Source: a virus. From it: a stretch of 64,000 nt of DNA. Below the pieces are notes generated by a model. That model saw only the letters and a program-made list of their open reading frames with translations. It did no database searches and was not told where the DNA came from. Positions 1 through 64,000 of the stretch are shown one piece after another (within the stretch, counting starts at the first letter, position 1; each line of letters begins with the position of its first letter). A program made the position numbers and the translations under genes. The stretch lies in IMG/VR virus record IMGVR_UViG_3300012936_000005, positions 1 to 64,000 of that record; one strand, 5' to 3'.

Positions 1-651
1 GAACTAGAAGCAGACGATCTTATTGCAGGTTGGATACAAGCACACCCTAATGATAATCATGTTATTATTAGTACTGACGGTGACTTTGCACAACTTATTG
101 CACCTAACGTAAAACAATACAATGGTGTTAGCAATACAGTAATTACACACGAAGGTTACTTTGACGATAAGAAGAAGAAACCCGTACTTGACAAAAAGAC
201 AGGAGAACCTAAGCCTGCACCTAATCCACAATTTATGTTGTTTGAGAAGTGTATGCGAGGTGACACAAGTGACAATGTGTTTAGTGCTTATCCTGGTGTA
301 AGAACAAAAGGCACTAAGAACAAAGTCGGACTAATTGAAGCATTTGAAGATAGAGAAACTAAAGGCTTTAATTGGAATAACATGATGCTACAACGTTGGA
401 CAGATCACGATGGTGTAGAGCATCGTGTATTAGATGACTATCAACGTAACGTGGTACTTTGCGACTTGACTGCACAGCCAGGTAATATTAGAAGTATAAT
501 TAACGATGTAGTAGAAGATGCTATGGAACAACCTAAAGCAGTTACACAAGTAGGTATGCGACTAATGAAATTTTGTGCAAAACATGATATGCAACGTATT
601 GCAGATAACATTCAACTTTATGCTGACCCGCTTAATGCGAGGTACACATAA
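1..651 (+). CDS. T4 RNase H-like 5'-3' exonuclease (FEN/PIN family), 5' end missing
   Basis: The frame is open from base 1, so the gene starts before the window; 216 codons and a stop are visible. The fragment shows FEN/PIN nuclease acidic motifs: EADDLIA at residues 3-9, STDGDF at 24-29 and RGDTSDN at 86-92, the last followed by a glycine-containing YPGVRTKG stretch. These resemble the metal-binding aspartates of T4 RNase H and related flap nucleases, which remove RNA primers and 5' flaps during lagging-strand synthesis. The first acidic motif of the family must lie in the missing N-terminal part. The stop codon overlaps an ATG (TAATG at 649-653), but the next gene more likely starts at 663. 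The identity as RNase H rather than another phage 5' nuclease is inference. Confidence 0.82.
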   Translation, partial: ELEADDLIAGWIQAHPNDNHVIISTDGDFAQLIAPNVKQYNGVSNTVITHEGYFDDKKKKPVLDKKTGEPKPAPNPQFMLFEKCMRGDTSDNVFSAYPGVRTKGTKNKVGLIEAFEDRETKGFNWNNMMLQRWTDHDGVEHRVLDDYQRNVVLCDLTAQPGNIRSIINDVVEDAMEQPKAVTQVGMRLMKFCAKHDMQRIADNIQLYADPLNARYT

Positions 652-652
652 T

Positions 653-658
653 GGAGGT
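653..658 (+). promoter_or_regulatory. Ribosome binding site GGAGGT that decides the start at 663
   Basis: GGAGGT lies four bases upstream of the ATG at 663. The competing ATG at 651 would contain this motif inside its own coding sequence and has no purine-rich site in front of it. The later start is therefore preferred. Confidence 0.7.
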
Positions 659-662
659 AAAA

Positions 663-1142
663 ATGACAATAAAGGCAAAACCAATACTAAAAAATAAATT
701 TTGGATTGTTGAGAAAGATGGCGAAAGAATCGGCACACTTTCTAAACAAGAAGACAAAAGGTATATGTATAGTTGTTCTACAGGCACAGACTATTTTACT
801 GATATAAAGGCTTTCAACAATTACATAGGTGGATTAAGTTTTGATAAAGCAACTATTTCAGATGGTAGTAATGCAGTAAAAGAAATACACGGTTTTTCAA
901 CATCTAGTACACCTTATAATGTAATGTACAATGTACAAAAGAAATTACCGCTTTTTACTAAAAGTAAAAAATCTAAGAGCTTGTATGCGGCGGGCTATTA
1001 CATTATTCATTTTGATAAAGGTTGGGTACGAAGTTTCTGTCCTAAGTTAGTAACACTTGAAAAGTATGAATATAAAGGACCTTTCAAAACTGAATTTACT
1101 ATGAGACAGGAATTATCAGATGCAAACAAACGAGCCAATTAA
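663..1142 (+). CDS. Conserved phage protein of unknown function
   Basis: The 159-residue product starts MTIKAKPILKNKFWIVEKDG and has no catalytic motif that I recognise. It is rich in lysine and aromatic residues and looks soluble. The start at 663 is chosen for the GGAGGT site just upstream; an in-frame ATG at 651 would add four residues. It overlaps the next gene by 23 bases, so the two are probably translated together. Its place beside the FEN nuclease suggests early or middle expression. Function unknown. Confidence 0.8.
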   Translation: MTIKAKPILKNKFWIVEKDGERIGTLSKQEDKRYMYSCSTGTDYFTDIKAFNNYIGGLSFDKATISDGSNAVKEIHGFSTSSTPYNVMYNVQKKLPLFTKSKKSKSLYAAGYYIIHFDKGWVRSFCPKLVTLEKYEYKGPFKTEFTMRQELSDANKRAN

Positions 1143-1368
1143 CACTATACCAATTCAGCAGTTTATACAAATTGTTAAGACTGCTGAAGCAAGTAATCAA
1201 AAAGAAATTAGGATTCCATTAACACAAGCAAAAGCACTTGCCTATGCTTTAGGAACTGTAATGGCAAACCATCAAGGAAGATTAGAAAAACTTATTATTG
1301 ATAACAAATCTAATGCTGACGAAGAAGTAGTAACTGTAACTATGGACGGTGGGAGTGATTGGAAATGA
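1120..1368 (+). CDS. Small conserved phage protein of unknown function
   Basis: An 82-residue product starting MQTNEPINTIPIQQFIQIVK, with a predicted helical middle (residues 10-55) and an acidic, Asp/Gly-rich end. The start lies inside the previous gene and the stop TGA overlaps the next ATG (ATGA at 1365-1368), the usual arrangement for translational coupling. No membrane segment, cysteine cluster or known motif is visible. Function unknown. Confidence 0.75.
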   Translation: MQTNEPINTIPIQQFIQIVKTAEASNQKEIRIPLTQAKALAYALGTVMANHQGRLEKLIIDNKSNADEEVVTVTMDGGSDWK

Positions 1369-1634
1369 AGTGGTTTATTGTAGTTTTATTTCTACTTGAT
1401 CCAAATGCTGATATCACTGCTGATAGAGATATCTACGTATTTACAGAACCAACATTTGAGACTCAAGAACAATGTCAATCAGATGTTGTTGATCCAGCAG
1501 TTTATCCTACTCTAGTACAAAAACTGTTGCTTGAATACAAGTATCCTAGGAAGATACAAAATGTATTTTGTGTAAGCGAAAAAGAACTTAGGCAAATACT
1601 AGGTGCTTTAACGGCAAAACAAGTGAAATACTAG
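1365..1634 (+). CDS. Small protein with hydrophobic N-terminus, unknown function
   Basis: From the ATG at 1365 the product has 89 residues and begins MKWFIVVLFLLDPNADITAD. The first 11 residues form a short hydrophobic stretch that could act as a signal or anchor, although it is short and has no clear cleavage site. Two cysteines follow (QCQSDVV and NVFCVSE). A TTG two codons upstream (1359) is possible, but the ATG forms an ATGA overlap with the preceding stop and is preferred. Function unknown. Confidence 0.7.
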   Translation: MKWFIVVLFLLDPNADITADRDIYVFTEPTFETQEQCQSDVVDPAVYPTLVQKLLLEYKYPRKIQNVFCVSEKELRQILGALTAKQVKY

Positions 1635-1653
1635 TAGTTTTCTACTAAAAAAA

Positions 1654-1661
1654 GATAAATA
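1654..1661 (+). promoter_or_regulatory. Candidate T4-type late promoter GATAAATA
   Basis: GATAAATA matches seven of eight bases of the T4 late consensus TATAAATA, in a 57-base gap ahead of the gene at 1692. Transcription would start a few bases downstream, inside the left arm of the hairpin at 1662-1692. Confidence 0.5.
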
Positions 1662-1692
1662 TATGCGTAGTTAATTAAAAGGATTACGCATA
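1662..1692 (+). promoter_or_regulatory. Inverted repeat around the ribosome binding site of the gene at 1692
   Basis: TATGCGTA (1662-1669) and TACGCATA (1685-1692) are perfect 8-base inverted arms. The 15-base loop holds the Shine-Dalgarno AAAAGGAT (1677-1684), and the right arm ends on the A of the start codon. In a read-through transcript the site would be held in this loop. A transcript begun at the late promoter just upstream would lack most of the left arm. The regulatory role is inference from the T4 gene e precedent. Confidence 0.5.
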
Positions 1693-1982
1693 TGAGTAGA
1701 CCAAAACCAACAATTATTTTAGAGAATGTAGACAAAGCATCTTACAAGTGTGAGCAAGTTTTGCAAGCAGAAGCCATATGGGCAGTGTTCTATAAAGGCG
1801 CTCCATTCAATCTAAAAACATCAAACGCAATTACGAATTATCCAGGTCCTAAGTATAAGAAAGTATCTTTCTCCAATCCAGGACATGCACACAATCTAGC
1901 AAAGAAACTAAATGATCTTTTCAAAAGCGAAGACTTCGCTGTATACAAGCTGACATCGGGCGAACTGGTTACAGATGAATGA
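1692..1982 (+). CDS. Conserved small phage protein, unknown function
   Basis: A 96-residue product starting MSRPKPTIILENVDKASYKC. A basic, aromatic central segment (NYPGPKYKKVSFSNPGHA, about residues 49-66) looks like the conserved core. No known catalytic motif is seen. The start is supported by AAAAGGAT eight bases upstream, and the gene follows a late-type promoter with a hairpin. The stop overlaps the next start by four bases (ATGA). Late expression is inferred from the promoter motif only. Confidence 0.8.
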   Translation: MSRPKPTIILENVDKASYKCEQVLQAEAIWAVFYKGAPFNLKTSNAITNYPGPKYKKVSFSNPGHAHNLAKKLNDLFKSEDFAVYKLTSGELVTDE

Positions 1983-2359
1983 ACTGGAAAGAAACATACA
2001 CTAAGGTATTCTTAAAGCAATCAGACATCGCTATTAGTGACGCTAATATTAAGCAGTATATGGCGGACTGGTGGCAGAACAATAGAGGCAAAACTGAAGG
2101 CGGTTTACGTCTTACAGAAGATGGCTTTGATTTCTTGCATGATACTTTAGAAATACAAATGTATGAAATACCTTTTCCAAAAGATTTCAAATTTACTACC
2201 CAGACATATATCTTTTTAGACCAATTTATTACTTGTCCATACTACCTTACTAATCGTAGTATATGGGTTACAGATGAAAAAAAGAGTATGGAACTGCATC
2301 TTTTCAGCGGAGATCTACGCAAATACGGTCTTACAAAAGCAATGAAAAGACACGAGTAA
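1979..2359 (+). CDS. Conserved phage protein, unknown function
   Basis: A 126-residue product beginning MNWKETYTKVFLKQSDIAIS, coupled by ATGA overlap to the gene before it. It has many aromatic residues and no recognisable motif, membrane span or cysteine pair pattern. It is the last gene before a 227-base non-coding stretch with two hairpins, so it probably ends a transcription unit. Function unknown. Confidence 0.78.
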   Translation: MNWKETYTKVFLKQSDIAISDANIKQYMADWWQNNRGKTEGGLRLTEDGFDFLHDTLEIQMYEIPFPKDFKFTTQTYIFLDQFITCPYYLTNRSIWVTDEKKSMELHLFSGDLRKYGLTKAMKRHE

Positions 2360-2385
2360 TACATACTAACACCCCAGAAAAGCGT

Positions 2386-2409
2386 TAAATGGCATTTAAG
2401 AGCCATTTA
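2386..2409 (+). other. Hairpin after the gene ending at 2359
   Basis: TAAATGGC (2386-2393) and GCCATTTA (2402-2409) form a perfect 8-bp stem with an 8-base loop. No U-run follows directly. It is the first of two tandem stem-loops and may stabilise the 3' end of the upstream message. Confidence 0.5.
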
Positions 2410-2424
2410 GACACCAAAATCGTG

Positions 2425-2460
2425 CATTTTAGACGCCTAAAATGGTGGTGATTTCTTTTG
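2425..2460 (+). terminator. Second hairpin, weak intrinsic terminator candidate
   Basis: CATTTTAG (2425-2432) and CTAAAATG (2437-2444) form a perfect 8-bp stem with a 4-base loop. A T-rich but interrupted run (GATTTCTTTTG) follows from 2450. The stem is AT-rich, so termination would be modest. It lies between the gene ending at 2359 and the promoter at 2501, where a unit boundary is expected. Confidence 0.45.
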
Positions 2461-2500
2461 CTATCTTTTATAATAAACCAAATTATTTGTCCAAAATAGG

Positions 2501-2529
2501 TTGACCTTTGAGTAGAACGAGTGTATTAT
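2501..2529 (+). promoter_or_regulatory. sigma70-type promoter ahead of the MoxR ATPase gene
   Basis: TTGACC (2501-2506) and TATTAT (2524-2529) are separated by exactly 17 bases; each hexamer differs from consensus at one position. Initiation near 2536 would give a leader of about 50 bases. This suggests early transcription by unmodified host polymerase. Confidence 0.75.
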
Positions 2530-2586
2530 ATATACATACTTAGAAATTAAGTATGGCACTGATAAAAAATGAAAGAGGAATATACA

Positions 2587-3675
2587 ATGGAAACTACCGC
2601 ACTACGTACAGTATCGCCCAATCAAGCTAAAAAAAGCATTATGAGGGCATTCAAGAAAAAACGTCCTATCTTTATGTGGGGACCTCCAGGCATTGGTAAA
2701 TCTGATGTTGTTGGACAGATTACAGAATCGCTTAAGAATTCACATTTGATTGACATTCGTTTGTCACTTTGGGAACCTACAGATATTAAAGGTATTCCAT
2801 ATTATGCGGCCAACGATAATGTAATGGCTTGGGCACCACCGCAAGAACTTCCAACAGAAGAGTTTGCTAAGAAGTTCAAATATGTTGTTTTATTCTTAGA
2901 CGAAATGAATTCTGCGGCACCGGCAGTACAGGCGGCGGCTTACCAACTTATTCTAAACAGACGTATTGGACAATACAAACTGCCCGATAATGTTCTTATT
3001 GTTGCGGCTGGTAATAGAGAAGCTGACAAAGGTGTTACTTATAGAATGCCTGCTCCGTTGGCAAACAGATTTGTTCACTTAGAGCTTGCAGTTGATTTTG
3101 ATGACTGGATGCAGTGGGCAACTGAAAACCATATACATCCTGATGTTGTTGGTTATTTGAATTTTAGCAAGAAAGACTTGTATGACTTTGATCCTAAAAG
3201 TCCAAGCCGTTCATTTGCTACACCTCGTTCTTGGTCATTTGTATCTGAACTTATTGAAGATGATGATGACGAGAATACCACTACTGATTTAGTTAGTGGT
3301 TCTGTCGGCGAAGGACTTGCCGTTAAGTTTATGGCGCATCGTAAGGTTGCTTCGAAACTTCCTGATCCTACTGAAATACTTTTAGGTAAGGTTGAGAAGT
3401 GTGAAACTAAAGAAATCAGTGCCATGTATTCCTTGACTGTTTCACTTTGCTATGAACTTAAAGACGCTTGCGATAAGAACGATAAAAAGTTTGACAATAA
3501 AGTAAACAACTTTTTACGTTTTGCAATGGATAATTTTGATACTGAATTGGTTGTCATGGGTATCAAACTTGCTCTTACACAATACTCTCTTCCAATCGAT
3601 CCAGATGAAGTTGAGTGTTTTGATGAGTTCCATGAGCGTTTTGGTAAGTATATTTCAGCCGCACAAAGCGCCTAA
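2587..3675 (+). CDS. MoxR-type AAA+ ATPase
   Basis: The 362-residue product carries the AAA+ core: Walker A GPPGIGKS at residues 32-39, Walker B LFLDE at 102-106, a sensor-1 region AAGNRE near 140-145 and an arginine-bearing ANRF segment about 20 residues later. The layout matches the MoxR group, which remodels or activates partner proteins, usually one with a VWA domain. Such a partner is the next gene. The ATG at 2587 is chosen because AGAGGAA (2574-2580) lies six bases upstream; an ATG at 2569 has no ribosome site. The gene has its own sigma70 promoter and is followed by a strong hairpin, so it may be a monocistronic early gene. The target in the infected cell is not known. Confidence 0.88.
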   Translation: METTALRTVSPNQAKKSIMRAFKKKRPIFMWGPPGIGKSDVVGQITESLKNSHLIDIRLSLWEPTDIKGIPYYAANDNVMAWAPPQELPTEEFAKKFKYVVLFLDEMNSAAPAVQAAAYQLILNRRIGQYKLPDNVLIVAAGNREADKGVTYRMPAPLANRFVHLELAVDFDDWMQWATENHIHPDVVGYLNFSKKDLYDFDPKSPSRSFATPRSWSFVSELIEDDDDENTTTDLVSGSVGEGLAVKFMAHRKVASKLPDPTEILLGKVEKCETKEISAMYSLTVSLCYELKDACDKNDKKFDNKVNNFLRFAMDNFDTELVVMGIKLALTQYSLPIDPDEVECFDEFHERFGKYISAAQSA

Positions 3676-3684
3676 GGCGTGGGG

Positions 3685-3720
3685 ATATTGGACAAGGCAT
3701 ACTAAGACCTTGTCCAGTAT
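3685..3720 (+). terminator. Strong hairpin between the ATPase and VWA genes
   Basis: TGGACAAGG (3689-3697) pairs perfectly with CCTTGTCCA (3708-3716). Pairing extends outward to about 13 bp (3685-3720) with one G-U pair; the loop is 10 bases. The downstream T-run is short (TTTC), so it may be a partial terminator or a message-stabilising hairpin. Confidence 0.55.
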
Positions 3721-3733
3721 TTCTCCAAAACTG

Positions 3734-3762
3734 TTGACATATGATAGTAAATATAGTATACT
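3734..3762 (+). promoter_or_regulatory. sigma70-type promoter ahead of the VWA-like gene
   Basis: A perfect TTGACA (3734-3739), a 17-base spacer and TATACT (3757-3762, one mismatch to TATAAT). Initiation near 3769 leaves a leader of about 28 bases containing the ribosome site AAGGAG. Confidence 0.82.
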
Positions 3763-3796
3763 GTAAGAACAATAAGGCACTGAAGGAGTACAAATT

Positions 3797-5086
3797 ATGG
3801 GCATAGAAACAAAAGGTTTTCAACCAAATCCAGACATTACAAAAGAAGAACTAGAAGCTATGAGAATAGATGTAGCTGATAGAATTATTGTAGCAAGGGT
3901 TGGTTTGCTTCTAAGACATCCATTCTTTGGTAACATGGCTACTAGACTTATTGTTAAACATTGTGATGACTGGTGTCCTACTGCCGCAACAGACGGCAGA
4001 CATTTGTATTACAATACACAATTTTTTAATGCACTTTCTAACAAAGAAATAGAATTTGTAATCGCACACGAAATATTGCATTGTGTCTTTGATCATATCG
4101 TTAGACGAGAAGGTCGTATTCCTATTTTACACAATATCGCGTGTGATTACATCGTAAACAATACACTGGTACGTGATCGTATTGGTGAGATGGTAAAACT
4201 TGTTCAGTGTTATCAAGACTTCAAATATGAAGGTTGGACTAGTGAAGCAGTATATGATGAATTATTTAAGAAAGCAGAAGAGAACGGTCAAGAGTATCTA
4301 AAGCAATTAGGTGATTTACTTGACGAACACGTAGACTGGGAAGAAGCTCCAGAAAGTGATTCTAAAGATTCAAAAGGTAAAAAAGCCGAAAAAGGCGAAG
4401 GTAGACCTACATATACAAAAGATGAACTTAAAAAGATACGTGACGAAATAAAAGAAAACATGATAAGTTCTGCACAGGCGGCAGGTGCTGGTAATACACC
4501 TAAAGAAGTGCAACGTATTATCAAAGAATTAACAGAACCTAAAATGAACTGGCGTGAATTGTTGCGTCAGCAAATTCAATCTACAATTAGAAATGATTAC
4601 ACATTTAGTCGTCCTTCACGTAAAGGTTGGCATACTGGTGCAGTACTTCCTGGTATGAACTTTATGGATACTATTGATGTTGCTATAGGAATTGATATGA
4701 GTGGCTCTATAGGTGATAGTCAAGCAAAAGTATTCCTTAGTGAAGTAAAAGGTATTATGGACGAGTACAAAGATTACAACATCAAGTTATGGTGTTTTGA
4801 TACTGCCGTTTACAACGAAGCAGACTTTAGTGCAGATGGCGGAGAAGACTTAATGGACTATGATGTACAAGGCGGTGGTGGCACTGAGTTTATGTGTAAC
4901 TGGGAGTATATGAAAGAAAACGATATTACGCCTAAGAAGTTTATTATGTTTACAGACGGATATCCATTTGGTAGCTGGGGTGAAGCAGACTACTGTGAAA
5001 CCGTGTTTATTATTCATGGTCATCATGATAAAAATACAAAGGCTCCATTCGGTGTAACTGCCCACTACGAAGAGGAGGCGGCTTGA
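3797..5086 (+). CDS. HExxH metallopeptidase-like / VWA-like protein (DUF2201 type)
   Basis: The 429-residue product has an N-terminal domain with the zinc-binding motif HEILHCVFDH (residues 91-100). A charged Lys/Glu linker (about 180-225) follows, then a C-terminal VWA-like domain with the metal-site motif DMSGS (300-304) and later GGGGTEF and FTDG stretches. This pairing of a putative metallopeptidase with a VWA-like half is the DUF2201 architecture. It is commonly encoded beside a MoxR ATPase, as here. AAGGAG lies nine bases before the ATG. The VWA part could recruit the ATPase through its metal site. Protease activity is not proven, and the substrate is unknown. The end overlaps the next gene by four bases. 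Confidence 0.85.
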   Translation: MGIETKGFQPNPDITKEELEAMRIDVADRIIVARVGLLLRHPFFGNMATRLIVKHCDDWCPTAATDGRHLYYNTQFFNALSNKEIEFVIAHEILHCVFDHIVRREGRIPILHNIACDYIVNNTLVRDRIGEMVKLVQCYQDFKYEGWTSEAVYDELFKKAEENGQEYLKQLGDLLDEHVDWEEAPESDSKDSKGKKAEKGEGRPTYTKDELKKIRDEIKENMISSAQAAGAGNTPKEVQRIIKELTEPKMNWRELLRQQIQSTIRNDYTFSRPSRKGWHTGAVLPGMNFMDTIDVAIGIDMSGSIGDSQAKVFLSEVKGIMDEYKDYNIKLWCFDTAVYNEADFSADGGEDLMDYDVQGGGGTEFMCNWEYMKENDITPKKFIMFTDGYPFGSWGEADYCETVFIIHGHHDKNTKAPFGVTAHYEEEAA

Positions 5087-5361
5087 TCGCAAACAAAATT
5101 ACAGCCCAGGACTTTTTTGAGATAAGGAGGCTTAAATTTCAGCCACCTCATCTTGCTACGATTGATTTACCACACACATATAATATGGAAAGTGCCATAA
5201 GTAAATGGATAGAATCTAACCTAAAAAAGCGATATTTCCTCAAAAAAGCAGTAGGTCTTACCAAGGAAAATAAGATAGATACAGTTCTTAGAGCAGGATT
5301 TGAAGATCCAAAAGAACTATCTTATTTCGTTTTGGCGTGTCCACATTTGAAATACAAGTAA
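5083..5361 (+). CDS. Small conserved phage protein with TTG start
   Basis: A 92-residue product beginning with IANKITAQDFFEIRRLKFQ after a TTG start at 5083. The TTG overlaps the previous stop (TTGA), and GAGGAGG lies five bases upstream inside the preceding gene, which supports this start. Many positive charges and no recognised motif. It is probably co-expressed with the VWA-like protein and could belong to the same system, but that rests on position only. Confidence 0.75.
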   Translation: MIANKITAQDFFEIRRLKFQPPHLATIDLPHTYNMESAISKWIESNLKKRYFLKKAVGLTKENKIDTVLRAGFEDPKELSYFVLACPHLKYK

Positions 5362-5362
5362 A

Positions 5363-5370
5363 TATAAAGT
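5363..5370 (+). promoter_or_regulatory. Weak late-promoter-like motif
   Basis: TATAAAGT matches six of eight bases of TATAAATA and stands 30 bases before the ATG at 5400. A nearby TATAAT (5376-5381) has no acceptable -35 element. Low confidence. Confidence 0.3.
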
Positions 5371-5399
5371 ACATATATAATACATAAGGAGTGAATAAT

Positions 5400-5705
5400 A
5401 TGTCAGAAGAAACTAAAAAAGCAGAAGCTCAAGCGGCGCCGACAGCGGCACCAGCAGGTGAAGCACCAAACGCAGGTGTATCAACTGCACCCGTTGAACT
5501 TACTGTTCAAGATCTTGGAGTACTAAGATCAATTATTGATGTTGCATCACAAAGAGGTGCATTCAAAGCCAACGAAATGGAAGCAGTTGGTAAAACATTT
5601 AATAAACTTGATGCTTTCCTACAGACAGTTCAAAAAGCTGAAGAAGAAGCTAAAAAGAAAAATGAAGGAACTGCTCCAGCGGAAGCACCTAAAGGAGACA
5701 AGTAA
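5400..5705 (+). CDS. Small conserved phage protein with Ala/Pro-rich N-terminus
   Basis: A 101-residue product starting MSEETKKAEAQAAPTAAPAG. A disordered Ala/Pro-rich stretch (residues 1-35) is followed by a helical core (VQDLGVLRSIIDVASQRGAF, then NEMEAVGKTFNKLDAFLQTV) and a Lys/Glu-rich tail. Start at 5400 is supported by AAGGAG eight bases upstream; a GTG at 5391 is in frame but overlaps that site. I recall similar short proteins in T4-like marine phages, without a known function. The stop overlaps the next ATG (TAATG). Confidence 0.78.
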   Translation: MSEETKKAEAQAAPTAAPAGEAPNAGVSTAPVELTVQDLGVLRSIIDVASQRGAFKANEMEAVGKTFNKLDAFLQTVQKAEEEAKKKNEGTAPAEAPKGDK

Positions 5706-6364
5706 TGGCCGAAATTAAACACGTAGGCAGATTAAAAAGTAACCAACGTAAGGTTGTAGTTGCATATAGAGTTGTTCCAGGTGAGAATCCACCAGAGAAC
5801 GCACTAGTAATTGACACTGCTACTTTAAGTGATGCCGATCATGATACGTTGATTAAAACAGTTGAAAGTAATTCAGCTCAGACAGCATTTGAATTTGCTG
5901 AAGTTATGGCGAGAACACAATTAAGCGATGGTGCTAATATGTTAGCTAGGTTTCACTCAACTGGCAAGCTACAACTAACCAAAATGGCTGATGTTGAAAT
6001 GACACCAAACACTGCAACGCAGATTGGTTTAGATGAACTAAACAAAATTATTGCAGAGCAAAAAGGTGTTACTATTGCAGATTTAGCATTGAAAGATCCT
6101 AACGAACCTGCACCAGGTACAACAATTACTGAAGCTGGTAGTGTTAGCGAAATCCCAAAGACTGCTGATAAAAACGTAGTAGCTGAAGCACAAACCGCTA
6201 ATTTACAAGCACCAAACGACGGTGTATTATCCGATGCTGATTTGGCCGCTAAATATCGTTCAGACGCAGACAGACTTTACAAAGAAGCAAAGGCACTTAG
6301 AGCACAAGCAGAAGAGCTTGTTCCTACTGTAAAGAAGAAGTCAAGTGCCAAAGCAACTGCCTAA
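5705..6364 (+). CDS. Conserved T4-like phage protein, unknown function
   Basis: A 219-residue product. The first 100 residues (starting MAEIKHVGRLKSNQRKVVVA, then FEFAEVMARTQLSDGANML) resemble a domain common in T4-like marine phages. The middle is Thr/Ala-rich. The C-terminal 45 residues form a likely coiled coil (DADRLYKEAKALRAQAEELV) ending in a lysine/alanine tail. It is coupled to the previous gene by TAATG and overlaps the next by 20 bases. No enzymatic motif. A virion or assembly role would fit the neighbourhood but is not shown. Confidence 0.8.
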   Translation: MAEIKHVGRLKSNQRKVVVAYRVVPGENPPENALVIDTATLSDADHDTLIKTVESNSAQTAFEFAEVMARTQLSDGANMLARFHSTGKLQLTKMADVEMTPNTATQIGLDELNKIIAEQKGVTIADLALKDPNEPAPGTTITEAGSVSEIPKTADKNVVAEAQTANLQAPNDGVLSDADLAAKYRSDADRLYKEAKALRAQAEELVPTVKKKSSAKATA

Positions 6365-6659
6365 TGATGTAATTAGGCACTGGCCTGAGGTTTTTCGTGA
6401 CATAGACATTCAAACTATTCCCATAAACTACCTTCAATCTATTAGAGTTGAATTTAGAGGAGGTAAGATATGGGAAATAGATTGCAATGCTAAACGTAGT
6501 ACTGGCGCTAATTTAGACGATGCAATAGCTGAACTATTCAACGAGTATGGTAAAGATATAAAGCATGTTGATTTTAGGCTTAATACAGCCAAAGTAAAGC
6601 GTGATGTACAGAAAAAAACAAGGGCTTTTTTAAAGAATCCCACAAAAAAGAAAAAGTAA
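6345..6659 (+). CDS. Small basic conserved phage protein with GTG start
   Basis: A 104-residue product from a GTG at 6345; no in-frame ATG exists near the N-terminus. The conserved-looking part is HWPEVFRDIDIQTIPINYLQ (residues 12-31), followed by a strand-rich segment and a strongly basic tail ending NPTKKKK. The start overlaps the previous coding end by 20 bases. The basic tail could bind nucleic acid, but this is only a charge argument. A late promoter region follows directly. Confidence 0.72.
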   Translation: MPKQLPNDVIRHWPEVFRDIDIQTIPINYLQSIRVEFRGGKIWEIDCNAKRSTGANLDDAIAELFNEYGKDIKHVDFRLNTAKVKRDVQKKTRAFLKNPTKKKK

Positions 6660-6664
6660 GTTTA

Positions 6665-6697
6665 TCATTGTTTTGATATAAATACATATAACAATGA
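6665..6697 (+). promoter_or_regulatory. Late promoter TATAAATA framed by an inverted repeat
   Basis: TATAAATA (6677-6684) is a perfect match to the T4 late consensus. It sits between perfect inverted arms TCATTGTT (6665-6672) and AACAATGA (6690-6697). Initiation would fall at about 6690, leaving a leader of about 22 bases with AGGAG ahead of the ATG at 6712. The motif context GATATAAATACATATAACA is repeated at the promoter near 40006 on the other strand. Confidence 0.78.
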
Positions 6698-6711
6698 ATT
6701 AGGAGCATTAC

Positions 6712-7746
6712 ATGGGTACTTTACGAATCAAACGAGGCACAAAGACGCAATTACAATCCAACCCAGGATATGTACCTGCAGAAGGTGAACTTGTTTATAC
6801 CACTGACACAAAAGAAGTATTTGTAGGAGACGGGGCTTTAACAGGTGGAACTCCAGTATCTGTATCAACACAGAATTTAGAAGACTTAGGTAACGTGCAG
6901 GCATTGGCCGCACAAAACGATCAAATACTTGTATATAACGGATCACAATGGGCCGCTACAGACAATCCAGCAGTAGACGTAAGAGGTAACATTTATGGTG
7001 ATGATTCAACGCTCCTAGTTGACGCAATCAATGGCAAAATTGTTGCTCCAGTAGAAACTACATCAGTTACAGCAACTAATTTAGTTGGTACTTTGACAGG
7101 TGATGTAACAGGTTCTGTTACAGGTAACGTTGTTGGAAATACAACAGGAACACACTTCGGAAATGTTGTTGGTAACTTAGATGGTGATATAAACGGATCT
7201 ATTTATGGTGACGATTCAACATTGCTAGTTGATGCTGTTAATAGTGTCGTTAGTGCAAGAGTCGATACCAACGAAGGCGTAATTTCAAGAGGTGGAGATC
7301 ATATCAAAACATTTGGTATAGGAGGTATTGATACTTCTCCAAGAGTAGAATTTATTTACAATGAAGCACCTGCAGATGGAACTGTAGTTATAGCTACACA
7401 CAGAGTTTTAGATCGCACACAACAAAAATTTGTTATACAAACACGTACCGGTAACACTTATCTAAGTCATCATGATAATGGTACAAATGGTATTACAATG
7501 TACGATAGCTATACAGTAGCCGGTGGACTAAAATTAAAAATAGAGCCTGCAAACTCAGACTTTACAGCACCAACTGAGGCATTAGAAGTTTTAGGTAATG
7601 CTAAAGCAACTGGCTTTGTACAATTTGGTTCATTAACAACTACACAACGTAATGCACTTACAGCGGCTAACGGAATGGTTATTTACAATACAAGTGATAA
7701 TAAATTCCAAGGCTATGAAAACGGTGCTTGGGTGAACCTAGTTTAA
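6712..7746 (+). CDS. Tail-fibre-like virion protein
   Basis: The 344-residue product starts MGTLRIKRGTKTQLQSNPGY and continues with GELVYTTDTKEVFVGDG, the pattern of the major-tropism-determinant type N-terminal domain found on phage fibre proteins. A middle Gly/Thr/Val-rich part (residues 120-165) has short repeats of the type GDVTGSVTGNV. IYGDDSTLLVDA occurs twice (about 98 and 165). The end GMVIYNTSDNKFQGYENGAW resembles fibre C-termini. Behind a perfect late promoter, it fits a late-expressed adhesion or fibre protein. It is the only fibre-like gene on the plus strand and directly precedes the enzyme island. Confidence 0.75.
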   Translation: MGTLRIKRGTKTQLQSNPGYVPAEGELVYTTDTKEVFVGDGALTGGTPVSVSTQNLEDLGNVQALAAQNDQILVYNGSQWAATDNPAVDVRGNIYGDDSTLLVDAINGKIVAPVETTSVTATNLVGTLTGDVTGSVTGNVVGNTTGTHFGNVVGNLDGDINGSIYGDDSTLLVDAVNSVVSARVDTNEGVISRGGDHIKTFGIGGIDTSPRVEFIYNEAPADGTVVIATHRVLDRTQQKFVIQTRTGNTYLSHHDNGTNGITMYDSYTVAGGLKLKIEPANSDFTAPTEALEVLGNAKATGFVQFGSLTTTQRNALTAANGMVIYNTSDNKFQGYENGAWVNLV

Positions 7747-7779
7747 TAACCCCCCATAACAACAGAGATAAGTAATAGT

Positions 7780-8361
7780 ATGCAAGTACTATATCTTATC
7801 CTCTTCTCTTATCTAGCCTATATGCTTATTGTTACTATTGGTATTACATATGGTTATCATAGATATTTTTCACACAGAGAATTTTCTGCAACACCTTGGC
7901 AAGAAGTTGTCATGCTTTACTGCGGTTTATTATGTGGAAATAGAAGTCCATTAGGATGGGTAGGTGTACACCGTATGCATCATGCATATGCAGATACACC
8001 GAAAGATCCGCATAGTGCAAAATATCAACCTTGGTATTCTATATTGTTTAGTTTATGGAGAGTAGATAGCATTCCGCGTAAATTTTTAAAGGATATGATT
8101 TCAAATCCTAGAGTAGTATTTTTTCACAAACATAGAAACTTAATTTATATTACAAATGCAATATTACTTACTTTAATTTTTGGATACAAGGCAATTATAG
8201 TATTAGCAATAATTTATGCTTTAGCCTACTTTGGCTTTGGCGCATTGAACTTTTGGGGGCATGACAGCAAAGGTCCGATTAATAATATTTGGGTAAATTT
8301 AATCGCACCGTTCGAAGGAAACCATAAAGATCATCATGAAATGGCGTTTAGAAGAGATTGA
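7780..8361 (+). CDS. Membrane fatty-acid desaturase (short form)
   Basis: The 193-residue product carries the three histidine boxes of acyl-lipid/acyl-CoA desaturases: HRYFSH (27-32), HRMHH (64-68) and HKDHH (182-186). It has hydrophobic segments at about 3-22, 44-53 and 122-155. These enzymes use a di-iron centre and O2 to put double bonds into acyl chains in the membrane. The protein stops seven residues after the third box, whereas bacterial relatives usually run on; it is therefore a compact or C-terminally trimmed form. Its end overlaps the next gene by 26 bases. It opens the plus-strand arm of the enzyme island, and no clear promoter lies in the 33-base gap before it. The acyl target is unknown. 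Confidence 0.85.
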   Translation: MQVLYLILFSYLAYMLIVTIGITYGYHRYFSHREFSATPWQEVVMLYCGLLCGNRSPLGWVGVHRMHHAYADTPKDPHSAKYQPWYSILFSLWRVDSIPRKFLKDMISNPRVVFFHKHRNLIYITNAILLTLIFGYKAIIVLAIIYALAYFGFGALNFWGHDSKGPINNIWVNLIAPFEGNHKDHHEMAFRRD

Positions 8362-8791
8362 ACCTCACATAGAGGATATTAAAGAACTGTTTGAAAAAAC
8401 ACAAGGACACAAACATGCAGATAACTATAGCAAGTGGCCTTTGTTTGAACATACCAAGTTTGCCCGCATGGGTTGGGATCCTCATTTAATTTATTACAGT
8501 GCTGGTATTGCTAGACCAGAATACAACGGCGGCATTAGAATTATGAGCCGTCATACTCGTGATCGAAATTATGATTGGGGTACAATGAAAGATGACTTGC
8601 AAAGAGGAAATGCTACATTAGGTTTTAGTACAAAAATGGCACTTGATATGGGCTATAAAGATATATGGGTAAGTAGAGAAGAAAATCCTAAACTACTAGA
8701 ATGGTTTCAAGAACATAGTTTTTATAATTGGAAAATTACACAAGAAGAAATTCCCTTAGGAGGACTGCAATGGGTCTTACGATTGGCATAA
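8336..8791 (+). CDS. Unknown protein, possible GNAT-like fold
   Basis: A 151-residue product starting MKWRLEEIEPHIEDIKELFE. Features such as YYSAGIARPEYNGGIRIMSR in the middle and a final segment with WVSREENPKLLEWF recall the order of strands and helices in acetyltransferase-like proteins. No clear acetyl-CoA loop is visible, so this is a weak suggestion. It overlaps both neighbours (desaturase 26 bases, Rossmann protein 22 bases) and is surely part of the same operon. Confidence 0.7.
   Translation: MKWRLEEIEPHIEDIKELFEKTQGHKHADNYSKWPLFEHTKFARMGWDPHLIYYSAGIARPEYNGGIRIMSRHTRDRNYDWGTMKDDLQRGNATLGFSTKMALDMGYKDIWVSREENPKLLEWFQEHSFYNWKITQEEIPLGGLQWVLRLA
8758..8764 (+). promoter_or_regulatory. 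Ribosome binding site AGGAGGA deciding the start at 8770
   Basis: AGGAGGA ends five bases before the ATG at 8770 and sets the start of the Rossmann protein there. The longer reading from 8728 would add 14 basic residues before the glycine-rich loop and has no such site. Confidence 0.75.
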
Positions 8792-9237
8792 CTGGTCATA
8801 CAAGCGGCTTTGGAAAACATATTGCCAAAGAATGCAAAGAACTAGGACACGTTGTTAAAGGTTATAGTAGAGCAACAGGATATGATTTACATTTTGATAT
8901 AGAAAAAGTATTTGAAAATAAGATGGATTGTATGATAAATTGTGCAGATATCGGCAACGCCCAAGTTAATATTAGTATAAGAGCATATCGTAACAAAATT
9001 AAATGTATTAATATTGGCAGTAAAATTACAGAAGCAAAGGTTACAGATCATTGGGATATTATAAAAAAGGACAATAAAATTACACTAGAACATATGAGTA
9101 AAAAATTTAAGCAACCTTATCTCACATGGGGATTTACTAAAGGAAATCCTATATTGGAAAGTAATCCACAACTATTAGAAACAATCACTATTGATGATGC
9201 AGTAAAGGAAGTAATTAATGAGCTGGCACTTACATAA
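8770..9237 (+). CDS. SDR-like Rossmann-fold protein
   Basis: A 155-residue product starting MGLTIGITGHTSGFGKHIA. It shows the short-chain dehydrogenase nucleotide-binding motif TGxxxGxG at residues 8-15 and a later INCADIG segment in the place of the family NNAG. I do not see the catalytic YxxxK pair, and the protein is shorter than the usual 250 residues. It may bind NAD(P)H without acting as a classical dehydrogenase. It overlaps the following oxygenase gene by 20 bases. Confidence 0.72.
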   Translation: MGLTIGITGHTSGFGKHIAKECKELGHVVKGYSRATGYDLHFDIEKVFENKMDCMINCADIGNAQVNISIRAYRNKIKCINIGSKITEAKVTDHWDIIKKDNKITLEHMSKKFKQPYLTWGFTKGNPILESNPQLLETITIDDAVKEVINELALT

Positions 9238-9841
9238 TATAATTGCTCAATACGGAGATTTCCTACACTTGAAGCAACCAAAAATAAATTGCAGTCAAGT
9301 CCTAGAAGAATTAAAAAACTATGAATGGATAAAATATAATCCTGATAAACCAAATATTCCTAGAGACTGTATCAATGTTACTAGTTTAGATGGCAGTTTA
9401 GAAGGCTTTACAGGCACACTAATGGTACAAGGAGTAAATGCAGATAGCGATTTTAAGACTCCAACTGAAGTATATGAAAGTAGTAAGACCATACAAAAAT
9501 TATTAGAACCTTGGAAACCTTATTTAGGAAGAACACAATTTTTAAGATTGCCGCCAGGAGGATATTTTCCACCTCATCATGATGGTGGTAAAAAAGGTGC
9601 TCCAGATACTTTTAGATTAATTGTACCAATTGAAAATGCAAATCCTCCTGGATTTTGCTGGATGTATGGTGACGAAAATAATTACAAACCATTACAATGG
9701 GAAACAGGTAAATTATACTATCTTAACACAAACAAAAAACATTGGTTGTTTAATGCAAGTGCAAATGATAGTATATGGCTTACCTTGAATATATCAGCAT
9801 GTGACGAAACTGTACATATGATTAGGAGTTTCGTTCAATGA
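9218..9841 (+). CDS. 2OG-Fe(II) oxygenase, Asp/Asn beta-hydroxylase-like
   Basis: The 207-residue product has the jelly-roll facial triad in the right order: H120-x-D122 in GGYFPPHHDGG, a distal H175 in LNTNKKHW, and R133 in DTFRLIVPIE as a likely 2OG or fold residue. This is closest to the aspartyl/asparaginyl beta-hydroxylase branch. It shares the pattern TPTxxY...LGRTxxL..GGxFPPHxD with the minus-strand gene at 20596, so the two look like paralogs. AAGGAAG lies seven bases before the ATG. The start overlaps the previous gene and the stop is coupled by ATGA to the next. The substrate is unknown. Confidence 0.8.
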   Translation: MSWHLHNIIAQYGDFLHLKQPKINCSQVLEELKNYEWIKYNPDKPNIPRDCINVTSLDGSLEGFTGTLMVQGVNADSDFKTPTEVYESSKTIQKLLEPWKPYLGRTQFLRLPPGGYFPPHHDGGKKGAPDTFRLIVPIENANPPGFCWMYGDENNYKPLQWETGKLYYLNTNKKHWLFNASANDSIWLTLNISACDETVHMIRSFVQ

Positions 9842-10299
9842 TACCATATTTTGTTCCTGTAGATTTTATAAGCAAAGAAGATGTAGAGTTTTTAGAAAAC
9901 TTAGTACAATCAGATGAGGCAGATTTTAAAGCATATGATACTGTAAGCGGAAAAAAAGATGGTAATCTATGCTGGGATATAAACTTAGATTATTTTAACA
10001 GATTTAATTTGAACAGCTATACATTCTTTGTTCATCAAGAACCTTTTAGTAAAGTTATTTCTCATATAGATAATCCTAAATGGAAAAGAAATACTGTATT
10101 AATAATTCCACTGCTATGGCATAGAAATTATGCTCCATGCTATTTTGAGGATGGTCCTGTTATAGAATTTAGAACTCCTTATCTTTTTAATACACAATTA
10201 CCACACTATGTAAATAATAACGAATACCCAAGATATAATTTTCAAATATGTTTTGAAGAACCAATAGAGGAAGTTGCAAAATGTTTAATCCCCAAATGA
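9838..10299 (+). CDS. Small 2OG-Fe(II) oxygenase-like protein
   Basis: A 153-residue product starting MIPYFVPVDFISKEDVEFLE. It has a possible facial triad H76-x-D78 (SHIDNP) and H123 (NTQLPHYV), with R132 (YPRYNF) about nine residues later, the usual spacing of a jelly-roll oxygenase. It is short, so the fold is minimal or the protein may have lost activity. ATGA overlap upstream and 19-base overlap downstream place it in the same operon. The family call rests on motif spacing only. Confidence 0.65.
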   Translation: MIPYFVPVDFISKEDVEFLENLVQSDEADFKAYDTVSGKKDGNLCWDINLDYFNRFNLNSYTFFVHQEPFSKVISHIDNPKWKRNTVLIIPLLWHRNYAPCYFEDGPVIEFRTPYLFNTQLPHYVNNNEYPRYNFQICFEEPIEEVAKCLIPK

Positions 10300-11033
10300 C
10301 CGAAGGTTTTGTTCACTGTGATCCTATAAGTGATACAAAAGAACTTACTACTTTATTTTATAACATGACTGAAGAAATTTGGCCTGATCTAAGTTTTGGT
10401 GACCAAACTTATCTAAATGTTTATATGCAACGTCCAAAAGATCTAATGAGTAAGAGAGACATATATAATGGCCTACGTGGGTTTGATATGAAAGAAGAAT
10501 CTAATTGGTTAAATTATGTTACAGAAACACAATATAAAACTGGTGTGCTTTATTATGTAAAACTACGTAAAGAGAATGCAAGAATAGAAGACCATCAATG
10601 GTTGAACATATACTGTTTTGTACACAATGATTTTAGAGAACTAGGAAACAAATATTGGAAAGAACTTGAACAAGCAATACCAGATCTAAGAAGTAATTAT
10701 TGGTTTAGTTATATGGAACATGACTGCGAATTTCAATGGCACACAGATGGTGATACAGGATTTAGATATCATCATGTATTGAATAACGACGGTGAAGGTA
10801 TTACTAGTAGTATTGAAACTAGTGACGGAAGTGTGTTCCGTAAACCGGGTGAAGCATTTATCCTTAACACAGCTAAGCCTCATTGTGTGGTACCAGCTAA
10901 AAGTGTAAGACTTCATGCTGTTGCAAGTGTTAATGGTCCGAAAAGCACAAGAAAAGATCACAACAATCAATGGCTAGAAGATACAAACACAACTTGGAAG
11001 GATTGGGAGCGTGAACACGGTTATAGTACTTGA
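10281..11033 (+). CDS. 2OG-Fe(II) oxygenase-like protein
   Basis: The 250-residue product has an N-terminal segment of about 135 residues without a known motif, followed by a jelly-roll core. The core has H154-x-D156 (FQWHTDGD), H201 (LNTAKPHCVV) and R210 (SVRLHAVASV), a complete iron and 2OG site in the expected order. AGAGGAAG lies upstream of the ATG inside the preceding gene. The C-terminal tail is charged and Trp-rich. The extra N-terminal part may provide substrate recognition. Confidence 0.75.
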   Translation: MFNPQMTEGFVHCDPISDTKELTTLFYNMTEEIWPDLSFGDQTYLNVYMQRPKDLMSKRDIYNGLRGFDMKEESNWLNYVTETQYKTGVLYYVKLRKENARIEDHQWLNIYCFVHNDFRELGNKYWKELEQAIPDLRSNYWFSYMEHDCEFQWHTDGDTGFRYHHVLNNDGEGITSSIETSDGSVFRKPGEAFILNTAKPHCVVPAKSVRLHAVASVNGPKSTRKDHNNQWLEDTNTTWKDWEREHGYST

Positions 11034-11532
11034 TAGCATATTTGACAAAGACTATCTACAACAACTAGACGAACTTTGCAAGGGAGAACTTTTACAATTA
11101 GATAGTGAAACAGGATCACATGTAGGCGAATATACAGACTACGAATGGCAAATGATTAAAAATGATATTAGGACTTCTCCACACAGACTAAAATTATTAA
11201 ACGAAATAGGTGAACATATTGGTAAAAGTTTACCTACAAAAGATTTAGAACCTATGCAACTGTTTGCAAAAAAGTTTACTCCTAGTAGTCGTATAGGCAA
11301 GCACAAAGAAGATCCAGAAGTATATGGCGACTGGGTATGGATGCTTTATCTTACAGACGAAACTGATGGAGAACTATGTACAGAAGATATGCGTATATTG
11401 CCAAAACGCAACAGACTTGTAATAATGCGTACAGGGTTTGACCATTGGGTAGAACCATGTACTGGCGAAAGACTTAATCTTAGTGGTTGGCCATTCATTA
11501 CAAAACAAGTGAGAGAAAGATGGAAAAATTAG
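11011..11532 (+). CDS. 2OG-Fe(II) oxygenase-like protein (prolyl-hydroxylase type, HxE site)
   Basis: A 173-residue product from a GTG at 11011, inside the end of the preceding gene. The core resembles small prolyl-4-hydroxylase-like proteins: GKHKEDPE (H98-x-E100), WMLYLTDETDGEL, RNRLVIMRTGFDHWVEP (H145) and GERLNLSGW (R154). The first metal pair reads HxE rather than the usual HxD, which is tolerated in part of the superfamily. AAGGA lies about ten bases before the GTG. Substrate unknown. Confidence 0.73.
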   Translation: MNTVIVLDSIFDKDYLQQLDELCKGELLQLDSETGSHVGEYTDYEWQMIKNDIRTSPHRLKLLNEIGEHIGKSLPTKDLEPMQLFAKKFTPSSRIGKHKEDPEVYGDWVWMLYLTDETDGELCTEDMRILPKRNRLVIMRTGFDHWVEPCTGERLNLSGWPFITKQVRERWKN

Positions 11533-12140
11533 ATAATTTTTTACAAAATACAAAGAACTTTAATTTTTGCCAACGTAACTGGAACTATGATAAAATTATA
11601 GATAAAGAAACTATTGAAAAACTTTTAGATATTGGACACGCCACTCCAACAAAACAAAGTTTACAAAATTTTACGCTAATAGCAATTACCAATAGGAATA
11701 TAATAAAACATTTAGAAAAAGCTAGTGTAAGTGATGACGATTGGGAAGGAGATCATAAAAAAAGAGTGGAAGCAGGACAAGTTCAAAATCCGCAAGTAAA
11801 TGCAAACGTATTATTTGTTTATATACGTAATGAAAAAATTTCTGAAAATCAAACTACTGTTGGTATTGAAATAGGCATTTCTGCGGGAGCTTTAGGATTA
11901 GCGGCAAATGAAATTGGTCTTAGAACAGGATTATGTAGATGCATAGATAAAGAACTAATTGACCCAAATCTTTTTGCTAGTTATAATTTACATGTAAATA
12001 ATATTGTGTTATTTTTAGGAGTAGGATATCCATTGCATACTAAAGACTTTATAAAGTTACCAAAACATACTGTACACAATAATATAGATTTTTATAATAG
12101 ATCATATCCTAAACAGCCACATACGAGAATAATTATATAA
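11520..12140 (+). CDS. Nitroreductase-family flavoprotein
   Basis: The 206-residue product from the ATG at 11520 has nitroreductase features: GHATPTKQSLQNF near residue 39, corresponding to the family APS/T..Q.W FMN loop, then NPQVNANVLFVYI, and IGISAGALGLAANEIGLRTG, the helix that packs on FMN. Such enzymes bind FMN as dimers and reduce nitro groups, quinones or enamide-like bonds with NAD(P)H. A TTG at 11487 is an alternative upstream start. A second nitroreductase gene lies at 21355 on the other strand. The substrate is unknown. Confidence 0.8.
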   Translation: MEKLDNFLQNTKNFNFCQRNWNYDKIIDKETIEKLLDIGHATPTKQSLQNFTLIAITNRNIIKHLEKASVSDDDWEGDHKKRVEAGQVQNPQVNANVLFVYIRNEKISENQTTVGIEIGISAGALGLAANEIGLRTGLCRCIDKELIDPNLFASYNLHVNNIVLFLGVGYPLHTKDFIKLPKHTVHNNIDFYNRSYPKQPHTRIII

Positions 12141-12616
12141 TGGAAAGAAAAAGATTTTATAACAACAGTCTAACTAGAAAGGGAAATACAGTTATCAAAG
12201 AAAGTCAGTGGCCTGTAGATAAAGAGGCGCTTGATATATTGATAGCAGAAAAACCAAACTTTCTTCCAACAATATTAGAGTATGATAGTAATTCAATTGT
12301 TTATGAATACGTTGAAGGTATATCTGTTGGAAAATATTTAAAAGACATAAAAGCTAATGCACAAGATATGGTTGAAATTTATGTTCAAATAAATGATATT
12401 TGGAAGAACTTTTTAGAACTTTCTAAAAAATATTGTAATGGTAAAATGATTTACCATAATGATCTCCATTTATATAATATGATATATTCACAAGGTAAAG
12501 TTATTTTAACAGATATAGATAGTATAACAATTTCAAACCATGTAAGTTTCCAAACCACACACAGTTATCTATTTCACCAAATGGAAGAAATATTATATGC
12601 TAGAATTCAAAAATAA
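12140..12616 (+). CDS. Small kinase-like phosphotransferase
   Basis: The 158-residue product shows the C-lobe of a protein-kinase-like or aminoglycoside-phosphotransferase-like fold: a hinge-like YEYVEG at 55-60, the catalytic loop HNDLHLYN (106-113, with D108 and N113) and the metal-binding TDIDS (124-128). The N-lobe is very short, and I cannot identify a glycine loop. Related small kinases act on sugars or lipopolysaccharide. A comparable gene is at 30848 on the other strand. It is coupled upstream by TAATG and overlaps the sulfotransferase by 20 bases. Confidence 0.75.
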   Translation: MERKRFYNNSLTRKGNTVIKESQWPVDKEALDILIAEKPNFLPTILEYDSNSIVYEYVEGISVGKYLKDIKANAQDMVEIYVQINDIWKNFLELSKKYCNGKMIYHNDLHLYNMIYSQGKVILTDIDSITISNHVSFQTTHSYLFHQMEEILYARIQK

Positions 12617-13142
12617 AATATTATTACACATTCCTAAATGTGCAGGAACAAGTATTCTGACAGCTCTTAAACTTGATGTTTGGAATGGTGACAATCACTA
12701 CAATGAAAATTATGATGTGCGTATTCACTACAATGATACTCAGCAAACACACATACCTGCAAAAGATATTAAAATAGACAAGCCAAAGGTTGCATTTGTA
12801 AGAAACCCTTGGGACAGAACAGTTTCAAGGTATTGGTATTGCAAAAAAAGGTACAAAGTACAAGAAACTTTTGAAGAGTTTGTGCAACAAAAAATAATGA
12901 AAGTAGATTACGACTGGGGTCCTCCTAGCTGGAGGTGTCAAAGTGATTGGTTAGATGAAAATACAGTTTTCTACAAAATAGAAGACGGTATAGAAAAAGT
13001 TTTACATAATGAATTTGGTGTTGACATAAAATTGCCAATAATTAACGGAATGAAAATTAATAATTATAAAATTGAAGATAAAAACACATATAATTTAATT
13101 GCTCAGTATTATGACAAAGATATAAAACTATTTAATTATTAA
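12597..13142 (+). CDS. Sulfotransferase family protein
   Basis: The 181-residue product has both PAPS-binding signatures: the 5'-phosphosulfate loop HIPKCAGTSI (11-20) and the 3'-phosphate motif FVRNPWDRTVSRYW (67-80). This is the carbohydrate-type sulfotransferase (Sulfotransfer_2) pattern, which moves sulfate from PAPS to sugar hydroxyls. GGAAGAA lies ahead of the ATG at 12597, inside the kinase-like gene. It is the last gene of the plus-strand arm and overlaps the convergent minus-strand gene by 11 bases. A carbohydrate acceptor is inferred from the family. Confidence 0.85.
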   Translation: MLEFKNKILLHIPKCAGTSILTALKLDVWNGDNHYNENYDVRIHYNDTQQTHIPAKDIKIDKPKVAFVRNPWDRTVSRYWYCKKRYKVQETFEEFVQQKIMKVDYDWGPPSWRCQSDWLDENTVFYKIEDGIEKVLHNEFGVDIKLPIINGMKINNYKIEDKNTYNLIAQYYDKDIKLFNY

Positions 13143-13713
13143 ATACGTTGTGTAAAGTTTCCCAATTATATTCTGTATTACACACAAAACTTATTAAAGC
13201 TCTTTCTTTTTGTGGTGGCTGAACTTTGTGCCATACCGCAGTATTTAATAATACTGGAAGTTCTTTTACAGTAATCTTATCTAAAAATTTCCATTTTATA
13301 CTTTTTGCTTTTTCTGGATTGGTATAAAAGATTCTTGGATCGTTTATTTCACAATTAGGCTCTTCCCATATAGTATCGCAATCACCTGTTCCGTAAATTG
13401 GAAAATTTAAAACCGCTGTTATTTGTTTTCCTTTTGGTATAAGACTATATTGTCCTTGAACATTTACATCAAGGTGATGATGCACATGTTCTCCTGGTTT
13501 AATAATTAATATTCTAAAATGTCCGCTTAAATATTTTTTGTAATTTTTTAAAGGTTCTAATATTTTTATGTGTTCATCTATTTTTAAAATGGGAACAGGT
13601 TTAGATTCTGTGATTTCGCAATCTTTTTTATAAGTGTCTACAATTTCCTTTGCATAGTCTTGCCAGGCAGATGTAACACCTATATTACATTCTAAAAAAT
13701 ATTCATTAAACAT
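13132..13713 (-). CDS. 2OG-Fe(II) oxygenase-like protein
   Basis: The 193-residue product has an iron site H80-x-D82 in the histidine run HVHHHLD, H162 (NTAVWHKV) and R171 (KERALISF). A central ITAVLNFPIYGTGDCDTIWE segment fits the Asp/Asn-hydroxylase-type jelly roll. It is the last gene of the minus-strand arm and runs 11 bases into the sulfotransferase gene from the other side. Its start overlaps the stop of the upstream gene by eight bases. The substrate is unknown. Confidence 0.75.
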   Translation of the reverse strand: MFNEYFLECNIGVTSAWQDYAKEIVDTYKKDCEITESKPVPILKIDEHIKILEPLKNYKKYLSGHFRILIIKPGEHVHHHLDVNVQGQYSLIPKGKQITAVLNFPIYGTGDCDTIWEEPNCEINDPRIFYTNPEKAKSIKWKFLDKITVKELPVLLNTAVWHKVQPPQKERALISFVCNTEYNWETLHNVFNN

Positions 13714-14317
13714 TTTCTAAATCATCTGTACCATTAAGACTAAACATAAGAGCAATTCTAGGTTTGCTACTCATGTTTACAACGGCATGTGGATATCCAA
13801 TGTTAAGGAAATAAGCATTTCCGTTATCTAAATTATATGCTTCTAGTTTACCTTCACGTTTAAATAAATTTATTACTTGTTTGTCTCCGTAAATAGGTAC
13901 AATACATCTAACAGCATAACTTACATCATAGTCAACATGGAACGGGATATTTTTTCCTGGAGCAAGTTTCGTAATTCTAATTCTGCTTGCTGGTGCTTTT
14001 AGTTGTGTAATTATTTTTTCAAAATAACTTCCTGTGTAATCTTCTGTAGGCACATTATATAAATGTTCTTCTTTACGTTTTAATCTTTCCTTAATACTTG
14101 CAGTATAGGGTAATATTTCACTAGGTGTAGTCAAATTAATTTGTTCAAAGTTATCATAAACATGAGCAACTAATTCCATATGGTTATCACACAACATTGG
14201 ATTTGCTGTTTTTACATCAACAAATTTTCCTGCAAGTGTGTCACAAGCATCTTGTAATTGTTTTAGGTCAATATCTAAATTGTAATTATGTATACTAGGT
14301 AAGTGTTTCTTATTCAT
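13706..14317 (-). CDS. 2OG-Fe(II) oxygenase-like protein
   Basis: The 203-residue product has a complete triad: H127-x-D129 (IPFHVDYD), H177 (NIGYPHAVV) and R187 (KPRIALMF). The start of the core, RIRITKLAPGKNIPFHVD, is the typical strand-turn leading into the iron site in Asp/Asn-hydroxylase-like proteins. The N-terminal 105 residues include a Tyr/Asp-rich stretch of unknown role. It overlaps both neighbours by eight bases. Substrate unknown. Confidence 0.77.
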   Translation of the reverse strand: MNKKHLPSIHNYNLDIDLKQLQDACDTLAGKFVDVKTANPMLCDNHMELVAHVYDNFEQINLTTPSEILPYTASIKERLKRKEEHLYNVPTEDYTGSYFEKIITQLKAPASRIRITKLAPGKNIPFHVDYDVSYAVRCIVPIYGDKQVINLFKREGKLEAYNLDNGNAYFLNIGYPHAVVNMSSKPRIALMFSLNGTDDLENV

Positions 14318-14942
14318 TAATTAGTCCTTTCCATTTACAATACCTTACATAATTTTCCCATGTATTGTAAGGCCAAAGCAAAAAACTTGCTATTTTTCTT
14401 GGTTGATTATGGCTTGATTCAATTCTATGCCAGTTGCCAATGTTAAGTAAAACAGCATCTTTTTTTGTTTCAAATTTATCTATAATTTCGAATTCTTCTG
14501 TATCATTGCGTGGCAAATTTCTTTTGTCCCAGCTTTTATACTTATTAAGTTGTTTGTCAAATCCAAAAAATGTTATATCTCCTACAGGTTCACTAAGCAA
14601 AATATTTACAGCCGCCGGACAAGTCATATGTTGGGGAATTTCATTATGGATATTATGTTTATTATTATCAATATGGTATCCATATAATTCTCCAGGCATC
14701 ATCTGCATAATTTTAAAATGATCTAAAAATGCATCTTCAAAAATATTAAACATATTTAAAAGTCCGTCAAGTTTTAAATCTTTGACTACTTTTTTTGAAA
14801 CATAATAAACATTTTCATCAAATACTTTGCAGTCCATTTTGTCTTTGTATTCTTGCGATAAATCATTCCATATGTTATCAATATAATTAAGATCAGTTCT
14901 TAAAGAGTCCGAATCAATATTTAAATTGTATGCACTTCTCAT
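14310..14942 (-). CDS. 2OG-Fe(II) oxygenase-like protein, paralog of the gene at 14939
   Basis: The 210-residue product has H90-x-D92 (YGYHIDNN), H172 (NIGNWHRIE) and R182 (QPRKIASFLLW). It shares NILLS.PVGD, the start AYxLNID and the end WPYN.W with its upstream neighbour, so the two arose by tandem duplication. The acidic middle (PRNDTEEFEIID) differs between the copies. ATGA overlap links the genes. The duplication suggests two related substrates or positions. Confidence 0.78.
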   Translation of the reverse strand: MRSAYNLNIDSDSLRTDLNYIDNIWNDLSQEYKDKMDCKVFDENVYYVSKKVVKDLKLDGLLNMFNIFEDAFLDHFKIMQMMPGELYGYHIDNNKHNIHNEIPQHMTCPAAVNILLSEPVGDITFFGFDKQLNKYKSWDKRNLPRNDTEEFEIIDKFETKKDAVLLNIGNWHRIESSHNQPRKIASFLLWPYNTWENYVRYCKWKGLINE

Positions 14943-15598
14943 CTTGCTAAAATAACTCCTTTTGCCTTAACTGCTTCAACAATTCCTTGCCAACTATTGT
15001 AGGGCCAAAATATAAAACAAGCACTTGATCTTGGTTGTTCTACGTCTTCGCTTATAATTGTGTGATGTGCTGATGTGTTAAACAATGTTGCCTTGTCTGT
15101 TAATCTGAATCTGTCTACTTCTTGTAGTGTAGTCATATCTTGTCCCATTGTATCAGAGGAAATATATTCGTTAACACTATCAGGAAATAAATCTCCGTTA
15201 TTTGAAAATGCCCAAGGCCATAACTTTCTAAGTTCAGGATCAATATACCATACAGTAGTATCTCCTACAGGCTTGCTAAGAAGTATGTTTACATTACCAG
15301 GATGTTGTATATCCATAGGAATATCTTTGTGAAAATTTTGTTCGTTACTATCAACATGTGGCAAATATTTTTGTCCAGGATACATATTTAGAAAACGTAT
15401 GCCATCAACAAAACCGTTGTTAAATATTTCTTTAAAATTTATAATAGCATCACAACCCTGTTGCTCGACTGTTTCATCAGAAACATAAAAGCACATATCG
15501 TCATAACCTGCATATTTGTATTTAGGATTGTTAAGATGCAGTAATTCTTCTCGTACTTGAGAGATATCTATGTTTAACTCATATGCACACGAGAACAT
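14939..15598 (-). CDS. 2OG-Fe(II) oxygenase-like protein, paralog of the gene at 14310
   Basis: From the ATG at 15598 the product has 219 residues. It shows HVD (about 81-83) in KYLPHVDSN, a later NTSAHHT histidine pair and an arginine in QPRSSACFIFW. The start at 15598 is preferred to 15604 because AGGAA sits six bases before it, and because the resulting N-terminus (MFSCAYELNID) lines up with the MRSAYNLNID of the paralog. An extra segment (about residues 135-170) is absent from the copy next door. Substrate unknown. Confidence 0.77.
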   Translation of the reverse strand: MFSCAYELNIDISQVREELLHLNNPKYKYAGYDDMCFYVSDETVEQQGCDAIINFKEIFNNGFVDGIRFLNMYPGQKYLPHVDSNEQNFHKDIPMDIQHPGNVNILLSKPVGDTTVWYIDPELRKLWPWAFSNNGDLFPDSVNEYISSDTMGQDMTTLQEVDRFRLTDKATLFNTSAHHTIISEDVEQPRSSACFIFWPYNSWQGIVEAVKAKGVILAR

Positions 15599-16193
15599 AA
15601 TCATTTCCTATTTTTTCTGCCTTATATCTTTTGTCTACATAATCATAAAATTCCTGTTGATGATTATATGCACCCATTAGTATATTAGCATGATGATTAC
15701 CGTACTTGCACCAATAATTAAATTGTTTAACGTTTTCTTCTAGTAAAGGTGAAACATCAAATATTGCTAAGTCAAAACCAATTTTCCAATCATACTTAAA
15801 AGGACTAGTATCTAAAATGATGCTTACATTGTTGCAATCTTCGAATGTTTTTGCTAGTAGATTAAAATCAAAATAACCGTGATATTCTTCTGGAAAGTGT
15901 CTTTTAACACTACGCTTCCAATCTTGATCTTTTAAATCTTTATCAAGTCCTTTACTTTTATCTTGTTTTGCTTGCCCTATGCTATATTCGCCCCTGTCAG
16001 TATCTGGCATATGATTAAGTTTATGATCGTGATAACTTTGCACAGCAAAGAAATGACTATCAGGTAATAATTTACTTAACTTGTAAGTGATACCTCCGTA
16101 GTATGTTCCTATTTCTACACAGGTTTTAGGTTTTAATTTATTTGCTACCTCTTGGTGTACACTTATATTTGCACCGTCATGCATCGAATACAT
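15579..16193 (-). CDS. Class I SAM-dependent methyltransferase-like protein
   Basis: The 204-residue product has a Rossmann-type SAM-binding start, TCVEIGTYYGGITYKLSKLL (residues 29-48), with the acidic-Gly-x-Gly pattern in shortened form. A later FDLAIFDVSP segment matches the family post-motif strand. This recalls the Methyltransf_24 type seen near sugar-modifying genes. AAGGA lies five to seven bases before the ATG at 16193. The acceptor cannot be told from the sequence. It overlaps the oxygenase genes on both sides. Confidence 0.7.
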   Translation of the reverse strand: MYSMHDGANISVHQEVANKLKPKTCVEIGTYYGGITYKLSKLLPDSHFFAVQSYHDHKLNHMPDTDRGEYSIGQAKQDKSKGLDKDLKDQDWKRSVKRHFPEEYHGYFDFNLLAKTFEDCNNVSIILDTSPFKYDWKIGFDLAIFDVSPLLEENVKQFNYWCKYGNHHANILMGAYNHQQEFYDYVDKRYKAEKIGNDYVLVCI

Positions 16194-16842
16194 CTTGTTT
16201 CCTTATTACTTTATCGCTATACTTACTTACGCTTTTTTCTATTAGGTCCCAGTGCTTCTTGGCATTTACTTTTCCAAGTATAAAACCAATAAGTCTATCC
16301 TCAGTATCTGCTTCAACTCCATGTGCTTGGTCTTGATTGCGTATTAAGAATGCATCTGTTTCGTCAGGCACAATACATCTATGTTTTTCTTGCCAAGTCA
16401 TATCACGTGTGTAATCATGTTCCTTACACATATACATTTTATCTTTACTACCTGCTACAACAAAACGATAACCAATTGGTTCATGAGCCATATTATATTC
16501 TAGTGTTTCAGGCATAATTGCTAGATGGTGTTTATGCGTAGGTTCTACTGCATTGCCATCAATATGCGGTGGTATCTCATGTTTTGCCCTTGCTATACGA
16601 ATATAGTAAAAGTCGTCACAAGGTATATATGTTTCAATCCAATCTATAAGTTCGGAATAATTTTCTTTTGCGTTTTTTGTCCATTCCTGAGGATTGCCTA
16701 AAGGATTGTTGTTTTCTTTTTCTCCTAGCAGTGTTTCTTCGTCCCACCAAATATAAAAATCTGGTGCATTAAATCTATCCAATATTTTTTGTTTATTTGG
16801 AATTGGTGGTATTGCTAAAGGTGTAAAAATTATATCTTTCAT
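16177..16842 (-). CDS. 2OG-Fe(II) oxygenase-like protein
   Basis: The 221-residue product has H93-x-D95 (IPPHIDGN), H174 (NQDQAHGVE) and R183 (EDRLIGFIL), in the order and spacing of an Asp/Asn-hydroxylase-like jelly roll. An insert of about 35 residues with several His, Cys and Met (YMCKEHDYTRDMTWQEKHR) lies between the two histidine sites and may cover the active site. ATGA overlap joins it to the B12 radical SAM gene upstream. Confidence 0.77.
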   Translation of the reverse strand: MKDIIFTPLAIPPIPNKQKILDRFNAPDFYIWWDEETLLGEKENNNPLGNPQEWTKNAKENYSELIDWIETYIPCDDFYYIRIARAKHEIPPHIDGNAVEPTHKHHLAIMPETLEYNMAHEPIGYRFVVAGSKDKMYMCKEHDYTRDMTWQEKHRCIVPDETDAFLIRNQDQAHGVEADTEDRLIGFILGKVNAKKHWDLIEKSVSKYSDKVIRKQDVFDA

Positions 16843-18359
16843 TTTATATACGCAAAGGCGCTCCCTAGTTCTTTATCATCATTGTTTATTTGAAATTTTA
16901 TTCCTAATTCTTCCTGTACAGTTTTACTATGTTTCTTCATGTAAAGCAGTTCTTTTCCTCTGCCTAATTGTTTATGTAAAAAATTATAATCATATCCCTC
17001 TAATAGCATTTCATTTTCTGGCTTGAATATTCTATGTAATATATTTGTTACTTCTTCAACACAACAACTCATAAATGGCATGTCTTTTAAATTTGCAAAA
17101 AAATCCTTCATGTTATCTTTTGTTATAGTTTTGTCTATACCAAAATTATAGAAAGTATTAAAGTACCACCAGTTTAAATATATTTGTGTAATTTCCTCTA
17201 GGTCATAGCTACTACACTCATATATCATTTCGAACGTTTCTTTGTTGGGCAAAGTAATCTTTTTTGTTTTAATTTTATGCTTTGTTCTATAATCTTGTGT
17301 AGCCATAGGCGTATTAGGCAAAACATATAATGGATAAGCTCTAGCAAAATCTATTCCTAATTCTGGATGTTTGAATAAAGTATCAGCCCAACTATCAGCT
17401 GTTTCTCCTGGCAATCCTATTATAAGTTCTGAATTTACTTTTATATCTCTCAATTGATCCATAATTCTAAGAAGTTTATCAGTAGAAATATTTTTTCTTT
17501 GTATAGTATCTAATACATCTGGGGTAAGAGTTTGCAAACTTATCTTTACATTTCTTAATTTGTCGTTAAAATTATCCATTGTTAAATTCATTATGTCAGC
17601 TAGATAAGGCGATCCATTTTTTGCAAATCCCGCAAATGTAAGTAACATGTCATCACGTTTTTTATTATCGACAATATGCTGTACAAAATCTACATCTCTA
17701 GGAAATATACCATAGTTTGCATCAAGTATTTCTAAACGTTTTACCTTATCAAAACTTAAAACGTGTTCTATAGTTTCTTTTACTGCGGCATCTTTTAATT
17801 TAGTAATTTTACTACGACTTACTCCGCCCCAATCACAAAATGCACAATGATAAGGACATCCTCTATTAGTTTCAAATGCAACTGCTATATCATCTTCACG
17901 TTTCAATATGTCATCAAATATTCCATCAGTATATGGTGTAGGTATAGCATATTCACTTTCACTTGTAGGATCTAATAACTTTTCCCATTGTAATTCGCCT
18001 GGACCTGTCATATAATGATCTACATAATCACGTTTGAAATCCTCTAAATTTTCTTCTGGTACATTAGGACCACCATAAACAACAATTCCATTTGGATTGT
18101 ATTTTTTAAATATTTGTGCAATTTCATCATTTGCATTTTGATTCCAAACATAACAAGTAAGCCCAAGTATATCTGCTTGTTTTAATTTTTTGTGTGTGTC
18201 TTCGTTATCCCATTTGTTTTTATACAAAGGTTCTAAGAAATTAGTATCTTTTGCAATGTTAGGATTCTTCATACAATGAGAGATAAGGCACCCTACAGGG
18301 TATGGCACCCAATCGTGATAAACACTTGAGATAGTTCCTAGTAGCACGGTGCGAGGCAT
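16839..18359 (-). CDS. B12-binding-type radical SAM protein
   Basis: The 506-residue product has an N-terminal part of about 150 residues with the strand order of a cobalamin-binding domain (ADILGLTCYVWN, then VVYGGPNVPEE). The radical SAM core follows, with the cluster motif C168-x3-C172-x2-C175 (RGCPYHCAFCDW). A later SELIIGLPGET segment is typical of this class. I do not see the DxHxxG cobalamin motif, so B12 may be bound base-off or not at all. Such enzymes often methylate unreactive carbons or remodel rings. It is the only one of the ten radical SAM proteins here with this architecture. Confidence 0.83.
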   Translation of the reverse strand: MPRTVLLGTISSVYHDWVPYPVGCLISHCMKNPNIAKDTNFLEPLYKNKWDNEDTHKKLKQADILGLTCYVWNQNANDEIAQIFKKYNPNGIVVYGGPNVPEENLEDFKRDYVDHYMTGPGELQWEKLLDPTSESEYAIPTPYTDGIFDDILKREDDIAVAFETNRGCPYHCAFCDWGGVSRSKITKLKDAAVKETIEHVLSFDKVKRLEILDANYGIFPRDVDFVQHIVDNKKRDDMLLTFAGFAKNGSPYLADIMNLTMDNFNDKLRNVKISLQTLTPDVLDTIQRKNISTDKLLRIMDQLRDIKVNSELIIGLPGETADSWADTLFKHPELGIDFARAYPLYVLPNTPMATQDYRTKHKIKTKKITLPNKETFEMIYECSSYDLEEITQIYLNWWYFNTFYNFGIDKTITKDNMKDFFANLKDMPFMSCCVEEVTNILHRIFKPENEMLLEGYDYNFLHKQLGRGKELLYMKKHSKTVQEELGIKFQINNDDKELGSAFAYIK

Positions 18360-19099
18360 AACCTATTCACATCTCCTCTCTTAAATTTATCGTATGCAGG
18401 ATTGTCTGTGGTAGCAAGCCATACACTGTCGCTTGGTTTGAAGTTATATTCATTACAAACTTCTGTTTGTTTATCTATCAATGTTTTCCAAATATAATCA
18501 ATATCAAATTTGTTAATAATTGTTTCAGCTATACTGTTTGCATAATAATTATAATACTTGGCACTATTAGTTATAGCATCTAAACGCTGGTCTGGTTCTT
18601 TTGTAAAAATCCAACCTGTCCTAATATTACGCACTCCAAACGGTTTGCTTAAACTATAAAAAACATATTCTACATTATTTGGCAGTTCTATCTTTTTAAT
18701 TTGTGTGCTTCCTACATATGCAAGGTCAACTGCTGTTGGAATTTCAGTAGGTATATCTACAAAGTTACCGTCTATAGCACTAGGCACACTTATATAATGT
18801 ATCCTATTAGTGCCTGCTTTTGGATGAATCCATTGGTAGTCTCCACGCTCCATTGTAACTGATCTACGCTCTTTGTCAAACCACCAATCCAATCCTTGTG
18901 TGATTCCATTCATAGGATATACGTGGAAATTGGATAGATCTACAACAGGTTTTAACCACTGTTTGATGCTTGTAGAGTACTTTAAAACACCGTCTAAATC
19001 GCATTTTAAGCCCTCTACAGCGTGGTTAACGTCCGGAAGTACGTTAGTTCGTACCGCTGTACTTAGGGCTAAAATTTCACTGCAAATTTTCATGTCCAC
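18338..19099 (-). CDS. PLP fold-type I aminotransferase-like protein, short
   Basis: The 253-residue product has the class I/II aminotransferase pattern: YPMNGITQGLDWWF (61-74) in the place of the PLP phosphate turn, VDLAYVGS (124-131) with the aspartate that pairs with the pyridine nitrogen, and YSLSKPFGVRNIRTGW (148-163) with the Schiff-base lysine K152. Typical members have 380-400 residues. This one lacks most of the N-terminal and C-terminal small domain, so it is a trimmed form. The start is GTG at 19099 (GGAGAG six bases upstream) or ATG at 19093. The amino donor and acceptor are unknown. Confidence 0.75.
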   Translation of the reverse strand: MDMKICSEILALSTAVRTNVLPDVNHAVEGLKCDLDGVLKYSTSIKQWLKPVVDLSNFHVYPMNGITQGLDWWFDKERRSVTMERGDYQWIHPKAGTNRIHYISVPSAIDGNFVDIPTEIPTAVDLAYVGSTQIKKIELPNNVEYVFYSLSKPFGVRNIRTGWIFTKEPDQRLDAITNSAKYYNYYANSIAETIINKFDIDYIWKTLIDKQTEVCNEYNFKPSDSVWLATTDNPAYDKFKRGDVNRLCLAPCY

Positions 19100-19901
19100 T
19101 TGCTACTCTCCAAAGTATACGTTGACCCATTTGCTCAAAATGCCAACGTTTGTGTATTGTAACAACTTGCTCTGCAATGTTAAGATCGCCATTTTGCCAA
19201 TCATGATGATACATATACTTTTCATTTAAAATATGGTTTTGTAAAAACTCTATTAGTTCCTGACTTTCTTTTTCTGAATATCCTACTACTTCAAATATTT
19301 GATAGAAAGGAAAAAAGATTCCTTTATGTTCGCCAAAGTTTTGTATAAGGCTTACAGGATTATCTCTATCTAGATGATCTTTAAATAATGGCGTGTCGCT
19401 ATAACGGCCAGCTTTGTATCCACAGACAACTTTTAAATCTTCTACTTGTAATTTTACATCGTTAGGCAAATCATCATAAGCCCAACTGTTGTTAAGCCAA
19501 CTTGTTCTACTGCCTACTGTTCCTGTTAGTGCATACAACCAAATAAGTTGTTTTCTATTTGGATTGCTAGGTTGATTAGCATGCCAATCCAAATCATGTT
19601 TGTGACTAAACAAACTAGGCTTGCCTGTAATTGCATCTCCTCCAACTCGAAGTATGCCTTCACCTGCCCACACATCACCGCTACCGCCGTGAGCCCTTTG
19701 GGCGTCTTTAGGATCTTGCTTTTGTACACTTCCTACTACTTCGCTGATACGTAACAATTCCGCTTCATCTAAGTCTTGATTGTGAAAATTTAAAACTAGA
19801 TACTTGTAAATATCCTTAAAAACTTCTTGTAGTTCATCTTTGGGCATGCCTTTTAGTTTTATATCATAATCAGCACACCATCCGTCGCATAATAATTTCA
19901 T
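19077..19901 (-). CDS. TauD/TfdA-type 2OG dioxygenase-like protein with HxN site
   Basis: The 274-residue product matches the TauD group: DLDWHANQP (105-111) at the first metal site, a SRTSWLNN segment after the active-site strand, and WQNGDLNIAEQVVTIHKR (235-252), the family strand with the distal histidine H250. R261 or R265 may bind 2OG. The first pair reads H107-x-N109, where TauD has HxD. The missing carboxylate could change reactivity or abolish it. An ATGA overlap joins it to the gene upstream. Confidence 0.75.
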   Translation of the reverse strand: MKLLCDGWCADYDIKLKGMPKDELQEVFKDIYKYLVLNFHNQDLDEAELLRISEVVGSVQKQDPKDAQRAHGGSGDVWAGEGILRVGGDAITGKPSLFSHKHDLDWHANQPSNPNRKQLIWLYALTGTVGSRTSWLNNSWAYDDLPNDVKLQVEDLKVVCGYKAGRYSDTPLFKDHLDRDNPVSLIQNFGEHKGIFFPFYQIFEVVGYSEKESQELIEFLQNHILNEKYMYHHDWQNGDLNIAEQVVTIHKRWHFEQMGQRILWRVASGHENLQ

Positions 19902-20596
19902 GTTTCTCTCGCTGTAAATATACTCATTGCTAATTTCTTTTTTACGCCTAGTGCATTGAAGTCACTGCTACTATGCAATCTAGCACAATCAAAAATAATT
20001 GCACTATTAATTTTCCAAGGAAAATAACTATGTACAGATAATCCTTCTAACCAATCAGGCTTAAGATGTGTGAGATAATTTTCTTTAATGTCGTTTGGTA
20101 TCCCTTTATTGTTAGTATAACTTACATCAGTGTAATCAAATAAAGGTCCGTGGCTATAAAAATTTTTAAAATCTGTGCCGCCGCCCATAAATTTTTTACC
20201 GTCGTGATAATAATATTGATCAAACATCATAAGTTTTATTTTGTCGTCTTTCACATCTCCCCAAAGTTTCAAAGGAATAGTAACTGCTTTATAAGGTGTT
20301 TTGTAATTTTTATCTACATCATTGTGTATAACGTGTGCCCAAGGTGTTTCAAATATTATAGCACTCATAACTTTTGCTTCACCTATTAATACTTTAAGTC
20401 TTGTGAATATATCATCAAACACAGAGTTATCAGTATTAATCTTACAAACTATAGGTCCTGTATTTTTTTCTATTTTTTCTTGGGTATTAAAATATTCTAT
20501 CAAAGAATTATTTTCATCCATAGTTATAAAGTCAATAACTTGTTTAGGATCAGAATTGTTTTTTTCGAGTCGATTTATTTCTTTAATATCTAACAT
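19898..20596 (-). CDS. 2OG-Fe(II) oxygenase-like protein
   Basis: The 232-residue product from the ATG at 20596 has H91-x-D93 (HVIHNDVD), H208 (CARLHSSSDF) and a basic residue K219 or K220 in the place of the usual arginine. A long polar middle (115-190) with many Tyr, Asp and Gly separates the two halves. GGAG eight bases upstream and a TAATG overlap with the preceding stop make 20596 the better start; a longer frame opens at 20641 without a ribosome site. Substrate unknown. Confidence 0.72.
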   Translation of the reverse strand: MLDIKEINRLEKNNSDPKQVIDFITMDENNSLIEYFNTQEKIEKNTGPIVCKINTDNSVFDDIFTRLKVLIGEAKVMSAIIFETPWAHVIHNDVDKNYKTPYKAVTIPLKLWGDVKDDKIKLMMFDQYYYHDGKKFMGGGTDFKNFYSHGPLFDYTDVSYTNNKGIPNDIKENYLTHLKPDWLEGLSVHSYFPWKINSAIIFDCARLHSSSDFNALGVKKKLAMSIFTARET

Positions 20597-21354
20597 TATG
20601 GATTCTCCAAAATGCTTGTAAGTTTTATAACATTTTCCCAAGTTTTAGGTACATTTAAAATTAGATGGTAACTATTATTCATCCAACTGTGTGTTCTATG
20701 TACTTTTGTTGTATCAACATAATAAGTTGTATTTGGTATAATTGTTCTACGACTATCTCCAAGCCACCATTCGTAACTGTTTGTATCAGAGTTTCCTAAA
20801 AAGCAAATTACTCTAAATGAATCACGTGTCAGTAAAGGACTATCTCTATGCGGTGGAAACCACCCGCCTTTATTTGTTTTGACAATCATAGTGCGTCCTA
20901 ATCCTGACCAATAATCTAAGATTGGACGTAAACTTTCAAAATGACTGTAAGCAGATGTCGGAGTATTAAAGTCAGTTTCCTTTAATACACGGCCTGCTCT
21001 TTTCATTGCTTCGGGCCTACTTAAACTATCTGTAGGCTTATCACCTTCTAATCCTACTAATAATATTCCCTCTCTATCATTACTTACACCTTCTCTACGC
21101 AAGTAAGGAACAAATTCAGCAGTTTTTACTTCATCTTTAAACTTTTTAACATCAGGACGCAAAGATAATGCTTCAAAATCTCCCAATAAATTTAACTGCA
21201 ATTCGCATTTTAAGTCATCTGCTGTTGGCTCATATTGTGTAGGATCGTTTTTATACCACTCATAATAATTACTACCAGTGGCTTTATCATTCCTATCATA
21301 TGCTTTAGTTAAATTTAAAAGATTACCATCTTTATCATATTTTTTTAAGTCCAT
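20596..21354 (-). CDS. 2OG-Fe(II) oxygenase, Asp/Asn beta-hydroxylase-like
   Basis: The 252-residue product has H169-x-D171 (GGWFPPHRDS), R181 (DSFRVICFLG) and distal histidines H219 and H222 (KVHRTHSW). The stretch from TPTSAY (131) to FPPHRD follows the same pattern as the plus-strand gene at 9218, so the two are probably paralogs on opposite strands. About 125 extra N-terminal residues, rich in charged groups, distinguish this copy. It starts one base from the stop of the nitroreductase gene. Confidence 0.8.
   Translation of the reverse strand: MDLKKYDKDGNLLNLTKAYDRNDKATGSNYYEWYKNDPTQYEPTADDLKCELQLNLLGDFEALSLRPDVKKFKDEVKTAEFVPYLRREGVSNDREGILLVGLEGDKPTDSLSRPEAMKRAGRVLKETDFNTPTSAYSHFESLRPILDYWSGLGRTMIVKTNKGGWFPPHRDSPLLTRDSFRVICFLGNSDTNSYEWWLGDSRRTIIPNTTYYVDTTKVHRTHSWMNNSYHLILNVPKTWENVIKLTSILENP
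20605..20608 (-). promoter_or_regulatory. Ribosome binding site GGAG deciding the start at 20596
   Basis: On the minus strand GGAG stands eight bases before the ATG at 20596, whose first base is also the last base of the preceding TAA. The in-frame ATG at 20641 lacks any such motif and would make a 46-base overlap. Confidence 0.6.
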
Positions 21355-21999
21355 TTATTCCTCCTCAACTTTATATACTTCTTCAAAACTAGGTCGATTA
21401 TAAATTTGATCTATGTTTTTTCTATCATAGGGCACACTTTTCATAGCATTAGTTCTAGGATCTAAATATTCTAGTTCGTTACTAGCATATCCTACTCCTA
21501 ATATTAAACGTATAGGATTATCGACTCCGAACAGTTCTGCACATCTTTCAGGATCATGACTGCAATTTTGTGTTATACCTGTGCTAAGTCCTCTATCTTG
21601 TAATGCTAACATTATAAATGCGGCTTGAATACCAAATTCTAAATGGTCATATCTATCAACAGCCGTTGATGTTCTGTTATAAAATTGGTATTGTACTTCT
21701 GCTTTAGTAACATCTCTTTGTGAAAATCCAATTAGATAAGGTGCTAGAACTTGCGGATTACCATAATCAGTTTCGATAGGCATTTCATCATTGCGATGAC
21801 AAATTGTCATTATTTCTTTTCTACGATTAGGCTCATCATTCTTAATACATTTAATAACAAAAGGATATTTTAGATTTTTTGTAGGAGCTTGCATATAAGC
21901 ATCATACATTGCATCTTTTATTAATTGTACATCTACTTCCTTTGTATAATCCCAAGTATAAGTATTAGTCCTTGCTTTTATTACATCGTTAAATTGCAT
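21355..21999 (-). CDS. Nitroreductase-family flavoprotein
   Basis: The 214-residue product from the ATG at 21999 has the nitroreductase pattern: MYDAYMQAPTKNLKYPF (FMN loop, about 27-43), HLEFGIQAAFIMLALQDRGL (the central helix) and IRLILGVGYA near the C-terminus. The frame opens 32 codons earlier, but AAGGAA lies about eight bases before the ATG at 21999, and that start overlaps the preceding stop by only 11 bases. It may reduce an unsaturated or oxidised intermediate made by neighbouring enzymes. Substrate unknown. Confidence 0.8.
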   Translation of the reverse strand: MQFNDVIKARTNTYTWDYTKEVDVQLIKDAMYDAYMQAPTKNLKYPFVIKCIKNDEPNRRKEIMTICHRNDEMPIETDYGNPQVLAPYLIGFSQRDVTKAEVQYQFYNRTSTAVDRYDHLEFGIQAAFIMLALQDRGLSTGITQNCSHDPERCAELFGVDNPIRLILGVGYASNELEYLDPRTNAMKSVPYDRKNIDQIYNRPSFEEVYKVEEE

Positions 22000-23104
22000 T
22001 AAGTTTCCTTTTTGGTATTTTTGAATCTGCACTTGAAACACAACTTTCAGTGATACAAGGCATTGCTTTTTCAAACAGTTTAAATCCTGTTTCAATATTT
22101 CCTAAAGGAACATCACCGCAACTGTAACTGCGTTTTATACTACCGTCTGGTTCACGTATAATTATACCTTGATATCCAGCATTACAATTCCAACCTTTAA
22201 ACTTGTTAAAATTGAAAGCATTGAATCTTTCTGCTTGATCCATATAATATTTATTGCCCTTACTATCTTCCATTTCTACTTGAAAGTGAGGAGGTATAGT
22301 TTCTTTTGTATTAAACTCACTCCACTTTTTAAATTTAGCTTTTGGTCGGTCTGCCCATTTACGTTTGTTTTCTGTATATGCACGTTGAGGCATACCATTA
22401 TGTAATTTCGCTAATTGTTCTTCCGTATAACCATCAACAACAAAACTAGCAGTAGGATCACTTTGTGGCTTTAGTGTTACATTAATTCCTTGTTCATGGA
22501 AAAACAGTGCATTATCCCAATCCCTTTCAAACCAAGCAGGAACCATTACCATGTTTATTGTAACCTGTACATCATGCTCTTGGCAAAATATAAGTTTGTC
22601 TGCAAACTCCTGCATTTTTACAGGTGTGTTTACGTGTTCAGTATGTAGACTTGCAGTAATACTAGCTCTATGAAATGCTTTAGCATATTCAACATAAGTT
22701 TCAAACCAATTAATTTTACGTGAACAATTTGATGTCATATGTATACTTGTATAATTTGTATTTTCTACGTCATCGGCGAGATATTTGAGAATGTCCAAGT
22801 ATCCTGGATGAAAGGTAGGCTCACCCCCTGACAAAGAAAAGTGAAATGAATTGAAACCGTTTCCTCTGGCTTGTCGCTTGATTTCGTCAATAGTTCGAAG
22901 ACACAACTCGGTTGGTCTGTGATCTTTTCTGTCACTTCTTGCGTATGGCCAACAGTAGCTACACCTATAATTACAAAAGCGACCAAGCAACCAACTAACC
23001 GTAAATACGTCACGATAGAGCAAAGTGCGTTGGCCCACACTGACAATATCCTCAAGTGGTATTTTTGTAAAGTCATAATTACTCCATTTTAAATCTTGAG
23101 TCAT
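21989..23104 (-). CDS. Radical SAM protein with C-terminal Cys-rich region
   Basis: The 371-residue product has the 4Fe-4S motif C44-x3-C48-x2-C51 (CNYRCSYCW) and a GGEP motif (SLSGGEPTFHP, near residue 93). A C-terminal region (GWNCNAGYQGIII, SYSCGDVPLGN, MPCITESC) looks like a SPASM/twitch-type auxiliary-cluster site. Such proteins mature peptides or modify sugars. The ATG is only five bases from the -10 element of a consensus promoter and has no ribosome site. This is the first gene of an internal transcription unit. Substrate unknown. Confidence 0.85.
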   Translation of the reverse strand: MTQDLKWSNYDFTKIPLEDIVSVGQRTLLYRDVFTVSWLLGRFCNYRCSYCWPYARSDRKDHRPTELCLRTIDEIKRQARGNGFNSFHFSLSGGEPTFHPGYLDILKYLADDVENTNYTSIHMTSNCSRKINWFETYVEYAKAFHRASITASLHTEHVNTPVKMQEFADKLIFCQEHDVQVTINMVMVPAWFERDWDNALFFHEQGINVTLKPQSDPTASFVVDGYTEEQLAKLHNGMPQRAYTENKRKWADRPKAKFKKWSEFNTKETIPPHFQVEMEDSKGNKYYMDQAERFNAFNFNKFKGWNCNAGYQGIIIREPDGSIKRSYSCGDVPLGNIETGFKLFEKAMPCITESCVSSADSKIPKRKLNAI

Positions 23105-23109
23105 AGTTT

Positions 23110-23138
23110 ATTATAGCACCTTATGTTAATTTTGTCAA
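23110..23138 (-). promoter_or_regulatory. Perfect consensus sigma70 promoter inside the enzyme island
   Basis: On the minus strand, TTGACA (23138-23133), a 17-base spacer and TATAAT (23115-23110) match the bacterial consensus exactly. The usual start point six or seven bases beyond the -10 falls on the A or T of the ATG at 23104, which predicts a message with almost no leader. It lies in the only sizeable gap (39 bases) within the minus-strand arm. Confidence 0.85.
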
Positions 23139-23143
23139 TCATT

Positions 23144-24085
23144 TTATAACTTCTCTTTGATAAATTGATCTCTTTTATTTTCTTTACATACTTGTTCGCA
23201 ACGTGGTATTTTGTTTTCTGCTGTCCAACTATTTTTTATATCAGTCCAAACTTTTCCGTTCATAGCCTCAGCAATACTTACATTAGATAAGTTTATATCT
23301 GTCATATAATCTTGTTGTTCGAGTATATCTTCAAATTTATCATGCTTATGTCCACTGACAGGATACTCTAGCATTTTAGAATTTAAATGACAGCAAGGAA
23401 TTACGTTGCCCATATGATTCACAAAGATACGTTTTTGATTAGCATATTTACAGCTAATACAATTAGATTCTTCTACTTCAGTTTTTTTATGTTTTACGCC
23501 GCCTGTGTCTTTCCTATGACTTATTATAGTTTGAAATTTTACAAACCCTTCCTGCTTGGCTAGTTCTCTTGCTTCTTCTAATTGGTGTTCATTATGTTCG
23601 AAACTAATAAATTGCCAATTTGATTTTCCTCCTGCCGCGATAAATGCCCTATAGTTTTGTTGTACTTTTTTAAAGTTTGATCCTTCTCTATATCTTTCTG
23701 ATAATTCATCACTACCATCTATACCCCAAGTTACTCTGTGCGAAGACGGTAAAATGTTTGCTAATTTTTCCCACCATTTTGTTGTGCGTAAACTACCGTT
23801 AGTAGCAATATTAATATGTGCGTTCCAGTCTGCAAAATGTTCTATAATTTCGTGGAACTGAGGATGACTACAAGGCTCATCTACACTACCACAGAAATTA
23901 ATTATCTTGATATTAGGAAACATTTCTTTTTGAAACTTTTCTTTAATAGTATTAAGATCTAAATACGTCTTGTTTAAGATTTTGTCAGCATGATCAGAAA
24001 TAACACGGAAACAGCCTTTGCAACGAATATTACAAAAACTTGTAAGTTCTATGTCAATCCATTCTAGTGTATCAGTTGTTAACAT
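23144..24085 (-). CDS. Radical SAM protein (SPASM-type)
   Basis: The 313-residue product has the cluster motif C18-x3-C22-x2-C25 (CNIRCKGC). In the place of GGEP it has FCGSVDEPCSHP. An auxiliary-cluster region follows (CISC, then GNVIPCCHL and a terminal CEQVC). It resembles the three tandem CxAACPxC genes further upstream in the operon, with the shared FEHNEHQxEEA segment. The start overlaps the preceding stop (TAATG). Substrate unknown. Confidence 0.83.
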   Translation of the reverse strand: MLTTDTLEWIDIELTSFCNIRCKGCFRVISDHADKILNKTYLDLNTIKEKFQKEMFPNIKIINFCGSVDEPCSHPQFHEIIEHFADWNAHINIATNGSLRTTKWWEKLANILPSSHRVTWGIDGSDELSERYREGSNFKKVQQNYRAFIAAGGKSNWQFISFEHNEHQLEEARELAKQEGFVKFQTIISHRKDTGGVKHKKTEVEESNCISCKYANQKRIFVNHMGNVIPCCHLNSKMLEYPVSGHKHDKFEDILEQQDYMTDINLSNVSIAEAMNGKVWTDIKNSWTAENKIPRCEQVCKENKRDQFIKEKL

Positions 24086-25152
24086 TATTCAAAGCACCAC
24101 GGTATAGTTTTTTTACTATTTGTTCCTCTTTTTGCATCTAGATCTAATAGATACCTTTGCATAGTTGCATTACCCTCTTTATCAAATTTATAATCTTTAT
24201 AGAATGTTTTAAGCTCTTGTACTTTTGTTAATTGTAATACTTTCTGCACAACATGAGGCTTCAAACAATTTACAGATAGAAAATTAGGACTATAAAGTTT
24301 ATGTATATCATAAGTACCATTCCATTTTCTCCGTATCTTTGTTACTACTTTATCTACGTTTGGCAAATTCATTGCTTGTACAGTAATATTAAAACTAATA
24401 TTCATAGGATTTAGATCTACTAATTGCTGAGTATCTCGACAAAATATATCATGATGTGTAGGAAATCTAATTAATTCGTTAACAGAACCCCAGCCGTCTA
24501 TACTTACTGAAAAAGTAAGTCTTTCAAATTTTTCTAATGTTTTTAAAAAACTATCTGTGTTACTTACACCATTAGTTTGTATTTGAATTTCTGTATGCTT
24601 ACGATTCCATTCATGTTCTGATAATAACTTACAAAATCGTTGAACACCTTTCATATAAAAAGGCTCTCCACCTGCAATATATATTTTTACAGCTTTATCC
24701 TTGCATCTTTCATATACCCAATCCCAATCTAAAGACTCCCTAACCTGTCTAAATTGATCAATATTGCCTGTACGGTATTTAGAATATACATCTAAATCTT
24801 CATACCATTTACTACTATTACCAGGATTACACATGGCACATTTTAAGTTACAAGTGTTTCCAGGACGTAAATCCCAAACAATAATTCCCTTATCACCTCT
24901 AAGTAAACTCTGCTGTCGCTTACTTTCTCTACCCATAGATTCGTTCATTACACAGTCATTACATTCAGGTCTTTTCCAATCTCCTTTAAATCTTTCTCTG
25001 ACTTCATTTATATAATCATTATCTAACAATTCATTTATATCTTTTACAGTATGTTTTCCTTTTTGCTTGAAAAGACAACAAGGCGTAGTAACATAGCCGC
25101 TGTCTTTTTTTTGTATATATAAACTGTTAATTGATTCTAAACAATTATGCAT
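24085..25152 (-). CDS. Radical SAM protein with N-terminal Cys-rich (twitch-like) part
   Basis: The 355-residue product has the core motif C101-x3-C105-x2-C108 (CNLKCAMC) and AGGEPF near 161. Ahead of the core lie cysteines at 25, 26, 64 and 67 (TTPCCLF and CNDC), the pattern of a twitch-like auxiliary-cluster domain placed before the radical SAM barrel. The C-terminus ends WCFE. The same layout is seen in the genes at 26307 and 32733. Start and stop overlap the neighbours by eight bases and one base. Confidence 0.83.
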   Translation of the reverse strand: MHNCLESINSLYIQKKDSGYVTTPCCLFKQKGKHTVKDINELLDNDYINEVRERFKGDWKRPECNDCVMNESMGRESKRQQSLLRGDKGIIVWDLRPGNTCNLKCAMCNPGNSSKWYEDLDVYSKYRTGNIDQFRQVRESLDWDWVYERCKDKAVKIYIAGGEPFYMKGVQRFCKLLSEHEWNRKHTEIQIQTNGVSNTDSFLKTLEKFERLTFSVSIDGWGSVNELIRFPTHHDIFCRDTQQLVDLNPMNISFNITVQAMNLPNVDKVVTKIRRKWNGTYDIHKLYSPNFLSVNCLKPHVVQKVLQLTKVQELKTFYKDYKFDKEGNATMQRYLLDLDAKRGTNSKKTIPWCFE

Positions 25153-26317
25153 TTAACACACCAGTGTCAAAATGTGTTTTGACTGTTTGTAAATATTTTT
25201 CTTTAAATTTGCTTTTAGGAGCACACAACCCACAACCACAAGTATGCTTAGGGCAAATCATTGTTGGCATGGTTTTCGATTCTAATTTATGTTTAAGCTC
25301 TGCAATAATTTTTTGTCCTTCACTAATTTTTCCAATTGGTCCTCTAGTACCGTCAAAACGAGCTTGACAAGTTTGATGATGAAACACTTGATCAGTTTGT
25401 TGTTCAAGATGTAAAAAGAACCAGTTTACACTACAATGCCAACCTTTAAATTCACGCATGTTAACAAAATTACTTTTTTTACTTGTATCTCCAGAACTTA
25501 AACACATTTCTCTTCCGCCGCAACACGGTCTTCCTAGACTCATTCCTAATTTTTTCTTTTCGGTTGTTTTTTCGCCTACTGCACTTAACTTATCGTTGTT
25601 CAATCCTTCTTCTTTGTACTTCCAATAATTTTTAATAAAATCTAGTTGATCGTCAGTGTATTTGTGTGCAAAACTAGGTTTGCTATCAGGCTCTTCACCT
25701 ATTATTCTTGGCACATACCACACACCTAATTGATCTAACCACTTGCATAATTCTTTGCACTCGTCAAAATACTGTGCATGAAACATTACATTTACTTTGA
25801 ATCCAAAATACTTTTTACCGTTAGAATTTTTTGCGGCTTCTGATGCTGTATGGAATTGCATAATTCTATCTTTTATTTGATTTTTAAGTTTTTGATCTGC
25901 TTCAGTATGATAACTTAGTGTAACAAAACTCATCTTGTCTATAATTTGTTGAGCAATTTTAGGACCCATTGCTCCGTTGCTTGTAAGAGAGAATCCAGTG
26001 TGCCATCTATCTCTATATCTTTTGTTATATTCTTCTTTTAAGTATTCAATAAAAGGAATAAAGTTGGGGTTGACTGTAGGCTCTCCTCCTGTAAAACTTA
26101 TACTTGCTTCTTTAAAATCTCTGTACTGCATATACGTGTCCATATATTCAAATAAAAAATCAACACTAGACTTCAATTGATCTAGTGTAGCATGTGGACT
26201 AAAATTATCGTGTCTTGTTACTGGGCAGTACGTACAGTCATAATTACATCTGCGACCAAGATCCCATGAAACTTGGAATAAATTTCCTGTCAATAAATCT
26301 ACAGTATCAAAGCTCAC
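25145..26317 (-). CDS. Radical SAM protein with Cys-rich C-terminus
   Basis: The 390-residue product has C24-x3-C28-x2-C31 (CNYDCTYC) and GGEP (SFTGGEPTVNP, near 74). Its C-terminal half carries many cysteines: RPCCGGREMC, GWHCSV, then ICPKHTCGCGLCAP. This suggests one or two auxiliary iron-sulfur clusters. It shares the VSWxLGRxCNYxCxYC start with the gene at 21989. The start is GTG at 26317, with AAGGATA eight bases upstream, inside the end of the previous gene. Confidence 0.84.
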   Translation of the reverse strand: MSFDTVDLLTGNLFQVSWDLGRRCNYDCTYCPVTRHDNFSPHATLDQLKSSVDFLFEYMDTYMQYRDFKEASISFTGGEPTVNPNFIPFIEYLKEEYNKRYRDRWHTGFSLTSNGAMGPKIAQQIIDKMSFVTLSYHTEADQKLKNQIKDRIMQFHTASEAAKNSNGKKYFGFKVNVMFHAQYFDECKELCKWLDQLGVWYVPRIIGEEPDSKPSFAHKYTDDQLDFIKNYWKYKEEGLNNDKLSAVGEKTTEKKKLGMSLGRPCCGGREMCLSSGDTSKKSNFVNMREFKGWHCSVNWFFLHLEQQTDQVFHHQTCQARFDGTRGPIGKISEGQKIIAELKHKLESKTMPTMICPKHTCGCGLCAPKSKFKEKYLQTVKTHFDTGVLNA

Positions 26318-27707
26318 TGAAAATATCCTTCATTTCAGGAAAAGTTTCTGCAAAAGTATTCCCGCGTTGAGTGTCGCACCTTTTTAGAAACTCTTGCATT
26401 TCTGGCAGACGTCTACTCCAATCTTCACTTTCCATAAAATTAAGCATACCTTTTAGCCTTTTAATCCCATAGCTTGCTTGCATGAAGTCGTCTTTTTGTA
26501 CTTTACCTTTGTGCCAACTAGGAATTCCTAGTTCCCAATTTTCTTCCCACCAAGGATAAAATTCTTCATATTTCTTACGGCACTCAGCCTTAAACCAATT
26601 AGGCAAAACTTTTACATTTAAGTGCGGTGGATGATATACAAAGTGATAATTCACTCCTCCTGCACCAAATGGCCACATGTTAATTTTTTTAAATCCTTGT
26701 GTCAGTTTCCATTTTATAAAATCGGGTATATAGTAAATGTTGAGTGCTTGTACTGCACAAGCCACAGTAACTTCAGTGTTGTTAGGTGTATCATTATCTA
26801 GTATATGAAAAACTTCTTCCTGTCTTTTCCATTTACTAGGATAACGAATATATTCATTCATTTCTTTTATGCTATCAATGCTGTAATGAAAACGAACTAA
26901 TTTAAAATGTTTCCATAGGTCAAACAAATCTTCGCGCCATTCAACTCCATTACTATTATACCTAAGCTCTAAATTTTTAGCATATCCCATTTTAATAGCA
27001 TGTTCAAGTATTTCATAATGTTCTTCAATAATTAAACTTTCGCCACCAGCAAAATATATCTGTTGCATACTTGGCATCTGCTCGTAAAATTGTTTCCAGA
27101 ATGTAGGATTTTGTTTGTGCCAATTATAACTACTTCCATTTGTACTACCTTTGTCTTGCCACTGCATTGTTTCTTTTAGTGATTCATTTTTTACTGCCGG
27201 AAACATTGCTTTCCAATCTTTAATCCAACCTGAACTATCGTGAGGTGAACACATTACACAAGCAAGTTGACACTTGGTTCCAAATCGTAAATCAATATAT
27301 GCTAACTGAGGAGGTACGCTACCATCTTCTTTTGTGTTCTCTAAAAGATTATCTACATCAACACGCTCACTCCAATATGCTGTTTCCCACATACGTTTAC
27401 TGTTATGACCAGCCGCTTCTTCTTTGAAACATTTTATACAACTAGGTGGTACTTCTCCGTTCAGCATTTGTTTACGTACATTACGCATATATGTACTGTT
27501 CCATGCTGTTTCAAAATCACTTACATTAAGATTATTAGGACGTCCTTCTTCATCTTTAAGAATTCCAACTTGGCCGCCATGCTCTTTGTCATTAGTTGGT
27601 CCTACAGAACTTGCGTTCGCTGTACAACAAACTCTCATACTTCCGTCTGGTCTTGTGCTTAGGTGTACCCACGGTAGGATACAAAATGTATCTGAAACTT
27701 TACTCAT
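26307..27707 (-). CDS. Large radical SAM protein with N-terminal twitch-like domain
   Basis: The 466-residue product begins FCILPWVHLSTRPDGSMRVCC (8-28) and has CIKC at 90-93, a twitch-type Cys arrangement ahead of the core motif C146-x3-C150-x2-C153 (TKCQLACVMCSPHDSS). AGGES replaces GGEP near 230. The N-terminal arrangement is typical of twitch-domain radical SAM proteins. It starts eight bases after the preceding stop, one of the few real gaps in the arm. Substrate unknown. Confidence 0.84.
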   Translation of the reverse strand: MSKVSDTFCILPWVHLSTRPDGSMRVCCTANASSVGPTNDKEHGGQVGILKDEEGRPNNLNVSDFETAWNSTYMRNVRKQMLNGEVPPSCIKCFKEEAAGHNSKRMWETAYWSERVDVDNLLENTKEDGSVPPQLAYIDLRFGTKCQLACVMCSPHDSSGWIKDWKAMFPAVKNESLKETMQWQDKGSTNGSSYNWHKQNPTFWKQFYEQMPSMQQIYFAGGESLIIEEHYEILEHAIKMGYAKNLELRYNSNGVEWREDLFDLWKHFKLVRFHYSIDSIKEMNEYIRYPSKWKRQEEVFHILDNDTPNNTEVTVACAVQALNIYYIPDFIKWKLTQGFKKINMWPFGAGGVNYHFVYHPPHLNVKVLPNWFKAECRKKYEEFYPWWEENWELGIPSWHKGKVQKDDFMQASYGIKRLKGMLNFMESEDWSRRLPEMQEFLKRCDTQRGNTFAETFPEMKDIFSEL

Positions 27708-27715
27708 ATATGTAC

Positions 27716-28741
27716 TTATCGTGTTATAGTGGTGGTTAATTGATGTACTGGCTCAAATCGTTGTGTAGAAATCTTATTTTCTTTGCAATTTTCTATACAC
27801 TTAGGAAAAATTCCGCTTTTAATATTATAGAATATATTAGTATACCATTCACTATCAAATATATCCTGTATGCTGTTTGAACCGTTTAATCTATGATGTT
27901 CAGAGCCATTTTCTTTGCTGTAAAGATCCCATAAATCTTTGAATCCGCTTTTTGTTCCCCACCAACAACACGGTACAACATATCCTTGATGCGTAATATA
28001 TAAACCTTGATCATCTATTTTACTACTGATGCATTTTGGTAAAACTTTAGGCAACACGTCAAAAGTTTCTCCTTTTGGATCTTTTTTATGTTGACTGTTC
28101 TCTCCAAAGTTTTTACGTGGGCTACCAATAAATTTAACTCTATGAAATCCTTCTTTTTTTGCTATGTCTTCTATTAAGTTAGCTTGGTGTTCATTGTGAG
28201 CAAAGAAAATAAATTGCCATATTGCACAGCCGCCGGCCGCAATATATGATCTAAAATTATTTTGTGTTTTTTTCCAGTCAACATTTACTCTGTAAATATG
28301 GTTAGTATCTTCAAGACCATCTAAACCAAAATTAACATGTAATCGCCAATTATACTTCTTTGAAAGTTGTCCTAATTCTTTCCAGAATTCTGTATTACGT
28401 GTTCCGCCATTAGTAGAAACAGTAATTTTTGGTTTGCTAGGAAATAATTTATCATTTTCGAAAATCCATTTTATAATATCTAATAAGTCTGGATTAGTAG
28501 TAGCTTCGTCATAATTACCACACATATGAATAAGTCTTAGATCAGTCCATACATCTTTGGATACCCAACTTTTAAATTTTTCTAAACTGACGTATGTGTC
28601 ATTTATAGTAATCCTATAGTCCATATCTGCCGACCAGTCACTTACAACTGCTCTTGCACAGGCAGGACATGCGGCATTGCAATAATTTGACATTTCTATT
28701 TGTAATTTTGTTTGATTTTTAACAGGTATTTGCCAACTCAT
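27716..28741 (-). CDS. Radical SAM protein, first paralog of a tandem trio
   Basis: The 341-residue product has C21-x3-C25-x2-C28 (CNAACPACAR), CGNYDEATTNP in the place of GGEP, the shared FxxHNEHQANLIEDIAKKEGF segment, and an auxiliary region with CISS, VPCCWWG and CIENC. It is closely similar in layout to the next two genes upstream. The start overlaps the preceding stop by four bases (ATGA). Tandem duplication with retained cysteines suggests related but separate target sites. Confidence 0.84.
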   Translation of the reverse strand: MSWQIPVKNQTKLQIEMSNYCNAACPACARAVVSDWSADMDYRITINDTYVSLEKFKSWVSKDVWTDLRLIHMCGNYDEATTNPDLLDIIKWIFENDKLFPSKPKITVSTNGGTRNTEFWKELGQLSKKYNWRLHVNFGLDGLEDTNHIYRVNVDWKKTQNNFRSYIAAGGCAIWQFIFFAHNEHQANLIEDIAKKEGFHRVKFIGSPRKNFGENSQHKKDPKGETFDVLPKVLPKCISSKIDDQGLYITHQGYVVPCCWWGTKSGFKDLWDLYSKENGSEHHRLNGSNSIQDIFDSEWYTNIFYNIKSGIFPKCIENCKENKISTQRFEPVHQLTTTITR

Positions 28742-29784
28742 TTTTGTTCTACCTGTACATTCTGATATGCTTTATGTGATGCACACGTTCTAATACATCT
28801 TCTCAAATGTTTATTGTGTGATGGATTCCAGCTTTCTTCTAAAACTTTTTCATAGTAAGGATGTTGCATAATCTGTTCTATACTATTTAATCTAAGACTA
28901 TTCCAGCCTGTTTGAAATTCACTTAGTTTTTCTAGAATATTTTCTTTATTTTTAAATGCACTATCCCACAAAAAACAGCATGGCCACATTTCCTGTTTAG
29001 CACTTATAAATATTTCTCCTTCATGCACATACTTGCAAACTATGGTGTCAATAACTTTTTTATCTATTTGATTGTTTTGCATAAGACTATCTAATTTGTA
29101 AACTTCTTCTCTGCGATCATGTTGTTTATTACCTGTTGTGGTTATTACCTTTTTTTCTTTGTTACTTTTCTTTCCTATTTCTGCCACCCAATTATAGTAA
29201 CTATTACGCATGCCTGTTCTAATAAAAAATTTTAATCCTAATTTTTCTGCGTGTGCTTTTGCCGCTTCTATTTCTTGTTCATTATGATCAAATACAATAA
29301 AAGTCCATTTATTTTTATTAAATTCTCCTTTGTAACTATTTTCTGCATATGCTTCAAGATTTCTTTCAATAACATTAAATTTAGTATTAACTCTGTAAAT
29401 ATGATTTGTTTCTCTGTGTCCATCGATACATGCTTGCAAAATAAAATTCTTGTGATATTTCTTGCTTAGTAATCCTAAATCATACCATATGCTCTTTGTA
29501 CCTACACCAGTATTGGTGCTAATAGTTACTATCGCACCGTTTGATAACAAATATTCAGTGATATCAATGACTTGAGGATGTATCATAGGATCTCCTAATA
29601 CTCCGCAAAGTCTAATATCTTTACCATCAATATGTTTTTTAGTAGGTAATATACGTTTTAGATCATCAAGAGAAAAATCTACCACTTCTAGTATATCTCT
29701 ATTAAGTGTCCTTGCACAACCAGGACAAGCGGCATTACAGTCACTTGTAATTTCTAATTCAATTTTTTTAATTCTGTCTATCAT
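28738..29784 (-). CDS. Radical SAM protein, second paralog of a tandem trio
   Basis: The 348-residue product has C16-x3-C20-x2-C23 (CNAACPGCAR), CGVLGDPMIHP for the GGEP region, FDHNEQEIEAAKAHAEKLG, and a C-terminal region with IVCKY, WPCCFLW and CIRTCASH. The order of elements is the same as in its neighbours. It is joined by ATGA overlaps on both sides. The trio is probably translated as a coupled unit. Substrate unknown. Confidence 0.84.
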   Translation of the reverse strand: MIDRIKKIELEITSDCNAACPGCARTLNRDILEVVDFSLDDLKRILPTKKHIDGKDIRLCGVLGDPMIHPQVIDITEYLLSNGAIVTISTNTGVGTKSIWYDLGLLSKKYHKNFILQACIDGHRETNHIYRVNTKFNVIERNLEAYAENSYKGEFNKNKWTFIVFDHNEQEIEAAKAHAEKLGLKFFIRTGMRNSYYNWVAEIGKKSNKEKKVITTTGNKQHDRREEVYKLDSLMQNNQIDKKVIDTIVCKYVHEGEIFISAKQEMWPCCFLWDSAFKNKENILEKLSEFQTGWNSLRLNSIEQIMQHPYYEKVLEESWNPSHNKHLRRCIRTCASHKAYQNVQVEQK

Positions 29785-30848
29785 TTGAACTGCTCTGCAA
29801 ACGGGTCAAACTCTGCACCACACTTCATAGCACAAACTTTTAATTTTCCTTCTCCGCAAGTTGGCTTCGACCAACTATCTTGTATTGTGTTAAATATACC
29901 TGTCTCAAAAACTTTATCTAATCCAGAACGTGCATCTAATGCATTTTTGTTAGGAATAAAGTCCCATATTTGTTCTACTTTAGGATCTTTATGCCACCAC
30001 TTGTACATGCGTCCTGCTGTCCAACAACAAGGCAAAGCTAAACCTTCTGCTGTTATATATAAACTATTTTCTTTTTTAACTTTACATATAATAGGAGCCG
30101 CATCATAATATGCATCCATACTACCATATTTTTTAATAATAATGTCTTGTTTTTGTAATGCTTTATTTTGATATTTTTTATCAGGTTTTCTTAATTGTGT
30201 TGTTTCTTTACCTTTCTTATCAACTGCTTGATGTGATTCTTTTTTCTTACTATCTTGTGTAATAAAACGTCCTGTCTTTTTTGCAGTAAATTTTTCAAAA
30301 CCTTTTTGCTTACTTAATTTTTCTGCTTCTTCTACTTGATGTTGATTGTGTTCAAAAATTAAAAAGTCCCAACGAGCTCGACCGCCTGCTTCTATAAAAG
30401 CGTCCATACTACGCTCTACATTGTTCCAGTTAACGCCTTGGCGATATAAATGATTAGTATCACGAAGACCATCAACGCTAAAAATAACAGACCCCATCCG
30501 ACCAAAAATTGTTGCCAGGTTGCTCCACCATACTTCATCTCTTGCTCCTGCATTTGTATTCATACTTAGCCACATGTTTTTATTGTGTTCTCTAAAGTAT
30601 GCAAATATTTCTAATGTATCTCGTGCAACAATAGGGTCACCTAGATTGCCACACATATACATAGTGTCAAGTTGCTTGATAAATTTAGGAGAAAATATCT
30701 TCTTACAATCTTCTAATGACAATTCATCTAAATTAATATGTGGATTTACACCTTGACCGTTACAATTTCTATCACACATAGGACAAGCCGCCTGGCAATT
30801 TTGTGTTACCTCTAGATGTATAGTTTTTATGTCTTTGTAAAAATACAC
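29781..30848 (-). CDS. Radical SAM protein, third paralog of a tandem trio
   Basis: The 355-residue product has C18-x3-C22-x2-C25 (CQAACPMCDRNC), CGNLGDPIVAR, FEHNQHQVEEAEKLSKQKGF and an auxiliary region with IICKVKK, LPCCWTAG and VCAMKC. A Lys/Gln-rich insert (about 195-245) is longer than in the other two copies. The start is GTG at 30848, overlapping the TAG of the kinase-like gene; AAGGG lies 11 bases before it. Confidence 0.83.
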   Translation of the reverse strand: MYFYKDIKTIHLEVTQNCQAACPMCDRNCNGQGVNPHINLDELSLEDCKKIFSPKFIKQLDTMYMCGNLGDPIVARDTLEIFAYFREHNKNMWLSMNTNAGARDEVWWSNLATIFGRMGSVIFSVDGLRDTNHLYRQGVNWNNVERSMDAFIEAGGRARWDFLIFEHNQHQVEEAEKLSKQKGFEKFTAKKTGRFITQDSKKKESHQAVDKKGKETTQLRKPDKKYQNKALQKQDIIIKKYGSMDAYYDAAPIICKVKKENSLYITAEGLALPCCWTAGRMYKWWHKDPKVEQIWDFIPNKNALDARSGLDKVFETGIFNTIQDSWSKPTCGEGKLKVCAMKCGAEFDPFAEQFK

Positions 30849-31369
30849 TATGTTAGTACCCTTTGCATTGATAAAACTATTTTTAATTGTGATGTATAAA
30901 ATGCATCTACTCCATGATATCCGTTAGCTATATACCATGCGTCAGCATCTAAATATTTGAAGTGTAATCCGTTTTTGTTTTTAATTACTGCTATATTTTT
31001 TAAATGTGCATCTTGATTAACAAAAAATCTGTTATCGTTCCATTCACTACTTAATCCCATTGATGCTGTCCATGTATGATTAATACATTTGAACAGTCTT
31101 ATATAATCTGCTTTAGTTAAGACTTTACTCTTATGCGGTTCTAATAGTTTGTACAAATCTGTTTCGATGCCCTCTAAATATTCCATTGAGTATGTATGCT
31201 CATCTATTAAATCTATTATCTTTACAATATGAGGAGTTCTATTTTGCAGATTTTTATAACAACGAAACCATTCTTTAGTAAGTGGCTTTCTTTTTAGAGT
31301 CTTAATTAAAATATTATTTTTAGTATCATGTACTATCCTAGATACATCTGTGTTCCATATTTCTTTCAT
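30848..31369 (-). CDS. Small kinase-like phosphotransferase
   Basis: The 173-residue product resembles small kinase-fold phosphotransferases: hinge-like MEYLEG (62-67), catalytic loop NQDAHLKN (118-125, with D120 and N125) and the metal-binding LDAD (140-143). The first residue of the loop is Asn where the plus-strand gene at 12140 has His. It is coupled by TAATG to the methyltransferase upstream. It could phosphorylate a sugar or a protein side chain; this is not resolved. Confidence 0.7.
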   Translation of the reverse strand: MKEIWNTDVSRIVHDTKNNILIKTLKRKPLTKEWFRCYKNLQNRTPHIVKIIDLIDEHTYSMEYLEGIETDLYKLLEPHKSKVLTKADYIRLFKCINHTWTASMGLSSEWNDNRFFVNQDAHLKNIAVIKNKNGLHFKYLDADAWYIANGYHGVDAFYTSQLKIVLSMQRVLT

Positions 31370-32067
31370 TATTTTACGCCAATTCTCATAAATCTATTAT
31401 ACTTTGGCAACTCTAAGGATCCTGAATAAAAGCAGTCCATCATTGGAGATTGTTCTTTAAATTCCAAAGGATTTTTTACACAATTTACGTGATCCTTCAC
31501 ATCGAAAAAATTGTTAGATTGTAAAACAACTAAGGTACCATTTGGTATTTTTTCATACCACTTATTAAATTCTTTGATATGTTCACAACTTGTATTGATC
31601 ACAGTATCAGGACAATCTGTTATATCTCTACTCATTCTGTTATTAGCTTTGCTCCAAGTTTGCCAAGTATGTTTATTATAATCAATATCCATTATATCTT
31701 GCGTTATTGCTTTGAATTGCCAATCTTTTTTTACTTGATTGCGATTTATTGTATCTGCTATTTCTAAACAACTATCGTCTATGTCAAAACTTCTAATTTT
31801 ATCTATTGAGCAACGACTTCTAAACAACATGGCCGCAAGTGTAGCATACCAACCAGCACACAAAAATACAGTTCCTAATGGCACATCAATATCTTCTAAA
31901 GTGTTAACTAACCATCTTTTGCTTTTAAGTTGTCCCCAACTTAAAGCATCTGTCAAATCAGCTTTATGATTATCCACAGCATTACGCAAATTATTGAATA
32001 TAGGATTGTCAGTTAGAACTAACATCCTTCCAAAAATATCGTTATCGTCTTTCCAATTAATGCTCAT
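31369..32067 (-). CDS. Class I SAM-dependent methyltransferase-like protein
   Basis: The 232-residue product has a SAM-binding-like strand and loop, GTVFLCAGWYATLAAMLF (about 67-84), followed about 20 residues later by FDIDDSCLEIAD, where the acidic residue would hold the ribose, and later DTVINTSCEHI. The loop is atypical, with AGWYA for the usual GxGxG. ATG at 32067 is used rather than the TTG one codon earlier. It lies between a glycosyltransferase-like gene and a kinase-like gene. Confidence 0.68.
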   Translation of the reverse strand: MSINWKDDNDIFGRMLVLTDNPIFNNLRNAVDNHKADLTDALSWGQLKSKRWLVNTLEDIDVPLGTVFLCAGWYATLAAMLFRSRCSIDKIRSFDIDDSCLEIADTINRNQVKKDWQFKAITQDIMDIDYNKHTWQTWSKANNRMSRDITDCPDTVINTSCEHIKEFNKWYEKIPNGTLVVLQSNNFFDVKDHVNCVKNPLEFKEQSPMMDCFYSGSLELPKYNRFMRIGVK

Positions 32068-32740
32068 CAAACTTTTTCCTTAGCCATTCAAAATCATTTA
32101 TTAACCCAAGATCAGCCCCGCTAGAAAGGCCAAACTGCATACCATCCCTAGCACCTCTAATCGCAAATTCACCAAACTCTCTATCGTGTCCCACGGTTGT
32201 CCAAGTTTTAAGTCTTCCATTTGTTTCTTGCTCCTTTTGTCTATCTATTGTTTTACTTGATAGTTTAGCACATTCTCTAAAAGCACTTTTCCAAGTATTA
32301 AAAGGATCTGTGTTGAATGCTGTTATATTACTTACTTCGTTCATAACTTTAAATTTATCACTTATGCTTGTAGTCATATCGTTAGTATTTGTATCCATAT
32401 TTTTTGTTAATGTAGTTGGAAATAATTTTACACCTCCATAACCATAAACAAGATCATTAATTGGATTCATACATCTGTATACATGAACTAGATCCTTTTC
32501 TTCTGTAGTGTATCCAAAATTAAATTCATCTACAATTACAGCATCTCCATCAACTACATAAAAGTAACTTGAGTTTGCAAGTTTGGCCGCTTCTACATGT
32601 GCGTTATGAATGCCTTTAACATCTTTTACACGTTTTACTCTATCACCAAATACTCCGACAGTATTGAATCTTGAATAAAGATTGTTATAATTTTCTTCTG
32701 CATTTGGTTCGTGATAGCTTATAAAAATAATATCATACAT
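32057..32740 (-). CDS. Glycosyltransferase-like protein (paralog of gene at 34100)
   Basis: The 227-residue product starts MYDIIFISYHEPNAEENYNN and has YVVDGDAVI (62-69), a DxD-type metal and nucleotide-sugar site (D64-x-D66). The beginning ISYxEPNAExNY and the DGD element are shared with the gene at 34100. The C-terminal half (FGEFAIRGARDG) is also similar. No family number can be given. A GT-A fold is inferred from the DGD site and strand order. Confidence 0.65.
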   Translation of the reverse strand: MYDIIFISYHEPNAEENYNNLYSRFNTVGVFGDRVKRVKDVKGIHNAHVEAAKLANSSYFYVVDGDAVIVDEFNFGYTTEEKDLVHVYRCMNPINDLVYGYGGVKLFPTTLTKNMDTNTNDMTTSISDKFKVMNEVSNITAFNTDPFNTWKSAFRECAKLSSKTIDRQKEQETNGRLKTWTTVGHDREFGEFAIRGARDGMQFGLSSGADLGLINDFEWLRKKFDEH

Positions 32741-34100
32741 TTTTACAAATCTCCAAAAATTGTTCGTACTCAGGAAAAACCTTTACAAAATTTACATCTC
32801 TTCTTTTGTCATATTGTTTTGTAAACCTAAAAAACATTTTTTGAGCTTCTTGCTGTTCTTTCCAAAAGTCGTCTTTGTTTTTAAGTCTGTGCTCTACATC
32901 TGATACAATGCGTTCTAGCTTTACAGTCTCAATCTGTTTGAAGCCATGATGGTCTGTGTTTTCTTGCATAAATTTTAATGCAGGTTTTAAATAATCATCT
33001 ACCACTTGTTCATTTGCTATTTTAACATCTAAGAATGCAGGATTTCGCACATACGGAATGTCAATTAGTATCCTTTGGTTTCCTGGATGCCTACCCCAAT
33101 ATGTTGACTTTAAATATAGCACCCAGATCAAAAACGACTTGAATGTTGGTAAACTATAAATGTTAAAAGCACTCATGAAACTTATTTTACTTGCAGTATG
33201 TCTTGCAAAGTATTCGATGTTATCAGTAAACAATCGCCAGTCCATACCAAATCTACTATATTCTGCTTGAGTACCTGTACTTTCTGCACTTGTGTATAAA
33301 CAAAATTCTCTAATAGCATTTGAATCTTCTAACTTCTTTATAGACTTTGTAAATCTTTTCCATAAATCTTTAGGTGGGCATCCATTACTGTTAATTGCAA
33401 ATTTTAAATTGGGTTGCGGATGTTCAATTAAGTAATCAATCACTCTTTGAGTATGTTTACTTAACAGAGGTTCTCCTCCTGTAATACGGAAAGTATGCAT
33501 ATGTTTTACTGCTTCTGGAAACCATTTCCAAAATGCTTCAATATATGGATTATCTTCACGCTCAGGTATAGGCGTTTCGTTAGGATCAATCATATTGTAT
33601 GCCCAAGTGTTTAAATCATATGGTCCTTTTTGCTTAACTTCTTCCATCCATTTACTACTAAATGGCGGACCACAATATGCACATTTGAAATTACATACAT
33701 TACTAAAACTAATTTCTACATATCTAGGATAAAAATCTTCGTCTCCTGTAAAGTTGCTAATTGTATCGTAATCGCTCCAACTAAACGCATCAGCACTTTT
33801 GTAAACTCTATCACTAAACTTATCTGTGTTGTCTTCGATACGCCAGCAGTAATCGCACTCGCCTGGGCGTTCATTTTTTAGCATTTGCTTTCTTACATTT
33901 TTTTTGAAGCCTGTATTATGAAGTGCATTAGGATTTTTTGCAAGTTCATCTAAATCAATCCTATGTGCTTTTACATGATGACAACTATGATTTATACCTG
34001 TGCCTAAGTGAATTGTAACTTGTGTCCATTTGGCAAGACAAAATCCGCACCCAACTTTATCTAGTTTTTCTTTAACTTCTATTGGTTCACCTTTAAGCAT
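32733..34100 (-). CDS. Radical SAM protein with N-terminal twitch-like part
   Basis: The 455-residue product has cysteines at 18, 21, 40, 82 and 85 (GCGFC, HSCHH and ECDYC) ahead of the core motif C136-x3-C140-x2-C143 (CNFKCAYC). It continues with GPPFSSKW and GGEP (RITGGEPLLSK, near 205). The layout matches the genes at 24085 and 26307. It is separated from the other radical SAM genes by the kinase, methyltransferase and glycosyltransferase genes. It sits between the two paralogous GT-like genes, overlapping each by 1-8 bases. Confidence 0.85.
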   Translation of the reverse strand: MLKGEPIEVKEKLDKVGCGFCLAKWTQVTIHLGTGINHSCHHVKAHRIDLDELAKNPNALHNTGFKKNVRKQMLKNERPGECDYCWRIEDNTDKFSDRVYKSADAFSWSDYDTISNFTGDEDFYPRYVEISFSNVCNFKCAYCGPPFSSKWMEEVKQKGPYDLNTWAYNMIDPNETPIPEREDNPYIEAFWKWFPEAVKHMHTFRITGGEPLLSKHTQRVIDYLIEHPQPNLKFAINSNGCPPKDLWKRFTKSIKKLEDSNAIREFCLYTSAESTGTQAEYSRFGMDWRLFTDNIEYFARHTASKISFMSAFNIYSLPTFKSFLIWVLYLKSTYWGRHPGNQRILIDIPYVRNPAFLDVKIANEQVVDDYLKPALKFMQENTDHHGFKQIETVKLERIVSDVEHRLKNKDDFWKEQQEAQKMFFRFTKQYDKRRDVNFVKVFPEYEQFLEICKNV

Positions 34101-35020
34101 TAATTTTCCTTATCAATGAACTGCTGGTTGCCGCCTCTGCTTGGATTTTGATAAACAGTTTTAAAAAAAGAGCTTTGTTCTTCGTTGAGAGGTTGTATTG
34201 AAATAGGTATTTCTAAATTGTTTACTAAATCACTTCCGTAATTAAAAATTTCTGTATGTAAAACATCTTCGGGCATTTGATCACGTCCTGCCCAGAGATT
34301 GTTAAGATATTCAAAGTCTCGTACATTTACATAATCCCAATCACTTAACATAGTCATACTAAGTCCTTCTCTGGCTCCTAATATGGCCCAGTTTCCGTTT
34401 TGTACATCTGCTCCTACCATTAACCAAATCCATAGTCTATGTAAATTTTTCCAGTGTCCTTTTAAGAACTCTTCTTTGGTCGGCTTGACTCCTCTGTCAA
34501 GTGCCATTTTTACACCTTCACGAAATCCTGCTCGCCAAGCCTGATGTGGAGTTTCGTTATTATGTACATCTGAATAACAACTGTTTTGTTGAATATACTG
34601 TAGGTCCCAACAAAAATCAACCTGTGCAGACTGATTATTAGGATCAGCGTTTTCGTGTGTACGCATATTTAACACAAATTCTTTAGGCCAACATTTTAAT
34701 CCGCCGTTACCATACATCAAACCGTTTATACTATTTTTTCCGCACCAACTAATCACACTGTTGGCTAAGTCTGTATGTTCGTCAAAATCTAAAACTTGGT
34801 TTATAAAATCTTGACGAATTGTGTTATCGCCGTCGACTGTTACAAATCTATCTGTTTCTGATAATTCAGCACAGGCTTTATGTGCCGCATCTGACCCTTC
34901 TACACCGTGTACTCGTTTTGCCCAAGGAACTTTTGTAAGTAGATCAGCATAATTTTTTTCAGCATTTGGTTCGTCATAGCTTAGGTATATTATATCTAAT
35001 TCTGCAATTTTAACTTTCAT
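34100..35020 (-). CDS. Glycosyltransferase-like protein (paralog of gene at 32057)
   Basis: The 306-residue product starts MKVKIAELDIIYLSYDEPNA. It shares the YLSYDEPNAEKNY beginning and the VTVDGDNTI site (D63-x-D65) with the gene at 32057, but has a longer C-terminus containing WAILGAREGLSMTM and further Trp-rich segments. AAGGAG lies seven bases before the ATG. The donor sugar and acceptor are unknown, and the glycosyltransferase call rests on the DGD site. Confidence 0.65.
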   Translation of the reverse strand: MKVKIAELDIIYLSYDEPNAEKNYADLLTKVPWAKRVHGVEGSDAAHKACAELSETDRFVTVDGDNTIRQDFINQVLDFDEHTDLANSVISWCGKNSINGLMYGNGGLKCWPKEFVLNMRTHENADPNNQSAQVDFCWDLQYIQQNSCYSDVHNNETPHQAWRAGFREGVKMALDRGVKPTKEEFLKGHWKNLHRLWIWLMVGADVQNGNWAILGAREGLSMTMLSDWDYVNVRDFEYLNNLWAGRDQMPEDVLHTEIFNYGSDLVNNLEIPISIQPLNEEQSSFFKTVYQNPSRGGNQQFIDKEN

Positions 35021-35562
35021 TATAACTCCTTATACATACAAGTTGCCATATCGCAATTAGCGTAAACACTGTATGGTCCTTTTATATTTAAAGGTTTAGA
35101 TTCGTTCGATGCAATGTTAAATGTAAGTTGTTCATACAAAATATGGGGGTCACCTTTTTTTGTAAAACTAAAACTTATTTCTTTTTGTAGATCAACATTT
35201 GTAGTTTTCATTGTATCTAATAGTTCAATACCCGTATTAATATAACATCTTTTGGTAACTTTGTCAACAGTCAATAACAGATCGTACATGATTGATTCGT
35301 CAACTGGTTTAATTTCAATGAATTTTGCTTCATGTTGTACATAGATATTTTTCTTAAGTACAAATTTCTTATCACTACGATTATAAGCAACAACATAGTC
35401 TGTCATTTTTTCTTTCAAACTTTTAATAGGTTCTACTTCTTCTTCAGTAACTTTTATGTGTTGGTATCCTTCTTCTATACTAGGACCTATACTAAAAATT
35501 CTTCCAGTCTTTTGATTGAAGCATACATATTGTTGTGTATGTGTGCTAACGTGATGCATCAT
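35020..35562 (-). CDS. Unknown protein between glycosyltransferase genes
   Basis: A 180-residue product starting MMHHVSTHTQQYVCFNQKTG. The first 30 residues (VCFNQKTGRIFSIGPSIEEG) look like a small beta hairpin domain, and the rest is strand-rich and polar with no catalytic motif. An ATG one codon in (35559) is the better spaced start from GGAGAG. It could be a structural or accessory protein; its strand-rich character recalls virion proteins. Function unknown. Confidence 0.68.
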   Translation of the reverse strand: MMHHVSTHTQQYVCFNQKTGRIFSIGPSIEEGYQHIKVTEEEVEPIKSLKEKMTDYVVAYNRSDKKFVLKKNIYVQHEAKFIEIKPVDESIMYDLLLTVDKVTKRCYINTGIELLDTMKTTNVDLQKEISFSFTKKGDPHILYEQLTFNIASNESKPLNIKGPYSVYANCDMATCMYKEL

Positions 35563-36355
35563 ACTCTCCTATAATATCTTCAGCAAATTTTTGTTCAGTG
35601 TAATGAACTATACCATGTTGCATAAAATTTCCTATTTTTAAATTAAAGTCTTCATCTAAATAATAAGGTATCCTATCTAACCAGTTTTCTGGAGGGTTTG
35701 ACCATCCTTGTATTTTACTTTTCATATGTACGAAGCTAGGAGACTTTACAGTATAATCTTCTATGTTGTTTTCTAGTATAGCAATAGAATGATTTACATC
35801 CATGCTACTTAATTTAGGTATTTGTTTAGGTGCATAAATTTCATAATATTTTTCGTAATTTTCACATATGCGATTCAAAGTTTTATAATACTCTAATGCT
35901 GTATCATCTTTTTTAAAATAATGAAATGCACAGTAAATGTTTGGCAGACTATTTGCTGTAAAAGCCTTTCGATAATAATCATTATCAATAAGATGATTTC
36001 TGTAATCTCTTACATTAGAAATAAATCCAATACTTTTTTGTGCAAAATATTTCCACCAGTAACTAATGTCAGATAAAAATATCATATCAGTATCTAACAC
36101 AACTGTTTCTTCATACGGAGTTAAATGAAATACTTTCCATCTATGCTCTGTCTTATAGAAACTTTTTGCGTGTTTGTCGTGCCACGGAACTTCTATAATT
36201 TTATCAAATAGTCTTTTGTATCTTCTTGGCACTCTATCACTTGTAACAAGAGAAATGTTTTTTATAGATTGTGTCTTTTTGATGCTCATCGCACATAAAC
36301 ATGCTTGTAGGACATAATTATCGCCCATAGCAACCATAATATATCCTTTATCCAT
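35546..36355 (-). CDS. GT-A type glycosyltransferase-like protein
   Basis: The 269-residue product has the nucleotide-sugar site VVLDTDMIFL (85-94, D88-x-D90) and a preceding YMVAMGDNY-like start, as in GT8-type proteins. A late SFVHMKSKIQGWSNPP segment could contain a metal-binding histidine. GGAGAA lies eight bases before the ATG. It resembles the gene at 36348 (both carry TxVLDTD after an SPYE/TPYE turn). The sugar and acceptor are unknown. Confidence 0.72.
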   Translation of the reverse strand: MDKGYIMVAMGDNYVLQACLCAMSIKKTQSIKNISLVTSDRVPRRYKRLFDKIIEVPWHDKHAKSFYKTEHRWKVFHLTPYEETVVLDTDMIFLSDISYWWKYFAQKSIGFISNVRDYRNHLIDNDYYRKAFTANSLPNIYCAFHYFKKDDTALEYYKTLNRICENYEKYYEIYAPKQIPKLSSMDVNHSIAILENNIEDYTVKSPSFVHMKSKIQGWSNPPENWLDRIPYYLDEDFNLKIGNFMQHGIVHYTEQKFAEDIIGEYDASR

Positions 36356-37172
36356 TTATAAGTTCTCCTAGACTAAATTTATTCATTACATGAACATTAC
36401 AGTCTTTTGTAGATGCTAGTATATATTCACCGTTGTATTTTTCTTTTTGCAATAAAAATGTAAGTGAGTTATCTTTAATTGTTTTTATGAAGTCTCTGTC
36501 TAGTGTATAGAACATAGTTCCTGGTAATGTTTTAGCCCAGTCACTATCAGTAAATCCGTTCATCATATGGATAGCAATACTAAAGACATGGTCATTCCTA
36601 AAATTTCTACTTCCTATGTCATAAACTTGTTCATAGTGGTTCCAATTTTTAACCAAGTGTTGCAATAGATCAAAAAATATTTTTGTCTCATTTGTTTTTT
36701 TAAAACAAAAGCAAGTAGCCCAATAAAACGGAATTCCAGTATTGTTTATAAAAGAGAATTCATCATGCTTGCGCCATTCACACAAATCTACTCCGTGCTT
36801 ATAAATTTGAAAATCATTTTTGCTATCAAAGGCATGTTTTAATGAATTATTACAAATTACATAATCTGTATCAAGAACTAATGTGCTTTCGTAAGGCGAA
36901 AGATCATAACTTTTTACTCTATCATTATTTTTAAATTGTAATTGTTGATGATGCAAAGTACCGTTGTAATAACGTTTGTAATTAGAATTATTATCTTCTA
37001 TCTCTATTACTTTGTCAAATAGACCAACATTTTGTAATTCACTTGCTGTTGAAGTGACCAATGTAGTAGGCAAATCCAAATGTTTTTTCACACGTTCTGC
37101 AAGTATTTCTGCTTGCCTTAAATAATCTACTTTTCCGTTATTGTGTGCAAAACATAATACACCATTAGACAT
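36348..37172 (-). CDS. GT-A type glycosyltransferase-like protein
   Basis: The 274-residue product has LSPYESTLVLDTDYVIC (91-107, D101-x-D103), the DxD site of nucleotide-sugar transferases, and a C-terminal VHVMNKFS that may give the metal histidine. It is a paralog of the next gene downstream. It starts eight bases inside the small conserved gene at 37165, so the enzyme island is physically joined to the fibre gene block with no gap. Confidence 0.72.
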   Translation of the reverse strand: MSNGVLCFAHNNGKVDYLRQAEILAERVKKHLDLPTTLVTSTASELQNVGLFDKVIEIEDNNSNYKRYYNGTLHHQQLQFKNNDRVKSYDLSPYESTLVLDTDYVICNNSLKHAFDSKNDFQIYKHGVDLCEWRKHDEFSFINNTGIPFYWATCFCFKKTNETKIFFDLLQHLVKNWNHYEQVYDIGSRNFRNDHVFSIAIHMMNGFTDSDWAKTLPGTMFYTLDRDFIKTIKDNSLTFLLQKEKYNGEYILASTKDCNVHVMNKFSLGELING

Positions 37173-37512
37173 CTACTAAACCTTCTACACTACGTTTGGT
37201 GCTGAGAATCTTATATTCTTCTAAGTACTTATTTGTTGCATCTGTATATTGTTGCATTGCTTTTGATACAAAGTCAACAACACTTTCTATTTGTATTGGT
37301 GTATTGTTATCATCAACTATGACTGTTTTCTCAATGCCGCCTTTACTAAGCATAAAAACAAAATTTAGAAGTTCTTTTGTGATTGTAAACTTGCCGTTAT
37401 CGGAGTACATTACAAGTTCGCCTAAGTATTTCTCGTGTAATATACGCTTTTGTGCATTTAGAGTCGCAGTAAAATTTGAAAATTCTAGTGCTTTTTCTAG
37501 TGCTTCGTCCAT
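37165..37512 (-). CDS. Small conserved phage protein of the fibre block
   Basis: A 115-residue helical product starting MDEALEKALEFSNFTATLNA and ending with KRSVEGLVDV. I recall similar proteins (with a closing RSVEGLV) next to tail genes in T4-like marine phages; no function is known. The ribosome site AGGAG and the ATG lie within a strong inverted repeat (37511-37542). It is a candidate structural or assembly protein, and the only non-enzyme, non-fibre gene at the boundary. Confidence 0.77.
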   Translation of the reverse strand: MDEALEKALEFSNFTATLNAQKRILHEKYLGELVMYSDNGKFTITKELLNFVFMLSKGGIEKTVIVDDNNTPIQIESVVDFVSKAMQQYTDATNKYLEEYKILSTKRSVEGLVDV

Positions 37513-37542
37513 AGTTATACTCCTAGTTTATAGTATAACTAT
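37511..37542 (-). promoter_or_regulatory. Inverted repeat covering the start of the gene at 37512
   Basis: The arms 37511-37521 and 37532-37542 are 11 bases long and perfectly complementary, with a 10-base loop. On the minus strand the loop and right arm hold AGGAG, and the right arm ends on the AT of the start codon. A late-promoter-like AGTAAATA (six of eight) abuts the left arm. Folding in a long transcript would hide the ribosome site. Confidence 0.6.
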
Positions 37543-37548
37543 TTACTC

Positions 37549-38463
37549 TTATAAACCGTCTGATGTGTTGAAAGTTGGCGCTGATATGTTAACACTACTA
37601 GAGTTGTTAGGTCTATTAAGCTGTGCTGTGCTTGTTGTAGTAGCTGTTACTGCTTCGTCAAAGTTTGGATTGCCTGTTTTATCTTCATTAAATGTAACTC
37701 TGAATGTTAGGACTGCTCCGTTCTTCCTTGCTTCAATAAGATAATCGTTTTGTGAATAAGCTGATGCTGTTTTATTAAAAATTGTTGTAAAGCCAGTAGG
37801 TAAGTTTGAATAACCAAAGTTTGTACCTACAGATCCATTCGATGTAGTACTTCTACCAAATACAACTGTACCTACACTAGTCATTAAGTTACGCCAGTCA
37901 TTGTTAATAGTACTGTTACCTGAACCAATTGTTCCACTTATATTTACACTACCACCTGCATTAAAAAATACACGCATATGATCTGCACCACTTACTGTAG
38001 TTGTTGACCCGTCACCGTTAGTTACACTATATCCGCCAAATGTTACTGTAAATGTATGGTTAATATCAGTTGACCAATCTGCGTTTCTTATACTTTCTGT
38101 GCCATCTTGCAGTCCTAATTGGCTTGCCGCCGCACTTAATCTTGATGCTTGGCAGGTTGTACTTAAACTTTCATATTGTACATAACCTTCTTTACTAGTA
38201 GCGTTTGAATCTTCTATTGTATCGCCTACACTAGGCTGTGCAATTTCACTTGGTACAGTACCAGTTTGGTGTAATCTAATCTTAGTCATATCAGTAAACA
38301 GATTTGTCATATCTTGAGCTGTAACTGTTGCTCCAACCGCAACTGTTTGACTTGCTCTAGCTTGACCGTAACCTTCGTCACCTGAACCTAAACCAATAAC
38401 TGCCGCTACTCTTGCTTGGATAATGTTGTACCGCGCCGCGGTAATTGTGTCGCCTACTGCCAT
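37549..38463 (-). CDS. Tail-fibre-like structural protein
   Basis: The 304-residue product starts MAVGDTITAARYNIIQARVA with GLGSGDEGYGQ, a beginning I recall from fibre-block proteins of marine T4-like phages. The rest is Ser/Thr/Gly/Asn-rich and strand-forming (for example GGSVNISGTIGSGNSTINND). No enzymatic motif is seen. A late-type motif TATAAGTA lies 17 bases upstream. AAGGAAG is positioned before the ATG. It is probably a virion surface component. Confidence 0.72.
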   Translation of the reverse strand: MAVGDTITAARYNIIQARVAAVIGLGSGDEGYGQARASQTVAVGATVTAQDMTNLFTDMTKIRLHQTGTVPSEIAQPSVGDTIEDSNATSKEGYVQYESLSTTCQASRLSAAASQLGLQDGTESIRNADWSTDINHTFTVTFGGYSVTNGDGSTTTVSGADHMRVFFNAGGSVNISGTIGSGNSTINNDWRNLMTSVGTVVFGRSTTSNGSVGTNFGYSNLPTGFTTIFNKTASAYSQNDYLIEARKNGAVLTFRVTFNEDKTGNPNFDEAVTATTTSTAQLNRPNNSSSVNISAPTFNTSDGL

Positions 38464-38479
38464 ATTACTTCCTTTTTAA

Positions 38480-38487
38480 TACTTATA
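38480..38487 (-). promoter_or_regulatory. Late-promoter-like TATAAGTA overlapping a stop codon
   Basis: On the minus strand TATAAGTA matches seven of eight bases of the late consensus and contains the TAA stop of the upstream fibre gene. A start point near 38475 would leave a leader of about 12 bases with AAGGAAG. Confidence 0.42.
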
Positions 38488-39979
38488 CTTTAAGTACACA
38501 CTCGATAAGTTTTTCTGACTCGTCAGTACTTGATTCTAAAGCTATTCCTACTAATGCTGTAGTTTGTACTGTTGAGCATACTCCATCTTCCCAAGCGTAA
38601 ACTGCTTCGCCCTTCTTAACAACGCCTTTGCAACGCACCGGTACACGACCTTTAAGTCCGATTGCTTGTCCTTCTGCTTCACTATTCATTAAGTAAGCAG
38701 GTTCAGCTGAAACAACACCAATTGGCATTGAACTTGATTTTGCACTGATACATTCGTGATCATTTTCGTCACCAAAGTCAACTGCTACTGCTGTACCTAC
38801 TGGATACTCTTCTGCTGTTGTATATTTCTCTGCTAAGTCAGCATATCTTGCACTTGTTGATATACCGTTAAAAACGTTTGCGGCAATATTACCGCTTGAG
38901 TCACGTACTGCAACTGTGTTATTTGTTGCGTTAACGTCACCTGTTCTATAATTACTACCAACTTGAAGTGCAATAGCTTGTGTTGCTAATCCGTTAAATG
39001 AAGTTGCATATATATTTCTCCATTTATAATTTGCATCACCAATATCATACGTTGATGTTGTAGTTGGGATCATTCCTGAAGACTGAATTTGGAATACTTC
39101 AGTTGTTACGCCTCCTGGCGACTTAACTCTAAATCTAATTTTTTGTCCTACAGTGTTTTCTATAATAGCTTCGTTACCTGCACCAGCTGAATCTACAAAT
39201 ATTTTTAAATCATTTGCCGCGCCAACTGTATATCCATCATCTGAAAATCTAACAGTTTCGCCAAATGAACTTTCTTGCCCTGGTGTGTTCTGTACGAAGT
39301 TTGCCGCACTAACACCGCCTAGTGATTCAGCGTTTGTTGCTGTTCCGTGAAATCTATGTGCTGAACTTGTAATACCGTTTGTAGAACTTGTTGTATTTCT
39401 TAGGGTTACACCTTGACGAACTACATCAAAACCAGTAATGGCATTGGCTGGATCTGTTGTATCAATAGTAAATTCTGCGTTGCTTACAATAAACACAACG
39501 CCATCGTCAACTGTACCTTTAATAATTGTTCTATTAACTTGATTGTTGTCACGTACTTGTGCAGTAACCATAGCACTTACAGTTTCGCCTATTGACTGTG
39601 GACCAATTAGGACAAATCCACCGTCAGCGTTTTGTGCATATAGCTGATTGTTGCCGCTATCCCACCAAAAATCACCTGTTGTTAAACCAACTGGTTGTGT
39701 AGTGCCTACTTCTGCACCACCTGTTGTTCTAAATTGTGTGCCATCATAGAACTTTAATTTCTTTAATGAACTATCAAACCAAACCTGTCCTGATAATGGA
39801 CCTGCTGGCGCATTTCCACTAGCAAAACTTTCTAGTAAATGGATAAAGTTTTCGTTCTGTATCTCACCGTAACCAGCATAGTTCTTACCTACTAATTTAA
39901 GCGAAGTACTCTGATCAATGGTGCCGTCCTCAACAGTAACTAACGACCCTCCATTTGTTAAATTTATTACGTATGCCAT
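38483..39979 (-). CDS. Tail fibre protein, paralog 3
   Basis: The 498-residue product starts MAYVINLTNGGSLVTVEDGT. It shares the N-terminal attachment-like module with the next two genes upstream: GKNYAGYGEIQNENFIHLLE, then GQVWFDS and LKFYDGTQF. The middle is strand-rich. The C-terminal 120 residues (ADLAEKYTTAEEYPVGTAVA onward, with GVVKKGEAVYAWEDG) form a distinct domain seen at the end of other phage fibre proteins. It differs from the paralogs mainly at the C-terminal half, as expected for receptor-binding tips. A perfect late promoter precedes it. Confidence 0.8.
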   Translation of the reverse strand: MAYVINLTNGGSLVTVEDGTIDQSTSLKLVGKNYAGYGEIQNENFIHLLESFASGNAPAGPLSGQVWFDSSLKKLKFYDGTQFRTTGGAEVGTTQPVGLTTGDFWWDSGNNQLYAQNADGGFVLIGPQSIGETVSAMVTAQVRDNNQVNRTIIKGTVDDGVVFIVSNAEFTIDTTDPANAITGFDVVRQGVTLRNTTSSTNGITSSAHRFHGTATNAESLGGVSAANFVQNTPGQESSFGETVRFSDDGYTVGAANDLKIFVDSAGAGNEAIIENTVGQKIRFRVKSPGGVTTEVFQIQSSGMIPTTTSTYDIGDANYKWRNIYATSFNGLATQAIALQVGSNYRTGDVNATNNTVAVRDSSGNIAANVFNGISTSARYADLAEKYTTAEEYPVGTAVAVDFGDENDHECISAKSSSMPIGVVSAEPAYLMNSEAEGQAIGLKGRVPVRCKGVVKKGEAVYAWEDGVCSTVQTTALVGIALESSTDESEKLIECVLKV

Positions 39980-40005
39980 TTATTAACCCCTAATTGTGTT
40001 ATATG

Positions 40006-40013
40006 TATTTATA
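40006..40013 (-). promoter_or_regulatory. Late promoter TATAAATA overlapping a stop codon
   Basis: A perfect TATAAATA on the minus strand, in the context GATATAAATACATATAACA, which is the same as that of the promoter at 6677. Its second TA and third A form the stop codon TAA of the upstream fibre gene (40009-40011). The start point near 40000 leaves about 21 bases of leader with AGGGG. Confidence 0.78.
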
Positions 40014-41850
40014 TCAAAGTCCCCGGAGTCAAGTCTTGCACATAAGTCCAGGCTCCTGCTGTAACTCTGAATAATTTAAGTGTTCTTGTTACTGTACTTG
40101 TAATATTACCAGTAGCATCGTTAAATGTAGCACTTTGAATAACACTTACAGAGCCATCGTCGTTGCCACTATTGTCTTTTTGCTGTACTAGTACTGTACT
40201 TTCATTAAATGCAGTGTTCAAAGCAGAACCTGTAAGCGTTGCTGTAGCACCTGTAGTAGTTGTACAGTGTATTCTAGCTTCGGTACCGTTCTGTTTTGAG
40301 ATTGCTGGAGAAATATCATTCAAAATTGTAGCTATATTTGTATGTTGTTGTGCAGTTCCTGATCCTCCTAGCCCTGTTACATCTAAAGCAAGTGATAAAA
40401 CTTCTAAATTTATGCTAGAATCCACATATGCTTTTGTTGCTACGTCTTGATCTGCTGTTGGATCACTAACATTTCTAATTTGTCTTGGTGTAACTAAGTT
40501 GATATTACCAGCCGCTGTAATATTCATACCGTTTCCGCTACCATCAACTGTTGTAGTAGATAAGTTATTACCACCTGTAAAACTAAAACTACCAATATTT
40601 GCTGATGTTAATGCACCAATACTTGTAATACCAACACCAGCAGAGCCAGTAATGATATCAACACCGTTAAATTTAAGGGAACTTGCACCTGTTAAGTTAA
40701 TACTAACATTAGACGTCCAAGCGTTTGTAGAATTACGCCATAAAAGTTCTTTATTACCATTAGATGATGCTACTATAATACCTGCTTCGTCAACTCCTGA
40801 ATCATCTAGCAGTGTACTATCGTCACCTTTTGCAAGTTCAATGCTTTTATCTCTTACCAATAATTTTTGTACATCAAGTTCTGTAGTATCTCCGTCCACT
40901 ATTAAGTTTCCTGCAACACGCATGTTACCACCAACATCTAAAGTTTGTGTTGGATTAGTGTTAAAAATACCTATTCTACTATTTCCAGAATCAATAGTCA
41001 TTGCATCTGTTTTACCAGTGCTAGTTGTCATTCTAAATGTATAATTTTGTCCTGAAACTTGGTTCTCGTTTACAACTCCTTCTGCTGTAACTTTTACCAC
41101 ATTGTTATCAGTAAGTCCAATAGTCAGTCCATTGTTATTTCTAACTGTTAATGCTCCTGATGTTGCATCATCAGAGTCACTAGCAAGGAACTGTGCCGCT
41201 GTTCTTGATATATTGTTACTATCAACTAGTGCTGATGTTCTAGTTGCTGTACCTGCAAAAACAAAATCTGAGTCAACAACGTTAAATCCTTTTACAACGT
41301 CTCCTGTATACCCTGGAATAGTATCTACGTTTTGTGGAGTAAATCCAATTTTGCTCCATAGCCCAACAAATGTTCCACCTACCCAATATTTTACAATAGT
41401 TCTACTTGTTCCTGTGTTATCAAGTACTGTTATTACCTCAGGTCCTGACTTACCTTGGAACGCATTATAAATTGGTCCTGCTAATTCTAAATCCGTACCA
41501 TCAAAAAAGTAAAGTTGGTTAGCATCGTTATCAATCCACATGTCACCTGCAACCATTGTTGGCTGTGTAGGTTGTACAATCGGTCCACCGCCGGTAGTCC
41601 AATCTGTACCTGTGTAAACTTTTAATCTACTGTTTGAAGTATCCCACCAAATTTGACCTGCTAAAGGATTGGATGGTGAACCTGTTCCAGCAAAATTTTC
41701 TAGCATCTTAACAAAGTTTTCGTTTATGCTTTCGCCAAACCCTGTATAGTTTTTACCTATTAGTGTGATATCTGTTGATATTGTATCTATTTGCCCGTCT
41801 GCTAGGTTTACAAGTAACGCTCCGCTTGTCTTATTAATTTGATATGCCAT
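40009..41850 (-). CDS. Tail fibre protein, paralog 2
   Basis: The 613-residue product starts MAYQINKTSGALLVNLADGQ. It repeats the shared N-terminal module (GKNYTGFGESINENFVKMLE, GQIWWDTS, LKVYTGTDW, WIDNDANQLYFFDG). The middle carries a common fibre motif (RIGIFNTNPTQTLDVGGNM) found where trimeric fibre shafts begin. The C-terminal part has a helix-rich NVSDPTADQDVATKAYVDSS, another common fibre element, before a strand-rich end. It starts one base after the stop of paralog 1. Confidence 0.8.
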   Translation of the reverse strand: MAYQINKTSGALLVNLADGQIDTISTDITLIGKNYTGFGESINENFVKMLENFAGTGSPSNPLAGQIWWDTSNSRLKVYTGTDWTTGGGPIVQPTQPTMVAGDMWIDNDANQLYFFDGTDLELAGPIYNAFQGKSGPEVITVLDNTGTSRTIVKYWVGGTFVGLWSKIGFTPQNVDTIPGYTGDVVKGFNVVDSDFVFAGTATRTSALVDSNNISRTAAQFLASDSDDATSGALTVRNNNGLTIGLTDNNVVKVTAEGVVNENQVSGQNYTFRMTTSTGKTDAMTIDSGNSRIGIFNTNPTQTLDVGGNMRVAGNLIVDGDTTELDVQKLLVRDKSIELAKGDDSTLLDDSGVDEAGIIVASSNGNKELLWRNSTNAWTSNVSINLTGASSLKFNGVDIITGSAGVGITSIGALTSANIGSFSFTGGNNLSTTTVDGSGNGMNITAAGNINLVTPRQIRNVSDPTADQDVATKAYVDSSINLEVLSLALDVTGLGGSGTAQQHTNIATILNDISPAISKQNGTEARIHCTTTTGATATLTGSALNTAFNESTVLVQQKDNSGNDDGSVSVIQSATFNDATGNITSTVTRTLKLFRVTAGAWTYVQDLTPGTLI

Positions 41851-41851
41851 A

Positions 41852-43933
41852 TTAGCCCCCGACTCCTGTGTAGATAATGTATTTGACTGTTAAGAACGGA
41901 TTCATAACATTATATGGAGTGCCTAGTTCTGTAATATCAAATGTTTCAAATTCTTCTAAACCTGTATTTTGATTGTATTGAATATTTCTTCTGTTTAACA
42001 CACCACCTGATGATGTACGTGCTTGTCCAGCACCAGAACCTGTTGGAGCATCATACGGTATAGTATCAGCATCTTGCTGTGTACCACTATCGTCTAATAT
42101 GACATAGAACTGAGCACCTTTGGGTGATCTTAAATCATGTTCGTGTTCAGGTAAGTTTTTAACATCAATAGATCTGCTTTCAACTCCTGAACCTAGTCCT
42201 ACTGTATCAGCATTAGCATCTGTAACTCTGTTTGCACTCGATCCGCCCATATTATCTGCACCTAAGGCAAATCTACCTCTAAAGTCTGGTAGTCCAAAAA
42301 ATCCTGACTGTACTTGGCTTTGGTCTTTGAATTGATACTGAATACTATTGTACAAACTTAAATAATCTGCGATTCTAACTTCTGTACCATCACATAGTAA
42401 CCATCCTGCTGGAGTATTAACTCCACCAAATGGAACAATAGTACCAATTGGAATTACCGGCACACTACTTACTAGTGCCGCTTGTGATATTTTAAATACA
42501 CCTGTGTCATCACCTGAAATTCTGTTAATAATTATTTCATCATCATTATTAGGTTGTGTTGCAAGAGTTTTGTTTGCAATAAAAGTATTACTAATTGCAG
42601 TATTAAATGTTTTTGTTGTTCCGCCAACCTGTCCATCAAATGTAATTTGGTTTGAACTTACATCTCCAGTAAGTTGAAATGTTGATGCACTTGTTAATTT
42701 ATTTGCGTTTGTTGCACCACCTGTAACTGTACCTGTAATATTACCAATTAAGTTTCCTCTAAACTCAACAGCATGTACAGCTGACCAACGCTTGTCACTT
42801 GTTCCTAAAGAATATGTTTGAGTTGCTATAGGTGTTATTGCTCCAACTGTACTTGATCCTGCAACATTTAAATCTGTGCCTACAAATAGTTTCTTAGCAA
42901 TACCAACACCACCGCTTATTTTTACAGCACCAGTACCAATACTTGCACTATCTGTGGTACCTTGTACAATTAAATTTGCACTTGTTTGTATTGAACCTGC
43001 TACGTCTAATGCTTCTGCAGGTGATAATGTATTGATACCTACTTTTTCTGTAGAGTCAATTCTAATTACATTTGCTTGCACACCTAAGTTATTAACCTTA
43101 AAGTCAATTGGTGCACCTGAAGTTAAGTTAGTTACAACTCCTGATGTACCTTGGACATCAAAAGTAACAATAGCATCTTGTCCTACTTGTATACCAGAGT
43201 TATTACTAATTGTTAATTTTTGTGATGATGTACTTGCTACATCTGATCTTAAAAAATTAGACGAAGCTACACTTGCTCCTGCTACCACTAAATTTTCTGC
43301 TTTTTCACTTGTGCCAAAATATTTTCCAATACCGTCACCACCGATATTTGCATTAGATAAATTTAATCCTGGCTGTATAATTGTAAATCCTGGAATAGTA
43401 CTCTTAGGTTGGAATGTTCTTGTAGAATAAATTGCAATAGGATTACCGCCTACTTCAAGTTGTAAAATAGTATAAAGTACTTCATCTTTACCTGTAACAA
43501 CAACTGGCTTCGCACCTGTTAAAAGTCCATCACTGTACTCAGGTCCGACTAGTGTCCATCCACTACCTGTAAAGATATACAACTGATTGTTGTCAGTATC
43601 AGACCAAAGGTCTCCTTGTAGTGCATTTGCAACGTCTGGCGCATTGTTTCCTTTTTTAAGTCCACTTGCATTTACCCAGCTAGTACCGTCATATAATTTT
43701 AAAGTATCAACTCCTGTTGAACTATCATACCATAACTGTCCTTGTACAGGGTTACGTGGTGCTGATGTATTTGCAAAATTTTCTAGTAGCTTAAGAAAGC
43801 TCTCTGCTATAACTGACCCATAACTAGTTGTGTTACGTCCAGGAATATCTAAACTTGTTTGCTGGTTAATTGTGCTATCTTCAATTGAGATAGTTCCCTT
43901 GTTAGTATCTGAGTAGTTAATTGTATAAGCCAT
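41852..43933 (-). CDS. Tail fibre protein with gp12-like tail collar domain, paralog 1
   Basis: The 693-residue product has the shared N-terminal module (RNTTSYGSVIAESFLKLLEN, GQLWYDSS, LKLYDGTSW). A shaft follows with KVGINTLSPAEALDVAGS, and then a tail collar domain from about residue 490: PIGTIVPFGGVNTPAGWLLC, FGLPDFRGRFALGADN and LPEHEHDL, ending NPFLTVKYIIYTG. The HEHD site is comparable to the metal-binding HxH of T4 gp12, the short tail fibre. This makes it the best candidate for an irreversible-binding short fibre. TAATG overlap couples it to the gene upstream. Confidence 0.87.
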   Translation of the reverse strand: MAYTINYSDTNKGTISIEDSTINQQTSLDIPGRNTTSYGSVIAESFLKLLENFANTSAPRNPVQGQLWYDSSTGVDTLKLYDGTSWVNASGLKKGNNAPDVANALQGDLWSDTDNNQLYIFTGSGWTLVGPEYSDGLLTGAKPVVVTGKDEVLYTILQLEVGGNPIAIYSTRTFQPKSTIPGFTIIQPGLNLSNANIGGDGIGKYFGTSEKAENLVVAGASVASSNFLRSDVASTSSQKLTISNNSGIQVGQDAIVTFDVQGTSGVVTNLTSGAPIDFKVNNLGVQANVIRIDSTEKVGINTLSPAEALDVAGSIQTSANLIVQGTTDSASIGTGAVKISGGVGIAKKLFVGTDLNVAGSSTVGAITPIATQTYSLGTSDKRWSAVHAVEFRGNLIGNITGTVTGGATNANKLTSASTFQLTGDVSSNQITFDGQVGGTTKTFNTAISNTFIANKTLATQPNNDDEIIINRISGDDTGVFKISQAALVSSVPVIPIGTIVPFGGVNTPAGWLLCDGTEVRIADYLSLYNSIQYQFKDQSQVQSGFFGLPDFRGRFALGADNMGGSSANRVTDANADTVGLGSGVESRSIDVKNLPEHEHDLRSPKGAQFYVILDDSGTQQDADTIPYDAPTGSGAGQARTSSGGVLNRRNIQYNQNTGLEEFETFDITELGTPYNVMNPFLTVKYIIYTGVGG

Positions 43934-44544
43934 TATTCACTAAATCCTGACAAACTTTGTACACGCACAGTATAGTCAATTTGAATTAATCTATTCAAAC
44001 TTTTTTGTACTGGGTGGAAAATTACATGTGTTAACAGTCTGCCTTGTCCTGATGGGCTATAACTTACAAGTCCTAGTTCATCAAATACATACAAACTGTC
44101 AGCGTTCGTTGCGTTATCAACAGCATCTTGTCCTGAAGGTTCACCATAATCAAGTAAACAACTTACAACAATATCTGTATAGTTAGTACCACTTACGTGC
44201 CTTGATTCAATTTTATTTCTTGCAGGATCAGTGTTATTAACACTTCTATCATCAACAACTTTAATAAATGTTTGGTTATAAAGACTAGCGTTAGTGCCTG
44301 TACTGTTAGGTGTAAGGTATGTAATAATTCCAGTAGGGTCAATGCTAGTTCCACCATTACCAAATGCCATTTGATAGATAGTTCCTTGTCCTGCATTTGC
44401 TAAACTTTCTGCGAGCGAAATACTCATATTCTCGTAGTGAATAGCATTACGTTTATCAACAATAACTTCGCCCGTTTTAGCGTCGGTTATCTTAATATGT
44501 CCTTGGAGCATTACTCCGTTTTCTTCTTTAATGTTGTCAATCAT
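43933..44544 (-). CDS. Conserved small structural protein near the baseplate
   Basis: The 203-residue product starts MIDNIKEENGVMLQGHIKIT. It has a charged N-terminus, a central AFGNGGTSIDPTGIITYLTP, and a strand-rich end (LIQIDYTVRVQSLSGFSE). It is the first gene after the giant protein and before the fibres, the place of baseplate-to-fibre connectors in T4-like phages, but homology to a T4 gene is not visible. It has its own late promoter motif that overlaps the upstream stop. AGGACAAAGG precedes the ATG. Confidence 0.73.
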   Translation of the reverse strand: MIDNIKEENGVMLQGHIKITDAKTGEVIVDKRNAIHYENMSISLAESLANAGQGTIYQMAFGNGGTSIDPTGIITYLTPNSTGTNASLYNQTFIKVVDDRSVNNTDPARNKIESRHVSGTNYTDIVVSCLLDYGEPSGQDAVDNATNADSLYVFDELGLVSYSPSGQGRLLTHVIFHPVQKSLNRLIQIDYTVRVQSLSGFSE

Positions 44545-44561
44545 ACCTTTGTCCTATACTG

Positions 44562-44569
44562 TATTTATT
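44562..44569 (-). promoter_or_regulatory. Late-type promoter AATAAATA overlapping the giant gene's stop
   Basis: On the minus strand AATAAATAC matches seven of eight bases of the consensus and contains the TAA of the giant gene (44565-44567). The same AATAAATAC is found before gp6. The start point near 44556 leaves a 12-base leader. Confidence 0.6.
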
Positions 44570-47500
44570 TGGGTAGCTCCACCTTTTCTGCCTTAAAGAA
44601 ACGTGCTACCAAACTTTCCGCATCATTAAGTGAAATTCCTGGGTCTGTCCAGCGTTTTCCTTGTCTTCTTACAATTTTTATCTTTGCATTCACTGCTGGT
44701 GTATTTAACAGAGTAAGTGCTGGCGTTGTGCCGTCTACTGAAAACTCTGCTGGAGCAGTTTCGTCTGCTTCGGGTGAATCTTGATCTAGTGCAGGATTAA
44801 ACATTTGTATAGCGTTTTTACGCAATCTTTTACCTGCTACAAACACTTCAAACTCATTAGTGTTTTTAGGAGTAAATCCTAAAGGAAATACTGTAGTAGA
44901 ACCGTCACCTATTTGCTCGTCTACAATAGTTTGATCTGCATATGGTGCTGTCTGTGTAGATCCTTGATTATATACATCACTTCCTGCTTCGTGAACGCTT
45001 GCTACACCTGTTCCAAGTGTTCCTCTCTGTATTTGACGTAATACATTGCCTTGTTTTATTAAAAATTCAATACGCTCACCGTTTATGAAAATAATACCCG
45101 GGATACTACTATTTTTATCCGGAGTACTAATTGCACTTGCATCATCTAAGAAAATTTCTTTATCAAAAGTTTTTAAATCTTTTGCTAATTTAAGTGGAGC
45201 AACATCTCCAAGTCTTTTGTAAATATTTCTGTTTAGAATATCTTTAAATTGACTGAATCCAAAGTTTGAGCTTATTTCACCTTGGGCACTAAATTGTATA
45301 ACTTCAACTACATCATTATCTGCAAATGAACCTTTGTATTTTACAAAATTCTTATCTTCAGTAAGTTTATAATCGACACTTGGCGTTTGTAATACGCCGT
45401 TGACTGTTAACCAAACATATTGGGCATCAATAGCAGGATATCTTAATTTTACTAATCCTGCTTTTATATGATTAAATTGTATATGATCGTCTGTGCCAAC
45501 AGTAACTGGTGTTCTTGCAATAACATCAAAGTTCTGTCTTTCAAAATCCATACTGTCATGTTTGTTAAATGTGTAAACTGTTAATTTTTGTCCTTCAGCA
45601 GGTGCTGTTTTTAATTGTAAATCTGCACCACTGTCTACCCAAGTTAGATTAGAATTAATAGTTTGTACACTACCAAAGGCATAGTCGCCGTCTGTTCTTA
45701 AATAAACTTCTAAAATATCACCTTCTCGACCTATTCCTGGCTCAAGTATAACACTACTATTTGCAGGACGTAGATTATATTCAACTGCAATAGTAAGTTC
45801 TTTACCATTGAGTAATATTAGTATATCTTTAGCTTGGAAACTTCCAATCGGTGATTGCCACAACTCTAAGAAGTATTCTCTCTGTGCTAATTTACAATTA
45901 AACTGTTGATTGTAACCAGGATTTAATATTTTATTATCTAGTTTAACAATAACATTATGACTGTTTGGTTTTGAACTGTAAGGTGTTTTATCTAATGAAA
46001 ATACTTTTGTGCTTCCGTCTCCAACAAACTCAGTAGTTTCAATTTTACTAAAACTATCAACTGAAGTGTATACAGCATAATTTATAATACTATTATCTGG
46101 TGGAGGACTACCAAAAACTATCATTGCCTTAGGATCTTCGCCTGAACTATCACCTGTAGATGTTAAGACTGATTCTACTAATACACCGTTTACTGTAGCA
46201 TAATAATCTAATTTGCTATCATAATGTATTTTAGTTACATATGCATTAGTACTACCGTCGCCAATAAACTGACTTTGTTCTATAGCGTTTGTACCGTTAC
46301 CACTAATTGAAACAATGTTAACTTCTTGATTTGCATTAGGCACTGTGTCAAATGTAATTGTTTTTAATCTATAATCTACTTTATATAATGTTTGAGCTTG
46401 AATTACATCATCTAGCTTAACTATTAATGCATCTTTGTTTTGAGGTTGTATTCCAAAATTAAATTTATTTGTAACGCCGTCTGTTCTATAAGAATTGCTA
46501 GATAATACACTACCTCCATCTTTTGGACGATGAAATACTCTAATATCCAAAGTATCTAATACTTGTCCTGGAACTTGTTCCTCAGGGCCTTTTGATGTTG
46601 TTGGGCTTACAAAATCATCACCATCTACAATTATCTCTTCAGGGTTAATCCCTTTTGCTGTACTAAATGCAAAGTCGCCACCTCTTAGAATTGTATCATA
46701 TGATCTTGGATCAGGTAAGAAAGAACCATCCGATGTAGTTTTTCTAAACACTATAATATCATTTGGACTTGTGCTTATTAGTTCTTCGTCAAATACTATT
46801 ATATCATTTCCTAGTGTGCCTGCATCATCATATAAAGCAACACCAGTTTGTCCTGCTCCTGTAACACTTTGCATTACTGCTCTAGTATTAGTTACAGGAT
46901 TACTTGTTCCGTAGTTTGGATCATCTAATCTAACTCCGTTTTTATAAACATTATATACTGCACCAGCTTCTAACGGTTTTACAAAATTTAACACTCTTGT
47001 ACTGTCATCACCAATTTGGAATATTTCATCCTCAAAGGTAGTATCAAATGTGTCATATGTTGTAGTAAACCATTCGTCTGCGTCCCAACCTGTACCTGTT
47101 CCAAAGTCAAAACTACTTACTTCTACACCGCCATAATCAATACCATCTAATAACTGAGCTAAATCATTACCATACATTCCTGATGTTGGATTATAATAAA
47201 GATTAATTCTGTCTTGTGCTTGTAATAATTCAGGCGCCTTATTATAGGTAATAACTACTGATTGATTAATAGCAAGTGCATTAGTAAATGTAATCCTACC
47301 ATAACTTCTAGTATATCCTTTTGAAGTGTCGGTAATATTTGTAAATGAATATTCACTGCGTAATGCTTCTAGCCCACCAACTGTAACTTTAATTTGTGTA
47401 GACTTTAACTGCATAGGCCATTTTAAATTAAATATCTGTTGATCTAATGTACTTGTAAATGTTTGTGTTTCTCCTAGTGTCTGGAATAGATACGTACCAG

Positions 47501-50500
47501 TAACTCTATCAAACTTACATCTAATATGAGCTGATTTAGTTTTACCTTCTCCAAGTATTGGACTTAGTCTTGCAACTGATCCACCATCATCTATTGAGCC
47601 GACTATATCAATCTTAGGACTTGTTAAATATCCGCTACCACCGTTTGTAACTCTAACACTTGTTACTCTTCCGTTACCTATAAATGCTTCTGCTGTTGCT
47701 CCTGAACCGCCACCGCCACTAATAACAATTTTAGGTGCAACTTGATATCCGGATCCTGCATCTGCAATACTAAAGGACTTAATTTGGAAACCAACATTGT
47801 CTAACCAATGTTTACTAGGATAATTTTGTAAATCTGATGCACCAGCTAATACTTTGCCGTCAATAATTTGGACACTCTGCGGAACAATTTTTCCTTCATC
47901 TTCATTGTAGTAAGGAGCAAGATCGAAATCAGTTATTACATTACTAGCAGGATCTATTTTTTCATATGAGCTTAAATATTCTCTAATCTTAGTTTTGTAA
48001 GGTTTCATTTCTTCTACATAGTTTTGATAGCTAGGTAGACTATCATTTTGGAATGTAACTTTTTGTTTTAATTCACCAATGTTATGTTTTGCTTTTACAA
48101 AACTAGTCTTAAATAACCAATCAACATTAGGTTGCTCACTTAGTACATATCGCACACTTGCAAAGAATAACTCGTTCCAATGTATTGCTAGATTATCAAT
48201 AAAGATATCTGATTTAAGTATTTCTAATATTTTTCTAAATTCTGTATTTGGTTCTGTATCATAGAATATTTTATCAAAACTTGCACCGTCAAATGCAGTA
48301 TTACTAGCATTGCTATCATATAAACTATTTTTAAACAGTATAGTTCCGTTCTCTCTACCAATAGTTTCGTAACTTAAAGTATAATCTTGTGTATCAAGGT
48401 TAGCTATTTTTCTAAGTAGCAACCAGCCACCTGTACCTACACTGTTAATTTTTACAATATCACCTATCTCATCATCTAATGCATAAATTTCATAGCTTGA
48501 ATCAATAGTATGATTTATAAATGTAAATTGATTGTATCCTGATGCATACCAATCTGTGTATTGCCAGTAAAGATTGATATCATAACTTTGTGTCAGTGTT
48601 CTAAGATATTCTGTGCCATCCCATTGGTATACACTCCACTTGCCATTAATTGTTTCATCACTTTTGACTAGAACAGCAAAACTTCTTACGCTTATAGATA
48701 AGTTTGTGGTATAATCTCTTCCACCATTTATAATATTAACATTTGATATTGAGCCGTTAGCATCTAACACAAATTCTAATTCTGCTCCTGAACCTTCTAT
48801 ATCACTAATTGTATATGTTGGCACATTAATATAACCTTGTCCTGCATCATTTATTAGCACGTTAATAATAACACCATTCTCAACTTCTAGTTGTAGACTA
48901 GCAGGTTTTACTCTAGCTATACTAACAAAACCTATTTCAGCAAAACTATCAGCAGTTGTGTCAAATATTCCTGTAGCAACTGTAGGCTGTGGATCAAAAC
49001 CTGTAAGTTTTGTAAGATCAAAATCATCTACTATTAAATTTTTACCTAATGTGTTGTTTACTCTTTCTACAAACTGTTTCCGTGCTTCAGTTCTGTTTAC
49101 AAACCAACTCTGTCTTGGATCATTTAATGCACCATAACGTAATTTTACAGGTAAATTAATATCAGGCACTGGCCTGTCGTTAGTATCAAATCCAACTAAA
49201 CTATCGAACCATTTTTGTTCTATATCTCTGTTAGGTACGCTTGTTTCTAATCCATCACTTATTAATTGGTATTGAATGTGTGTTGGCTGTTCTTGATTTT
49301 CAATGGTCCACCAATTAAAGCTAATTGCAGTTTCTTTGTCTTGTATAAAAGAGTCGCAGTTATATAAACTAAATCTATTTGATCCAAGCATTGCTACAAA
49401 TCTATAACCTGTAATTTCTGGATTTGTAATATATCTTATGACGTCACTACAAGTTGTTACTCTACCATCTACAGGCGGTAGTGTTGCTTTTCCTAACACC
49501 CAGTAATAATAATAATTTGTAAATGTTTCAGAACCTTGATCATATTTTCTTCTTACTGTGTAGGCATTATCGCCGTATTTTGTTGTTCCACTTATACCAC
49601 TTGTAAGTCCAGCATCTGTTCCAGACTGTTCGTCCCATTCGCTTGGTAGTAACTCTGACTCAACCCATTCATAAACTTCTACAGTTGATCCAGGAAATAG
49701 CTTGTTAAAGTTAGAAGTTGCTTCAGTTATGTCACCTTGATGATGATTAATAAATTTAGCACTGTCAATATCCCACCATAGTTTGCCTACCCATTCATCA
49801 CTCGTATAATCTAAAGGATGTGCAACAACATTTGAAGTAGCTGATGTAAATGAATATCTTGCAGGGTCATAACTTGTTTTAAATGATATTTCTTGTTCTG
49901 CTGGTCCTGCAATTTTTCCTTGAATTGGATCAATATAATCAAGATATGTAAGCAAGCCATTTGTTTTCTTATCGTACAAATATACACCTTTGAACTTAGA
50001 CGTATCTGCTGGTAGGACAGGCTGTCTAGTTATTGACCATGATGTTGTGCCTGCTGGTTTACGATACTCTGCAACTAATCCTTTATCAAGCACACTACTG
50101 TTAGGAACTTGTTGTTTTGGTAAACCAATGTAAACATGGTTTTTACTTACAAGCATTCTATTACCAAAATCTTGTGTGTCTAAATCATATGTAAAGTTTT
50201 GACTGTATAATAATGAATCATTAACAGTTTCATATAAACTAACAACTCCACTACCTTGATCTATTGTTTGGAATTTTGTAGAATTGTTATCAAAAGAAGT
50301 TGCAATAGGATTAACACCAGACTTTGGATCTAATACATATTGTTCATTTTCTTTAAGATTTCTAAACGTATCAAATGATGTTACGCTAGTCATACTGCCG
50401 CCTCTTGATGCTACAGCTAGGGTGTTTCCATCAAAGTCAATCTTTGTACCAAATTGTATGTTTACTGATTTATCAATAGGTCTAAGTGTCTGTGAGTATA

Positions 50501-53500
50501 CAAATGTATTATCTTTTTGTATATAAAGATATACTGCTCCAGCATTATCAGCTACATCACTATTGAAAGGTGCTCCCACAGCAATTTTTTTGCCGTCTTC
50601 TGATACTGCTATAGTTGCTCCAAAATCTTCTGTTTGGTTAAATGGTTCTAATATTTGTGAATATTCGTAACTGGAATCATTTAGTCTGTATACAACAACT
50701 TTTCTATTTGCTATACTACTATCTAAACCTAATGATACTCCTCCTGACTCTATTTCATATACACTTGTGTATACAGAGTTTGCAATTAATACTTCGCCCT
50801 TTGAACTTACATCAAAGTCAGAACCAAATGCTTCTAAATTATTTTGTTCAAGTACACTCTCTACTAAAGAAAAATTAGTATCATTAGGCACATATCCTAA
50901 TAAGTCTAATCCGCTTGTTTGAGCAGTCCATTGATTTACATTAAAAGGTCCCGGAATGGAATTTGTATTTGCTTTGTAAATAGTTTCGCCGAATCTAACA
51001 AATTCACCTTCGAAATAAGTTGCAGATAATCTAAAATCTCCTCTATAATTTTTCTGTACAGATAGTGCCCAGTCATCGGTGCTATTTTTGTTTACAAAAT
51101 ATATACGTCCTTGGTTTGCTTCACTGCCGTCACCTTGAGCATGAATATAAAGTTTATAACTATTAGCGTCTGGTTGTACGAATCTTAACTTAGTTCCTAA
51201 TTGTCTATTGTTGGCACTGTTAGGAACTGTGTAATAACTAATTAATTGATATGTTACACCTTTCATTTCATAAATTGCAAAAGTACCTTGCTCACTAAGC
51301 CCCGTACCATATCCTTCTGCAATTACAGGAATGTTATATACTCTAGTCCAATCTAAATTAATACTTGATGGAGGATTAGCTGAATCTGTAATTCCTTCTA
51401 TTACAGTAGATGAATAAATCCAGTATTCTAAATCACGCAGATAATTTGTTCCGCTTGCAACTACCGGAATATTTGTGCCACTGTCAATAATTATTAATGG
51501 ACCCGAAATACTATTTTCCATATGAGCTGAATTAATTGGTCCTATTGTTCTAACAGTAGAATCATTTTCAATGTATGTGGCATTTGAATTTACACCAAAA
51601 TCAGATCCTAATGCCCATGTACCATTTCTATTCTTTAAATAAATTTTTGCTGTAGAAAAAGCACGTTCAATAAATGCAATTTCACCTGTAGATCCTGTAT
51701 TTGTACAAGTAAGTATATCTCCTATATTAGGAATAAAAGGATCACCATTCAAATCAAAATTTGTAAGTCTAACTTCAACATAACCATTCCATACATCTGC
51801 TACTGTATGTTCTGTGCTGTTAATATAACTTGAAGTTAGTCCTATCGCATTAGGATCTTGTACTAAACCGTTAACACGGATAGTATTGACCCAAAATCTT
51901 GTTTTATCTCCTGGAGTAATGCTGTTTCCGTGAGCTAATGGAGTACGCACCCACCATTTGCTATCTAAAACTTGTATATTACTCTGTCCTTGTGTATGAG
52001 ATAATATTCCAAACTCTGATGCTTTAGTAGGATGAGCAGTAGACGATAGCACTTTCGTATCTAAAATATTACTGAAAAACGGATTGTTTACTATTTCAGT
52101 TTCTAATGTAATATCTTGGATTACAAGATTAGCTTTTGTTTCAACAAGATTAGTTGATGTAAAAGTGCTTCCTACAGATACATACCACCAACCTGTATGA
52201 TAGTTGTCTGTAATAGTTAATTCTTCTACGTAATCACCAACCAAGATTCCGTTAGCGTAGATTTTGCCTGATCCTTGGAATGAACCGTTAACATCCTTGA
52301 TGTACATAGTCATTTCATTTTCATTGTTTGTTCTACGGTACATTATAGTTGCTCTACATGTATCTGTAGTAATTTCTGTACCAGCATCTGGCACACTTAA
52401 CGCACTTTGAATATGAATGATATGTTGTACCTTATCTACAATAGTATGATTACCGTTGATTAAAGATTCTGTAAGCGTTGTATCTCCGTTAAATGGTTCT
52501 GTACCAGCTTGTGCTGTTGTTGTATACTTGTTCCATTTTAGAGTTAATATATCTCCAGGCTTTGTTCCTTCAAATTGTTCTTTCTCTGCTCTAATTAAAA
52601 TATGATCAGTATCTGAGTTAGCACCTAGCGTATAATCTCCGCGGACTATATATTCAATAGTTGGATATTCTTGGGTATCTGTGTTGTAATCGTCTTCTTT
52701 TGCTTGTGCATTTGACGAATGATTACTAAAACTTTGTAATGCATCTGCATCAATATTTCTATCTGCTTTCCATAATTGATCAGAAAATAAAACAATATCA
52801 CCTTGAACGTATGCAACCTTATTGTTATAATCACCTCTCAGTTTGCTTTTTACATTTGATGCATGTGGCGATCCTACTGCTAAATATTTTCCATCTGGAC
52901 TGACTGCTACACTTTGGCCAAATCCTCCATTTGAATCAAACAAGAATGCTTGTTCGTCTATTTGTTGTAAAAATCCAAATTCATTATTGTCACTAGGTCT
53001 TTGGAAAATATATACGCTTCCGTTAAGATCTTTAGGAGCAGTAATTGCTATGCGATTATTATTGCTTGTGACACTAAATGCTGTACCAAAATCTTTTTCT
53101 GTTGAATCTAATATTCCTGCAGAAGTGTTTATAATGTTTGGTTTTAATTCAAATACTTCTCTGTTACTTAAAGTTAACCATTGCCCTGTGTCATCATCGT
53201 CTACCCATAAAGTATTGTTAAGGTTACTAACACCTAGACTATCATTAGCATCTTTCAAATTAGGTAATCTTGCAGTTTCAAATTTTGTTACATAGCCATT
53301 TATTTCAACGCCATCTTCCGGATCTTCAATATCTTCATCTTCTACAGATTCTAACACGATAGAATTTAGAGAAGTGCTATCTACTTTATAGTACCCATCA
53401 GTCGCATCATCAATATCATTTAAACCTATTATATCACCTTTAGCAAAATCTGCTACTTTGTCACAAGTTACTGTAAACAAGCCAGCATTAGTTGCAGTAT

Positions 53501-56500
53501 AGTTTGTAATTCTTAAATCAGTAGCAACAAGTTTATAAACTCCCCAAGTTTGTGTACTTTTATCTGTTGCTGTCCAAATATAACTATTTGTTGCAAGATT
53601 AGTCTGAGTAAGCAAATCATTGTAACTTAGAAGTGATAATGCTACATCGGAAGGATTTACATACCCTGCTGTTTTTGTAAAACTGTTATCATCATTGAAA
53701 TATTTTGTCGGGAACGGTTTGTGATCATAATTTTTTGATTTAACATAGATGCCGTTCCTATCTAATTTATAAATTAAACTTGTGTCCTTGGGATTAATTA
53801 CATCAACTAATTGTACTTGCTGTGGTTCTTGTCTATACTTTTGTTCATCAAATACAATATCGAACTGATCGTCACCTTCTGTTGATCCGTAACGTCCTAC
53901 TCTTACTGCCCACTCTTCAAAAAATTCTAAACTATCTTTTGTTGCACTTCCTAATTTATCAAATAATTTTGTTAAGACATTTTTAGTACCTTTGTCTTGT
54001 ATAGCACCTTGATAAAACTTATACTGTGAAACATCGTCATTGATAATATTTTCAAGATATTTACGCTTTTGATATCCTGTCAAATGTTGTGCAAGTTTCT
54101 GTTGCTCTATATCAAAATTATCAGAATCTAAATCGTAATAATCTGCAAACTGTTTTGCTTTGTAATCTAAATTTGGAAGAAGCTGTTGTACTGGCTTATC
54201 ATTTAATCTTACAAATGCTCTATCGTTAAATGTTTCAGTGCCTACTACTTTAGTTTGTGCTACATAAAAATATTGTTTATATTTTACTAATGCACCTATA
54301 GGATAATCTTGCCAACTTACCCATTCTGTTGCTACTGCATCATCGAAAATAAAACCAGGTATGTTATATGATCCATTCCATTCATCTGATCTATATCCTT
54401 TTACTTTTATTCTTTCTTGCCTGTAACCTTGGGCTCTGTTATAAATTACATCTCCAAAAACTGTTTTATTATCTATTAGCAGAACATGTTCATGCTGTAT
54501 AACCGGAATCTTAAGATGGAAGATTCCGTCTTCAGTATTTTTTACATATATTCCAAATTCATTTGTGTTGTCTCTTTGTGTTGTTGCAAAATCAGCAAGT
54601 AGTCGTTTACCATCTGCTTTAAGCAAACTGTAGTCATAAAAATTATCGTAAATATCATCAACAACAACATTTTGCCTATAAAATTCTATTTGTCTAGCAC
54701 TAGGGCTTACTGTAAGAATAGTTCCTGATTCCCAATTCTGTGTTGTCCAAAATAGGAATTCTTTGGCACTTAATCTCCAGTTTTCAATTTCTTCTATGTC
54801 TTGATTAAAATTATCAAATTTAAAACCAACTTTTTGTAAGTATTCTTGATAACCCATCATTAGATCTACTACATCTTGCTTGTCCCTTAATAGCGTCCCG
54901 TAAGGCATTTCATTTAGAGTTTTATCAAAGTTTGTAGAAATTTGTGCTGTTGCTCCGCCTTCTTGTGGTAGTTCAGCTAACTTCTGAAAATTATCCTGGT
55001 TAAAGCCTTCTCCTGAAGTGTGACTTATTTTTACTCTATAATAAGAGTCTGATAATTCAACTATTTGTCCAGCTTCGTATGTTTTACCTGAAGTCCATGT
55101 TAGGAAGTTTTCGCTTATGCCTCCAACGTTTATAACTTGATCACTGTTTTTACGTCTTACAGGATAATACTTAAACACAGGATTATCTTTATCATAACCT
55201 TTTACTACATAACCAGAAGGCGTAATTTCAATAATTATTCCGCTATATGCAAAAACATCTACAGGAATACTTTTAGTTAAATGTATAGAATAGTTTTCGT
55301 CTGGTACAAAAACATTACCTTCATTTGTAGGTGTCCTTGAATCTAATATTAATCTAAACTTTTCTTTCTGTGTAAATCCTGCTAGTTTACAACCTAATTT
55401 GTTTTGTACGGCTACAATATTATTTTTAAAGTCTCTAAAACGTAAAGTATCATTACCTGCAAGGTATCCTTGAATATAATTGACTATTCCTGCTGTATAA
55501 ACTCTTTGTGAATCTGTTGCACTATTAGGAAATATAAGTTGATTTAATTCAATTCTTTTGCTAGTATCTTTGTATACTAATTGACCAGCTGTATTACGGA
55601 CTATTCTACTTCTATCAAATGCTAAACCAAAAAACTGTGCAGGTTGGTTTAGTGCCCAAGATATCATTAAACTGAATGGGAAGTGTGAGCTTCTTCTCCA
55701 AGCAGTTTCTACAGGTCCTTCGTCTCCAAAAGCAAAGTCGTTAGTATATGTCGTAGGAATATTACCTCTAGTATATCCTGTTTCATTTGGTGGTAACAAG
55801 TTACCATTTTCGTCTACAGGAATATATTTTAAAATATCTTCATTTTTAAATTTATTTCTATACGTTACTTTAGAGCCTTCATCTCCTCTAACAATACCTT
55901 TACTCAAATCTTCCCAAAGTAACAAGTTATTACTTGTATATGGAGCAGGTCCATATTCAGTGTCAAACCATGTAGGCTTTTCTTTGAACCCTAGTATTTC
56001 CCAAGGATGACTATGAGGTCTATCTGTGTTATAAAAATCTTTATAAATTGATCTCCAAAAACCTGTCAAAGGTTGATTATATGGATCACTTGCTGATCCA
56101 TAGTTATATGTAAATCCGTCTCCGGGTCTATAATAATTATTTGCTACATAATCAGGAACACCTACAGTTTCTAACCAGCTGTTAAATTCTGCGATCATTG
56201 TTTTAGAAATTTGTCTTCTTGTAAAACTAGTATTCCTACTTTTACTGTTGACGTAATCTGCAATGTCTAAAACGTTTTCGTCATATTGTAATTTAATATT
56301 ATTGTAAATTCTTTTTTCAATATCTAATAATAAATTATCTCTAAAATCTCCAAAACATCTCCATAAACTTCCGTCGTGACCTTGTAACATCGGTCTTGAG
56401 TTTGGATATTCTTCTATTAGCTGTGTATCATTTGTAGCATGATTCATTCCACCACTGCCGCTAGGCATATAAAACTTTTCATTAGAGCCTGCAAAAACAT

Positions 56501-59500
56501 GGGTGTGTGCAGTTCCGTTCCCGCCGCTTCTTAAATCTTCTTGTTGTGCAGAAACTTCATCTGTGAACAACGGATAAAACCAACCTAGTTTCCCTTTGTA
56601 ACTTTTATTAGTTGTAACATCTCTACCGTAAATTTTCCAAGGGCCAGTTGTATCTGTTGGAGTGTCTAAATATGTGTCGTCTAAAAATATCTCTGGAGTG
56701 AACTTTGGATATAAACCAAGTTTAGTTGGTGTAGGAGGTATCCAACAACCATCTGTAGTTATGTATTCGTAAACATCTAAAATATCACCTGCTGTTGGTG
56801 GATTTAACAAAGTTAAAAATCCGTCTGTGCTTACAGTATAATCTTTATCTAAAATTAATTGTTTTTCATTTAAGTATACTAAAACAGCTTTATCTGATAA
56901 CGCTGTAAAATCAATTCCTCTAATAAGACTAAAAATTGTCTGTGATGAATCTTCAATATTATGTGTAACTTTAGTATCTCCACCATGTGGTAACATATCA
57001 CTAAAGTAAAACGGATCAGTATTATTTTTATTTTTGTTTAATTCAAATAAAACTTTATCAACATGTATTTTATCAACGCCTTCGAATCCTAGTTCATTTG
57101 CTAATCTTAGAAACTCTTTTTTAAATTTAATATATTCAAAACCGGAATATTTTAAAGCCTCAATAGCGTCATAATCTTTATCTGTCAAATTAAACAATGC
57201 AAGATTGATAGGTCCACTGTGTTGTACAAATTTTAAACCATACTGTGATGCATTTCCGATGTCTCTTAGATTACTTACACCTGGGAATGTTCCTACAAAT
57301 CCGTTTACATTATCAACTATACTATCAACATGATCCAAAACTTCACCTAATGTAAATGTTGTTACATTTTCATTTTGTGGATTTTTTTCAAAATTTATTG
57401 GAAATTCATAAAATCCTATGCCGTTCCTTTTAGGAGCACTTGACGTTGTTTTTAAAACTAATTTATCATCTGCATTTAATTCAGTGTCAAATGTTACATA
57501 AGCATAACCGTTTACTCTATTAATTGTATAGTCAACGCCGTCACGCTTACGATTACTGTTTACATAAACTTTAACAACTAAGTCATTTAAATCTCCGCTG
57601 TTTGTATATACATCAACAATAAAATTGTTTGTTCTTTGACCAACAGTAATTTGTTTAACTACAGGTTGTATAGATTTATTTGGTGCTTTCGTCCAGCCCG
57701 AAACATTTGTAAAGTTTGTTCTGTCAGTATATTTTCTTAATAATGCTGTATCTGTACTAACATTTAATACATCAGTAAGTTCATCGTACTGGTATGTATC
57801 TAACAACAAGTTAAAATCAAATACAATGTCACCACTATTTTCAATAGTTCTGTAACTTAAAGGAAAGCCTAATTCTGTGTCGTTATTTCCTGTACCAACT
57901 TTATAACTAAAAATTTTATTTCCTGCAAAAGTGCTTGATTCTAATGTAGATAATTGTGCACCTGAATCATTATACAAATCAAATAATGGTTGTTGATTTA
58001 CTTTGGTTTTATCCTGTGTTTGTCTCCAAGTAGTACCATTATAATAGAAAAGTTTACCTTTGAACTTTGTACCTGATTTAATTAAAACTGTTTCATCTGT
58101 TTGTGGTACAGAATCAGTAGTTTCTTTTAGGGCTAATTGTTGACTTCCGTTTTGACTTATAAAGTTTACTTCATAAATTTTTCCTGCTACAAAACTATCT
58201 GGATCTGCTGTGAATAAAACACGCATACCAGACACTAACTCTACTCCGTCTACAAAGTAACCAACTTGTCCTTCTATATCAGAAAATACATCTTTGGTTA
58301 CAGTATCAACTAGGTCAACTGCTGTTTTTGATTGTGTTCCAAAATTGTAAAGTTTTAAACCAGCATCAAATTCTATAATAGGTCTAGTAGCTCTATAGTT
58401 TTGATCTAAAACAACCGGAACATTATTAATCTTTGCAATATTTTCTATAACACTTTTATGTGTCCATTTATTATAACGTGACCATTGGTTACCGTCTTTG
58501 GATGCTCTGTTAATAACAATATAGTCTTTTAAAATTGCATAAGAAGTTGCATCGTCAAAAGGTAATGAACTAAATCCTTGTCCGTCAAACTCTGTAGAAA
58601 CATCTGTCAAATAATCAGCAGTAATAACAAGATCAGATTCTGATATTAATTTTATTGATTCTCCAACCCCTTCTACATACCAATTGCCTTCGCCATATTT
58701 TTCTGGTGTAATTTTTCCGTAAAATTTTACTTTCATACCGTTAGTTAATTCATAACCATTTTGCATAGTATATGTTTTTTTACCAACAATATCAGTTCCT
58801 ACATTGAGCTCTGAAGCATCTCTAATATCTTTTATAATAATAAGTCCGCTTGCTTCTAGGTCATTACCGTTTGTGTAATATAAAATATCAGGAGATTCTA
58901 AATCTATTTGCCAAGTAATTGTGCCTTGTTCTACTTTTTGTTGACTAACTCCTGTATTGTATAAGTTTGCATCAGAGTCAATATCAGTGCTTGTTCTAAT
59001 ACTGAAAGGCATATCTACTGCATCAATATCAAAGTTGTATGTTTGTCCTCTGTATAAAGTTAAGGTAGGATTGCTTACTTTGTTTTCTTCACTAAAAATA
59101 TAACTGTTATTATCAACATTATCTTGACGCTTGACTGCAAAAGTACTAACGATGTTTGTAGCTGTTCCGTAGACTGGTATTTCATTAGGACCAGAAGGTA
59201 ACCAATAGTATTCTCTAAAATTTACAAACTTATCCCAATTAATATGTGGATCCCATGCATAATATTCTTGTGAACTATATTTGCTATGGTCTATGTTATC
59301 TGCATTTCTTATTTTAGATGCATTTATATAATCTCTATAATCTCTGTAGAAAGTTACATTACCTAAGTTATTTGTTATAGTTGCAACAGGTTCTAATTGA
59401 TAATTTTCTCTATCAGGTGAAACATCTGCGATATAATTATCTGATGCTTTGAATGCTTTTGCATCTCTACGCCCTATAAATCCATCTACTTTTTCAATGA

Positions 59501-59639
59501 CGCCTGGTTGCATCAATTGATCAAGAGTACTTGTTAGAAACTTTTTGTTGGCTGTAGTTCTAAAGTACCTGGGTAATAAATCAGCTGATTTTCTTTTTTC
59601 GTTTCCGCCTACTGGAATTGGACTTTCATCTTGTGCCAT
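44565..59639 (-). CDS. Giant virion structural protein (5,024 residues), in the position of T4 gp7
   Basis: One uninterrupted frame of 15,075 bases. The N-terminus (LLPRYFRTTANKKFLTSTLD, VDGFIGRR, then EYYWLPSGP) resembles a conserved start of large structural proteins in marine T4-like phages. At about residues 2180-2250 and 2935-3165 there are at least six FG-GAP/beta-propeller-like repeats (FGQSVAVSPDGKYLAVGSP, FGATIAVSEDGKKIAVGAP and others). Around 3600 and 3970 are G-x-GY...P repeats followed by Gly-rich turns, and from 4460 to 4930 three IGDGST...F.L repeats. It lies directly after gp6, where T4 has gp7, so a baseplate wedge role is likely. Function inside the virion is inferred from position. 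Confidence 0.85.
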   Translation of the reverse strand: MAQDESPIPVGGNEKRKSADLLPRYFRTTANKKFLTSTLDQLMQPGVIEKVDGFIGRRDAKAFKASDNYIADVSPDRENYQLEPVATITNNLGNVTFYRDYRDYINASKIRNADNIDHSKYSSQEYYAWDPHINWDKFVNFREYYWLPSGPNEIPVYGTATNIVSTFAVKRQDNVDNNSYIFSEENKVSNPTLTLYRGQTYNFDIDAVDMPFSIRTSTDIDSDANLYNTGVSQQKVEQGTITWQIDLESPDILYYTNGNDLEASGLIIIKDIRDASELNVGTDIVGKKTYTMQNGYELTNGMKVKFYGKITPEKYGEGNWYVEGVGESIKLISESDLVITADYLTDVSTEFDGQGFSSLPFDDATSYAILKDYIVINRASKDGNQWSRYNKWTHKSVIENIAKINNVPVVLDQNYRATRPIIEFDAGLKLYNFGTQSKTAVDLVDTVTKDVFSDIEGQVGYFVDGVELVSGMRVLFTADPDSFVAGKIYEVNFISQNGSQQLALKETTDSVPQTDETVLIKSGTKFKGKLFYYNGTTWRQTQDKTKVNQQPLFDLYNDSGAQLSTLESSTFAGNKIFSYKVGTGNNDTELGFPLSYRTIENSGDIVFDFNLLLDTYQYDELTDVLNVSTDTALLRKYTDRTNFTNVSGWTKAPNKSIQPVVKQITVGQRTNNFIVDVYTNSGDLNDLVVKVYVNSNRKRDGVDYTINRVNGYAYVTFDTELNADDKLVLKTTSSAPKRNGIGFYEFPINFEKNPQNENVTTFTLGEVLDHVDSIVDNVNGFVGTFPGVSNLRDIGNASQYGLKFVQHSGPINLALFNLTDKDYDAIEALKYSGFEYIKFKKEFLRLANELGFEGVDKIHVDKVLFELNKNKNNTDPFYFSDMLPHGGDTKVTHNIEDSSQTIFSLIRGIDFTALSDKAVLVYLNEKQLILDKDYTVSTDGFLTLLNPPTAGDILDVYEYITTDGCWIPPTPTKLGLYPKFTPEIFLDDTYLDTPTDTTGPWKIYGRDVTTNKSYKGKLGWFYPLFTDEVSAQQEDLRSGGNGTAHTHVFAGSNEKFYMPSGSGGMNHATNDTQLIEEYPNSRPMLQGHDGSLWRCFGDFRDNLLLDIEKRIYNNIKLQYDENVLDIADYVNSKSRNTSFTRRQISKTMIAEFNSWLETVGVPDYVANNYYRPGDGFTYNYGSASDPYNQPLTGFWRSIYKDFYNTDRPHSHPWEILGFKEKPTWFDTEYGPAPYTSNNLLLWEDLSKGIVRGDEGSKVTYRNKFKNEDILKYIPVDENGNLLPPNETGYTRGNIPTTYTNDFAFGDEGPVETAWRRSSHFPFSLMISWALNQPAQFFGLAFDRSRIVRNTAGQLVYKDTSKRIELNQLIFPNSATDSQRVYTAGIVNYIQGYLAGNDTLRFRDFKNNIVAVQNKLGCKLAGFTQKEKFRLILDSRTPTNEGNVFVPDENYSIHLTKSIPVDVFAYSGIIIEITPSGYVVKGYDKDNPVFKYYPVRRKNSDQVINVGGISENFLTWTSGKTYEAGQIVELSDSYYRVKISHTSGEGFNQDNFQKLAELPQEGGATAQISTNFDKTLNEMPYGTLLRDKQDVVDLMMGYQEYLQKVGFKFDNFNQDIEEIENWRLSAKEFLFWTTQNWESGTILTVSPSARQIEFYRQNVVVDDIYDNFYDYSLLKADGKRLLADFATTQRDNTNEFGIYVKNTEDGIFHLKIPVIQHEHVLLIDNKTVFGDVIYNRAQGYRQERIKVKGYRSDEWNGSYNIPGFIFDDAVATEWVSWQDYPIGALVKYKQYFYVAQTKVVGTETFNDRAFVRLNDKPVQQLLPNLDYKAKQFADYYDLDSDNFDIEQQKLAQHLTGYQKRKYLENIINDDVSQYKFYQGAIQDKGTKNVLTKLFDKLGSATKDSLEFFEEWAVRVGRYGSTEGDDQFDIVFDEQKYRQEPQQVQLVDVINPKDTSLIYKLDRNGIYVKSKNYDHKPFPTKYFNDDNSFTKTAGYVNPSDVALSLLSYNDLLTQTNLATNSYIWTATDKSTQTWGVYKLVATDLRITNYTATNAGLFTVTCDKVADFAKGDIIGLNDIDDATDGYYKVDSTSLNSIVLESVEDEDIEDPEDGVEINGYVTKFETARLPNLKDANDSLGVSNLNNTLWVDDDDTGQWLTLSNREVFELKPNIINTSAGILDSTEKDFGTAFSVTSNNNRIAITAPKDLNGSVYIFQRPSDNNEFGFLQQIDEQAFLFDSNGGFGQSVAVSPDGKYLAVGSPHASNVKSKLRGDYNNKVAYVQGDIVLFSDQLWKADRNIDADALQSFSNHSSNAQAKEDDYNTDTQEYPTIEYIVRGDYTLGANSDTDHILIRAEKEQFEGTKPGDILTLKWNKYTTTAQAGTEPFNGDTTLTESLINGNHTIVDKVQHIIHIQSALSVPDAGTEITTDTCRATIMYRRTNNENEMTMYIKDVNGSFQGSGKIYANGILVGDYVEELTITDNYHTGWWYVSVGSTFTSTNLVETKANLVIQDITLETEIVNNPFFSNILDTKVLSSTAHPTKASEFGILSHTQGQSNIQVLDSKWWVRTPLAHGNSITPGDKTRFWVNTIRVNGLVQDPNAIGLTSSYINSTEHTVADVWNGYVEVRLTNFDLNGDPFIPNIGDILTCTNTGSTGEIAFIERAFSTAKIYLKNRNGTWALGSDFGVNSNATYIENDSTVRTIGPINSAHMENSISGPLIIIDSGTNIPVVASGTNYLRDLEYWIYSSTVIEGITDSANPPSSINLDWTRVYNIPVIAEGYGTGLSEQGTFAIYEMKGVTYQLISYYTVPNSANNRQLGTKLRFVQPDANSYKLYIHAQGDGSEANQGRIYFVNKNSTDDWALSVQKNYRGDFRLSATYFEGEFVRFGETIYKANTNSIPGPFNVNQWTAQTSGLDLLGYVPNDTNFSLVESVLEQNNLEAFGSDFDVSSKGEVLIANSVYTSVYEIESGGVSLGLDSSIANRKVVVYRLNDSSYEYSQILEPFNQTEDFGATIAVSEDGKKIAVGAPFNSDVADNAGAVYLYIQKDNTFVYSQTLRPIDKSVNIQFGTKIDFDGNTLAVASRGGSMTSVTSFDTFRNLKENEQYVLDPKSGVNPIATSFDNNSTKFQTIDQGSGVVSLYETVNDSLLYSQNFTYDLDTQDFGNRMLVSKNHVYIGLPKQQVPNSSVLDKGLVAEYRKPAGTTSWSITRQPVLPADTSKFKGVYLYDKKTNGLLTYLDYIDPIQGKIAGPAEQEISFKTSYDPARYSFTSATSNVVAHPLDYTSDEWVGKLWWDIDSAKFINHHQGDITEATSNFNKLFPGSTVEVYEWVESELLPSEWDEQSGTDAGLTSGISGTTKYGDNAYTVRRKYDQGSETFTNYYYYWVLGKATLPPVDGRVTTCSDVIRYITNPEITGYRFVAMLGSNRFSLYNCDSFIQDKETAISFNWWTIENQEQPTHIQYQLISDGLETSVPNRDIEQKWFDSLVGFDTNDRPVPDINLPVKLRYGALNDPRQSWFVNRTEARKQFVERVNNTLGKNLIVDDFDLTKLTGFDPQPTVATGIFDTTADSFAEIGFVSIARVKPASLQLEVENGVIINVLINDAGQGYINVPTYTISDIEGSGAELEFVLDANGSISNVNIINGGRDYTTNLSISVRSFAVLVKSDETINGKWSVYQWDGTEYLRTLTQSYDINLYWQYTDWYASGYNQFTFINHTIDSSYEIYALDDEIGDIVKINSVGTGGWLLLRKIANLDTQDYTLSYETIGRENGTILFKNSLYDSNASNTAFDGASFDKIFYDTEPNTEFRKILEILKSDIFIDNLAIHWNELFFASVRYVLSEQPNVDWLFKTSFVKAKHNIGELKQKVTFQNDSLPSYQNYVEEMKPYKTKIREYLSSYEKIDPASNVITDFDLAPYYNEDEGKIVPQSVQIIDGKVLAGASDLQNYPSKHWLDNVGFQIKSFSIADAGSGYQVAPKIVISGGGGSGATAEAFIGNGRVTSVRVTNGGSGYLTSPKIDIVGSIDDGGSVARLSPILGEGKTKSAHIRCKFDRVTGTYLFQTLGETQTFTSTLDQQIFNLKWPMQLKSTQIKVTVGGLEALRSEYSFTNITDTSKGYTRSYGRITFTNALAINQSVVITYNKAPELLQAQDRINLYYNPTSGMYGNDLAQLLDGIDYGGVEVSSFDFGTGTGWDADEWFTTTYDTFDTTFEDEIFQIGDDSTRVLNFVKPLEAGAVYNVYKNGVRLDDPNYGTSNPVTNTRAVMQSVTGAGQTGVALYDDAGTLGNDIIVFDEELISTSPNDIIVFRKTTSDGSFLPDPRSYDTILRGGDFAFSTAKGINPEEIIVDGDDFVSPTTSKGPEEQVPGQVLDTLDIRVFHRPKDGGSVLSSNSYRTDGVTNKFNFGIQPQNKDALIVKLDDVIQAQTLYKVDYRLKTITFDTVPNANQEVNIVSISGNGTNAIEQSQFIGDGSTNAYVTKIHYDSKLDYYATVNGVLVESVLTSTGDSSGEDPKAMIVFGSPPPDNSIINYAVYTSVDSFSKIETTEFVGDGSTKVFSLDKTPYSSKPNSHNVIVKLDNKILNPGYNQQFNCKLAQREYFLELWQSPIGSFQAKDILILLNGKELTIAVEYNLRPANSSVILEPGIGREGDILEVYLRTDGDYAFGSVQTINSNLTWVDSGADLQLKTAPAEGQKLTVYTFNKHDSMDFERQNFDVIARTPVTVGTDDHIQFNHIKAGLVKLRYPAIDAQYVWLTVNGVLQTPSVDYKLTEDKNFVKYKGSFADNDVVEVIQFSAQGEISSNFGFSQFKDILNRNIYKRLGDVAPLKLAKDLKTFDKEIFLDDASAISTPDKNSSIPGIIFINGERIEFLIKQGNVLRQIQRGTLGTGVASVHEAGSDVYNQGSTQTAPYADQTIVDEQIGDGSTTVFPLGFTPKNTNEFEVFVAGKRLRKNAIQMFNPALDQDSPEADETAPAEFSVDGTTPALTLLNTPAVNAKIKIVRRQGKRWTDPGISLNDAESLVARFFKAEKVELPK

Positions 59640-62600
59640 TAGTATCCATAGCCTCCGCCGCCGCCGGAACTACCTCCTCCACCGCTAGATCCTCCTCCAC
59701 CGGAAGACCCACCGCCACCGCTTGACGATCCACCGCCACCGCTTGACGATCCACCGCCACCTGAATATTGGCCGCCTCCTGAGCTACTGCCTGAACTGCT
59801 TGTAGTTGTTGCAGTAGTAGTGGTAGTTGTTGTGGTTCCTGTGCTTGTTGTAGTAGTTGTGCCTGCTGTGCTTAAGGCTTGACTCTTAATACCTGTATTT
59901 GTTGTACCAGTTGCTGTTACAACCTTGCCCGAAGCTTGTATTCTTGAAGCTGTAACACTATCAATAATTTCCACATCATCAACTGTTGCGTCATTAATGA
60001 AGATTTCGTTGTTTTCTGATTTTACTTCGTACAAACTACCAAAGCCTTGAGTGGCTTGTTTAGGTACTAGTAAGATATTAACAACATCTGGTGCTACTTC
60101 GTTCATTACATAAGTTGCTAGTTCTGTAAAATGAAATGTTTCGCCAAAGTCCCAGTTTTGTAATGAAAAGAATCTATTTACAGCATTAATAACATTTGTT
60201 TTAAGTTCGTTATTATTAACTACTTCTCCGCCATTTTTAACAATTTTAATAGTTGCTTGTAAATTATCTTGTGCATGTATTCCAAACAAAGGTTTATATA
60301 AAACAGGATGATATATAACTTCATCACTTATTGATTTATATAAAGCAATCTTTGTTCCATAATTTTGAAATAATTCATCAGTGCTTGGTGGTAATGGCAT
60401 AGTGTTAGTTTCGCCTCTAATGTATTTTCTAAAATTTGTATCATAAGACTTTGTAAGAAGATAGATATCTATTATGTTACTTGCACTAGGATCTATTCTG
60501 TTACCTTCGTCTGCACTGTGTACATACTGAAATTTAAGATCTGATCTACCAACATATGCTTTATAATCAGCAGTAACACTTAGCACACTATTGTTTAAAA
60601 TTTTGAAGTTATCATTATCGATGATATAAAAAACTTTACCGTCAGTGTATTGGCTGTAAGCACCAATTTCTGTTTCCGTAGAAACAATTTTTATTGTGCT
60701 ACCCTGGCTATAATAATTAAATTTACTAAATCCTTGATCTGAAGATTCTTTCTTTAAAAATATATATTTTGCTGTACTATTTGTTAATGGATCAACAACA
60801 TTATCAAAAATATCTGGATCATCAACGCTTCCGTCTTCGTTATTATCAAAGAAACTTACTTCAACTTTTTTACTGTTTACATATCCATCTGCATTTCTAA
60901 ATTCTTTTACAATTTCCCAATTTACATCATTATTAAATGCTTCTAACGAATCTGGTTTGGTGTTAAAATTCATTATTGCAACTTTGTCTTTTACAAGTTG
61001 CCCAGTCTGTGAATCATAAATTTTATTTTGTCCATCAAAATAAAAACTTAATTCTTTATCGCTTTCAAAGATATAACGAAGTCCTCTATTTGTTACTGTA
61101 TATTTTTCTCCATTTGTTTGGAATAAAATAAGCCAACTAGAGTCTAACTGGTTGTTAGTAACATCACCAGTTTTACCATTACTAAACACATCAACAGTAT
61201 TAAGGTTCTCGTTTATAATTACTCTCCAAGCTCTTGTTACTTGATCATATCTTAAAGCAAATGTTTTATATGCAAAAACTTGATCAATAATTTGTGATCT
61301 TACATCTGCAGAAATATCTTTTACAATTTTAGGTTTCACTTCTTCTAGAACACTATTTGAAGGAAGTATTTCGTTAAACACAATAGGACCTTGTCCAGTT
61401 ACACTGTCTACACTTGTTCCTGCACCGTCTACACTAATTACTTTTACCCATTTATAATCACTTGCACCTTTAGCTTTGCTGTCACTAGTCAGTTCGCCTT
61501 CACCTATAAAGTAAAATCCTGCTGGAGATTTAAATTTAAGCAATGCACCTGCTTCTAAATATTTTAATGAACCGCCTGTAAATGTACCTACTTGATAAGG
61601 GATGTCACTTATATTGTTCAACAGTCCCGAAGAGCTATTTGTAGTTTTGCTAGATTGTTTCCATCTAGCATTAAGATCACTTACAATAATTTTAGCATAA
61701 TTACCAAAGTAAAAATTACTTATTGCTCTACTTTGTATTATTGGTAATACTGTATTTTCTATTGCACCTTCAATATCAGTTTGAGTTGAAAAACTAAATG
61801 ATGTTTTGCTTTCATAAGGTTCTCTGTATAACACACCGTCTGAACCATATAAATTTGTGCTTGAATATTTTCCAGTAGCATCTTTCAAATCAAAATATCT
61901 ACTAATACCACTTGTTGTTCTATTTGTTGATTTTACTTTTATAATTTCTTGGTTACTAGTCAACGGAACAATATTATAATCCTCACCAGTAATCATTCTG
62001 TTTTGTGTGTAATATGTTTGAGGAGCGTTTGTTCTTATATTAGCTGTTGACTCACTTGTAGTTGCATTTGTAACAGGAGTCTTTAATTCAACACCTATGG
62101 TCAAAGTTTCTGTCGTGCCTGCTTTACTTGTATATGGTAATGTAAATGTTATGCCAGTAAGTTCATTTGGATTTATTGACATAATTCTGTTAGCACTTGT
62201 TCTGTAATAAACTCTAAATGTTCCTGCTGGTAGATTACCAAAAGTTCCGTCTGCAAATACTAAACTTATTTCGTCGTTTGCTCTTGTTTGTACAACGTAA
62301 AAATCTCTTATTCTTTTGTTAAGGCTGTTATAAATTGCATTGTTGCCTTCTAATGAACTTACTTTGGTCCAAATTCTATCTGCAACCCCATTCTGGTCTA
62401 AAGAATATAACCATACGTCTGAATCGTTTATGTTTTGTGCTTCTACAGCAATTTTTTGATTTGAGCTAGGACTGTTTACGTTGAATACATTAGATTTTAA
62501 TTGACCTTGTCTAAAATGTAAAAAGTATCCTGTGTTAGAACTTCCTGAACCTCTACCATCTTCTCTATATAAAAATGCTAAACTTGTTCCTGGTACTGGA

Positions 62601-63289
62601 TTTTCTTCTTGTATAACATTAAACTCTTCATCAATTCCTGTAGATACCATTTCAAATTGTGTAGGTAATCCGTTCACTGACTTTGTAAAGCCAAAGACAG
62701 GAACATCTGTACCACCACTGTTAAATCTATACTGCTGTGTAAGTACACCGTTTATAATTTTTGATTTAGCAGGTTTGCCTACAGTTCCGTTTTGAGGTAA
62801 TGATGCATTAAGCACACGTCTAAATTGTTCTGCCCAATTAGCATTACTAGGATCGTTCCAAATAATAGTTTGTCCTGTAAGGTTGTTTCCATTACTGTCT
62901 ACTATAGACTCAGTAGTGCTTACACTTTCAAATTTAATAAGTCCGTTTGCCGCTTGGTTACGTCTAGGATTATATGATAGCATACGTGCTAGACGTAGCA
63001 CTGACTCTCTTCGTTCAGCTAGTTCTAAGAAATTTTCTCTTGCATTTAGGTCAACTCTGTAACTGATATTTTGCCCTAAAAAGGCAATCATATCAATTAG
63101 TGCAAGATATTCTGATGTATCAACATAATCATTGAAGTCTTCTGGGTAGTTGTTTCTTAGATAGGTAATCATAGCCCGTCTAAGTGTGTCAAAGTCATAA
63201 CTACGGAACTCAGCGTTACGATAACTTTGGTATACTTTTTGCCAATCTTCTGCTAAAAGCAGTCTATTTTGTCTGTCTGTTGATGACAT
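59639..63289 (-). CDS. 6: Baseplate wedge protein gp6-like, with Gly/Ser-rich tail
   Basis: The 1,216-residue product has the gp6 N-terminus of T4-like phages: FDTLRRAMITYLRNNYPEDF, then EYLALIDMIAFLGQNISYRV and NARENFLELAERRESVLRLA (about 35-105). The middle contains the conserved TSKAGT..TL segment, and the part up to about 1110 looks like the wedge body. The last 85 residues are low complexity: Thr-rich, then repeats of Gly/Ser (SSSGGGG type), ending GYGY. Such a tail is absent from T4 gp6, which is about 660 residues long. TAATG links it to the giant gene. A late-type promoter lies upstream. Confidence 0.88.
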   Translation of the reverse strand: MSSTDRQNRLLLAEDWQKVYQSYRNAEFRSYDFDTLRRAMITYLRNNYPEDFNDYVDTSEYLALIDMIAFLGQNISYRVDLNARENFLELAERRESVLRLARMLSYNPRRNQAANGLIKFESVSTTESIVDSNGNNLTGQTIIWNDPSNANWAEQFRRVLNASLPQNGTVGKPAKSKIINGVLTQQYRFNSGGTDVPVFGFTKSVNGLPTQFEMVSTGIDEEFNVIQEENPVPGTSLAFLYREDGRGSGSSNTGYFLHFRQGQLKSNVFNVNSPSSNQKIAVEAQNINDSDVWLYSLDQNGVADRIWTKVSSLEGNNAIYNSLNKRIRDFYVVQTRANDEISLVFADGTFGNLPAGTFRVYYRTSANRIMSINPNELTGITFTLPYTSKAGTTETLTIGVELKTPVTNATTSESTANIRTNAPQTYYTQNRMITGEDYNIVPLTSNQEIIKVKSTNRTTSGISRYFDLKDATGKYSSTNLYGSDGVLYREPYESKTSFSFSTQTDIEGAIENTVLPIIQSRAISNFYFGNYAKIIVSDLNARWKQSSKTTNSSSGLLNNISDIPYQVGTFTGGSLKYLEAGALLKFKSPAGFYFIGEGELTSDSKAKGASDYKWVKVISVDGAGTSVDSVTGQGPIVFNEILPSNSVLEEVKPKIVKDISADVRSQIIDQVFAYKTFALRYDQVTRAWRVIINENLNTVDVFSNGKTGDVTNNQLDSSWLILFQTNGEKYTVTNRGLRYIFESDKELSFYFDGQNKIYDSQTGQLVKDKVAIMNFNTKPDSLEAFNNDVNWEIVKEFRNADGYVNSKKVEVSFFDNNEDGSVDDPDIFDNVVDPLTNSTAKYIFLKKESSDQGFSKFNYYSQGSTIKIVSTETEIGAYSQYTDGKVFYIIDNDNFKILNNSVLSVTADYKAYVGRSDLKFQYVHSADEGNRIDPSASNIIDIYLLTKSYDTNFRKYIRGETNTMPLPPSTDELFQNYGTKIALYKSISDEVIYHPVLYKPLFGIHAQDNLQATIKIVKNGGEVVNNNELKTNVINAVNRFFSLQNWDFGETFHFTELATYVMNEVAPDVVNILLVPKQATQGFGSLYEVKSENNEIFINDATVDDVEIIDSVTASRIQASGKVVTATGTTNTGIKSQALSTAGTTTTTSTGTTTTTTTTATTTSSSGSSSGGGQYSGGGGSSSGGGGSSSGGGGSSGGGGSSGGGGSSGGGGGYGY
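59642..59860 (-). repeat. Low-complexity Gly/Ser and Thr codon repeat in gp6
   Basis: This stretch encodes the Gly/Ser-rich and Thr-rich tail of gp6. It consists of near-repeats such as CCACCGCCACCGCTTGACGA (plus-strand reading around 59710-59760) and then a TTGTTG/TAGTAG-like Thr part. It is much richer in G and C than its surroundings. Such repeats can change length by slippage. Confidence 0.75.
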
Positions 63290-63315
63290 CGATTATCCTT
63301 CTTTAAATGCTACAG

Positions 63316-63323
63316 TATTTATT
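63316..63323 (-). promoter_or_regulatory. Late-type promoter AATAAATA ahead of gp6
   Basis: TAATAAATACTG on the minus strand, in the 63-base gap between gp25 and gp6; seven of eight bases match TATAAATA. The leader of about 21 bases carries AAGAAGGAT before the ATG at 63289. Confidence 0.62.
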
Positions 63324-63352
63324 ACAAATGATAATACTAGTAGTTAATTCTA

Positions 63353-63784
63353 TCACGACAACCCAATGTTTTTATCAAACTGCATTTTCAAATTTTCGCT
63401 TATATTATAGTCCAAATAAGTAAGTGTACATTCAATCTGTAATCCGCTTTCATATTCAGAAACTTGAACGCTAGATGCACGAGTTCTAGGATCAAAATTT
63501 ACAATATTAGTAACATTAGTTGTAATAGCTTCTTTGAGTCTTGTTGTAAGTGGTTCGTATAAGGCATCCCAAATTATACAACCAAATGTAGGGTCAGATA
63601 ACTTTTCTCCCTGACGTATATTAAGATGATTTAATAAATTTTGCTTAATCAAAGCAATATCAAACTGTTGAAAAGAATTGTTTTCAGGATTTACTGTGCT
63701 GAATCCCCTATATGCTTTTTGCTTGATAGGAGGCTTTTTCTCTTTTCTAGGAGTTACTTTAATTGTTTTGTATAAGTCTGCCAT
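63353..63784 (-). CDS. 25: Baseplate wedge protein gp25-like
   Basis: The 143-residue product has the gp25/GPW pattern: IALIKQNLLNHLNIRQGEKL (43-62), then DPTFGCIIWDALYEPL (63-78), and a terminal strand (LQIECTLTYLDYNISENLKM). This family forms the core of the wedge that holds sheath and tube at the baseplate in contractile systems. The length matches T4 gp25 (about 130 residues). A basic N-terminus (about 30 residues) is extra. GAAAGG lies 11 bases before the ATG. The PAAR gene ends 18 bases upstream. Confidence 0.9.
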   Translation of the reverse strand: MADLYKTIKVTPRKEKKPPIKQKAYRGFSTVNPENNSFQQFDIALIKQNLLNHLNIRQGEKLSDPTFGCIIWDALYEPLTTRLKEAITTNVTNIVNFDPRTRASSVQVSEYESGLQIECTLTYLDYNISENLKMQFDKNIGLS

Positions 63785-63802
63785 ATTAATATTTACCTTT
63801 CA

Positions 63803-64000
63803 TTAAGGACCGGCGAAAACTGTTTCGCTTCCTGTTGAAACGCTTGTACAATCTGTAATAGCATCTCCGACACGGCCGCAACCCTTACCATTTATAAAAA
63901 CTTCTGTACTTCCTGTTGTAATAGGCTGTGCATGTGTACCACACGGTGCTGGTGGAACATCGTGAGTCGTGTTTTTATCGTCTTGTCGAGATACTCCTGT
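63803..64000 (-). CDS. PAAR-repeat spike tip protein (T4 gp5.4-like), 5' end cut
   Basis: The minus-strand frame is open from base 64000 to a TAA at 63803-63805, giving 65 residues. The sequence has the PAAR pattern: THDVPPAPCGTHAQPITTGS, then VFINGKGCGRVGD, DCTSVSTGS and a final VFAGP. The conserved histidines and cysteines are spaced like the metal site at the tip of PAAR cones. In T4 such a protein (gp5.4) caps the membrane-piercing spike. Its position directly before gp25 supports a baseplate role. The start lies outside the window. Confidence 0.85.
   Translation of the reverse strand, partial: TGVSRQDDKNTTHDVPPAPCGTHAQPITTGSTEVFINGKGCGRVGDAITDCTSVSTGSETVFAGP

Follow-up and report, generated by a model that had tools for sequence, protein, structure and literature searches.

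When in infection does a marine phage make an AAA+ ATPase and its probable VWA partner, are the two made under one control or two, and on what might they act? The locus that raises these questions lies in the 64,000-base window that we analyzed, which is part of an 85,042-base virus record; the features described below are all on the plus strand, with coordinates counted in the window. The record carries T4-like genes for a baseplate wedge, a late sigma factor, a gp46/gp47-like SbcCD, a portal and a baseplate hub/lysozyme, and the source of the pair is a marine T4-like phage. The first-pass annotation had placed an ATPase and an HExxH/VWA protein at positions 2501-5361, and both open reading frames are present (2569-3675 for the AAA+ ATPase and 3797-5086 for a protein of 429 aa), together with a third at 5083-5361 (92 aa). 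Our comparison set consisted of 80 related marine IMG/VR contigs, the best 80 of 556 matching stretches. These contigs were collapsed to distinct upstream sequences before counting and, as a further grouping, were placed in clusters at 80% protein identity.

The ATPase ORF is listed from 2569, but translation probably begins at the second ATG, at 2587, because the relatives begin to agree there and a ribosome binding site precedes it. The resulting gene (2587-3675) encodes a MoxR-like AAA+ ATPase of phrog_1297, the N4 gp24 family, and its product matched the phrog_1297 profile over the whole length (residues 11-363, E 1.8e-101). K44/S45, D111/E112, N149, R167 and R220 (numbered from 2569), which we take to be Walker A, Walker B, sensor 1, the Arg finger and sensor 2, were invariant in 13 diverse sequences. 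Among Pfam families, AAA was matched, as was AAA_5 (27.3 against a cut-off of 22); the MoxR-type family AAA_3 scored 23.4, under its gathering cut-off of 27, and bpMoxR, which describes MoxR-vWA-beta-propeller ternary systems, scored 15.2 against a gathering score of 27. NCBIfam gave no match above cut-off. The label 'MoxR-like' rests on the assignment of the Atu_ph07 homolog in PMC7824862. Among solved structures, midasin came closest to the ATPase profile (E 7e-20). A defence system was considered and rejected, PADLOC having returned a weak DolB match for the ATPase (E 9e-5) and none for the VWA protein.

Profiles, alignment and structural models indicate that the second protein (3797-5086; phrog_1314, N4 gp25 family) joins a zincin-like DUF2201_N domain, with HEILH at residues 91-95, to a VWA domain bearing a full MIDAS (residues 287-429). 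Both Pfam families scored above cut-off, DUF2201_N (putative metallopeptidase) with 139.9 bits and DUF2201 (VWA-like) with 55.2 bits, and the phrog_1314 profile matched with E 8.5e-110. PHROGs labels phrog_1314 'HNH endonuclease'; the Pfam and PHROG matches give no support to this label, which we regard as misleading. H91, H95, H100, D117 and N121 were invariant in all 75 distinct homologs, and either the invariant D117 or H100 is a candidate for the third metal ligand. The MIDAS residues D300, S302, S304, T363 and D387 were invariant wherever they aligned.

Modelled at full length, the VWA protein reached a pTM of only 0.56 (pLDDT 77), and its N-terminal domain was therefore also folded alone, which gave a pLDDT of 81.6 and a pTM of 0.79. 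The C-terminal part folds as a VWA domain (Z 11.7, rmsd 3.2, 140 residues); structures listed as similar to the full-length model were VWA domains throughout and were uninformative on the N-terminal part. A Foldseek search with the N-terminal domain found no match below E 0.001. Its structure list was topped by zincins at Z ~5 (abylysin, 5.0; selecase, 4.9 over residues 24-137; ArdC, 4.8), with a DNA-protein-crosslink protease entry next after ArdC (Z 4.4), and a selecase profile matched the domain with E 6e-5. The putative protease domain proposed at first pass is thus partly borne out: it has the HExxH motif, resembles zincins in sequence and, at Z only ~5, in fold, and keeps its presumed metal ligands in 75/75 distinct homologs. 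Proteolysis itself is no more than putative; E92, a glutamate in 74 of the 75 distinct homologs, is Q in Atu_ph07.

Judged by homology, the two proteins are members of the N4 gp24/gp25 family; the module is already known, and the marine pair is a new member of it. In tblastn searches of 50,697 phage records, the ATPase was found in 806 and the VWA protein in 785 (~1.6%), and a search of genome contigs returned one relative, in a MAG. Table 2 of PMC7650795 places gp24/gp25 among the core proteins of N4-like viruses/Schitoviridae, and PMC2784036 gives their function in N4 as unknown. A MoxR-vWA-metallopeptidase pair, in which the vWA protein carries the metallopeptidase as a fusion, was described in 2021 in group 2.2 jumbo phages (PMC7824862), and the example proteins of that paper are the Atu_ph07 homologs found here (ASV44729.1 and ASV44728.2). 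Its authors proposed a role in virion assembly with peptidolytic processing, by analogy to Acidianus two-tailed virus. The pair thus occurs in about 1.6% of phage records and is core in N4-like phages, yet the open-licence literature yielded no functional study of it and no experimentally determined function.

Each gene is preceded by a sigma70-type promoter with 17-base spacing, in agreement with the first-pass annotation: TTGACC-17-TATTAT at 2501-2529 for the ATPase gene (10/12 consensus match) and TTGACA-17-TATACT at 3734-3762 for the VWA gene (11/12). Since positions 1-8000 held 24 promoter-like sites against 25.8 +/- 5.1 in shuffles, so that the window alone shows no excess, we turned to relatives. 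Among the best 80 of 556 stretches, a score of at least 10 of 12 was found in all 50 distinct sequences upstream of the ATPase gene (shuffle rate 8.0%) and in 45 of 49 upstream of the VWA gene (shuffle rate 4.2%), where 38 of the 49 scored at least 11 (shuffle rate 0.2%). Seven nearby genes from the same best 80 of 556 served as a control, and 0 or 1 sequence each scored at least 10. Counted by 80%-identity clusters in this sample, the ATPase promoter was present in 23/23 and the VWA promoter in 20/23. Through this conservation, the sigma70-type promoters before both genes are well above chance.

Similar promoters occur elsewhere in these genomes. A matrix built from the ATPase and VWA promoter sets gave eight sites scoring at least 15 in the 85-kb record (Markov controls 0, 2, 0, 0, 1 and 0), of which six are independent, the sites at the ATPase and VWA genes coming from the training lineage. 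Two of the eight lie just upstream of the late sigma gene (gp55-like) and of the gp47-like gene. Clusters of small co-oriented ORFs are expected of early genes, and in a 275-kb relative six of ten matches to a strict form of this promoter (control 0) lay in one stretch of small, mostly co-oriented ORFs. Such promoters were not found before either gene in Atu_ph07, PA5oct, N4, RaK2, SCTP-2, a Roseovarius podovirus and Vibrio 2.275. Because it was not found in these seven other pairs, the promoter arrangement is, on the sequences compared, a feature of this marine lineage, the exceptions being the VWA gene of Phosso and the ATPase gene of phage G. In Phosso, a sigma70 promoter lies between the pair (10/12, shuffle P 0.01) and is followed by GGCACTG.

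Past its promoter, the ATPase gene has a conserved leader (2530-2586) that contains CTTAGAAA and then GGCACTGA, followed by the ribosome binding site GAGGA. An octamer identical to the second of these elements, GGCACTGA, stands in the VWA leader at 3776-3783. In the best 80 of 556 stretches, TTAGAAA was found in 33 and GCACTGA in 37 of 48 distinct ATPase leaders, and GCACTGA also in 14 of 47 VWA leaders and in 0 of nine other gene leaders. The idea that GGCACTGA is a phage-wide element was rejected: the pattern TTAGAAA...GCACTGA, which misses the window's own leader with its longer gap, occurred as a single copy in three of ten records and in none of the other seven. This leader looks specific to the ATPase gene.

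Between the two genes lies a terminator-like hairpin (3685-3720), and the claim that a 13-bp hairpin separates them holds: its 13-nt arms (3685-3697 and 3708-3720) are 92% complementary and enclose a loop of 10 nt. The T-tract of the window's copy is weak, and read-through past it is therefore likely. From the ATPase stop to the VWA -35 box, the fold z was below -2 relative to dinucleotide shuffles in 39 of 48 distinct sequences from the best 80 of 556 (a count that omits L069, which had no usable stretch), and in this sample the position of the hairpin was kept while its sequence varied. In other records, z was below -2 on the 3' side of the ATPase stop at 13 of 17 loci, two of the 17 being second copies of the same phage; of the 13, the N4 locus is unlike a terminator, and L087 is itself from the marine lineage. 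A GC-rich hairpin with a T-tract is also seen at L094 and L095, but with z values of -1.5 and -1.9, and at L093 and L096 no hairpin was seen after the ATPase stop. Hairpins also follow the ATPase gene in Atu_ph07, Phosso, PA5oct, RaK2, SCTP-2 and others. The pair is interrupted by other genes in PA5oct, SCTP-2 and Vibrio 2.275, and in an rV5 relative a putative VWA ORF, assigned without alignment, is on the opposite strand. What seems new is the conserved uncoupling of the ATPase and VWA genes.

The conserved 92-aa ORF (5083-5361), identified from the ORF list and from relatives, overlaps the VWA stop. In the best 80 of 556 stretches, neither a promoter nor a late motif was found directly before this ORF, which is probably co-transcribed with the VWA gene. 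Two Phosso ORFs tried as its distant homologs (E 0.0035 and 0.0059) were unconvincing.

Late promoters have a motif given in PMC2984593 as TATAAATA for the T4 type and NATAAATA for marine cyanophages. The 85-kb record has 12 occurrences of NATAAATA against 53 expected, and by our reading seven of the 12 lie within ~50 bases upstream of an ORF start, the ORFs for a baseplate wedge, a baseplate hub and a tail fibre among them. T4-type late motifs precede both the upstream unit (GATAAATA at 1654-1661; ORF 1692-1982) and the downstream unit (TATAAATA at 6677-6684; ORF 6712-7746). Among distinct sequences from the best 80 of 556, ATAAATA stood no more than 80 bases ahead of the upstream unit in 43/45 and of ORF 6712-7746 in 37/37; upstream of the ATPase and VWA genes it was found in 0/48 and 0/46, respectively. 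For the downstream gene d101 (5400-5705), 15 of 26 relatives from the same best 80 of 556 carried the late motif, a point against the reading that we prefer below. Given the conserved sigma70-type promoters and the lack of a late motif, the pair most likely belongs to the early or middle class and forms two transcription units. Independent early control, as the first-pass annotation put it, therefore survives as separate sigma70-class control, for which both the conservation across lineages and the missing late motif speak; the sequence fits 'early' and 'middle' alike. This promoter class is a first hint on timing. It argues against a purely late role of the pair and indicates where to seek the target, and it conflicts with virion assembly, the sole printed proposal that we found (PMC7824862).

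Our preferred reading, which we consider probable while leaving room for considerable doubt, is that the two proteins form a phage MoxR-like AAA+/VWA remodelling machine, expressed from two sigma70 units before the late phase, with the ATPase in excess and with an early- or middle-phase target. Host RNA polymerase would transcribe both genes before the phage late sigma factor acts. AAA+ rings are hexamers and their VWA partners are fewer, and separate units would let the phage make more of the ATPase (six per ring) than of the VWA subunit; control of the ATPase:VWA ratio is thus plausible. For RavA and ViaA, the amounts given are about 350 and 90 (PMC3893208), so unequal amounts do occur in a related pair. 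In NorQD, as described in PMC13036017, the VWA protein inserts a finger into the pore of the hexameric AAA+ ring; the MIDAS is the proposed holding site for the target, which is twisted by ATP hydrolysis. By extension from NorQD and midasin, the ATPase ring may dock the VWA protein at its pore, with the MIDAS metal holding an acidic group of the target; ATP-driven motion would pull the target, and the zincin head, standing in place of the N-terminal domain of NorD, would cleave or grip it. That target would most likely be an early- or middle-phase protein of replication, transcription or host takeover, and not a coat protein only.

Could the promoters and hairpin be chance matches in AT-rich DNA? 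The window scan, no higher than shuffles, would allow it, but position-specific conservation in 23 clusters and clean control genes already contradict this explanation, which we regard as very improbable. A single operon with read-through, in which the hairpin merely weakens VWA expression and the second promoter is minor, would accord with the weak T-tract in the window and with two adjacent, co-oriented genes. We judge it rather unlikely, as of the two promoters that of the VWA gene matches the consensus more closely (11/12) and is kept in 45/49 distinct sequences from the best 80 of 556. The view that the zincin-like head binds metal in order to dock or sense, and is no protease, is credible but doubtful. 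The N-terminal domain of NorD is not known to be a protease. PMC13036017 describes it as giving leverage on the target, and Atu_ph07 has Q for E92 with every His retained; against this, E92 is retained in 74/75 distinct homologs.

Virion assembly deserves separate attention, since mass-spectrometric data on the virions of a relative speak for contact with virions. In this account, a possible one that we nonetheless do not favour, the pair acts late in infection as a chaperone and processing protease that matures or folds structural proteins, a proposal that draws on the analogy to Acidianus two-tailed virus (PMC7824862). The record of the PA5oct ATPase notes ESI-MS/MS, and Table 1 of PMC7247149 lists for purified phAPEC6 virions gp265c, an 'ATPase' of 49.5 kDa with 6 peptides, as well as the thymidylate synthase gp259c. 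We infer from size and gene order that gp265c is the ATPase of this family, because in RaK2 the ATPase is likewise six ORFs from thymidylate synthase. Table 1 of PMC7247149 does not list gp264c, the presumed VWA protein. The same list includes thymidylate synthase, SSB and RecA; with such non-structural proteins present, carry-over is possible and co-purification is weak evidence. The late motif, found in 0/48 and 0/46 distinct sequences from the best 80 of 556 although the flanking units have it, also counts against virion assembly, as does the setting of the pair in other phages, among replication- and nucleotide-related genes (DNA polymerase I, RNA ligase, dCTP deaminase and thymidylate synthase).

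The remodelling machine that we prefer can be extended to a bolder reading, which we think quite unlikely. Here the pair would be an early-made, two-chain 'mini-midasin' with a protease head, encoded by two separately tuned genes and powered by its AAA+ subunit, that pulls and cuts DNA-bound or takeover-relevant host or phage proteins in the manner of SPRTN-, ArdC- and IrrE-type zincins; large phages would generally use uncoupling by a terminator to keep the ring in excess.

Among known systems, the Atu_ph07 pair is homologous to the marine pair (37-38% identity) and shares the metallopeptidase-VWA fusion, the adjacency of the genes and the hairpin between them, but lacks the sigma70-type promoters and has Q for E92. 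The middle genes of N4 are transcribed by phage RNA polymerase (PMC2784036). N4 gp24/gp25 are homologous and in the same order, but between their genes there is neither a terminator-like hairpin nor a sigma70 promoter. We know of no zincin head in NorQ/NorD, RavA/ViaA or other cellular MoxR-VWA pairs. By description rather than by sequence, these pairs likewise consist of an AAA+ ring and a MIDAS-bearing VWA partner (PMC13036017). Midasin (Rea1/MDN1) is the nearest solved relative of the ATPase, and its MIDAS domain is among the matches of the VWA protein. Its six AAA modules lie in one giant chain, which is not known to carry a zincin. The N-terminal domain, for its part, resembles the zincin fold of the selecase/abylysin minigluzincins, SPRTN, ArdC and IrrE, with weak similarity.

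The leaders of the MoxR-like ATPase gene and the VWA gene, which run from each gene's sigma70-type promoter to its start, carry identical copies of an octamer, GGCACTGA (window positions 2555-2562 and 3776-3783, respectively). Comparison of upstream sequences showed that the octamer is kept among relatives, and no copy was found in the leaders of nine other genes in the relatives compared. Judged from sequence, GGCACTGA is a possible control site shared by the two genes, acting at either the translational or the transcriptional level. The T4-type late promoter motif NATAAATA, found before the units flanking the pair, is strongly depleted across the whole 85-kb record (12 occurrences versus 53 expected), which would fit selection against stray late promoters.

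Among the other ORFs scanned in the window, six radical SAM ORFs form one cluster on the minus strand (16839-34100); one of the six has a weak B12-binding match, and a strong sigma70-type promoter at 23138 (minus strand) heads one ORF of the cluster. Metabolic-type ORFs at 7780-12140 (plus strand) encode a fatty acid desaturase, an aspartyl/asparaginyl hydroxylase (weak match), and a nitroreductase. A single 5,024-aa ORF (44565-59639, minus strand) adjoins baseplate and tail genes, and the ORF at 651-1142 (plus strand) gave a sub-threshold match to Pfam N4_GP8, the N4 gp8 DNA replication inhibitor (22 versus 25 bits).

PHROG labels the VWA gene's family, phrog_1314, 'HNH endonuclease', an annotation also found on many VWA-metallopeptidase family records. 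The sole relative detected among species genomes (L087) also has the intergenic hairpin; its contig, 335 kb long, belongs to a Candidatus Neomarinimicrobiota MAG and may be that of a phage binned with it. In another relative's locus, L046, a tRNA-Arg (ACG) gene (4146-4222) is located between the ATPase and VWA genes, following the hairpin and preceding the VWA promoter. Finally, HQxxH replaces HExxH (VWA residue 92) in Agrobacterium phage Atu_ph07 (L084 and L102), the published example of the ATPase/VWA pair (PMC7824862).
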